A stretch of DNA of 38,684 nt from a virus. The stretch lies in the IMG/VR virus record IMGVR_UViG_3300013132_000104, positions 1 through 38,684 of that record. One strand, 5' to 3'. The notes below the pieces were generated by a model. It was not told the origin of the DNA, made no database searches, and was given only the letters and a program-made list of their open reading frames with translations. A program made the translations under genes and the position numbers. Below, one piece after another: positions 1-38,684 of this stretch. Every line of letters begins with the position of its first letter. Position 1 is the first letter of the stretch.

Positions 1-115
1 CTAATACGGAATATTGAGGAACTTCATAATCACCCACCAATCTATTGTTTGGAATAAAATCTTTAACTTGTTTCAATCCTTTTGGTGTAAATACGTATGT
101 ATCATCAGTGACGCA
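1..115 (-). other. Start of an intein inside TerL (splicing block A)
   Basis: The codon at 115-113 is Cys. From there the translation reads CVTDDTYVFTPKGLKQVKDF, which fits the N-terminal splicing block of Hint/intein domains: nucleophilic Cys1, then D-T-x-V and a G-x-K-x-[IV]-x-[DE] segment. It interrupts TerL directly after IILS, in the conserved ATPase coupling loop, where the host protein would continue with a T/S-PNG. Inteins in phage terminases at conserved ATPase motifs are known. Only 38 residues are visible, so block B, any endonuclease domain, the His-Asn end and the C-extein lie beyond the window. Confidence 0.85.
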
Positions 116-679
116 TGATAATATGATAGCTCTACCACCGGTAGATAACGTATATTGTGCGGATAGCCAAATTTCCTCTACATCATCTATAAACGCACAT
201 TCATCAATAATCAAAAGTGACAAAGCTGCTGAACGACCAGCAGTACCAGCGCTACTTACTGCTTTAATTTGACTACCATTCTTTAATCTCAAACTCAATC
301 TATTATCTTCTATACATGGCACTTTTAGCCACGCCGGTAAATTATCGTTTGCAAACCTAACTTTAGTAACAATTTCTTTTGCAGTTTCTTGTGTAATACT
401 AATACAAAGAATATTCTTGTCATTATGAAATGTCATCAACCACAAACTATATGCAGCGGTAAGAGTACTAATACCCATTTGACGACTTTTAAGCACAATG
501 TTTAATTGATTATCAACAAAATATTTTAAAGCATCTTCCTGAAATGGATACAATTCAAATCCAACAGTTCCTCTTATAGGATGTTGGATTTTTACATACT
601 TCTTCATGAAGTATATAGGATCTTCTATACACTTTTTATACTCAGCTTTTATTATGTCTCTTAGATTTGGCTGACTCAT
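1..679 (-). CDS. Terminase large subunit (TerL), N-terminal part, interrupted by an intein; cut by window edge
   Basis: This is the ATPase half of the DNA-packaging motor. Translation from the ATG at 679 gives an adenine-binding YPFQ at residues 44-47, a deviant Walker A, LKSRQMGIST, at 63-72 (Lys before the loop instead of GK[ST]), and Walker B LLIIDECAFID at 155-165. The chain then reads GGRAIILS up to residue 188, where the coupling motif (S/T-x-PNG in relatives) is expected. Instead a Cys at 189 opens an intein-like sequence that stays in frame to the window edge. The nuclease domain lies outside the window. The start overlaps the upstream zinc-finger gene by 38 bases. The family assignment is firm; the rest of the gene cannot be seen. 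Confidence 0.93.
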   Translation of the reverse strand, partial: MSQPNLRDIIKAEYKKCIEDPIYFMKKYVKIQHPIRGTVGFELYPFQEDALKYFVDNQLNIVLKSRQMGISTLTAAYSLWLMTFHNDKNILCISITQETAKEIVTKVRFANDNLPAWLKVPCIEDNRLSLRLKNGSQIKAVSSAGTAGRSAALSLLIIDECAFIDDVEEIWLSAQYTLSTGGRAIILSCVTDDTYVFTPKGLKQVKDFIPNNRLVGDYEVPQYSVL

Positions 680-1286
680 ACAATAATTCAAGTTCTTTTA
701 TTCTATCATCTATAACCGAAAGTCGATCATCAATCACTTTTAAATCGGATGTAACATCGTTATAAATTTTACTATAATCTTCTTTGCCTTCCCAAACTTC
801 GGTAGTACCATCTTCTTCTACGAATGTAACAGGTCTACCGTCTTTATGTTGTTCACACCAAACTTTTGTTTCTTCAAATTTTTGTTTAACATCGGTTAAC
901 ATTGACTTTTCATTACGAATGTTTCTCAACTCATTAAACTCATTCCATATACCCATAATCTTAAGATTTGTTTCTTCTTCGATAAAACAATCGTAACAAA
1001 GTTGCGTTTTTGGCCAAACTTGATCATCTAAATAATTACCAAATCGAATATCAGCTTTACAATCTTTACATCGTTGTTCGTTTACTATTTTAGCTTTTTT
1101 AGGCAGTCTTTTTTTGTAACCATCTTTCATTACCCATTTTCTACCTTGACCATCTTCCCATTCGTCTCCGTCTTTTCGTTTGTTATTTTCAATATTTGGA
1201 TCATAACCAAATTGTAAAAAAGGACGGTTACCCTCTAAATAGTCTTTTACAATTCCTAGATTACTTTTACCTGATGCTCTTTTCAT
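642..1286 (-). CDS. Zinc-finger protein upstream of terminase; possible small terminase subunit
   Basis: A 214-residue protein with a basic N terminus (MKRASGKSNLGIVKDYLEGN), a four-Cys zinc-binding pattern at C73/C76 and C97/C100, and a heptad-like charged helix near residues 170-210 (VIDDRLSVIDDRIKELELL). It sits directly before TerL, overlapping it by 38 bases, the place held by small terminase gene 16 in T4. Small terminases are often coiled-coil oligomers that bind DNA, so the role fits, but I see no recognisable gp16 motif and T4 gp16 has no such zinc finger. I infer a DNA-packaging accessory role only. No Shine-Dalgarno sequence is seen before the ATG. Confidence 0.8.
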   Translation of the reverse strand: MKRASGKSNLGIVKDYLEGNRPFLQFGYDPNIENNKRKDGDEWEDGQGRKWVMKDGYKKRLPKKAKIVNEQRCKDCKADIRFGNYLDDQVWPKTQLCYDCFIEEETNLKIMGIWNEFNELRNIRNEKSMLTDVKQKFEETKVWCEQHKDGRPVTFVEEDGTTEVWEGKEDYSKIYNDVTSDLKVIDDRLSVIDDRIKELELLYESAKSKRHNKS

Positions 1287-1304
1287 AACAAATATGTATT
1301 TATT

Positions 1305-2339
1305 TTATTTCCGAAACTTACTTTCTAAACCTTTTATAATAAAACTTCCTGTGATTTTAAATGGGTCACCATAGATACTTGTATCTCTAACAACTATACC
1401 TTCGTGTTTATCCAAATCACCTATTTCACTCGTAGCATTCTTTAATATTTCGTCTCCAAGTTTAATCGTGGTTATATAAACAATTGTATCATTTATAACT
1501 TTATTTAAATCTAACGTTGGTAAATCTTGACTAATATTTCTACTATTAGAAGCAGTAACAAACTGTTCTCTTGTAATTAAAGGCGTAGTAAATTTTAATC
1601 CTTTCAACCAGTCTTTAAGAGATTTAGTAACAGCTTCACCCGTTGGATATAGTGTTACTGGCTGTGTTAAAACGCTTGCTAGTTTAGGTTCTGATTTGAA
1701 ATTAGTATCAACACTACCCAAAACTTTAAATCCATACTTCATAGCAACCTTGTTTAACTTATTTATATAAGATTGCATTGCATTTTTATCATATGGTATT
1801 TCTGTAGCTACTCTTGATTTTACACTGCCGTCTTTGCCAAATGTTTTTGGTTTAATTTCTTTTAATCCGTGAATAGCTAAAAAGTTTCCTATTTCACCAT
1901 ACCCCAACACGTTTGTTTGACCCTCAACATATTCAATATTAAACAATATGTTTGGATTATCTAATAAGCCAAGTGTCTTCAATTCGGATTTTGTAGATGG
2001 TATTGCTTCGTCGAATATGTTAATAACCTTGGTACCTATACCAATAAATCCGTGACCTGGTTCAAATCTACTAGGCAAATCTTCAGGCCTCATTCCTTTA
2101 ATATCAAGTGGTTTTGCGCTACCACGATCCATTACGAACTGACCGTTTACTAAACGAATACTAGCATTTACACCATCAATTTTGACACTACCAGCTCCTT
2201 GCTTCAATGACTTTACAGACTTAGAAAATACATCCACTAATTTAGCGCCTGAGTTTGTAAAATCAAATGGATGTGCCATATGTCCACCTGCGCCGCCTTC
2301 TTTAATCACTTCGGTCAATATATTATTTAGTTTTATCAT
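1305..2339 (-). CDS. ATP-dependent ligase-like nucleotidyltransferase with a possible capsid-targeting N terminus
   Basis: The 344-residue product has the hallmarks of the covalent nucleotidyltransferase superfamily (DNA/RNA ligases, capping enzymes): motif I KIDGVNASIRL with Lys53 as candidate AMP acceptor, motif IV HEGIVVRD at about 312-319, and motif V lysines near 328 and 336. It may join or repair nucleic acid ends, but the substrate cannot be told from sequence. It starts MIKLNNILTE followed by V, ten residues ending in L-x-E, like the T4 capsid-targeting peptide cleaved by the prohead protease. A GGAGGHMAHPFD segment follows. It overlaps the upstream flavodoxin-like gene by 17 bases, suggesting translational coupling. 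Confidence 0.8.
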   Translation of the reverse strand: MIKLNNILTEVIKEGGAGGHMAHPFDFTNSGAKLVDVFSKSVKSLKQGAGSVKIDGVNASIRLVNGQFVMDRGSAKPLDIKGMRPEDLPSRFEPGHGFIGIGTKVINIFDEAIPSTKSELKTLGLLDNPNILFNIEYVEGQTNVLGYGEIGNFLAIHGLKEIKPKTFGKDGSVKSRVATEIPYDKNAMQSYINKLNKVAMKYGFKVLGSVDTNFKSEPKLASVLTQPVTLYPTGEAVTKSLKDWLKGLKFTTPLITREQFVTASNSRNISQDLPTLDLNKVINDTIVYITTIKLGDEILKNATSEIGDLDKHEGIVVRDTSIYGDPFKITGSFIIKGLESKFRK

Positions 2340-3096
2340 ATGGTTTTAAAAATGTTTTATCAAATACAGTAATTGCTTTTTTATATGATCTATTTGTTTC
2401 ATCTAAACTATTATCGGTAAATTGCCAATTCCAAAATAACTCATCTGGAGTTTTAAATCCAAAAAATTGAAGCACATCTTTTTGAGTCTGGGTTACATCT
2501 TTTCCATTCCAATTTTGTCCAGTTGCGATAAAACCTGACTCAATATCTTTAACTATATTAGACTCGCCAAGCGAACTGTGTCTATTTTCAATCCAAGTCA
2601 ACCTTTCAATCAATTTTTGATAATAACCATTCGCCTGACCCCATCTTACACTTGCAAAAAATACTACACAGTCGCTTTCAAATAGTTCTTTGGTTATCTT
2701 CCAAAGTTCATCGTTTTTATTGTTAATACTGGCCCAACAACGATGATATCCACTTGGATTTTTTTCTTTATCTTTTAAAACTGAATCTTTTGTACCACAG
2801 TGATTTCCCCACTTAGATGACACATTTCCTTCACATGGAAATATATTTAACTTGGTTGTATCTATAACTGTTACTTTTTCTTTACCCAATAAATCTTGAA
2901 TTTTATAAGCTAACTGTGTACTTTTTGCTATGTCATCCTTATGTCCACTCCATCTGTTACTGGTAGTTAACAACAACACTTTGTTTTTAGTTCGTAAATA
3001 ATCTATTGTTTTTTTATATTTACGAGCATAATAATCCATATCTTGCTCACTTTGTGGAAGCTTTGCTTCACTTAATAAATCTATTAAACTAATCAT
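2323..3096 (-). CDS. Flavodoxin-fold NAD(P)H/FMN reductase-like protein with a possible capsid-targeting N terminus
   Basis: The 257-residue protein resembles the flavodoxin-like FMN reductase group (WrbA and NADPH-dependent FMN reductases). A strand and phosphate-binding loop lie at about 40-59 (VLLLTTSNRWSGHKDD), a second flavin-contact loop at 148-157 (ASVRWGQANG), and GFIATGQNW at 188-196. It probably binds FMN and reduces an unknown substrate. The N terminus MISLIDLLSE followed by A is ten residues ending in L-S-E, like the T4 internal-protein targeting peptide and like the next gene downstream. An AT-rich TATATTTATA element sits four bases before the ATG. A reductase between the homing endonuclease and packaging genes is unusual and would make sense as a virion-delivered enzyme. 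Confidence 0.75.
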   Translation of the reverse strand: MISLIDLLSEAKLPQSEQDMDYYARKYKKTIDYLRTKNKVLLLTTSNRWSGHKDDIAKSTQLAYKIQDLLGKEKVTVIDTTKLNIFPCEGNVSSKWGNHCGTKDSVLKDKEKNPSGYHRCWASINNKNDELWKITKELFESDCVVFFASVRWGQANGYYQKLIERLTWIENRHSSLGESNIVKDIESGFIATGQNWNGKDVTQTQKDVLQFFGFKTPDELFWNWQFTDNSLDETNRSYKKAITVFDKTFLKPYDKTK

Positions 3097-3100
3097 CTAT

Positions 3101-3110
3101 TATAAATATA
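3101..3110 (-). promoter_or_regulatory. TATATTTATA element before the flavodoxin-like gene
   Basis: On the coding strand TATATTTATA ends four bases before the ATG at 3096. The same core precedes the genes starting at 8942, 22993 and 26437, with a near match before 25641. It may be a phage promoter core or a translation leader; its closeness to the start would give an almost leaderless message. Confidence 0.35.
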
Positions 3111-3112
3111 GA

Positions 3113-4900
3113 TTATTTACGATTCCAGTTAAATTTCATATGTCCACAATCCCAAATTCTATCATAACCATTCAATTGCATGTTTTGCCATTCAGTCAAG
3201 TTAACATCAAATTTCTCAAGCTTTTCTTTTAATTTGTGTTTCTGAAAATGTGTTCTTTCAATTGGTACTCCCTTGTTTTTATCAAAATAATGATATCCTG
3301 GCGGAGTATTATCTACAAATGTCATACCGATCTGTTTATATAAATTACCTGTAAACAATCTTCGGTCGCTATATGTTACAATAGAATTTACATCGTAATT
3401 TTTTATAAAATAATTGAATAATTTAGAAGCGCCTCCTATTACATTTGTATTTAATATATTACAATATCTAGATAACTCATATTGATATTTTTTGTCATAT
3501 CTAGATTTAACAAATGTCATCAACGACACTAATTTGTCGTTGTAATATAATCCCAATCTAATCGAAGATGTATCGTCGCCTTGTATATGATTGTCAGATA
3601 AAAACAACGACTTACTTAAATTATCTACCAATCTTATTTCACATTTTCTAGCAAATATTTTATGAGATTTACCAAATCTATTCAATAAAATGCTTTTTAT
3701 TATGTCTTGCTTACATCGCCATTCCCAATCCCATATATGCATCAATTGGATATTTTTATCAAGTGACAAATTTGTTTTGTTTAAATGATAATGTTTATCT
3801 TTACCACCAGCAAGTTCACTGTGCCAATATATTCCATCACATTCTATACCTAAATTTAATTGGGGTATTAATATATCTATTTCTTTTCCCAACAAAATTT
3901 TTCTATCGTTTTCAATTATTGATTCCATACACACACTTTTTATGTAGGATAAAACCTCTTTCTCATCGATAGATATTGTATTATTTATTGGATTACATAT
4001 TCTACATATTGGACTGTTTCCATTACACATGTCATCCAAAAAAAGAGCTTCACATTTTAAACATTTAAAATTATATTTTTTGTAATTATTAACACCGATG
4101 TAATCACTTTCTTCGAATAAAAACTCTACAGATTTGGAATATTTGTCTTTTAATTTTTTGTAGGAATTCTTCAATAATATATTAGAAAGAGATCCATATT
4201 TTTCTATAATAGTTCGCTGGGTTTTTCTACTAAAATCTAAAGTACCATACTTTTCTAGTTTTGTTTCATTCGCTTTTTTACTAAAATCCAAAGTGCCATA
4301 TTTTTTAAACTTAGTATCATTGGATTTATCATTAACATTTAAAGTACCATACTTTTCTAGTTTTGTTTCATTAGCTTTTTCACTAAAATCCAAAGTGCCA
4401 TACTTTTCTAATTTTGTTTTCTTGGCTTTCTCATAATTGTTGAAATATTCACATCCGTATTTTTGTAATCTGGTTTTCTTGGATTTTTCAATTACACTCT
4501 GTAAAGATAAAGTACTTGATACACCATATTTTTCTATATTATTTTTTATCAAACTATCCATTCTTTTTTTATTTCTACCGAGTGATTTTATATGTAATTT
4601 TTCACAATCAACGGAACATGTTTTTTTACGTTTAGAACTTTTTGTAACCACATAAATTTTTTTACAAACAACACATGTTCTGTTTTCCAAGTTATTTATA
4701 CGTTGGTGATCATTTAAACATTTTAAATTACAATACATTTTTCCTTTAATCGTAGATTGCTTTCCAATTGATAATCCACAATTTTTACAAAAAATTTCCG
4801 GAGATGACGTGTATGTATTCTCACATTGAGAATTGCAAAATAATAAAACTGCATCGTTTTTTAACCTAATTTTACACTGCTGACATCTTTTATATGGCAT
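3113..4900 (-). CDS. Free-standing EDxHD (Vsr-like) homing endonuclease with zinc fingers and KYG repeats
   Basis: The 595-residue protein carries three N-terminal Cys4 fingers (C6/C9/C22/C26, C38/C41/C57/C61, C76/C79/C95/C99), then seven KYG-containing units between about 120 and 240, four of them perfect 17-residue tandem repeats (consensus TKLEKYGTLDFSEKANE). A fourth Cys4 finger follows (C280/C283/C299/C302). The nuclease core at 340-361 reads EIDILIPQLNLGIECDG then IYWHSE, fitting the PD-(D/E)xK-related EDxHD family of phage homing endonucleases. The C-terminal 180 residues (SIRLGLYYND, NVIGGASKLF, TYSDRRL) resemble a domain commonly attached to these nucleases. It sits between the sheath terminator and the next gene, as expected for an inserted selfish gene. 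The recognition site is unknown. Confidence 0.85.
   Translation of the reverse strand: MPYKRCQQCKIRLKNDAVLLFCNSQCENTYTSSPEIFCKNCGLSIGKQSTIKGKMYCNLKCLNDHQRINNLENRTCVVCKKIYVVTKSSKRKKTCSVDCEKLHIKSLGRNKKRMDSLIKNNIEKYGVSSTLSLQSVIEKSKKTRLQKYGCEYFNNYEKAKKTKLEKYGTLDFSEKANETKLEKYGTLNVNDKSNDTKFKKYGTLDFSKKANETKLEKYGTLDFSRKTQRTIIEKYGSLSNILLKNSYKKLKDKYSKSVEFLFEESDYIGVNNYKKYNFKCLKCEALFLDDMCNGNSPICRICNPINNTISIDEKEVLSYIKSVCMESIIENDRKILLGKEIDILIPQLNLGIECDGIYWHSELAGGKDKHYHLNKTNLSLDKNIQLMHIWDWEWRCKQDIIKSILLNRFGKSHKIFARKCEIRLVDNLSKSLFLSDNHIQGDDTSSIRLGLYYNDKLVSLMTFVKSRYDKKYQYELSRYCNILNTNVIGGASKLFNYFIKNYDVNSIVTYSDRRLFTGNLYKQIGMTFVDNTPPGYHYFDKNKGVPIERTHFQKHKLKEKLEKFDVNLTEWQNMQLNGYDRIWDCGHMKFNWNRK
4194..4448 (-). 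repeat. 51-base tandem repeats encoding 17-residue KYG units
   Basis: Inside the homing endonuclease gene the plus strand repeats 'ccatacttttctagttttg' and 'actaaaatccaaagtgcc' with slight changes at 51-base spacing, about five units in all. They encode K-[LF]-x-K-Y-G-T-L-[DN] units, probably DNA-contacting modules. Copy number could vary by recombination. Confidence 0.8.
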
Positions 4901-4965
4901 ATATTAATACACTGTTAACATGGTATATAATACATATTAAAAGAAATATTTAAAATGTAAAATAA

Positions 4966-4993
4966 AAAAGAGAGCAATTTCTTGCTCTCTTTT
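4966..4993 (-). terminator. Strong intrinsic terminator after the tail sheath gene
   Basis: A perfect 12-bp stem (AAAAGAGAGCAA / TTGCTCTCTTTT) closes on a four-base loop that reads GAAA on the coding strand, 22 bases past the sheath stop, and runs into a T-rich tail (TTATTTTACATTTT). It insulates the abundant sheath transcript from the endonuclease gene. It is the clearest terminator in the window. Confidence 0.9.
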
Positions 4994-5015
4994 GTTTAAT
5001 TTTCTTTATCCTGGA

Positions 5016-8000
5016 TTAGGCAGAAAATTGAGCGCCCGTAGGAAGTATGTTGAAATCGAGGATAATGAATTCAGCAGTACGGGTTGGTTGGATATAGATT
5101 TGACCATATAGAATATTTCTATCTATCAAATCTGGCGTATTATTTTGCTCATCCATTTTGACTTGGAAGGCATAAATACCATTTCTTTGTTGTACCGATT
5201 CCAAGTATGGATTTACGATGCTTAAGAAACGATTTCTTGTAGAAGCAACATTTTGTTCGAATACCAAGTAATTGCTGCTGCTTGCGATAAACTTCTTCAA
5301 GTTGATTAACAAACGGCGAACATTGATACGATCCAGAGCACTTGGAGCAATTTGAAGAGTCTTTTGACCCCAAACTACGATACCTTGGCCTGGGAATGCT
5401 GCGATAGGATTTACACGACCTTCATAGAGTGTGTCACGTTCTGCGTGTGTTACTCTATCAAGTACTTGTACAGCTTGTGTGATACCACCACGGTTTAAAC
5501 CGGCTGGAGCGTACCATTCAGCAGCAGCATTGTCGTTAGCAGCATAAACTGCTGGTAACACTACACTTGGTGGTACACTGATTATCTTGTTGGTATTTGT
5601 GTCCAAGATTTTAACCCAAGGATAATAAGTTCCAACATAATTACTATCAATTGTTGCCACGCTATTAACTGCGGCATCAATCAATCCAACAGTTTGATTA
5701 CTTGCTGGGAACACTACGTTATCCATAATATAGAAACAATCTTGACGAGTTTCACACATGTTGATTACCAAATCGGTAACATAACTGTGTTGTTCACGGA
5801 AGATGCCTGGAGTAACGATCAAGTTTATATCAAATTCATCTGGATTACCGATTGCGGCAACTGCTTGCTTGTAACCGATACTACCTGGACTATTGATATT
5901 TGTACAATCTAGACCTTGTGTATTACCTGCGGTAATGCTGCTACCAACGTTGATTGGAATTGCTGGCCATTGACCATCAAATCCACCTTGGAAGCCCAAT
6001 ACGAACTTACGAAGTCTTACATAAGTAGATTCGTTAACTGCATCATATGTACTAGGAATACTACCACTCAAGCTTGGAGCGAGTAATGAACCAGTACTTG
6101 CAGATACGCCTTGAGCATAATATTTAGCAGTTGATGTACCATAAACTTTATCCTCAAGATCAAAGTCAATATTCACACCATTACTGTCGGTGCTTCCAAA
6201 ATATGGAAGTGGTTTGAAATATTGTTTTGTATCATTTTCAACACCAACACCAAATGAACTGGTTGGATATAGGTATTGTATTTCGGTACTTGATTCTGGT
6301 ACAGATCCAAAGACGGTACCAGATGGATATTTACCAGGAGCTAATCCGTAAATACTTGCTTTACTGTATTTAACAGCGGGTATATAAGTACTTACGGTAC
6401 TATCAACTGGTGTGTAGTAAGATTCAAATCCGTAAGGAACACAAGTACTTGGATAAGCTATATCGTTCATTTCGATTCGGATATAACGACTTAGATTGTT
6501 ATAATCTCCGAATTGTATAATTTTACCGGCATATGTGATATATGCGTATCTATCACCAATTTTACGAGCAACATAATTTGCGCTATCGGGATCAAGATTA
6601 CAATTCTGGAATATTTCCAAATATTTAGGCTTCTTATCGGTATCACTGTATGATCGTACAGCAAGTGTGAATGTACCCCAATCACTACCTGGAACTGTTC
6701 CAGCCAATTTAACATTGCTTATTTCAATCTTATACTTTTGGTTAGATGGTGTACCATCGCTTAAAGTATGAATCTTAAACAATTTAAACTTTGTAGGAAC
6801 CGCAGCTTCATTTGCGCTGCCTTTGAATGGAGCTATCTTTTGGCTATATACCCACGGCGTATATGCATTTGTAATACTGAATTGACTGTCTCCAGCATTT
6901 AAATTTGTACTATATTGATCAACAAACTTAAGAGGTTCGCCTACTATAGTACTACCAGAGAACGTATTGGTTGCAACTTGTAGTCTCCAACCCAATGTGC
7001 TGGTTTTTTCAGCTACGAACTTCTTGATACTGTCTTCAAATAGTACGTAGTTATAAGCAGCTTCTACTTTTTGACCAGCAATTTGTTTAGAAGGATTTCC
7101 AACAGTAGGATCTATACCGAATACGTCTTTGATGTAATTGTTGTCATTTTCATTCAAAGAGAAGTCGTAGTATCCATACGTACCACTGGATGTTGAACCA
7201 TCGGGGTTAGCAAAGTTATATTTAAGTGCAAGATTATATACGTTTTCATTTGGATTAACAAGATTTTTGTATGGGAATACACTACTTGTTAATTGTGACA
7301 ACGTTGACGTATTAAATCCATATACTTCATAATCATTACTAAATTGTGTTGAAGCATTTTGAGTATTTGCTAATACAGCCAAAATCATTTTTTGACGACC
7401 GGTTGTACTTGGATTACATGGATCGCTTCCAGGGGTATCTTGGTTTGTAAATGTACCATTGTATTTACCAAATGCACCACTGATAGCACCTTTTAGTTGT
7501 AGCCCTGCGACACATGTGCCTGATCCACGAACTGATGCAAAACTACCACTTACCAACACAGGAGTACTTGTGGAGTTGAATATATCAACATTATAATCTA
7601 TATTTGTATTTGTCAAATATGAACTTGAGAGTAATGCCGATGTTGTAGTACTTTCGGCAAACGCTGTGGATACAGATGTTTCAGCATCTACACTTTGACC
7701 TTGTACACTTGAAGTCAAAAAGTAATAAGGACTTACTGCACTTGGGGCTCCTTTTTTAGTCAACACTATTGGTCCAATACCGCCAATATTGATTTGTTGA
7801 CCGGAATACAATATACTTCCGCTTAAAGTTCCTACACCTGATACGGTAGATGCGTTAATATTACTTGTTGCAGCTACGGATCCAAATTTAACATTAATAG
7901 ATCCACTCAATGATATTCTGGAATTATCTACACGGAATTCATAACTTCCAGTGGCTTTTGTTAAATCATATGTAACTGATGAAAAGTTGGTAGCTTGACT

Positions 8001-8942
8001 TACAGAACCTTTGGCAAACACTAAACCGTATACAATGTTATTACCGCTTAATGTATATGAAGCGGTTAAGTAACTTAAATACGTTAAAGCGGTTGATCTT
8101 GGAGCGGTATTTTGTCCACCAGCGACTGAACCGAATCCGTTTGTATCAAACAAAATCGATTCTGTAGTACTTGCACTTGAAGAAATTGATCCAGAAAAAC
8201 GTGATTTTTCAAAATCGAATGCAGCTAAGCTATATCCGGAGGTTTTACCCAACGTGAAGTTACGTCGTGCGACGGATGATGTAAATGCGTTATAATAGTT
8301 TTGAGTAGTTATTTTAAGAACTTTACCCAAGCTTGCGGATGCAGCCAATGATGCACTTAGAGCGCTGTAATTGGAAAGTCCTTGAATTGTTGATAAAAAC
8401 GATGATCTTTCACTAACGGAAGCTCTAGTTACCGAGACTAATGTGTTTAGGTTTCTAAACTGAGAACTTCCTGCTCTACTACCAGATGACAACAATACTG
8501 AACTACTGTGTTGGTAGTTTATATTTGTTGTATAACTTGTATCGTCTAGATACATGAACGAAGAAGTTGTAATTGCGCCAACATCGTCATTACGATTCCA
8601 TCTACCTGGTTGTGCGTATACAAATAGTGGATTTTTTTGCCAATAGCCAGTTAAACCGCCGATACGAACAACTGTTACGATACCTTGTTCTTGTAGATAT
8701 TGTTTAGCGGTGTATGGACCATAATAAATTCCATCTGCGACACCGAATGAATTTTCTAATGTAGCTACATCGGTAATTGTTTTTGGAAAAAATGCGGGTC
8801 CATCTGCGAATGGAGCTAATATAGCTCCACCTATGTTAGCGACACCTTGGGCTAAGCCCGATAGGTCATTTTCTCTGGTAAATACACCAGGACTTACTAT
8901 ATTTTGTGTTGGAGCGAATGTTCCTCCTTCTGTAATTGGCAT
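5016..8942 (-). CDS. Contractile tail sheath protein, about twice the usual length
   Basis: The N terminus (GGTFAPTQNIVSPGVFTREN, then AILAPFADGPAFFP and VTVVRIGG by about residue 95) and the C-terminal domain (YEGRVNPIAAFPGQGIVVWG, ALDRINVRRL, QVKMDEQNNT, ending near AEFIILDFNI) are those of the T4 gp18 sheath family, which forms the contractile tube around the tail. The product is 1308 residues against about 660 in T4. The extra length lies mainly between about residues 105 and 530, a Ser/Thr/Ala-rich segment with predicted strands, probably surface domains. The gene has its own upstream element and a strong terminator, fitting high expression. Base composition looks less AT-rich than the glycosyltransferase genes upstream. 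AAAGGA before the start is the only convincing Shine-Dalgarno sequence in the window. Confidence 0.95.
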   Translation of the reverse strand: MPITEGGTFAPTQNIVSPGVFTRENDLSGLAQGVANIGGAILAPFADGPAFFPKTITDVATLENSFGVADGIYYGPYTAKQYLQEQGIVTVVRIGGLTGYWQKNPLFVYAQPGRWNRNDDVGAITTSSFMYLDDTSYTTNINYQHSSSVLLSSGSRAGSSQFRNLNTLVSVTRASVSERSSFLSTIQGLSNYSALSASLAASASLGKVLKITTQNYYNAFTSSVARRNFTLGKTSGYSLAAFDFEKSRFSGSISSSASTTESILFDTNGFGSVAGGQNTAPRSTALTYLSYLTASYTLSGNNIVYGLVFAKGSVSQATNFSSVTYDLTKATGSYEFRVDNSRISLSGSINVKFGSVAATSNINASTVSGVGTLSGSILYSGQQINIGGIGPIVLTKKGAPSAVSPYYFLTSSVQGQSVDAETSVSTAFAESTTTSALLSSSYLTNTNIDYNVDIFNSTSTPVLVSGSFASVRGSGTCVAGLQLKGAISGAFGKYNGTFTNQDTPGSDPCNPSTTGRQKMILAVLANTQNASTQFSNDYEVYGFNTSTLSQLTSSVFPYKNLVNPNENVYNLALKYNFANPDGSTSSGTYGYYDFSLNENDNNYIKDVFGIDPTVGNPSKQIAGQKVEAAYNYVLFEDSIKKFVAEKTSTLGWRLQVATNTFSGSTIVGEPLKFVDQYSTNLNAGDSQFSITNAYTPWVYSQKIAPFKGSANEAAVPTKFKLFKIHTLSDGTPSNQKYKIEISNVKLAGTVPGSDWGTFTLAVRSYSDTDKKPKYLEIFQNCNLDPDSANYVARKIGDRYAYITYAGKIIQFGDYNNLSRYIRIEMNDIAYPSTCVPYGFESYYTPVDSTVSTYIPAVKYSKASIYGLAPGKYPSGTVFGSVPESSTEIQYLYPTSSFGVGVENDTKQYFKPLPYFGSTDSNGVNIDFDLEDKVYGTSTAKYYAQGVSASTGSLLAPSLSGSIPSTYDAVNESTYVRLRKFVLGFQGGFDGQWPAIPINVGSSITAGNTQGLDCTNINSPGSIGYKQAVAAIGNPDEFDINLIVTPGIFREQHSYVTDLVINMCETRQDCFYIMDNVVFPASNQTVGLIDAAVNSVATIDSNYVGTYYPWVKILDTNTNKIISVPPSVVLPAVYAANDNAAAEWYAPAGLNRGGITQAVQVLDRVTHAERDTLYEGRVNPIAAFPGQGIVVWGQKTLQIAPSALDRINVRRLLINLKKFIASSSNYLVFEQNVASTRNRFLSIVNPYLESVQQRNGIYAFQVKMDEQNNTPDLIDRNILYGQIYIQPTRTAEFIILDFNILPTGAQFSA

Positions 8943-8950
8943 AATTTATA

Positions 8951-8983
8951 ATCCTTTCAAACTTTGTTTAATTATAAATATAA
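8951..8983 (-). promoter_or_regulatory. Upstream element and ribosome-binding site of the sheath gene
   Basis: On the coding strand TTATATTTATAATTAAACAA, followed by AG (8962-8983), lies about 20 bases before the sheath ATG. It matches the element before the gene at 22993 in 21 of 22 positions. Between it and the start is GAAAGGAT (8951-8958), a plausible ribosome-binding site. The spacing suits a promoter -10 region; no clear -35 box is seen. Confidence 0.5.
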
Positions 8984-9004
8984 CCAAAAAAATTGAACAA
9001 CAAA

Positions 9005-11767
9005 CTATTTATTATACTTTTTATCTATTTTATAACCAGCGAGAATTATTTCTGTATAATAATCTGAATTTGTCCAAAAATATTCTGTTATATCTACACC
9101 ATCTACAGAGAATAATCTTACAGATAGATCCGAGTCGGTACACAAAGTCTTTACAACCTCATAAAATTTTTGTCTATCTATTTCACCACCAAAGTGAATT
9201 TCTCCGGCGAATTTATAGACGTGTTTTTTGAACAGTTCGTAATTTTCTTTTAATATCGAATATTCATGTCCTTCAATATCAAACTTCAAAAAATCTATAT
9301 CTCTATTTACCAATTTAATTAAATCCTCAAATGTCATTGTCATCGATTTTTGTGTAATATTATTATGAAACATCGATTCGAATGTACAAATATTACGATT
9401 GGATCCAATCAAAGCGTGCAATAATAGTGGATTTTTATCTTCGTTTAAATTTTCCAAGAAATCTTTTAGACAATCAGTACTACCATCAACTCCAATATAT
9501 TTTATATTTTTGTCACGATGCTTGAAATAAAAATATCCTTTTGAACAACCTAAATCAACTACAACGTCTTTATTTTCGACCGTTACAAATTTATCATATT
9601 GATTCCATTCAAATATTTCGGTATAAGCAAAATCGTCAAAATTTGATTTTTTTGATAATTTATCGGCATTATGTATATTATCTATATACTTCTTAACCAT
9701 CTCAAATGTTATCTGTTTACTACATTCAAAATGTCGATTTGTGTTTTTATATTTAGGACACCAATTCCAATCACCACCGTCAAATTTATTGTTTATGTCA
9801 TTCCAACATCCATTACACACACTTTCGTTTATAACTCTATATGGTGTATAAAATTCATTAAATTTCTTTGTAAATCCGCTTATTAGTAATACTGGCTTTT
9901 TTAAACACCATGCTAACCAAGAAAGTCCTGAACTTAAACCAACAAAAAATTCACAGTTATATAACCACGTTAATGCTTCTTGTATATTTTTGGTTTCTGG
10001 ATGAATAACATTATTTAGACCGTGCAAATCCATATAATTCAGTGGTTCTTTTTGTAAAACAACAACTTTATAATTTAATGAATTTAAATAATCTACTACT
10101 TGTTGCCATCCATCTTTATTTTGCCAATGTTTACATCCAGCAGTTGACGCTGTAGATATACACACATATTTTTCATTTAATTTTGAAGATGTATCTTCAA
10201 TAACAATGTTCGGTATAATTTCTATATAATCCAAACCTAAAATTTCAGCAGCTACTTGTTGTAAATTTTGTGTTCTGTAATCTTTAGGAGATTTTGTTCT
10301 ATCAGCAGGATCAAAACATCCGATTCTATAAGTAGCATGATATTTTTTATCAATTGATTCGTTGTAATTGTAAAAATTAATATCTTTATAATTTTTTTCA
10401 AATAACTGTTTATTTGGTGTATAAAAATCAAGTAAACAATTATGTTTTTTTCTAAATTCATCTACATATGGCATCCACGCTACATAATCACCTAAACTTG
10501 GAGATTCATTGATAATTCGAACCAATTTATTGTTTAAATTATTATTATATGTAAGTTTGGAGTTTGTATCTAACTTCAATATCTCAATCTTCCAATCGAT
10601 ATAGTATTCTATTGAAGTAGATGACCACATGTTGTTACTTATAAAGCTATCATACAAAACAATGTTGGATTTATTATCTATAAACTTTAAGTTATATTTT
10701 TTATCAAGTGGACCTGTTATTTCAACTTTACATCCCTTGTTAACGTCGATTGATAGTTTATTAGTTTCTTCAATACAATCTTTATGATTGATCACGGTGT
10801 TTTTGTAAATGTCTATTAACTGATTTTTCATGCTTTTTCCCGAATTATATATAGATAATAGTTTATTAGTGATATTTTTCCAAGATAATTTTTTGACGGT
10901 TTCCTCACAGTATTGTTGGTACTCTGAATAATTTTGTATAACGATCTTTAAAGAATTAACAATATCATCAACATTTCTATTAATTTTCAACAATCCTTTT
11001 AAATCGTTGTTATTTTCAAATGTTCCAACTATAGGCAATCCACAACTCATTGCTTCTAATAATGTTAGATTAGGATGACCTGCTTCTAAAATAGATGGAT
11101 GTAAAAATATAGTATGATCTTGATATAAATTTACCAATTCATTTTCGGTAAGATCATACACTACATTTAGTTTGTCATAATCAAAGTTGTGTTTTTCAAA
11201 AAATTTTTTATTGTTGGATGGACCAGCAATTGTTATTGGTAGATTTAAAATCCTAGCCGCTTCAATCGCATAACTAAATCCCTTTCTGTCTTCCGATGCA
11301 TCGTGTATAAAACCATTGTTTGCTACACATAACAATTTATGGTGAACTAATATTTTATCTGTTTTTTTGAATATATCGGAATTTACACCATGACTGAGAT
11401 ATTCTAAATTTGGTAGATCAAAATAATCGACTAAATATTTTGCCGGTACAAACGATTTTATCGAATGTTTAATAGCATCATAATTTTCTTTAAAACATAC
11501 GGAATTTTTTCCATATAGATAAGCATGGTGGTCATGACATGTAAAATAATACGGTATGCCACGTTCTTTAGCTATTAATGCCAGATTTGCCACGTGTATA
11601 TGAACTATGGTATCTTTATCATAGGTAACATCATCTAAATATTGTATTTTCGAATCGTAATTATATTTTGTAAAATTTTGATGATATTCCCATATTATTT
11701 TCTCTGTTGCGCCCCATCCATTGGGCGGTATAGGTAGTATACCGGGATTCACGTTAACGATTTTCAT
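9005..11767 (-). CDS. Three-domain glycan enzyme: GT4 glycosyltransferase, TibC/BAHT-like protein heptosyltransferase, FkbM methyltransferase
   Basis: I start at MKIVNVNPG (11767), one base after the upstream stop; an ATG at 11776 would add three residues. Residues 1-310 are a GT-B glycosyltransferase of the GT4 type (GWGATEKIIWEY near the start, LHPSILEAGHPNLTLLEAMS at 222-241). Residues about 340-700 match the autotransporter O-heptosyltransferase family: an accessory strand domain (FISNNMWSS), then SLGDYVAWMPYVDEFRKKHN, and an iron-finger Cys set at C651, C654, C670, C682 (CNGC ... WCP ... ECSK). Residues about 730-920 are an FkbM-type SAM methyltransferase (VVDLGCSKG, FLKFDIEGHE). The chain could build, attach to Ser/Thr and methylate a protein-linked glycan. 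It is the last gene of the cassette, just before the sheath. The acceptor protein is inferred only. Confidence 0.88.
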   Translation of the reverse strand: MKIVNVNPGILPIPPNGWGATEKIIWEYHQNFTKYNYDSKIQYLDDVTYDKDTIVHIHVANLALIAKERGIPYYFTCHDHHAYLYGKNSVCFKENYDAIKHSIKSFVPAKYLVDYFDLPNLEYLSHGVNSDIFKKTDKILVHHKLLCVANNGFIHDASEDRKGFSYAIEAARILNLPITIAGPSNNKKFFEKHNFDYDKLNVVYDLTENELVNLYQDHTIFLHPSILEAGHPNLTLLEAMSCGLPIVGTFENNNDLKGLLKINRNVDDIVNSLKIVIQNYSEYQQYCEETVKKLSWKNITNKLLSIYNSGKSMKNQLIDIYKNTVINHKDCIEETNKLSIDVNKGCKVEITGPLDKKYNLKFIDNKSNIVLYDSFISNNMWSSTSIEYYIDWKIEILKLDTNSKLTYNNNLNNKLVRIINESPSLGDYVAWMPYVDEFRKKHNCLLDFYTPNKQLFEKNYKDINFYNYNESIDKKYHATYRIGCFDPADRTKSPKDYRTQNLQQVAAEILGLDYIEIIPNIVIEDTSSKLNEKYVCISTASTAGCKHWQNKDGWQQVVDYLNSLNYKVVVLQKEPLNYMDLHGLNNVIHPETKNIQEALTWLYNCEFFVGLSSGLSWLAWCLKKPVLLISGFTKKFNEFYTPYRVINESVCNGCWNDINNKFDGGDWNWCPKYKNTNRHFECSKQITFEMVKKYIDNIHNADKLSKKSNFDDFAYTEIFEWNQYDKFVTVENKDVVVDLGCSKGYFYFKHRDKNIKYIGVDGSTDCLKDFLENLNEDKNPLLLHALIGSNRNICTFESMFHNNITQKSMTMTFEDLIKLVNRDIDFLKFDIEGHEYSILKENYELFKKHVYKFAGEIHFGGEIDRQKFYEVVKTLCTDSDLSVRLFSVDGVDITEYFWTNSDYYTEIILAGYKIDKKYNK

Positions 11768-11768
11768 A

Positions 11769-12770
11769 TTATACATTTTTGACTTTTGGAATTACTCCAC
11801 GCTCTGCTAAAATTCTACATTGTTCAATAGTCGTGATATTGATATTTTTATTTAATTTCTCAACACCATTTACTTTTATACGTATATTTTTATCATTTGA
11901 ATCGATATCAAAATAATGCTTGTAATATAATCCTTTACTAATTACACCATCAAAAACCGTAGAATTGTCTATTAATATTTCGAATCGTTGGCCCATATTT
12001 GAATATAAAAATATAAGTGGATGTTTAGGATTTTCTATATTATATACTATACTATATTTCTGATCAAATATTTGAAACAAATCTATAATACTATTGGAGA
12101 AATATTCGCTTGCTTGACCATCAAAAAAGTATATTTCATTCGAAACATGTGAGATCATATGTACAAAAATAGATTCTAATATTTCATAATTAAATGCGAA
12201 CGGATATGTTTTGCACCACTCATCAAACGATTTTACCAATGGTACATTTTCTTTAAAGAATCGTATATCACCCGCAAACATAGCTGTCTGATGTAATACA
12301 TGTCCAAAATTAAACTTCTGATTGCTCAGATAAAATATGAAGAGTTTTTTTCGATGATTATCTATCGTTGTAAATATGTCATTGATTTTCGGAATATCGA
12401 TCTCTGAAAGATCGTTGTCATATTCCGTAAACAAAAACTTTTCATATTTATTTAACCTATACAAAAAATTTATTGCCAAGTAAACGTTTTTAATAATAGC
12501 ATACCCATGTCTACATGAGTATATATTTATATATTCATTTTCGTCCGCAAACCAGGTTATTGGACTCATTGAGATAGGCAATAAGAAATTTTCTTTATCG
12601 TATATTAAATAATTGACCTCTTGTAAAATTTCATCATCTATAGGAGTGTGTGATGTCAACAAAATATCATTGCCGGTCTTTTTGAGTTGCTTTATATATT
12701 TTAATAAAACGTCTCTTTTTTCCGTCGTATTGATATATGAATTTATTATTATTACATTTTTTGAATACAT
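11769..12770 (-). CDS. Glycosyltransferase-like protein (GT-A-like, DND motif)
   Basis: The 333-residue protein starts with a Rossmann-like strand (KNVIIINSYINTTEKRDVL), then DILLTSHTP at 35-43 and FLFTEYDND at 112-120, where DND could be the metal/nucleotide-sugar DxD motif of GT-A enzymes. Residues 240-310 form an accessory strand domain (HPLIFLYSNMGQRFEILIDN) like those beside the transferase domains of the flanking genes. It belongs to the same family as the proteins at 12772-13458 and 15186-16103, and the same domain starts at the end of the 13548-14585 product. It probably transfers a sugar in the cassette; donor and acceptor are unknown. Its stop overlaps the next gene's first possible ATG. 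Confidence 0.72.
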   Translation of the reverse strand: MYSKNVIIINSYINTTEKRDVLLKYIKQLKKTGNDILLTSHTPIDDEILQEVNYLIYDKENFLLPISMSPITWFADENEYINIYSCRHGYAIIKNVYLAINFLYRLNKYEKFLFTEYDNDLSEIDIPKINDIFTTIDNHRKKLFIFYLSNQKFNFGHVLHQTAMFAGDIRFFKENVPLVKSFDEWCKTYPFAFNYEILESIFVHMISHVSNEIYFFDGQASEYFSNSIIDLFQIFDQKYSIVYNIENPKHPLIFLYSNMGQRFEILIDNSTVFDGVISKGLYYKHYFDIDSNDKNIRIKVNGVEKLNKNINITTIEQCRILAERGVIPKVKNV

Positions 12771-12771
12771 G

Positions 12772-13458
12772 TTATTTAAATGTAAGTATACCTCTAGATG
12801 AGTAATACTTTGTTTTATTGGGATCGAAGGTGATTTCTAATATATGGGATACTTTGGTAGGCGAATCGTGTATGTGAAATAAAACTTTGAACTTTTTACA
12901 AACGGTTACATCTTCTATCTTTAATAGAGGAATTATATCTGAAAATATCATTGAATTTTTAATAAATACATCATTTTCATATACATCTAAATTATATACT
13001 ATTTTGTCAAGTGATTTTACACATAAATAAAAATCATTATTGTTAACAACGATGTATGCTCCGACAGAATTAACTCTAGACAAATTTAAATGTGACGGCG
13101 TAGAGAAAAAATTGTGAAACCTGTTATTAACTATTTCTATATCCGATTTAAATCTTTCTATCATTCTAGAAAAGAACAATTCCAATCCGTATGGAACAAC
13201 CGTCGAAAATTTAGAATTATATTCTTGTAGAGATCTAGGAAAATACGAATCCAATAACATCAATAGAAACGATGGATTTGATATAAAAAATATAGTTTCA
13301 CAAAATGACCCATCCTCCAAAAAAACAGCTTTTTTATTAGGGTATTTATATAATTTATACAATAAACTTAAAATCTTATTGAGATCTTGGTCAGTATATA
13401 AGTTGTCAAATTCTGTAAATACACATTTATCATAACCGAGAGATTCCGCCAGATACAT
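12772..13458 (-). CDS. Glycosyltransferase-like protein lacking its N terminus; probable 3' part of a frameshifted gene
   Basis: The 228-residue reading frame has the later half of the cassette's GT-like family (YLAESLGYDKCVFTEFDN aligns with the DND region of the 11769-12770 protein) and an accessory strand domain at the end (LFHIHDSPTKVSHILEITF). The family's first strands are missing after this ATG, but the same frame stays open upstream to 13578 and encodes family-like sequence there (NYDVILSTYP, SHEYCIISSLRNAM). The preceding gene ends at 13548 in another frame after starting the same domain. This looks like one gene split by a frameshift, or a remnant. As an independent gene it would be a truncated transferase. 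Confidence 0.6.
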   Translation of the reverse strand: MYLAESLGYDKCVFTEFDNLYTDQDLNKILSLLYKLYKYPNKKAVFLEDGSFCETIFFISNPSFLLMLLDSYFPRSLQEYNSKFSTVVPYGLELFFSRMIERFKSDIEIVNNRFHNFFSTPSHLNLSRVNSVGAYIVVNNNDFYLCVKSLDKIVYNLDVYENDVFIKNSMIFSDIIPLLKIEDVTVCKKFKVLFHIHDSPTKVSHILEITFDPNKTKYYSSRGILTFK

Positions 13459-13547
13459 GGCATTTCTCAGAGAACTTATAATACAATATTCGTGACTTTT
13501 TATGTTATCATCGGGGTATGTTGACAGGATTACGTCATAATTAGTTG

Positions 13548-14585
13548 TTAAATGTGTATAAATCGTATGAAACTGATATCATTATATGTATTGTCCCTAT
13601 CATATATGTAGAATTCGACCAATTCAATGATGCTCTTGGGTAGAATGCTATGTGATACCAATATCACATCCAATTTAAGTTTTTTTAAAATGTAGATGTT
13701 ATTTTTTAATATATCTAATTTTTCATTGTTGTCGATATAACAATCAATAACGACGCAATTTTTATTTTTCTGATCACTGTTCATATAAGTAGAACATTCT
13801 TTCATATCATCTATATTTTTGAAAGCGTGATATCCTAAAATATGATCAGAATCGTGGACTGTCTCCCAATCGAAATTATTACAATCTAAACATTCACCGA
13901 ACGAAAAATCACGAACAAAATTTTCTTCGATAAATTTCACCTTACTAACGGATATAGTATTTAAAAATGCATGTCCTAAATTTTTAGTAGCGTTTCTTTT
14001 CCATAAACATACATTAAAAGGAGTTTCGTCTTGACTAGGAAATATTTTTTCTTTCTGTTTTAGTAAATATTCATTCTCACACATAGATTTCCATTCTTCT
14101 AAGAAATCTATACATTTATTATTAAATACAAAAAAACAATTCCATACATATCTCATTGTTCTCTGAGGTACATTGAAATATTTCATCAGCAATGATTCTG
14201 TATATACCAATCCACCTACATATTCATATATACATGGATATTCAACTGGACCATAACTTGCTAGAGGATATTCTTCGTCGTGTTTTAATTGATCAAAATT
14301 AACCTTCTTTGATAATATAAAATCGATATCAATATAAATATAATGGGTGTCAGCATATAATTGTGTTGTTAATAGACATAGATCTGGTTTGTAAAAGTTT
14401 AATTTGTAATAATTTTTATTAGTGATATATTCGTGTGGTGTTACATTGTTTAATTTTACATCACTTTTAAAGTTAATTGTGTAGTATATGACTTTTACAT
14501 CATCAACAATTTTACTTTGAAATGATTTTATACATTCAATAGCCTGAGCCTCATAATTTTTATCTGAAAATAATATTATTGTCAT
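13548..14585 (-). CDS. GT-A-type glycosyltransferase with a cut-off second GT-like domain
   Basis: The start at 14585 (MTIILFSDKNYEAQAIECIK) overlaps the upstream stop as ATGA and is preferred over an ATG 36 bases earlier. Residues 1-270 look like a GT8-type glycosyltransferase: YADTHYIYIDIDFIL at 77-91 holds a DxD (D86, D88), followed by GPVEYPCIYEYVGGLVYTES and an HAFKNIDD near the end. From 277 a second domain begins (CVVIDCYIDNNEKLDILK ... DVILVSHSILP), the N terminus of the cassette's GT-like family, but the frame ends after about 70 residues with FIRFIHI. The rest of such a domain follows in a frame shifted by one base. The first domain looks complete and could be active. Confidence 0.75.
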   Translation of the reverse strand: MTIILFSDKNYEAQAIECIKSFQSKIVDDVKVIYYTINFKSDVKLNNVTPHEYITNKNYYKLNFYKPDLCLLTTQLYADTHYIYIDIDFILSKKVNFDQLKHDEEYPLASYGPVEYPCIYEYVGGLVYTESLLMKYFNVPQRTMRYVWNCFFVFNNKCIDFLEEWKSMCENEYLLKQKEKIFPSQDETPFNVCLWKRNATKNLGHAFLNTISVSKVKFIEENFVRDFSFGECLDCNNFDWETVHDSDHILGYHAFKNIDDMKECSTYMNSDQKNKNCVVIDCYIDNNEKLDILKNNIYILKKLKLDVILVSHSILPKSIIELVEFYIYDRDNTYNDISFIRFIHI

Positions 14586-15184
14586 ATAATTTGAACTACG
14601 CCTATGCCACACGATTGACATCCCGATGTAAATTCATATGTGATCGGATATTTGTTTTTAATTTCATTCCATAGAGTTGCAACGTAACAGTTATATTGGC
14701 GGTGTATTGGTGTATCTAATATGTCGTGAAAACCTATATATCCTCCTTGTATTACAAACTCTTTATACATTTCAAAATCAGATTTCACACCTTCATATGT
14801 ATGATCGCCGTCTATAAAAATAAAATCGAGTTTTTCTTCCTGCAAAGTAGCGGATAGTGTGTTTTTTACATCCATAGAATGTGAGTCTCCGGTTATCAAA
14901 ATTACGTTTTGTGCGAGCTTCTGCATTTTGGTAACAACGCTTCTTTTTTTCATCTCTTCCTCTTGGCCTGTATAAAATGGGTAATCTATACTTATCTTTT
15001 TTCCGTATAAATTTGATAATTTACACATGATACTAAACATACCGCCCATGTACGTTCCTATTTCAAGAATGTTTTTACAATGCAAATTACTATAGAATTT
15101 AGCGAATGGATACAATTCATGATACATTTGCATATATCCGAACTCTTGTGTAGATTGTATGATTAGATTGTCAATATTTGTCAT
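14582..15184 (-). CDS. Class I SAM-dependent methyltransferase
   Basis: The 200-residue protein has motif I ILEIGTYMGG at 39-48, an acidic strand SIDYPF, motif II-like ILITGDSHS at 95-103, and LDFIFIDGDHTYEGVKSDF at 119-137, the pattern of the Methyltransf_24/macrocin O-methyltransferase-like group, where the D-G-D-H segment often binds a metal. FHDIL lies further along. It likely O-methylates a sugar or small-molecule hydroxyl, which fits its place between glycosyltransferases. It abuts the upstream gene by one base and overlaps the downstream ATG (ATGA), so it is translated as part of the cassette. Confidence 0.85.
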   Translation of the reverse strand: MTNIDNLIIQSTQEFGYMQMYHELYPFAKFYSNLHCKNILEIGTYMGGMFSIMCKLSNLYGKKISIDYPFYTGQEEEMKKRSVVTKMQKLAQNVILITGDSHSMDVKNTLSATLQEEKLDFIFIDGDHTYEGVKSDFEMYKEFVIQGGYIGFHDILDTPIHRQYNCYVATLWNEIKNKYPITYEFTSGCQSCGIGVVQII

Positions 15185-15185
15185 A

Positions 15186-16103
15186 TTATTTAAATTCTAT
15201 TATTCTGTTGGATGATATGTTCAATACATTTTCTTTAGAAACTACGCCGCTTATTTTTTTACAAATCACTTTATTCTCTTCGATAAAGATGGAGTAATCA
15301 AAGTTATGATTCGATACATCAAACCAATCTATATAAAAATTATTCGGGGGCAAATCAATTACAAAATCTGTAGATTTAGTACTGATTACGTAGTATTTTT
15401 TAATTTTATCGGAATTATTAACTAATACAATATTATGTATATATTTTTCTTTTTTGTTATAGAATATACCACTGACATCATATTGATATGTACGGTGAAT
15501 AATTTCGTCGGGCGTTGTATTCACGTTGACACGTCCGATGTTAATATTTAAATTTATATTGTCGGTCAAATACTGTTCTTTATTCGTAATAGTCGAAAAA
15601 CTGTGGGTCGGCAATATGTTTAAAAACATATTTATGTTACCATATACCAAATTTAAATCAAATTCACCGTTTCTTTTAAAGAAGTTTACGGTATTTAATT
15701 TACTTTCGTCAACCAATTCAAATATTTTTTTGACACATGAGTAGTTGTTGATGTCTATAAATAGAAACGATGTATAACCACAAGAGTTTGCAAATTGTAA
15801 TGATTTTTTCAACAACAAAAACTTACTATAACTATGTGTCTGATTTATATATGAGAGTTTAAAAGATCCTACATCGGTCCATCCAAACGGAGAATTAAAA
15901 AACGTTTTATTATCATCCGCTATATTTTTATCGAATAAAAAATAGTCGGTCATATCGACCAACGTATTTTTACATGGATAGTGTGATGTCATTAAAATAT
16001 CATATTCGGATTTGTAAGCTGATGCTGCTAATAAATCACTGAATATTTTTTTCGAATTGTATTCGACATCATCCGTACCGTATAATAACAATAATTTTTT
16101 CAT
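15186..16103 (-). CDS. Glycosyltransferase-like protein, degenerate DxD
   Basis: The 305-residue protein has the same layout as the other GT-like cassette members: a first strand (KKLLLLYGTDDVEYNSKK), EYDILMTSHYP at 33-43, a helix SLQFANSCGY and FLFIDINNYS at 113-122, where the DxD position reads D-I-N, so the metal site may be weakened or inactive. The C-terminal third is strand-rich (NFYIDWFDVSNHNFDYSIFI). It starts within the stop of the GT4-FkbM gene (4-base overlap). It could be an active transferase with an altered motif or a non-catalytic partner. The function is inferred only from family resemblance and context. Confidence 0.65.
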   Translation of the reverse strand: MKKLLLLYGTDDVEYNSKKIFSDLLAASAYKSEYDILMTSHYPCKNTLVDMTDYFLFDKNIADDNKTFFNSPFGWTDVGSFKLSYINQTHSYSKFLLLKKSLQFANSCGYTSFLFIDINNYSCVKKIFELVDESKLNTVNFFKRNGEFDLNLVYGNINMFLNILPTHSFSTITNKEQYLTDNINLNINIGRVNVNTTPDEIIHRTYQYDVSGIFYNKKEKYIHNIVLVNNSDKIKKYYVISTKSTDFVIDLPPNNFYIDWFDVSNHNFDYSIFIEENKVICKKISGVVSKENVLNISSNRIIEFK

Positions 16104-18010
16104 AAAACTGATTTGCGTGCGTAGAAAAATCCTAAATCTTCTTGAAATTGAGGATCGTCGTTGTTTGTAATTTTATAACCTAATGACTCAAATCGATTTA
16201 CTATTTTCTTAATATTTTTTGTTTTTGCCCAATGATATTCTATAATATATCTCGATGATTTAATAATTTCGTCGTCAGTCATACTGTCAATTACATCATA
16301 TTCTATACCCTCGATGTCAATTTTAATCAAATCTACTTTTTCTATGTTTTCTTGTTTCATAAACATAGGAAGTGTAGTTACATCTACATCTTCATCCGTC
16401 ATATTATGATGTGTATAAGGGTGAACATCATGTAAAAAGCCACTTATAGTTGAATTATCATTATTAACTTTAATTGTTGATTTTCCGATAAAATTATGTA
16501 TTGCCAATTTTTTGGTATAGACGTTAGGTGTATCTTTTAATAGATGTGATAGTTGATCAAATGCTTTATTTGTAGGTTCTATACAAAACAACTTCTTACA
16601 ATTTTTCTGGATCATGTAAAGTGAAAACAATCCGACATTTGCTCCTATATCAACTACAACGTTTAAATCATTCAAATCACAGTGTTTATATATATTTTCG
16701 TAAAACATTTGTTTATAATTAATATATAAACAATCGAACGGATTAAATTGTTTATTAAGTATCACTGGATTATAATCTAATTCACGAATTTTTAATACTT
16801 TACTATGTATTAATTTTTTGTCTAAAGAATAAAATTCGATTATAAATTCACTAAAATATGTTTCTTTGTTAAAATCTACGCTTCCTATAGGTATGATATA
16901 GTATCCATTTGATTTAGTATAATCTAATTCCGTAAAATATATTGGTACTTTCGTATGATTATCACGCACCGATACAATTGTTTTGAACGGCGGACCATCA
17001 TTCAAAATATGAATAATATTAGGCGATTCAAACCATATATTTAAGCTTAAAGAATTATTTGGTAAAAACGATTTAATCAATTCTACATTTTTCGATAAAT
17101 CATCCGCCAACCATTTAATATTATTATATTTATCATACATACCTAAATATACAGGTAAATTGTACATTAATATAGGCATATTCCAACCAACAGCCTCTCT
17201 TATGACTAGAGGATTTGTTTCTTTATCAGTTACCGTACCTCTGGATGTAAATAAAAATACATCCATAGCATTGTAAAATGTATCGACATCTTTTCTCTCT
17301 CCCCACCACTTACAATTTGACGGAAAATCTTTCATCAATGGTTCCCAATACCATTTAAAATTATCTGCTTGATTTCCGACGAAATGAAATTGTATAGGAT
17401 ATCCAATTAATTTTCTTGCATATTCTATTATTTCTGATTGGTTTTTTCTTGATGTAAATAAACCCACATTCAATATATGAATTTTATTCGGATCCAACCC
17501 CATATCAATCAGAGATGTGGTCCTATCTTTTTTAGATTTATATTCAATTGGATATTCTACTATATCACTGGGTATATTTAACTCAACAAACATCTGTTTC
17601 TGATATTCACTTACAAATATGAATCTATCAGGAAAATATCTTTTTGTAGATACATCAAAACTACTATCATGAGAAGTTTCTATAATTTTATATCTTCTAT
17701 CAGAAACATATATTTTGTCCGAAACTATATTCTCACAAAAATATTCCGGTAACTCTTCAAAATGAATAATATCTGGGTTGATATTATTAATATGATCTAT
17801 CAACTCCAATTTATTTTCGTTTAACGTAATTAGCTTATTACCCAATATTTGTTCTATTTGATTTCTTTGTACAACAAGAACTCCACCTGTGACATTACTG
17901 TACTCTACACAATATATGTCATTTTCATCAACCAACTCTTGTATTTTTTTAAGCAAATATTGTGGACCTCCGCCAGTCGATAGATGTGGCGTAATAAAAA
18001 GTATTTTCAT
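16100..18010 (-). CDS. GT4 glycosyltransferase fused to FkbM-family methyltransferase
   Basis: I start at MKILFITPHLSTGGGPQYLL (18010), one base after the Rad50 stop; the longer frame to 18040 would overlap the recombination gene. Residues 1-310 are a GT-B, GT4-like transferase (GGGPQYLL, HILNVGLFTSRKNQ, DVFLFTSRG, ETNPLVIREAVG near 264-275, the acidic donor-binding segment). Residues about 325-420 form a strand-rich accessory domain (FESPNIIHILNDGPPFKTIV). Residues about 445-636 are an FkbM methyltransferase with VVVDIGANVGLFSLYM near 451-466 and LIKIDIEGIE near 561-570. The same order, GT, accessory domain, FkbM, recurs in the 9005-11767 protein, so the two frame the cassette. It is expected to extend and O-methylate a glycan. 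Confidence 0.87.
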   Translation of the reverse strand: MKILFITPHLSTGGGPQYLLKKIQELVDENDIYCVEYSNVTGGVLVVQRNQIEQILGNKLITLNENKLELIDHINNINPDIIHFEELPEYFCENIVSDKIYVSDRRYKIIETSHDSSFDVSTKRYFPDRFIFVSEYQKQMFVELNIPSDIVEYPIEYKSKKDRTTSLIDMGLDPNKIHILNVGLFTSRKNQSEIIEYARKLIGYPIQFHFVGNQADNFKWYWEPLMKDFPSNCKWWGERKDVDTFYNAMDVFLFTSRGTVTDKETNPLVIREAVGWNMPILMYNLPVYLGMYDKYNNIKWLADDLSKNVELIKSFLPNNSLSLNIWFESPNIIHILNDGPPFKTIVSVRDNHTKVPIYFTELDYTKSNGYYIIPIGSVDFNKETYFSEFIIEFYSLDKKLIHSKVLKIRELDYNPVILNKQFNPFDCLYINYKQMFYENIYKHCDLNDLNVVVDIGANVGLFSLYMIQKNCKKLFCIEPTNKAFDQLSHLLKDTPNVYTKKLAIHNFIGKSTIKVNNDNSTISGFLHDVHPYTHHNMTDEDVDVTTLPMFMKQENIEKVDLIKIDIEGIEYDVIDSMTDDEIIKSSRYIIEYHWAKTKNIKKIVNRFESLGYKITNNDDPQFQEDLGFFYARKSVL

Positions 18011-18011
18011 T

Positions 18012-21000
18012 TTATTTATATATGACTTTACTAAATCCATTTTCTTTTTTTATTTCGATCTGATTGTCAACCATGTCTCTCATTTGATCCAAGTGACTAA
18101 TTACCCAAATAAAATCAAATTGATTTTTTAAATAACTAAATAAAGCTCCCATCTGCCCCAAATGATCACTGTCAGCACATCCAAATCCTTCATCTATTGC
18201 TAATATATTCGGACGTGGTAAATTACTGATATTAATCAATGCAACTCTAATAGCCAATCCACTTATGAACTTTTCCATTCCACTAGCCATCTCAAGTGGC
18301 CATCGTTTGTCATCATACACAATATTTGTCATAATATTCTTACCATCAGTCTGTAATGTTACACTAAACTCTACAACCTGATGTAGAATGTTATTTACCT
18401 CTTTTTCAATCTCAGGAAGAGTCTTGGTAATAATTTCATAAGGTATACCATCTCTGCTTATTATATTTGTATACAACTTATAAGATTCATATTGAGTTTC
18501 AAGTTCCTTGACTTTATTTAGTTTATCCAAAGTACTTTGATATTGAAAATCTAAAGTACCTTTTTGTGTAGAAGCACTGAATAAATTGTTATTGATTGTC
18601 TTAATTGTGCTTTCAATACTTTTGATGTTTGATTTAACACCATCGATCTCAACAATTAACTTGGAGTTATTTTCTATAATATCTTTGTTCTTATAAAAAG
18701 TATCAATGTGTTTTTCAACAGTCTTCAACTTATTTTGAAGTGTGATTAGATTATTCTCATTTTGTAAAACGATGCTATTGATTGTACTCTTGTTTTTTTC
18801 CAAGGTTAATTTTTCATTATTTAACTGATTACATTTAGTATACAATGTTTCAACATCTCCACATGCTTCTAGATTAGTCTTGATGTTGTTAAACTCTCCA
18901 ACAATAACCGTCGCTTTTTCTTTGTCTTGATTCAACTCCTCTTTAGTTTTAATAGCATCTTTGACAAAGACATTGTTTACACAATACGAACAATTAGGAT
19001 CATATTTATGACCTTCAAGTTTTTTCAACTTATCAACTTTATTCTTGATGACTAGTTTAAGCGTGTCAATTTCTTTTTCTTTATCGTTATACTTTTGTTT
19101 CCAAGACTTGTACTCTGTATAACGAGTCTCAATATCATCACACTCGGATAAAGAAGAACTCAAATTATTAAGTTTATCCTCCACACTCTGTAGCTTTATT
19201 TTTTGAGTAGCAATATCGTCATTTACTTTGGTTATTTTAACATCTAAATCTTTCTTTTCGGTTTCTAACTTTGTTATATCAAAGTCAAAGTTGTCGGCTT
19301 TAATAATATTGTTGGACAATTCAAGTAATTTGTTGCTAAATTTCTCTTTCTCAATTTCACAATCTTTGATTTGTGATGTATAACTCGTAATATTGTTATT
19401 ATTGGTGGTTATACTTGCAGTGACGAAGGTTAACTGTTGTTCCAACTCGTCTTTGCTTGAGTTTTTAAGCAGTGTATTAATTTCTTTATAGTTGTCATTC
19501 GCAATAGTATACAGTTGATCAAACAAGTTAAGTCCCATGAATTGACACAATAGATCTTTTCTTTCTGTTTGTCCCAAATCAATAAATGATCCAGCTCTGT
19601 TGTTCTGAATGCTAAGAACAGTTAATATAAAATCTTCATATGAACCAACATAATCTCTAATGATATCGTTGGTGCTTCTACGAGCTTCACCGTTTAAAGG
19701 TACTTCATTTCCTTTATCAATCTTATAAAACTTGACCTCAACTTTTACATTGCCTTTTTTGTCAGCTTTACCTTCTCGTTCAATAAAGTAGTCTACTCCA
19801 CTTACTTCAAAGTTGAATTTACACTTGAAACTCATTTTTTGAGTGTTCATTACATGACTAGCCTTAAATCCTTTGCTGAATTTATCAAATATACAAAATG
19901 CTAGTGCATCCATAATGCTAGATTTACCGCTAGCATTTGGTGCAAACAAACCGATAGTACCTTTTAACTTGGTAAAGTCAATGTAGTTACCCTCACCATA
20001 ACTAAACATATTATCAAATTCAAATGTCTTAGGCTTCCAGCGAATGTTCTTTGGAGCTTTATCTTTGGCAATTTCTTTATTGATAGTTTTGTTGAGTTCT
20101 TTAACTTTCTCAATTAAAACTTTTTCGGTGTTCTTAGAAACAAGATTGTCTTCAATTAGTTTGTTCTGATAATCTACATCTAAAATGTTATGAATATCAA
20201 ACACTTGACCATTTTTAAGCGTCAAATCTGCTTCAGCTTCATCCACTCGGATAAATGTTGACTCTAGAATCTCACATTTATCCTTAATATCATTCATCAC
20301 TTCTTTTACTTGTGATGGAATAGACTCAAAACACTTGGTACGAATACGAGCTTTCTTAGGAATCTCGGAAATATCGGTAACCAATTTACCCTTACTAATT
20401 TCTACAGTAAAATACCCATATTCATTCTTTAGTTCATAATGTTTGAATACTTTACGCTTTAAATCCCACATCAAGAAACCATGGCCCTTGAGTTCTTCGC
20501 CATGATTTTGTTGAATTAATGATCCGCTATAAACTATAACTGGTTTTTGGTCGTTTTCATTATACTCTTGAAGAATTTGATGTTTGTGAATATCACCCAA
20601 CATCGCAATATGGTGACCATCAAACAATTCGTTAGTAATTGCACGATTACTTACAGTGTATCCAACATCAGTGACGGCATTATTTACAGGTCCATGAAAC
20701 AAAGCGATATGATGATCAGTTGTATGTAGATACTTGGAAGGAATATCCTTATAACGAATATATTTTTCAGAATCATCAAATACGCTAAAGTTGTTGAATA
20801 GTATATTTTCATATCTATACACCTGACTTTCTTTTAGATAATGTAAGTTTGGATGATTCAACGCTTCTACGATTGGAGTTAAACAATCCAAACGAGATTT
20901 GTTTGCGAGAGTAGCATCATGATTGCCAGCAGTCAATATAGTGGGAACACGATCTGCGCAATTTTTTAGAAAATCGCTGCCAATTTTTACACATTCAGGA

Positions 21001-21197
21001 CTTAAATCGCTTTTATTATGAAATATATCGCCTGCTATAACTAATACAGAACTTAAAGTTTTAGCTTTATCAAGAGATTGGTAAAATTTCTCAAATACTT
21101 CAGTATATTCTTCATGTCTCTTTGTTAATCGAATGTGAATATCTGCAATATGAACTACTGCATGTATTTTTTTATCTGTATTTTTAATTAATATCAT
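18012..21197 (-). CDS. Fused Mre11-Rad50 (SbcD-SbcC; T4 gp47-gp46-like) recombination nuclease-ATPase
   Basis: This 1061-residue chain joins two proteins that are normally separate. Residues 1-380 are an Mre11/SbcD phosphoesterase: HIADIHIR (D19, H21), AGDIFH (D57), TAGNHD (N92, H93, D94), LFHGP (H168), GDIHKH (H204, H206). From about 387 a Rad50/SbcC ATPase begins: FSYGEGNYIDF, Walker A GLFAPNASGKSS (K425), long coiled coils about 560-910 broken by a zinc hook PNCSYC (C736, C739), an ABC signature ASGMEKF at 971-977, Walker B ILAIDEGFG (D1002, E1003) and H1035. The complex resects DNA ends for recombination-dependent replication. The gene overlaps the primase by 4 bases. Confidence 0.95.
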   Translation of the reverse strand: MILIKNTDKKIHAVVHIADIHIRLTKRHEEYTEVFEKFYQSLDKAKTLSSVLVIAGDIFHNKSDLSPECVKIGSDFLKNCADRVPTILTAGNHDATLANKSRLDCLTPIVEALNHPNLHYLKESQVYRYENILFNNFSVFDDSEKYIRYKDIPSKYLHTTDHHIALFHGPVNNAVTDVGYTVSNRAITNELFDGHHIAMLGDIHKHQILQEYNENDQKPVIVYSGSLIQQNHGEELKGHGFLMWDLKRKVFKHYELKNEYGYFTVEISKGKLVTDISEIPKKARIRTKCFESIPSQVKEVMNDIKDKCEILESTFIRVDEAEADLTLKNGQVFDIHNILDVDYQNKLIEDNLVSKNTEKVLIEKVKELNKTINKEIAKDKAPKNIRWKPKTFEFDNMFSYGEGNYIDFTKLKGTIGLFAPNASGKSSIMDALAFCIFDKFSKGFKASHVMNTQKMSFKCKFNFEVSGVDYFIEREGKADKKGNVKVEVKFYKIDKGNEVPLNGEARRSTNDIIRDYVGSYEDFILTVLSIQNNRAGSFIDLGQTERKDLLCQFMGLNLFDQLYTIANDNYKEINTLLKNSSKDELEQQLTFVTASITTNNNNITSYTSQIKDCEIEKEKFSNKLLELSNNIIKADNFDFDITKLETEKKDLDVKITKVNDDIATQKIKLQSVEDKLNNLSSSLSECDDIETRYTEYKSWKQKYNDKEKEIDTLKLVIKNKVDKLKKLEGHKYDPNCSYCVNNVFVKDAIKTKEELNQDKEKATVIVGEFNNIKTNLEACGDVETLYTKCNQLNNEKLTLEKNKSTINSIVLQNENNLITLQNKLKTVEKHIDTFYKNKDIIENNSKLIVEIDGVKSNIKSIESTIKTINNNLFSASTQKGTLDFQYQSTLDKLNKVKELETQYESYKLYTNIISRDGIPYEIITKTLPEIEKEVNNILHQVVEFSVTLQTDGKNIMTNIVYDDKRWPLEMASGMEKFISGLAIRVALINISNLPRPNILAIDEGFGCADSDHLGQMGALFSYLKNQFDFIWVISHLDQMRDMVDNQIEIKKENGFSKVIYK

Positions 21198-22111
21198 AAT
21201 TTGTTCGTTAGTTTATAACGATATAAAAGACTCTCATTCATCTTAACACTGTTACGTATAGTTTGCCAAGTTATATTATGTCCCATTTCGTTTGGATCTT
21301 TACCATCTAGTAAAACCAAATGTGTATTTATACCATTTTGAATTAAAAAGTCACATATTTTTAAGCTAGATGATAAAGCATCGTTATCTAACAAAACATT
21401 TACTCTAGGTGGTCTATTTTCAATCAATTTCATTTTTAATTTTTTAGACAATGTTTTGCCAAATAAAGGAATTGCATTATATTTCACACTTATTGCATCA
21501 AATACTCCCTCAACTAATGTCAATTCATGATTAAAATCCGTAAATAATTCAAATCCAATTATATCTTTACTACTATCACATAATCTGTATTTAAGATAAC
21601 CGTTATAAAAATCTCTACCACAATAAAAATTTATTTGTGTGTTTGCACTATAAGATGGCACAATTATTCTATTTGCAAAATTTCCACTGGAACAGTATCC
21701 AATATTATATCTAACAATATCGTGTATTGATATATTTCTGTTAAATAAATAAGTTAATGCATTTTTATAAGATGGATCCGAGGACTTTTTGTACAATGGA
21801 TGAAATTCTTGTGGTAGTTCAAGTCGTGTTTTATCTTCTTTGATGAAATTATGTATTCTGGGTTTATCCTTACATAAAATATCATAATATTCTTTGGGAG
21901 CTTTTACTTTTTTAAGTAAACTGTGAAAACTCTTACCGCTGAATCCACACACCCAACACTGATAGTATCCGGTAACAGTATTGATGTTCAGTTTTCGTTT
22001 ATGATGACTGCAGTTTGGACAAAATACCAATATCTCTTCACCACCTTTTTGGATGGTGGGTTTTTGCTTGAACAATTTAGATAGTGTATCTATTACGGGA
22101 TAACCAGTCAT
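21194..22111 (-). CDS. DNA primase (DnaG-type zinc ribbon plus Toprim)
   Basis: The 305-residue protein has an N-terminal zinc ribbon (CPNC at 31-34, CWVC at 52-55) and a Toprim core: LTLVEGVFDAISV with E201, VLLDNDA with D242 and D244, and LLDGKDPNE near 267-275. It makes RNA primers for lagging-strand synthesis, like T4 gp61, and would work with a replicative helicase not present here. No helicase domain is fused. The gene runs into the Mre11-Rad50 fusion with an ATGA overlap and lies downstream of the resolvase gene, forming a replication and recombination group. Confidence 0.92.
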   Translation of the reverse strand: MTGYPVIDTLSKLFKQKPTIQKGGEEILVFCPNCSHHKRKLNINTVTGYYQCWVCGFSGKSFHSLLKKVKAPKEYYDILCKDKPRIHNFIKEDKTRLELPQEFHPLYKKSSDPSYKNALTYLFNRNISIHDIVRYNIGYCSSGNFANRIIVPSYSANTQINFYCGRDFYNGYLKYRLCDSSKDIIGFELFTDFNHELTLVEGVFDAISVKYNAIPLFGKTLSKKLKMKLIENRPPRVNVLLDNDALSSSLKICDFLIQNGINTHLVLLDGKDPNEMGHNITWQTIRNSVKMNESLLYRYKLTNKL

Positions 22112-22141
22112 TTGGACGATTATAACACATGTAGATCAAAC

Positions 22142-22654
22142 TCACAAGTTTTTATATAGTGAACACACTACACCGTCGTACATGTCGCCGTTTCGTTCAT
22201 CCCAATTGCCTTTTTTATTTGTAACTGTATAGTTTTTAACTTCGGGTATCAATAATTCAAGATGGTATTTTACAAAATCTTTTGACTTCATACCTTTGAT
22301 TCTACACTTACCAAACAACTGTTTTCGCATTGTATTTACGCTAAGCAAATTGACTTTCTTTTTAAAGTGTTCTTCTATTATATAAGCAAAAACTGCATTG
22401 TGTCTGGCTAGTGTTATAATAGTTTGTTGACTGGTAAAACCTCCAGCAAAATTGCTTAGAGCAGCTTCTAAGTTTATTTGTTCAAACAATTTACAATATT
22501 TACTCGATTCCAATTCAGAAATAACATGATATGTTTTTTCTTTGGTAGTATCAAATTTTTTTGTATCAATGAAGCCAGCGTCTAGGATCTTTCTATTTTC
22601 ACTGAAAGCCCAGCCTGTTACAGATGTAGATGAATCTAACCCTAATATAACCAT
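22142..22654 (-). CDS. RuvC-like Holliday junction resolvase
   Basis: The 170-residue protein has the RNase H-like fold signature of RuvC: MVILGLDSSTSVTGWAF with D7, INLEAALSNF with E63, and GDMYDGVVCSL with D157 and D160, which together give the four acidic metal ligands. It should cut branched DNA before packaging, the job of unrelated endonuclease VII (gp49) in T4. The length is close to bacterial RuvC. It lies between the 108-residue gene and the primase, with 12 and 30 bases of spacing. Confidence 0.9.
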   Translation of the reverse strand: MVILGLDSSTSVTGWAFSENRKILDAGFIDTKKFDTTKEKTYHVISELESSKYCKLFEQINLEAALSNFAGGFTSQQTIITLARHNAVFAYIIEEHFKKKVNLLSVNTMRKQLFGKCRIKGMKSKDFVKYHLELLIPEVKNYTVTNKKGNWDERNGDMYDGVVCSLYKNL

Positions 22655-22666
22655 TGATAATATATA

Positions 22667-22993
22667 TCAACGAGTAAATCTACTATTGGTATATTTTTGA
22701 TTATTGAATCCTTTTAAATAAATCGATTGTTGCAATGACTGTACACCACTAGCTGCATCCTTAAATTGGGTTTGTTGTATACCCTGTTTAATTTTAAATC
22801 CTTTATCCACTGTGTAATTTGTATCGAATGTACTACCCCCCAAAGAAATTTCATTTGAACCCTCTGTTTTTACATTTTTCTGTACAGGTGAATATGTACC
22901 TCCTGCTGGTTGTTTGGCAGCAATGTATCTATCTGCCAAACTCATTTTATTGGATTCACGATCAATTATCTTACTATCAGATGATGTTGCCAT
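22667..22993 (-). CDS. Small uncharacterised protein, possibly structural
   Basis: I do not recognise this 108-residue protein. It is polar, rich in Ser, Gln and Lys, with no membrane segment or Cys, and ends in a basic tail (NNQKYTNSRFTR). Its upstream element is nearly identical to that of the tail sheath gene, and the preceding genes encode tail proteins, so a virion protein or assembly factor produced late is plausible. It is also the gene just before the resolvase, so a replication link cannot be excluded. Confidence 0.65.
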   Translation of the reverse strand: MATSSDSKIIDRESNKMSLADRYIAAKQPAGGTYSPVQKNVKTEGSNEISLGGSTFDTNYTVDKGFKIKQGIQQTQFKDAASGVQSLQQSIYLKGFNNQKYTNSRFTR

Positions 22994-23000
22994 AATATAT

Positions 23001-23022
23001 CTTTATTTAATTATAAATATAA
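23001..23022 (-). promoter_or_regulatory. Upstream element matching that of the sheath gene
   Basis: On the coding strand TTATATTTATAATTAAATAA, followed by AG, lies directly after the stop of the 872-residue gene and 7 bases before the ATG at 22993. It differs from the sheath element at 8962-8983 by one base in 22. Such identity in non-coding DNA about 14 kb apart points to a shared control signal, probably a late promoter. Confidence 0.5.
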
Positions 23023-25641
23023 TTAAGTGTCCCATTTAACAACAATATTTATTGGAATTTCTCCAGTATTTTTAATTGGCTGGGCTAATTTAGCTATAGC
23101 AACCAAATCAGATCCGGCATATAGTCCTACAGTTGTTATATAAGGAGCTAAATATGATCCTGTTATATCAATAGAACTACTGTAGTTATATTTTGAAAAC
23201 TCCGATTTAGAGTATGTTTCGACATTTTTACCAGTTTTATTATTTAAAAATGAAATAATATTATCAAAATTCTGTCTACGTGATCTTGGATTCAAATAAT
23301 TTTTATAGTTATTAACATTCAACGTGTTAGCAAAATATTTCCAAATCATAGTACCATCTTGTATATTTGATATACCGTCATCATTTACGTCGAAGTTTAT
23401 GTAACTACATATATTTTTCAATTCGTTGGTTAATCTATTCGATTCAAAATTTTGATAAGATGACGTATAAAAAGAAAGTATTGAATTTTCCACATCTCCA
23501 CTGACAAAATTATTCCACCATTTTTCAGAATTATTCGTCGTTATTCTATAGTTTATATATCTCAAGATAAGGTCGAGATTATCAAAATCAAATACATTCG
23601 TGTCTAACACGTCATAATCAAAATTAGAAGATGTTATGGCGGATGGATTTGTAGACGTGTTGAATTCACCAGGTTCAATTGTACAAATATACTGTTTTTC
23701 AAATAACGTTAATTGACTCTGATAGTCAATATACGTATAAGATGAGTTTAGATCGGTTGGATCCAACGTTATATTATTTAATATGCTGCCAGTATTATTT
23801 ATGATAAATTTATTATTATTATAAAAAACGTTGCCAACCACATAATTTTCCTGTAAATCGGCTAAGTCATATACGTAAGATTTTCCAAAAATTAGATTTG
23901 ATGCTTCTTCATAGTCACCTTGTTCATCAACAAAAATTATAGGTGGTAATGCTCCTGATAAAGCGCCTGTTAAAGAACAATCGCAAGACGACGTTTCTTC
24001 CATCATAAAGTTGACAAATTTAGATGTCACCGAACAATTGTCACTTTGATATGATGATGTTAAAACGTAAGACGGTTCAGAAAAGCTTCCTGTTTCAGTT
24101 AAAAATAGGCCTGAAAGTTGGAAATCGTCGTTTAAAGGTATTGGTGCTCCTATTACCAAATCTTTATCTGATAGAGATACTGAATATCCATATGCAGTAA
24201 ATGGTTTTCCTAGTTCTTTACGTTTTCCTATAGGTTTACTTGTTAACGATAATATGTCGGATCCTGTTATTTTATATAACATCGCCTGACCACAATACGT
24301 TGATTCACCGTCGTCGTTGGTATTTAATATTTTATCGTAATAATTGATCGATTCTGATATAAAAAACGAACTAAATGGAAAATACGGTTTTGGCGACCCA
24401 ACTAATAATTTATCGTCGTGCAAAGAAACTGAATATCCGAAAAGATTGTCGAAAAATGTATTGGAGTCGCCATATATTTTTGTCAACAAATTATAATTGT
24501 TTGTTTTATCAACTGAACATTCATTGTTTCCGTACAAATATACAGATCCTCTTTGTCTCAATATATCCGACCCTGAATATTCGTAATATACTAAATCATT
24601 TGGCGCGCCTATTGCTAAAAACTTATCGTTGATTGATACTGAATATCCAAATCTAGTATTTATTTGACTACCACTTGGAATTAATTGAACTGAAGAATTC
24701 AACAGCGTATAGTAAACTGAACTTGTATTTTGAGTCAATACTTTAGATAATTTCCAATCTGTTGATCCTGAATTATAATACAAATACACATTTGATTGAG
24801 AAATTTGATTACTGCCAACAACTAAGCTTTGTTCAGTATTTTTATCAATTGACACCGAGAATCCAAATTGAGTTTGATTTGGATAATTAGAAACGCTAGC
24901 AGTTAAAAATGCATCCAAAGCATATATACAATCTGAATCACTGTATTTGTACACATATACGGCTCCACGATTGTTATTGTATTTAGGCGCTCCAACTACT
25001 ATGTAATTGTCACTTATACTTACGGATGAACCAAATCCATCCGATATTGATCCTGTTATAATACAAAGCGGAGATAAGCTGGGAATATAAGTATCTATAT
25101 TTGTATTATTATATGAAGTTGAATCTACAACTCCAGATGAAGTATTATATGTATAATTTGGATTTATTAAATATATGTCTACACACGCATATGAAAAATT
25201 TTGAGTAACGTAACTACTAGATACTCCATTATCGCCAACTGCCAAAAAGTATTTTGAAATATCAATGCTATTACCATATGTTGATTGATAGGTTTGTATG
25301 TTGCCGTCCTCAACTATTAAATAACTACATGAGTATTCAGTAGAACTATAAGATGGAGTCTCTCTTGTTAAAGATGCTGTCAAAGATGCACTACTACTTT
25401 GTTCCGTATAATATGTTGGTATTATAAATCTAGTTGAATTTGCATCTTTTTTAAGAATTCTTACCAATCTATAATTTGAATTGTACGTATCACGTTTTAA
25501 TAAAAAAACTTGTCCTGTTCTAGAAATGCCTTCACATACATCATAATTTTTTCTAGGCGGATTTCCTACAGCTACAAAATTTCCATTTGTTGCTACAACC
25601 TTACCATAATTTTGATTGTATATGTTATCTAAATTTGACAT
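23023..25641 (-). CDS. Putative tail adhesin with seven FG-GAP beta-propeller repeats and a dockerin-like calcium loop
   Basis: The 872-residue protein has seven repeats of the FG-GAP type between about residues 8 and 510, for example FGSSVSISDNYIVVGAP, FGYSVSINDKFLAIGAP and YGYSVSLSDKDLVIGAP, each followed by a strand such as GAVYVYKY. Seven fits a complete integrin-like propeller. Residues 751-762 read DVNDDGISNIQD, the calcium loop of dockerin/EF-hand repeats, with a degenerate relative near 680-695. The C-terminal 40 residues (YITTVGLYAGSDLVAIAKL) match the end of the 26536-27651 protein, suggesting a common virion attachment module. Inferred role: host-surface binding or a tail decoration. 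Neighbours are all structural. No catalytic motif is seen. Confidence 0.8.
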   Translation of the reverse strand: MSNLDNIYNQNYGKVVATNGNFVAVGNPPRKNYDVCEGISRTGQVFLLKRDTYNSNYRLVRILKKDANSTRFIIPTYYTEQSSSASLTASLTRETPSYSSTEYSCSYLIVEDGNIQTYQSTYGNSIDISKYFLAVGDNGVSSSYVTQNFSYACVDIYLINPNYTYNTSSGVVDSTSYNNTNIDTYIPSLSPLCIITGSISDGFGSSVSISDNYIVVGAPKYNNNRGAVYVYKYSDSDCIYALDAFLTASVSNYPNQTQFGFSVSIDKNTEQSLVVGSNQISQSNVYLYYNSGSTDWKLSKVLTQNTSSVYYTLLNSSVQLIPSGSQINTRFGYSVSINDKFLAIGAPNDLVYYEYSGSDILRQRGSVYLYGNNECSVDKTNNYNLLTKIYGDSNTFFDNLFGYSVSLHDDKLLVGSPKPYFPFSSFFISESINYYDKILNTNDDGESTYCGQAMLYKITGSDILSLTSKPIGKRKELGKPFTAYGYSVSLSDKDLVIGAPIPLNDDFQLSGLFLTETGSFSEPSYVLTSSYQSDNCSVTSKFVNFMMEETSSCDCSLTGALSGALPPIIFVDEQGDYEEASNLIFGKSYVYDLADLQENYVVGNVFYNNNKFIINNTGSILNNITLDPTDLNSSYTYIDYQSQLTLFEKQYICTIEPGEFNTSTNPSAITSSNFDYDVLDTNVFDFDNLDLILRYINYRITTNNSEKWWNNFVSGDVENSILSFYTSSYQNFESNRLTNELKNICSYINFDVNDDGISNIQDGTMIWKYFANTLNVNNYKNYLNPRSRRQNFDNIISFLNNKTGKNVETYSKSEFSKYNYSSSIDITGSYLAPYITTVGLYAGSDLVAIAKLAQPIKNTGEIPINIVVKWDT

Positions 25642-25648
25642 TTATGTA

Positions 25649-25658
25649 TATAAATATT
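25649..25658 (-). promoter_or_regulatory. AATATTTATA element before the beta-propeller gene
   Basis: On the coding strand AATATTTATA ends seven bases before the ATG at 25641. It is a one-base variant of the element repeated elsewhere in the window. No Shine-Dalgarno sequence is present, so it may serve transcription, translation, or both. Confidence 0.3.
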
Positions 25659-25690
25659 CGTTTTATTAAAATACTGTTATTTTAATATAT

Positions 25691-26437
25691 TCAACACTTT
25701 TTAAACTCACCGTCACACAAATATTTTCCAAGTCCATATTCACAATAATTAACCACGTTATCTTTATTGACCGTATATAATTCGAAATTATTTACAAAAT
25801 ATGATCCTGATAAATACAAATTATAATTGCCATCATCTTTTATATCAGCGATTATATCGCCTGTTTGATTTTGTATATTTATGCTCAGAGGTCTTATTTT
25901 GTCACCGCTCTGAGTTACATTAAATGAATAAACTGTGAATTTATCTTGTAAATTTAATTTGACATTTTCAGTGGAATATCCATCTATTCCAAATATGTTA
26001 TAAGAATTATTATAACTGTTGTAGTACATATTTTTGACGGTGTTATAAACTTGACCTTGATATGTACCATCGTTGTTTATAGGATTAACGTCTGAATTAT
26101 AATATATGCTTCCAGATGGATAAAATGGAATATCTGATGTATACTTTTTACCACTTTGAATTGATGGATTGTTTTCATTAGAAATTGGCGAACATGCTAA
26201 AAATCCACTTTCATTTATAATCGTAGAATTACATCCATATACAATCGTATTAAATGATCCACTGACATTATTGGAATTGAAATTATAGTTACACTCTTCT
26301 ATCGGTATAATGAGTGGAAATGAATATTCATCGTCGTTTGCTAATATCAAGTCGTAAAAAAGAGTATTAGCTACCTTTGATTTTGCAACTGAAAAGTTAG
26401 TAACTTGTACATCTTGATTTTTAAGAAATTTTACCAT
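25691..26437 (-). CDS. Probable virion structural protein, unknown
   Basis: I do not recognise this 248-residue protein. It is rich in Asn, Ser and Tyr with alternating strand-like segments (NYNLYLSGSYFVNNFELYTV) and several Cys near the ends, including a CDGEFKKC terminus. There is no signal peptide or membrane helix. It sits between two proteins that share a C-terminal module, within the tail gene block, so a tail or fibre-associated role is likely. It has its own TATATTTATA element before the start, with a weak hairpin after the preceding gene. Confidence 0.7.
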   Translation of the reverse strand: MVKFLKNQDVQVTNFSVAKSKVANTLFYDLILANDDEYSFPLIIPIEECNYNFNSNNVSGSFNTIVYGCNSTIINESGFLACSPISNENNPSIQSGKKYTSDIPFYPSGSIYYNSDVNPINNDGTYQGQVYNTVKNMYYNSYNNSYNIFGIDGYSTENVKLNLQDKFTVYSFNVTQSGDKIRPLSINIQNQTGDIIADIKDDGNYNLYLSGSYFVNNFELYTVNKDNVVNYCEYGLGKYLCDGEFKKC

Positions 26438-26442
26438 CTTTA

Positions 26443-26452
26443 TATAAATATA
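26443..26452 (-). promoter_or_regulatory. TATATTTATA element before the gene at 26437
   Basis: On the coding strand TATATTTATA, then TAAAG, leads straight into the ATG. The 98-base gap here is one of the larger ones in the window and also contains AGTGTATAAT (coding strand, about 26473-26482), which resembles an extended -10 box without a clear -35. Confidence 0.35.
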
Positions 26453-26503
26453 ATTATATCAAACAATTTAAGATTTTTGATATATTATACACTCAGATGT
26501 GAA

Positions 26504-26532
26504 ATACTAAAGATCAGATTTTATTTTAGTAT
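26504..26532 (-). terminator. Weak hairpin after the 371-residue structural gene
   Basis: An 8-bp stem (ATACTAAA / TTTAGTAT) with a 13-base loop begins four bases past the stop at 26536. It is AT-only apart from one pair and lacks a long T run, so termination would be inefficient at best. Confidence 0.25.
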
Positions 26533-26535
26533 ATA

Positions 26536-27651
26536 TTAAAAATCTATGCGGACGCGAATCAATAATTCGTTATCAAATGATTTTTGAGTTGGTCTACTTA
26601 GTTTTCCAATAGCCAACAATTCGTTATTGGCGTCATACAAACCAACCGTAGTTATATATGTTTTAGGATTATTTATTAAATCTTGATATATAATTGTGCC
26701 TTTTGTTTTACCATCTGTGCCATCTGAAACAAATGTAGGATTGTTGCTGTAATTATATTCTTTATTTTTAACACGTATAAAGTAATTTGTCGAAGGTACG
26801 AACTCAGATTTTCTAATTGCCATGTTTTTATTTGACAACTTGATACTTAAATAGAATTTACGAATCCAATCTCGCCAATAACCTTTAAACGCTGTAGAAA
26901 ACTGATTGGATGTTCTGGTACTGGTTATTTGTACAGATCCACCCCCTATACTTGTAATACCAACTTTACTATCCAATTTTATAGCATTTAGTATTACAAC
27001 GCCGTTTGATGGATAAAATAAACCAATTCCTTCGTAATATGCACTAACTGTTCCACCTTTTGTATATGGAGTAGCTACACCGTTTATAACTGATCCAGAT
27101 ATCAAATTGTAAACATTTTGTTGAGTATTTAGAACCTGTGAATCGTCTATATAAGAATATTGACCATTTGCGCCACTAAAATTCAATTGTATTTGACCAG
27201 GATCTATTTGATCTTGGAATTTGTCTGCTACATAGTTCATCGCAAATATAGCAGAACTGTCAGTGGGAGTATCCACGCTGCCAGACGCAAAACTGAAAAA
27301 TGTATCGCCGGGTTGCAATAAAGTATTTTTATACTGTGTATAAACCACTTTAGTTTCATTTGTTAATACTTGGGTGGTATTTCCAGTCCAATCAAATTTA
27401 CTACTGCCGGAATTATAAAAATCTCCATATGCTACTGAAAAATATTGAGTGTCACTACTATACACGTCCAAATAATATTGACCATTTTTAACATCATATG
27501 GCGATGATCCGGTTAAAGTATTTGCTTGCGTTGATGATGTGACAAACGAAGATTGTACTATTGTTAAACTACCCGTGCCAAACATACCAGAAGATACTTG
27601 ATTTATTCTTCCGGCTACAATATCATCTTGTGAAAAATTTGTAAAAATCAT
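26536..27651 (-). CDS. Probable tail structural protein with YITTVGLY C-terminal module
   Basis: The 371-residue protein is rich in Ser, Thr, Gly and Asn. Its last 40 residues (YITTVGLYDANNELLAIGKL, then SRPTQKS ... LIRVRIDF) closely match the end of the 872-residue propeller protein. This ending is known to me from uncharacterised structural proteins of large T4-like environmental phages. It lies four bases after the previous gene and belongs to the baseplate/tail transcription unit. Its exact place in the particle is unknown; a neck, tail tip or fibre-attachment part is possible. Confidence 0.75.
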   Translation of the reverse strand: MIFTNFSQDDIVAGRINQVSSGMFGTGSLTIVQSSFVTSSTQANTLTGSSPYDVKNGQYYLDVYSSDTQYFSVAYGDFYNSGSSKFDWTGNTTQVLTNETKVVYTQYKNTLLQPGDTFFSFASGSVDTPTDSSAIFAMNYVADKFQDQIDPGQIQLNFSGANGQYSYIDDSQVLNTQQNVYNLISGSVINGVATPYTKGGTVSAYYEGIGLFYPSNGVVILNAIKLDSKVGITSIGGGSVQITSTRTSNQFSTAFKGYWRDWIRKFYLSIKLSNKNMAIRKSEFVPSTNYFIRVKNKEYNYSNNPTFVSDGTDGKTKGTIIYQDLINNPKTYITTVGLYDANNELLAIGKLSRPTQKSFDNELLIRVRIDF

Positions 27652-27654
27652 AAA

Positions 27655-28296
27655 TTATACTGTGGTTGGTACACTAACGGTTACGTTAATAGAAGAATTT
27701 CCACCGCTTTCATTTCCTACTATAGTAATATTAGCAGTAGTGGTTTTAGAAAGCGATGAATTTGGAATAAATCTGAATTTATTACCAACTACAACCTGAG
27801 ATGATTGTGATGCTAAATCTCCACTAAATGAAGGAATCGTAGCGGTACTGGAATTTATACTGTTTGTCTCAGTAACAACCAAGGTACCTACATTTTTATT
27901 TGATAATATAGTGGTATATCCAAGTGTAGCATTGTAGGTTGGACTCGTACTTGGCACAATGTCTATTACTGCTGTATATGTTTTTGGAACATTTATAAAT
28001 GGCGGTGCTATTGTAATAGTTGGTACTGCTGTTACGCCATCGTTTAACGTAACAAGTTTATACTTCATGACCTGCGATTCATCTGTTATAGGTTCTATTA
28101 TCGGAGTATTACGAATTGCTATATCGTAATAAGCACTACCAAGTGGATGATCAGGATTAAACTGCGTGTAATCTATTTCATCATCAGCTAAAGCAAAAGC
28201 AGTGATATTTAATCCACCTGTTTTTGCTAAAATCTCTCGACCTTTCTTGGTAAGAATAGCGTTTACAGTGAGAACATTATTGTCTAAATATGCCAT
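27655..28296 (-). CDS. Probable tail or baseplate structural protein
   Basis: I prefer the start MAYLDNNVLTVNAILTKKGR (28296) over the ATG at 28314, since this opening is typical of a phage family that begins M-A-[FY]-L-D-N and continues with T-x-x-G-R and an F-A-L-[AG]-D-D-E-I-x-Y segment, seen here as FALADDEIDY near residue 34. That family occurs in tail gene blocks of large myoviruses with no assigned function. The second half is strand-rich with Thr/Ser and may be an Ig-like domain (ITIVGNESGGNSSINVTVSV). It is followed after three bases by the next structural gene. Confidence 0.75.
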   Translation of the reverse strand: MAYLDNNVLTVNAILTKKGREILAKTGGLNITAFALADDEIDYTQFNPDHPLGSAYYDIAIRNTPIIEPITDESQVMKYKLVTLNDGVTAVPTITIAPPFINVPKTYTAVIDIVPSTSPTYNATLGYTTILSNKNVGTLVVTETNSINSSTATIPSFSGDLASQSSQVVVGNKFRFIPNSSLSKTTTANITIVGNESGGNSSINVTVSVPTTV

Positions 28297-28341
28297 ATAC
28301 AAATAATTATACAAAATTTTGGTTTTTAACTAAAAAATATA

Positions 28342-31300
28342 TTATAAATTCATAATATAATTATTTAAACTTGCGCTTGTACACGTTGAACAAGTCAATG
28401 GTAGTTTTACAAAAATGCTATTTGGACTACCAACGGATCCAGTTAAAGAACCATAAATTGGAAAATTATCATTTTCAATGTCAACAGATAAAAATCCGGG
28501 TATACTGATTATTGGAGATGATCCATTCGGTAATCCATTTCTGTTCACAGTTGTGTATACTGTATTTTTGCCTTTTGTATATGTATAGTACTTAATAGTA
28601 CCGGGTTTAGTAATTTTTACACCATTTGATATAGTGTATCTAGATTCTGATACCGCCAATCGATTCACTCTAGTTCCAACTTTGACAAATTTACTTGAGT
28701 GTCTATAAGAATAACCACTATTCATTACCCCCTTATAAATATTTGTTAAATAACTACTTCCGGTTACTTGATTTGTTATATATCCAGATCCAGACCCAAT
28801 TGATTGTACAGTATTGTAAATCAAATTGAATTGTTTTATACTTCCATCTGAATTTTTTTCCAGATATGAATCTGTTTCACTAACATTTACAGTATTTCGA
28901 ACTGTGTATCCATCGTTAGTAACCTGTACATATTTTCCATATTTGGCATATATGTAATCTCTATCATCTATTTGTGGATTTATTTCGACGTTTGAAAAAT
29001 TATATGTATTTGGATTTAAATTTAAATCATTAATATATTTTAGATTCAAAGTTGTATTGCTGGATGTGTGATTCGTATCCGTTAAACTTGATGTAAATCT
29101 TGTATTAATTGTATACGACATTATATTTTGTGAATTCTCTGTATAGGTTGTGTCAAATGTAATATCTTTATAATTAAATTTAACACGTTCAAATATAGAA
29201 GGTTCTAAAAGTAAACCCGTCTTTAATGTAGATTTTGCAGGTGAAATTTTCTTTACAAAATCGAAAATGGAAAAATCTATGTAAAATTTATAAGTACTAA
29301 AAAACTCCTGAGGATAAACATACTTTAAATTTGTTTTTGCAAATTCATTTCTTAAATTTATTAATTCAGGGTAGTTTCTAGATGTAATATACTTGGGATC
29401 TCCAATTATATTAACGATGCCTTCTTTTCCTAAAAAGTCTTCAATCTTGTCATTTAAATAATCATATGGACTTATATAATATCCTATTAAATTAGAATCA
29501 CTTCCAATTACATCCGACGTTGTAGTTGAATAATTATATGGTACTAAATTTGACTGTACAACTTGTGTTATCTTATTGATATTAGCATTGGATTTAAAAT
29601 TTGGTCCATATCTATTTGAATTTATAGCTTGTTTAATATTAAATTTTTCAAATTGATAAGGAAATATATCGGATGATACCACATCACAGTATGGATAACC
29701 CCTTGTAACAGTATTTCTGTCGAAATTATAAGCTTTAAATTTATTATTATATTTATTGTTTTGATTATCAATCACTGAATATTGTGATCCATATAAATTA
29801 ACAGGTGTATCGAAACTCCATAAAAAATATACGTTTTCATATGTTAATTCTTTATTTGGAATAGAAATGGAATTTAAATTATAAGAATGTTCATCGAAGT
29901 CTTCATCGGATAAAGAATACTTCATAATCTTAATTTTATCTAAATTGCCATAGAATTGATTCGACGATGAAAAATTGCCGAAATAATAACTTCCAGATGA
30001 AAAATATTTATTTTGATCGTAGGATACTATCTTCGATTTTTTGCTTTTAAAATTTAATTGGCTTCCATAGTACTGATTCACTGACAATGTATATTCGTAT
30101 GGAATGTATTTTTCTGAAGCAGATGACGTAATTGAATGTGTTAAAGCATTTGATTGGGTGATTAACGAGTCTTGATCAAATCTAATGTTTTGTATAGGTT
30201 CACGTCTAACCATGAATGTATAAAAATCTCCATTTAAAAGAGGTAATTCATCGGAACTTAAACTTGATGTATAACCAGATTCAAACGGATTAATTTCACA
30301 TATTAATTTTCCAGATTTTTCTTGTTTAGTTTTGTAAATATAAACTTGCCAATCTATCTTATTATTTCTTAACTTTTTTATTAATGGAATTTTATCCGTA
30401 AAATCATATTTTTTATATTGATCCGATCTAAATGTTGACTCAACGGTTGATACGCCGGTGAATTTTTCGATTACCGATTTTGTTATTTGAGTTGAAGCAG
30501 ATATACTTGTAGATCCAGATGTCCATTGTGAAGTCAAAAATAAATTGAATTCACTACTTGTAAAATCACATTTAACAAATTGATTTGAATCAAAATTCGT
30601 AGCGTATATAGTATCATCAAAGTCGTAATAAACATTTTTATTAATTAAAATGTCAGGACTTGTATATTCAACTACATTTATTAATTCCGATGGAATGCCA
30701 AATATAGTTCTTATCAAATTGAATGAGTTAGCAGTACCTTTAGTTTTGTATATATAATTTAGATTGTTTGCTAGTCTGTTAAATATAGATTTTGCATAAT
30801 CAAAATATGATGAAGAAAGACTGCCTGTTAATTCGGTGTTATTAAACAATAATTGTGAAATGCTACTTCGGTTAAAGTTAACATTCGTAACGTTCCAACC
30901 AAACGAATTTAATAATTCTTCGATATAATTTTTAGGAAACGAATTATTATCGTTATATGAAATATAATTTGTCTTTGGAAACTTTTTGATAAATACCAAT
31001 ATATTGTCGAACATATGTCCAACCATAGCCGTAAATTTTACGTAATCTGAATTATCGTTATCGGTTTTTATGTATTGTGGTAATTGATAATTCAAACTGT
31101 TGTAGTTGTTTTCATCATATTCAATTCCATCTTGAATTTTCGTATCTATACTAGATGTGTTATAAAACAAATACGACTCATATTCATCAAATGTATTTAA
31201 TAACAATATCTGTTGTTCGATTAATTTATTATATTCAATTGAATATGAAGATGATATAGACGAGTTTACAGTTGATATTTTAGAATTTATTCCAGTCTTT

Positions 31301-32793
31301 TTTGATTCTATTGACGTATATTGATTTATTTTGTTTTTAGCGATTTTAGTTCTCAACTCGGCTGAAGAATAATTTATAAAATTATCAAATTGTGAGTAAT
31401 CAATTTGCAAATCATTTATTTTTTTCTTTAAATTTGATTTCGCATCAAATAATGTATTGTTATTGAAATCGTTGAATTTATCGGATGTTGGATTTACAGT
31501 ATCAGTATTTACTGTGAAGTTAACGCCGTTCAAATAAACCTTTCTGGATACAGGCGATGTATATAAATTTACTTTAAAATATATTGGCGATAGTGATATA
31601 TTAGATATCCAACATGTATCCTTTAGATTATAATTTGACGGAAGTGGTTGATCTAGTTTTATTTGTATATTAGACAATCCATCAACTGGATTTATATAAC
31701 TTGTGTGATTTAATATTTTTACTAAAATTCCGCCGTCAAAATTTATAGCATTTTTATATAAAGAAAAATATTTTTCATTGTAAAGATTTAATAAATCCGT
31801 TACCTTTGGTAATAACCACTCCGTAAAAATAATATCAACAAATAGATTTACAGTTTTTGTTAAATTATCAGGTGTAAGAGTTGTTTTTTTGAGAATAGAT
31901 TCTTGACTAACTTTCGCAGTTATTATTCTAAACGCATCTAAAATTTCTTCTTTAGTAAACTCAAGTTGGTTGTATGTATACACAAAGTTTTTAAGCTGTT
32001 CTTCAACGCCTATAAACTTACTGGTTTGATTTATAACAACATCCGCCTCGGTTGATAAATCAATTATTTTGGAAAATCCGGTATACGATGAAATTATAAA
32101 TTCTTGTAATTCAGCAGTTGATTTCAAACCCAATAATTGAGCATACTCCGGATAGTTAAAATTTTGTTGTTTATTTACAAAGTTCTGTGATATTGAATTG
32201 TTAGTTACTATAGGTACGATTTCATCCAGTATTTGTAAAAATGTATATTTTTTGTTTGCAAACGCAGATATTTTTAAAGCATCGGTTCTAGATGATTCAT
32301 TTGAGTTGGTATTGAATGCGAATGATAACCTCAACTCAGTTCTACTCGGTGAAATTTCTTTTATGAACAATCTATTTTTAGAATTACCCGCAACATTTCT
32401 AATAGGATTATATAAAGCGTAATATAAACCTGGGGTCAATTCATTTATCTTTATATCAAATTGACTGTGTAGTAATAACTCATTTGAATTTATAGCATAA
32501 TTTGTAAACGCATTTTTAACGTCATATGTACGTGGTGAATTGTTAACATCACGATAACTTCCTTGAATTACGCTATATGTTACTTTTGGAACTATTCTGT
32601 TGAATGTGATTGGTTCTTGATTGTTGTTATATAAACTAAACTCTATAATATCGTCTTCATTGTCGCCAAAAAAATTTTGAGTATTCAAAATTGATTGTTC
32701 ATATAACGATTGTAAATCATTTGAAAAATAGGATCCACTTGTCAATCCATAATTCAAATTTTCATCATTAATTGTTAAATAATCGTATGGCAT
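28342..32793 (-). CDS. Giant baseplate/tail protein (1483 residues) with a LamG-like segment
   Basis: This is among the largest proteins in the window. Its N-terminal region is mixed alpha/beta. A long helical, coiled-coil-like stretch spans about residues 440-550 (SNLKKKINDLQIDYSQFDNF). Around 800-980 the pattern YYFGNFSSSNQFYGNLDKIK, ending in SLSDEDFDEHSY, is like a concanavalin/laminin-G fold, which often binds carbohydrate. The C-terminal 300 residues are Ser/Thr/Asn-rich strands ending in CSTCTSASLNNYIMNL. It follows gp6-like and accessory baseplate genes, so it may fill the place of a wedge or tail-fibre-connector protein such as T4 gp7 or gp10, but I see no direct similarity. It ends 46 bases before the next gene. 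Confidence 0.8.
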   Translation of the reverse strand: MPYDYLTINDENLNYGLTSGSYFSNDLQSLYEQSILNTQNFFGDNEDDIIEFSLYNNNQEPITFNRIVPKVTYSVIQGSYRDVNNSPRTYDVKNAFTNYAINSNELLLHSQFDIKINELTPGLYYALYNPIRNVAGNSKNRLFIKEISPSRTELRLSFAFNTNSNESSRTDALKISAFANKKYTFLQILDEIVPIVTNNSISQNFVNKQQNFNYPEYAQLLGLKSTAELQEFIISSYTGFSKIIDLSTEADVVINQTSKFIGVEEQLKNFVYTYNQLEFTKEEILDAFRIITAKVSQESILKKTTLTPDNLTKTVNLFVDIIFTEWLLPKVTDLLNLYNEKYFSLYKNAINFDGGILVKILNHTSYINPVDGLSNIQIKLDQPLPSNYNLKDTCWISNISLSPIYFKVNLYTSPVSRKVYLNGVNFTVNTDTVNPTSDKFNDFNNNTLFDAKSNLKKKINDLQIDYSQFDNFINYSSAELRTKIAKNKINQYTSIESKKTGINSKISTVNSSISSSYSIEYNKLIEQQILLLNTFDEYESYLFYNTSSIDTKIQDGIEYDENNYNSLNYQLPQYIKTDNDNSDYVKFTAMVGHMFDNILVFIKKFPKTNYISYNDNNSFPKNYIEELLNSFGWNVTNVNFNRSSISQLLFNNTELTGSLSSSYFDYAKSIFNRLANNLNYIYKTKGTANSFNLIRTIFGIPSELINVVEYTSPDILINKNVYYDFDDTIYATNFDSNQFVKCDFTSSEFNLFLTSQWTSGSTSISASTQITKSVIEKFTGVSTVESTFRSDQYKKYDFTDKIPLIKKLRNNKIDWQVYIYKTKQEKSGKLICEINPFESGYTSSLSSDELPLLNGDFYTFMVRREPIQNIRFDQDSLITQSNALTHSITSSASEKYIPYEYTLSVNQYYGSQLNFKSKKSKIVSYDQNKYFSSGSYYFGNFSSSNQFYGNLDKIKIMKYSLSDEDFDEHSYNLNSISIPNKELTYENVYFLWSFDTPVNLYGSQYSVIDNQNNKYNNKFKAYNFDRNTVTRGYPYCDVVSSDIFPYQFEKFNIKQAINSNRYGPNFKSNANINKITQVVQSNLVPYNYSTTTSDVIGSDSNLIGYYISPYDYLNDKIEDFLGKEGIVNIIGDPKYITSRNYPELINLRNEFAKTNLKYVYPQEFFSTYKFYIDFSIFDFVKKISPAKSTLKTGLLLEPSIFERVKFNYKDITFDTTYTENSQNIMSYTINTRFTSSLTDTNHTSSNTTLNLKYINDLNLNPNTYNFSNVEINPQIDDRDYIYAKYGKYVQVTNDGYTVRNTVNVSETDSYLEKNSDGSIKQFNLIYNTVQSIGSGSGYITNQVTGSSYLTNIYKGVMNSGYSYRHSSKFVKVGTRVNRLAVSESRYTISNGVKITKPGTIKYYTYTKGKNTVYTTVNRNGLPNGSSPIISIPGFLSVDIENDNFPIYGSLTGSVGSPNSIFVKLPLTCSTCTSASLNNYIMNL

Positions 32794-32794
32794 A

Positions 32795-33268
32795 TTATAC
32801 TAGTGGTAAAAATGGAAAATCGTCTCCAAAATCTGAAGCTACATTACCTTGACCAAGTTGAATTCTCAAATTGATTATTGTAGTTTTTAAAGCAGCAATA
32901 ACTTGTTTGTCATCGTTATTTTCATATTTTTCAATCAACGAATTAACCGTCTGGTTCAATATTCTATTTTCTTCTAATAGATTATTGTACTGTTGTAATA
33001 CTTCATCAAAATTTCGTTTCTCTTCTACTTTTAAAGTTTGTAATTCTGTGAACTCTGTTTGATTTGAATCAACTATTTTATCGTTGTTATAAACAAAAGT
33101 TTTGAGTGGAATTTTTACATAATTTAGATTGGCATTCGTAGATTGAGCTACTGAAAATACTAATTGATAATTTCCAAATGAATCTACGTTGTTTGTAAAT
33201 TCACCTGTATTAACAAACTGATTCACTTCATCTTTAGCAACATCATAATTTAAAGGTATGTTTTCCAT
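32795..33268 (-). CDS. Coiled-coil structural protein, unknown
   Basis: The 157-residue protein has a strand-rich N-terminal part (FGNYQLVFSVAQSTNANLNY) and a coiled coil at about 88-140 (FDEVLQQYNNLLEENRILNQ and the following residues), ending in an acidic, aromatic tail (FGDDFPFLPLV). It lies one base from both neighbours in the baseplate unit. A trimeric or dimeric connector in the baseplate is a reasonable guess; no family is recognised. Confidence 0.75.
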   Translation of the reverse strand: MENIPLNYDVAKDEVNQFVNTGEFTNNVDSFGNYQLVFSVAQSTNANLNYVKIPLKTFVYNNDKIVDSNQTEFTELQTLKVEEKRNFDEVLQQYNNLLEENRILNQTVNSLIEKYENNDDKQVIAALKTTIINLRIQLGQGNVASDFGDDFPFLPLV

Positions 33269-33269
33269 T

Positions 33270-35162
33270 TTATCTTGTTATTTTAAAAACTTTTCCTGTA
33301 TCCGATATATCAATTGTACCATCCTTATATTCTACCTTAATAAAAATTTTAAAATATCTTTCTTGTGGTAGACCGGTTGTTTGTAATTTAAAGTAATTTC
33401 CTTTTGTTGCGTCACAACTTAGTTTTGTGTATCTATCAAATCCAACTATAGTTTCTTCTGATTCCGCATCTTTAATCATATAATATGACGACGTTGGTAA
33501 ATATTTTGGCGTCACCATTGATGGTTGTTGATATGCTTTATTAAACTGTTTTAATGGATATTTGTCTCTAGCAAATACAAATACTTTTGGTAAACTTCCC
33601 GCTTTATATTCTTTAGATAGATATTGTATATTAATTAAATTTTCTGTAGATCCTGTTATTGGAGATAAACTACCTGTGTTATAAACACTATCATCCCACG
33701 CCACATCCAAGTATGGACTATATATTGTATTTGTTTCACGACTAAAAAATTGCAATAATCCATTTGTTCTTTGTAATGGCGGTGTATCAATTTCAAATGA
33801 ACTGAGTAATATTAATCCCTGATTTGGAACGCATCCACATAACCATGATCTAACTATTCTGGTTATATCAAGTGACATATCACTTTGTTGTCCGTATGAA
33901 AAAGATTGACTACATATCAAACTGTTGTTCACTAAGCTAGGATATGACGTTGAATTACATATCCATTTAGGTTTATTTACGTAACTAGCTGGTACTTTAT
34001 AAAACCAAGTGCCACCTTGATTTTGCCAACTACCACTTGAAAACGAACTGGTGAGTAAATAATTGACTTGTGGATAACTACTGGTAATTGAAGATCCGTA
34101 CCACAATCCATTTTCGTAGTAATTTTTATAATTCCAACTTACACCATAATCCGATCCATCATCGGCGTATCTTCCGTTGCCATTATTCCAACTTTGACTA
34201 ATTGGAAATGCATATATTTTATAGTCCAACGGTAAATTTCTTGCACCGCATGCTTTTAAGTTCAATGTGAATTTTATATTAGATCCACTAATTTCATTTT
34301 TAGAAATAGATTGACTTAAAGATAATAAATCAAATTTAATTAAGGTTCTGCTAAATTCTGGTGTTATTAAGTAATCAGATGTAGATGGTCGTGTAAATGA
34401 TCCTGAATATCCACCTTTGAAATAACCAACAAAACTTTTAACGTCTGTGTAATATAATTTACTAGATGTTTGTGTTTGAATATATCCTGAAAAGTTTGAT
34501 CCACTAAATGATCCGGTAAATGATCCACTTAAAAAGTTATATACAGGTTGATAAAAGCCTGGATTACATGGTATACCCGTATTACTTTTTCCTAAAATTT
34601 TACCTTTAAAATTTTTATAACTACCAGTTCCAACCAGAGAAGAAGTTAGTGGCGTAACTGTGTAATTTCTAGGCCCCATTTGTAATTTAGTAAATGTTGA
34701 GCCAATAGATAGTGATCCAGAAAAGCTTCCTGTAGACCATGATCCTGTGAAGAAAGAATAGTTTGGTATATTGATGCTACCTGTAAAAGATCCCGACGCG
34801 TAATTTGCGGATCCACTTACATATAATGGTTTTTTTGTACCAGATCTCACATTTTGTAATCTGCCGGAAAAATTAGCTATAAATGATGTGCCTGGTATAA
34901 CTGAACTGGTTAATCCAAATGTTCTCCATTTACTACCAGAGTATATATAAATCGAAGATGTGCTGTATGCTAACCATCCTTCATTTCCATATGAAGATGA
35001 TGTTAAAGGAACATCGTGCCAATAAGGATTAGTAAATACAGTTTTATATCCCAAATTACTTGCGTAAATTTCCAATATTTCATCCAAACCAAAATTTTTG
35101 TTTATATATTTGGTCGAATTATTTATGTAGGTATCTTGAGTTGGATAAATAAATGTATGCAT
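33270..35162 (-). CDS. DNRLRE-like virion protein with SGSF repeats
   Basis: The 630-residue protein begins PTQDTYINNSTKYINKNFG, and later has RTLIKFDLLSLSQSI and SLDITRIVRSWLCG, the layout of DNRLRE-type beta-sandwich domains (D-x-Y-[IV] start, an R-x-L-[IVL]-x-F-D strand, a W-x-x-G-x-x-N-x-G-[IL] late motif, here CVPNQGLILLS). Between about residues 80 and 260 it is dominated by G-S-F-x-G-S units such as GSFSGSLSIGS and SGSFTGSFSGS, likely a repetitive beta structure. It sits between gp6-like and coiled-coil genes, so it is probably a baseplate or fibre protein. Its Ser content makes it one possible glycan acceptor, which is speculative. Confidence 0.78.
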   Translation of the reverse strand: MHTFIYPTQDTYINNSTKYINKNFGLDEILEIYASNLGYKTVFTNPYWHDVPLTSSSYGNEGWLAYSTSSIYIYSGSKWRTFGLTSSVIPGTSFIANFSGRLQNVRSGTKKPLYVSGSANYASGSFTGSINIPNYSFFTGSWSTGSFSGSLSIGSTFTKLQMGPRNYTVTPLTSSLVGTGSYKNFKGKILGKSNTGIPCNPGFYQPVYNFLSGSFTGSFSGSNFSGYIQTQTSSKLYYTDVKSFVGYFKGGYSGSFTRPSTSDYLITPEFSRTLIKFDLLSLSQSISKNEISGSNIKFTLNLKACGARNLPLDYKIYAFPISQSWNNGNGRYADDGSDYGVSWNYKNYYENGLWYGSSITSSYPQVNYLLTSSFSSGSWQNQGGTWFYKVPASYVNKPKWICNSTSYPSLVNNSLICSQSFSYGQQSDMSLDITRIVRSWLCGCVPNQGLILLSSFEIDTPPLQRTNGLLQFFSRETNTIYSPYLDVAWDDSVYNTGSLSPITGSTENLINIQYLSKEYKAGSLPKVFVFARDKYPLKQFNKAYQQPSMVTPKYLPTSSYYMIKDAESEETIVGFDRYTKLSCDATKGNYFKLQTTGLPQERYFKIFIKVEYKDGTIDISDTGKVFKITR

Positions 35163-35165
35163 ATA

Positions 35166-37145
35166 TTAAACTACCAATCCTTTGATATCTGATTGTGGAA
35201 ATTTTACCTCAAATACAGACGGATCTTTTGAAGGGTAAACTATATTATTTTTAGTTGCTATATCAATGTTATAGGCTATTGGTGAATAATTTCCATCGTC
35301 TATTGTTAAATTTTTAATACGTATATCTGATACAGATTGAACACCTTCATTTTTTAATATTTCGAAATTGATTTGACTTAAGTTTATAGGTTGATTAAAA
35401 CTCCAATTATCTATATTAAAAAAGTCTTTAACTGATGTAATACAATTGTTTAAAACATCCGATTTATTGAATCCTTTAAATACTGTTATTTTGAATTCAA
35501 CTCCGATGTTTATTATGTAACCGTCTATTATATTTATTCTGTCAGTTAATATTTTATAATTTTGTATATACGTAATTAAATTCTGAAGAGTAGCTTTGTT
35601 TATAGTAGTGAGATTTTTACTTGAATTGTATCCTAAAACATATAAATTATTTGTAAATGGACTATTAGACTGTAAAAACTTTTTTCTATCTAATGGATTT
35701 AACGGAGATAAATCCAAACTTGAATTGTTATTAGTAGACTCTATACCATTTATCAATCCGTTATATTGTATTTCACGTGTAAGATTACTTTGAACATATA
35801 CCTTGGATATATTTCCTAACTGTGGTGGTAAAGAATACGCTCTAAGTAAAAAATCATCTTCTGTAACCATTCTGTTCTGAGTCGCAAAATTAAGAAGAGC
35901 ATTTTGTCTTATTTCTTCGTCACTTTCAGCATCGTCGCCTCCGCTAGATGATTCTGGATTATTAACACTCAAACTACTCTTAATAGTATTTAATAGAATA
36001 ACCTCGCTATCTGTTAGAGATGTTACATCGTTTTGATAAGAAACGCCTGATATTCTATTAATTTCCCCTGAGTTAACATTTGATGACAATCCACCTCCTA
36101 TAACGTATGTTATTGTAAGTGTCGTATTTGACGGCGAAACTCCATAAGATTTAGCCTTTAAAACATTTGTATTATCTAGTGATATATCCAAATTCTTTAA
36201 ATTTGATAGTGACACTCCAACATTAGTTGGATTCGGTATAATTACAGTATTGTCGTAATTTTCAGTATTAGCTCCAAATTGAATAGTTGTTATATTATTT
36301 TCATCTACACTGGTAATAAATCTGTTTTCAGTACGTAAATATTTTAATATTTTTGGAGTTTCACTTCTATATTCACTTAAAACTTGGCTATTTAACGGAA
36401 CATTATCAACCTCAATTGGTATTGTATCTTGAGCTAAATAATCAACCTCGTAATAGTTTTTATTGTTATTATCAACAACACTTAATATTTTTAAAACAGT
36501 ACTTTCAGTCAATGATATTGAATAAAATGACTGTGGATCTCCAACAGATACTTGTTTTACAACAACTGTGCCTGAATAAGCTTGTACGGATTTTTTAATC
36601 AAATAAAATAACGGTGCTCCAGTTTCATCTCTATTATATACTGTAATTTCTCTAGGTGAATATTTCGTATCTTGACTAAAATCTACACTTTGGTCAATAA
36701 TAAAATTGACTCCTGAAACACTAGTTAGTTGTGTAAGCGGTGATAATATCAAACAGTATCTTTCATCGGGTGAATATTCATTGTTGTTGGACCGTTTTGA
36801 TGGTAGCAATTGAAATATATCAACAATCGTTGAGGATGCAGATGATGGTTTTACTTTATAACCCATATACTTTGCTGCATTTATTATATTTCTACGATCT
36901 TTAGCGAACTGTATAAAACTCTCTAAAAATTGTTGATCTGTATAATACGATAAAATGTCTCCTACATATGAAGCTTGTTCAATAAAAATTTGACCTGGAG
37001 AACTTTCACTAAAATCACGGTAACTTTGTGGATAATACTGTTTAGTAAAATCAATAAGTTGTTGACGAATAGATGCAAAGTCTCTATTAAGATAATTTAT
37101 ATCTTTCGTATTCGTCTGAAAAGTTTTATTAATTATAGTTGACAT
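35166..37145 (-). CDS. Baseplate wedge protein, T4 gp6-like (baseplate J superfamily)
   Basis: The 659-residue protein has nearly the length of T4 gp6. Its start (INYLNRDFASIRQQLIDFTK) and the FSESSPGQIFIEQASYVGDI segment at about 42-62 are the hallmark of this family, followed by YYTDQQFLESFI and AKYMGYKVKPS. GGDDAESDEEIRQNALLNFA near 400-420 matches the conserved baseplate-J core, with TQNRMVTEDDFLLRA after it. It forms the iris-like wedge ring of the baseplate together with the gp25-like protein. The start codon overlaps the stop of the gp25-like gene (TAATG), so the two are translated together. Confidence 0.93.
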   Translation of the reverse strand: MSTIINKTFQTNTKDINYLNRDFASIRQQLIDFTKQYYPQSYRDFSESSPGQIFIEQASYVGDILSYYTDQQFLESFIQFAKDRRNIINAAKYMGYKVKPSSASSTIVDIFQLLPSKRSNNNEYSPDERYCLILSPLTQLTSVSGVNFIIDQSVDFSQDTKYSPREITVYNRDETGAPLFYLIKKSVQAYSGTVVVKQVSVGDPQSFYSISLTESTVLKILSVVDNNNKNYYEVDYLAQDTIPIEVDNVPLNSQVLSEYRSETPKILKYLRTENRFITSVDENNITTIQFGANTENYDNTVIIPNPTNVGVSLSNLKNLDISLDNTNVLKAKSYGVSPSNTTLTITYVIGGGLSSNVNSGEINRISGVSYQNDVTSLTDSEVILLNTIKSSLSVNNPESSSGGDDAESDEEIRQNALLNFATQNRMVTEDDFLLRAYSLPPQLGNISKVYVQSNLTREIQYNGLINGIESTNNNSSLDLSPLNPLDRKKFLQSNSPFTNNLYVLGYNSSKNLTTINKATLQNLITYIQNYKILTDRINIIDGYIINIGVEFKITVFKGFNKSDVLNNCITSVKDFFNIDNWSFNQPINLSQINFEILKNEGVQSVSDIRIKNLTIDDGNYSPIAYNIDIATKNNIVYPSKDPSVFEVKFPQSDIKGLVV

Positions 37146-37546
37146 TACATTCTGTTATTATCTAAGTTTAATTCAACATTACCAATTGTATTGTTATAAT
37201 TAAACTTTATATTTATAAATATAGAATTTTTAGTATTATTTTCCGATGTTGTATTAGATATTTGAACATCTAAAATGGAAATTCCAGGTAGATATTGATC
37301 TATAACACGTTGTATCGCGTCTATTATAATATTATCATTTACTCCCACTTCAATATTTTCAAATAAAAGATTGTACAAGTTAGAACCAAAACTGTTATTA
37401 AACCGACGTTCACCTGGAACAGTAAGAATTAAATTCTTTATATTATCGGAAACTTGCGATATTGTATCGGTGTTGGTTTCAAAATACCCCTGTGTGCCAA
37501 GTTGTATTGGCAATGATAAACCCAATGATTTTTTAGGCGTAGCCAT
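37145..37546 (-). CDS. Baseplate wedge protein, T4 gp25-like
   Basis: At 133 residues the product equals T4 gp25 in length. It has the family features LGLSLPIQLGTQGYFETNTD at the start, VSDNIKNLILTVPGERRFNN with the E-R pair used in the wedge core, then FGSNLYNLLFENI. The fold belongs to the gp25/phage lysozyme-like (GPW) family but serves as a structural wedge part that binds gp6 and the sheath initiator surface. Its gene is followed at once by the gp6-like gene. Confidence 0.92.
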   Translation of the reverse strand: MATPKKSLGLSLPIQLGTQGYFETNTDTISQVSDNIKNLILTVPGERRFNNSFGSNLYNLLFENIEVGVNDNIIIDAIQRVIDQYLPGISILDVQISNTTSENNTKNSIFINIKFNYNNTIGNVELNLDNNRM

Positions 37547-37554
37547 TAAATGCC

Positions 37555-38019
37555 TTATTTATCACCACGTTTTTTATTAACCGCTTTCATCAAAGATCTA
37601 TAATCTTTGTTCATAGCGTTATACACACTTTTTACTGGTTCAGTAGCATTTTCGGGTGCTTTTGTTTCAGTAATAATTTCTTGGTTATTTTTTTCAAAAC
37701 CTCCCATGCTACTGACTAAACCACCTTCTTGTGGTATACCACCAGTTGTTTGATTTAAAATATCGTTTAATACAGGATTGCTTGTATATTTGACAAACTT
37801 CTTTACAGGTTTGGTATTTTCGTCAATAGTAGATTTGTCCATTTCTTCCAATTCATTTAAAATTTCATCTTCTAAGCTAGATGGTTTTTTAACTTTGGAT
37901 GTCGTAACATTTTTGGAAATTACTTCCGATAATTGTCGTTTTATCTCAGATTCTACAATTCCACGGACTTCTTGTTGAACAGTTTTTTTGATAAACTCTT
38001 TTAATATCTCTATTTTCAT
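37555..38019 (-). CDS. Charged helical protein upstream of gp25-like gene, unknown
   Basis: The 154-residue product opens with an amphipathic helix (MKIEILKEFIKKTVQQEVRG) and further charged helices, has a Gly-rich middle (GGIPQEGGLVSSMGGFEKNN), and ends in a basic helix (YRSLMKAVNKKRGDK). No catalytic motif, Cys or membrane segment is visible. It lies eight bases from the gp25-like gene, so it is probably an assembly or virion factor. Similar small proteins of unknown function occur next to gp25 in T4-like environmental phages. Confidence 0.7.
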   Translation of the reverse strand: MKIEILKEFIKKTVQQEVRGIVESEIKRQLSEVISKNVTTSKVKKPSSLEDEILNELEEMDKSTIDENTKPVKKFVKYTSNPVLNDILNQTTGGIPQEGGLVSSMGGFEKNNQEIITETKAPENATEPVKSVYNAMNKDYRSLMKAVNKKRGDK

Positions 38020-38038
38020 AATATATTATATATAATTA

Positions 38039-38684
38039 TCAAAAAGAATCTGATTTAGGTAAATTTAATAAATCAGTTGCTCCTTTTGTATCTGATGGTT
38101 TGGGTATTTTTATAGTTTTTATTCTGGGTGTGTTGGGTGGTTTTGGTATATTTGGTTTTGGCAATCCTTGTTGCACACTCGCAAGTTTTGCAGCAGCTGC
38201 ACCAACTGCACCACCAGAAACTGCTCCGATAACTGCGCCTTTTCCGCCACCAACCAATCCTCCTATGCCTGCACCTAATCCACCTCCTGCTAAAACACCC
38301 CCAGTTACTCCTCCTATAGATAAACCCGCACCAAGTGCAGTACCACTCAATCCACCAATTAAAGCCCCTTTTCCACCACCAGCTAATGCACCCACACCAG
38401 CTCCAAGTGCGCCTCCCAGTACTCCACCTTTTAATCCAGCTGCTAATTTTGTTGTTGATCCTATAACTCCTGTCTTAGGATCTACGAACTTATCGTTGCC
38501 GGCAATAGCTTCAGGACTAAATTTGTCGGGAGACCAATCTTTTCCTAGACCATCTGGTTTTATACCCTTTGGATTGAGTTTATCAACTAAACTACCCGCT
38601 ATACCCCCAGCCAAAACTCCGGCTCCAGCTCCAATTAAAGCTCCTTTTCCACCACCGGCTAATGCTCCTATACCTGCACCTAAA
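38039..38684 (-). CDS. Glycine-zipper protein, N terminus outside the window
   Basis: The frame stays open to the window edge, so the 5' end is missing; 214 residues are visible. Two Gly-rich blocks flank a short polar stretch (DKLNPKGIKPDGLGKDWSPD). The blocks repeat G-A-G-[IV]-G-x-L-x-G-G-G-K-G-A-x-I-G three times and fit glycine-zipper helices that pack in membranes. The tail is Pro/Lys-rich (PKPNIPKPPNTPRIKTIKIP). In the baseplate block this could be a tail-tip or tape-measure-like protein that inserts in the host membrane, but this rests on composition only. A TTG within the frame at 38614 is not a convincing start, since coding sequence continues above it. Confidence 0.75.
   Translation of the reverse strand, partial: LGAGIGALAGGGKGALIGAGAGVLAGGIAGSLVDKLNPKGIKPDGLGKDWSPDKFSPEAIAGNDKFVDPKTGVIGSTTKLAAGLKGGVLGGALGAGVGALAGGGKGALIGGLSGTALGAGLSIGGVTGGVLAGGGLGAGIGGLVGGGKGAVIGAVSGGAVGAAAAKLASVQQGLPKPNIPKPPNTPRIKTIKIPKPSDTKGATDLLNLPKSDSF
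38238..38680 (-). repeat. Three 38-base repeats encoding glycine-zipper units
   Basis: Near-identical stretches lie at 38238-38275, 38367-38404 and 38643-38680 (plus strand begins ccttttccaccacc). They encode G-A-G-x-G-x-L-x-G-G-G-K-G. They reflect protein repetition rather than a mobile element. Confidence 0.75.

Follow-up and report, generated by a model that had tools for sequence, protein, structure and literature searches.

The window, which is the whole stretch of DNA analysed here, is an IMG/VR virus record of 38,684 bases, a 38.7 kb fragment. It belongs to a contractile-tailed phage encoding a large terminase, a sheath, baseplate wedge proteins, a primase and a fused SbcD-SbcC protein. 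Microcystis phage Mel-JY01 (PP395634) was the nearest cultured relative in a sheath search (43% for the sheath and 58% for the terminase). A scan of the window for tRNA and Rfam features found none. The gene at 23023-25641 encodes 872 amino acids with FG-GAP repeats that probably form a beta-propeller; a motif near the C-terminus (TTVGLY...) recurs in the protein encoded at 26536-27651. A cassette of predicted glycan-building genes lies at 9005-18040 on the minus strand, where the gene order is SbcCD, g7, g6, g5, g4, g3, g2, g1, sheath. The cassette, its borders and the main domain discussed below are as follows.

5016-8942, minus strand: tail sheath, 1308 aa; downstream cassette border and candidate acceptor
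9005-11776, minus strand: g1, 923 aa; GT4 (about 1-317), BAHT/TibC (336-708) and FkbM-type methyltransferase (about 725-915) domains
9647-10771, minus strand: BAHT domain of g1, residues 336-710
11769-12770, minus strand: g2, 333 aa; GT-A-fold glycosyltransferase-like, without a Pfam match, with a C-terminal beta domain (about 238-310)
12772-13458, minus strand: g3, 228 aa; C-terminal piece of a split g2-type domain (profile positions 109-310)
13548-14621, minus strand: g4, 357 aa; N-terminal part without a Pfam match, followed by the first approximately 60 positions of a g2-type domain
14582-15184, minus strand: g5, 200 aa; class I methyltransferase (Methyltransf_24/CmcI-like)
15186-16103, minus strand: g6, 305 aa; diverged member of the g2 family
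16100-18040, minus strand: g7, 646 aa; GT4 and FkbM methyltransferase
18012-21197, minus strand: fused SbcD-SbcC-like protein; upstream cassette border

The SbcD and SbcC homologues at the upstream border form a single fused protein of 1061 amino acids (18012-21197). Open reading frames overlap at 18012-18040, 16100-16103, 14582-14621 and 11769-11776. The first-pass annotation had described seven consecutive, mostly overlapping genes; the seven reading frames and four overlaps are real, but they represent six genes, one of which (g4/g3) is split. A megablast search with the cassette against public phages returned no match. GC content is 36-40% in the sheath region (5016-8942) compared to approximately 28% in the cassette.

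The protein encoded by g1 matched the BAHT profile TIGR04414 with 335.6 bits (E 3.3e-100; curated cutoff 200), and the TibC crystal sequence matched it with an E value of 7e-62. The flanking domains also scored above their gathering cutoffs, with matches to GT4 (PF00534, E 9e-11; Glycos_transf_1 42 bits, cutoff 26.4) and to FkbM (PF05050, E 4.5e-8; 33.8 bits, gathering cutoff 22.7), the latter falling under the NCBIfam fkbM cutoff. In an AlphaFold model of g1 (mean pLDDT 85), residues 338-708 superimposed on TibC (4rap) with a Z score of 41.4 and an rmsd of 2.3 A over 365 residues. The modeled BAHT domain includes the TibC-type N-terminal beta-barrel, and the GT4 part has a GT-B fold that matched GT4 enzymes with Z of approximately 27. 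In TibC, Asp110 is the catalytic base, Thr226, Lys230 and Trp305 are donor residues, and Cys339, 342, 358 and 370 form the iron finger (PMC4358343). These align with D430, T545, K549 and W620 of g1, and with Cys654, 657, 673 and 685, so that the iron-finger cysteine set noticed in the first-pass annotation is complete. Among 102 aligned sequences Asp110 was conserved in 100, Trp305 in 102 and Lys230 in 93, and the catalytic residues are kept in g1 at 36-59% identity to its relatives. By alignment g1 is therefore a BAHT homologue whose predicted catalytic chemistry is conserved apart from the contact to the base.

That contact is made in TibC by Arg286, which touches the adenine ring and is described as highly conserved across the BAHT family; substituting it leaves TibC with little or no activity (PMC4358343). 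In g1 the corresponding residue is Ala601, within a block that is ungapped through to Trp305. Arginine was present at this position in 34 of the 102 aligned sequences and was replaced in the other 68. In a FastTree phylogeny the TibC clade, in which all members have Arg286, was separate from the phage clade with a support of 0.98, and inside the phage clade the residue was present in some members and absent in others. The C-domain of ADP-heptose synthase (HldE) was not found in the window or in its nearest larger relatives, and more distant records gave two sub-cutoff matches to this domain. These results weaken the earlier proposal of a heptosyltransferase that transfers heptose. Because Arg286 is lost, that label goes beyond the evidence and the donor is uncertain; g1 was for the same reason not classed as an autotransporter heptosyltransferase.

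Four of the remaining reading frames (g2, g3, g4 and g6) matched nothing in PHROGs, NCBIfam or Pfam, save for one weak PHROG match to g4. A profile search identified g2, g6 and the C-terminus of g4 plus g3 as paralogues, with the g4 tail spanning positions 2-62 and g3 spanning positions 109-310 of the 321-position g2 profile. Since these pieces are complementary and the DNA between g4 and g3 reads on in other frames, they are best read as one gene rather than two, broken by a predicted frame change at approximately 13540-13580 that is either real or an assembly error. The N-terminal part of g4 contains a DxD-like motif, IDID. An AlphaFold model of g2 (mean pLDDT 80.8) adopts a GT-A fold with matches to both GT-A enzymes and sugar-nucleotidyltransferases (Z 14-15), which supports its prediction as GT-A-fold glycosyltransferase-like, and Asn61, Asp118 and Glu199 are nearly invariant in the family. 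The g2 family was represented in 30 of the 70 non-redundant BAHT loci, and its members are frequently joined to GT4 or BAHT in a single protein. For g5, the match to Methyltransf_24 had an E value of 8e-16, and g7 matched both Glycos_transf_1 (37.4 bits, cutoff 26.4) and FkbM (PF05050, E 1.6e-17; 64.6 bits, gathering cutoff 22.7). The domain set first read from the sequence (GT4, GT-A-like, class I methyltransferase, FkbM and BAHT) is thus borne out by profiles and, for the GT-A fold of g2, supported by the AlphaFold model.

No strongly hydrophobic stretch was found in any cassette protein (best 19-residue means of 0.9-1.6), so that all of them fit cytosolic enzymes, and Pfam and NCBIfam scans found no flippase, polymerase or ligase in the cassette. 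These features bear on the usual reading of phage glycosyltransferases, in which a cassette modifies host surface glycans such as LPS, capsule or S-layer and thereby blocks superinfection, as GT4, GT-A and FkbM proteins are generally typical of polysaccharide loci. Pelagimyophage glycosyltransferases near tail-fibre genes have been interpreted in the same way (PMC7029224). In this case, however, the anchoring enzyme is of a protein O-glycosyltransferase type, the missing membrane and polymerization functions argue against a lipid-linked surface glycan, and there is an association with collagen-like structural genes, described below. The cassette could act on host molecules, but this reading appears unlikely. 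Glycosylation of phage DNA as protection against restriction is extremely improbable; hypermodification of DNA by such phage enzymes is known (cited in PMC12619734), but the characterized relatives of BAHT act on protein, no base-modifying enzyme was found among the scanned proteins of the 38.7 kb window, and the context is one of structural genes.

Close relatives, collected by a sheath-core search, differ in what lies immediately before the sheath gene. In two of them, L106 (a 134 kb contig whose sheath core is 95% identical) and L107 (92%), the sheath gene is immediately preceded by a divergent GT4-BAHT cassette, although in L107 a single short BAHT-like gene separates the two. In L108 (sheath core 89%) and L111 (82%), SbcCD is followed directly by the sheath with no cassette. 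The insertion between recombination genes and sheath was therefore correctly recognized in the first-pass annotation, and these two contigs show the empty slot; whether related phages keep the cassette beside the sheath has a mixed answer, true for L106 and L107 but not for L108 and L111. A cassette co-oriented with and upstream of the sheath also occurs in the L017/L018/L019/L025 and L066/L070/L072/L073/L077 lineages. Fourteen viral loci contained a sheath gene as well as a BAHT; the latter was upstream on the same strand in every one and no more than four genes away in 12. Recurrence of a BAHT cassette in the same slot of independent contigs indicates that the arrangement is not due to chance, and the divergent versions, or none, found there in close relatives indicate that the cassette is accessory. 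It is an accessory module that has been renewed at the same site.

Other variation was evident around the sheath gene. A shorter second BAHT-like protein of 270-281 amino acids often follows the GT4-BAHT protein, directly before the sheath (L017 5180-6025, L107 6641-7486). The sheath reading frame of L105 (1-2753) is broken somewhere from residue 858 to residue 923, and the other proteins of this contig are 99.6-100% identical to those of the window. On the far side of the sheath, between it and x257, the window contains a homing/HNH endonuclease gene (3113-4900) that is absent at that place in L107 and L108, with a related gene nearby in L106 and L018. Its patchy distribution among close relatives suggests that it is probably mobile.

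An accessory element may also be cargo that is partly decayed and no longer serves the phage, and the absence of the cassette from L108 and L111 and the splitting of one gene by a frame change are consistent with this. Nevertheless, all other reading frames are open, the catalytic residues are kept at the identities to relatives given above, and divergent forms of this set of enzymes have come to occupy the slot again, which together make decay very unlikely.

The position of the cassette directs attention to the sheath itself as an acceptor. Residues 111-1000 of this protein form a large Ser/Thr-rich insertion (14.4% Ser and 9.3% Thr), and the BAHT enzyme could glycosylate the Ser-rich insertion of the unusually long sheath encoded next door, resulting in a sugar-coated tail. 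Consistent with this, the cassette is directly upstream and co-oriented in the window, in L106 and L107, and in the L017- and L066-type lineages. However, a long sheath of this kind is also encoded by L108 and L111, which lack the cassette, and the Ser/Thr content of the sheath does not follow the cassette, relatives that carry it showing no higher values than those without it. Furthermore, a sheath gene was nearby in 14 of 70 BAHT loci and most were without one, and the BAHT of Mel-JY01 is approximately 23 kb from its sheath. Ser/Thr enrichment was accordingly rejected as proof that the sheath is the acceptor, cassette-free relatives being equally rich, and we regard the sheath as an improbable main target. 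The suggestion that the phage glycosylates its own tail stands in part: the sheath is Ser/Thr-rich but is not the favoured acceptor, and the commoner partners are giant Ser/Thr-rich collagen-like proteins.

A profile search with the phage BAHT domain found relatives in at least 585 viral contigs, and five phage records were matched in a g1 protein search. If the proposed reading is correct, it would also caution against the use of the name autotransporter heptosyltransferase for hundreds of phage proteins. Collagen-like genes were defined as Ser/Thr-rich with at least 20 consecutive Gly-X-Y triplets. The 70 non-redundant viral loci with a BAHT included 33 with such a gene within approximately 10 kb, and the 78 BAHT-free sheath loci included 3 (Fisher p 2.7e-10); the control loci were centred on the sheath gene and were shorter on average, so that neither these controls nor the record sizes are a perfect match. 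Per 100 kb there were 3.3 collagen-like genes in BAHT loci and 0.36 in controls, approximately a nine-fold difference. In seven long records with both genes, BAHT and collagen-like genes were closer than random positions (combined p 0.007), the exception being the closest long relative of the window, in which collagen-like genes are approximately 30 kb from the BAHT. Collagen-like genes were present in seven of eight BAHT-bearing long records and 4 of 14 BAHT-free records (p 0.024), which were chosen by size and kinship and are of unequal lengths. Their presence in four BAHT-free records indicates that neither partner needs the other. Strict next-gene adjacency was in weak excess, with 10 cases observed against 5.4 expected (p 0.026).

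No collagen-like gene was found in the window, but the window is a 38.7 kb fragment. Its closest long relative, G001 (the record of L106), encodes a collagen-like fibre protein of 1912 amino acids and 36% Ser that matched PF01391 with 671.9 bits and a Peptidase_S74 chaperone domain with 37.4 bits. The latter domain is typical of phage tail fibres and spikes. Across 10,114 collagen-like triplets, position X was 61.6% Thr and 25.8% Ser, position Y was 63.9% Ser and 24.3% Asn, and Pro made up less than 1% at each. Both a BAHT and a collagen-like gene are carried by the isolated Microcystis phage Mel-JY01, which makes a proposed glycosylation of such fibres directly testable. At the start of that record (L005, PP395634.1 1-3052) a plus-strand frame of 1016 amino acids, whose beginning is cut off by the end of the record, matched the collagen profile PF01391 with 220.6 bits. 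Two minus-strand hypothetical genes are annotated there instead, and a fibre gene was probably missed.

In cellular genomes, BAHT genes adjoin the genes for their substrates (PMC4358343). A classical pair is found in Acetobacter (L100), where a strand-loop-strand-type repeat protein is encoded directly upstream of the BAHT. Nine non-cassette proteins of the window, itself an incomplete fragment, gave no strand-loop-strand or AIDA match in NCBIfam. Pairs of BAHT and collagen-like genes also occurred in three loci of the genome collection whose BAHT belongs to the phage clade, namely L090, which is chromosomal in Methylobacter luteus (4.5 Mb contig; the two genes approximately 40 bases apart), and two contigs from metagenome-assembled genomes, L089 (Arenicellales) and L097. 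At L090 (4908-7110) the gene before the BAHT encodes GTAGTSG repeats preceded by an N-terminus with a hydrophobic segment, a non-phage version of the pairing.

Taken together, we favour, with a probability of approximately 0.5, an accessory module whose enzymes act in the cytosol and O-glycosylate Ser/Thr-rich proteins of the phage tail, with collagen-like fibres as the most likely acceptors and the sheath second. Protein O-glycosylation was among the functions first put forward for this cassette, and its application to virion proteins is the best supported. Most of the catalytic machinery of the BAHT-type enzyme is present. The data show the domains, the active-site and iron-finger residues, the modelled folds of g1 and g2, the conserved slot and the link to collagen-like genes; we infer catalysis, donor, acceptor, the order of steps and the role, taking the enzyme steps from the families. 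Soluble enzymes in the infected cell would assemble a short glycan, which may be methylated, on the Ser residues (and perhaps on Thr) of these tail proteins before virion assembly. The BAHT domain of g1 would place the first sugar on protein Ser in the cytosol, as TibC does on repetitive autotransporters, after which the GT4 and GT-A-like enzymes may extend the glycan and the FkbM and class I methyltransferases may cap it. The likeliest acceptors in this phage group would be the proline-poor collagen-like (Gly-Thr/Ser-Ser/Asn)n fibres, and the neighbouring sheath, through its Ser-rich insertion, would come second for the phage of the window.

A sugar on these fibres could take the place of proline or hydroxyproline as stabilizer of the triple helix and could shield the fibre. 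The E. coli prophage collagens that have been tested are Pro-rich at X and were not glycosylated when recombinant (PMC3368898), and the cuticle collagen of the vent worm Riftia contains glycosylated Thr that is associated with stability (Mann et al. 1996, as given in PMC11766948). This analogy suggests that phage sugars may stabilize a proline-poor triple helix. A broader version is possible but less likely than not. In it, a large and so far unrecognized BAHT branch, spread over hundreds of phages (most of them uncultured) and a small number of bacteria, would glycosylate collagen-like fibres that have next to no proline, with sugar in place of hydroxyproline and a donor other than ADP-heptose. 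If true, it would suggest how phages can make very long collagens of Gly-Thr-Ser and Gly-Ser-Ser repeats that nearly lack proline.

Glycosylated virions, glycosyltransferases in phages and the BAHT family itself have been described before. No description of a phage BAHT, of the loss of Arg286, of the GT-A-like companion family or of the BAHT-collagen pairing was found in the literature searched, mostly outside subscription papers. The initial impression that no system with this layout had been described therefore holds for phage BAHT and its pairing with collagen, but not for phage virion glycosylation, which occurs on capsid and tail tube subunits of mycobacteriophages (Freeman et al. 2023, as reported in PMC12619734). 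Glycans on phage structural proteins are established in that system and proposed here, where the candidate acceptors are fibre and sheath rather than capsid and tail tube. Riftia collagen and the glycosylated collagen BclA of Bacillus (cited in PMC3368898) share the Gly-X-Y repeats, and sugar on Thr can stabilize the triple helix; glycosylation of phage collagen is, by comparison, only proposed here. The N-terminal GT4 fold of g1 matches SdgB, which acts on an SD-repeat protein, and TarM (Z approximately 24), but this likeness is at the level of the fold only, and other GT4 enzymes match g1 equally well or better. The closest comparison is to TibC/AAH (BAHT, TIGR04414), with which g1 shares the profile, the fold, the N-terminal beta-barrel, Asp110, Thr226, Lys230, Trp305 and the four-Cys finger, and the gene in both cases often adjoins one for a large repetitive Ser-rich protein. 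Unlike TibC/AAH, the phage enzymes form a separate clade, two thirds of the aligned set lack Arg286, as the window enzyme does, that enzyme is fused to GT4 and FkbM domains, and no strand-loop-strand autotransporter was found in the window fragment. If the proposed function is correct, TibC-type protein O-glycosylation would extend from bacterial adhesins to virions.
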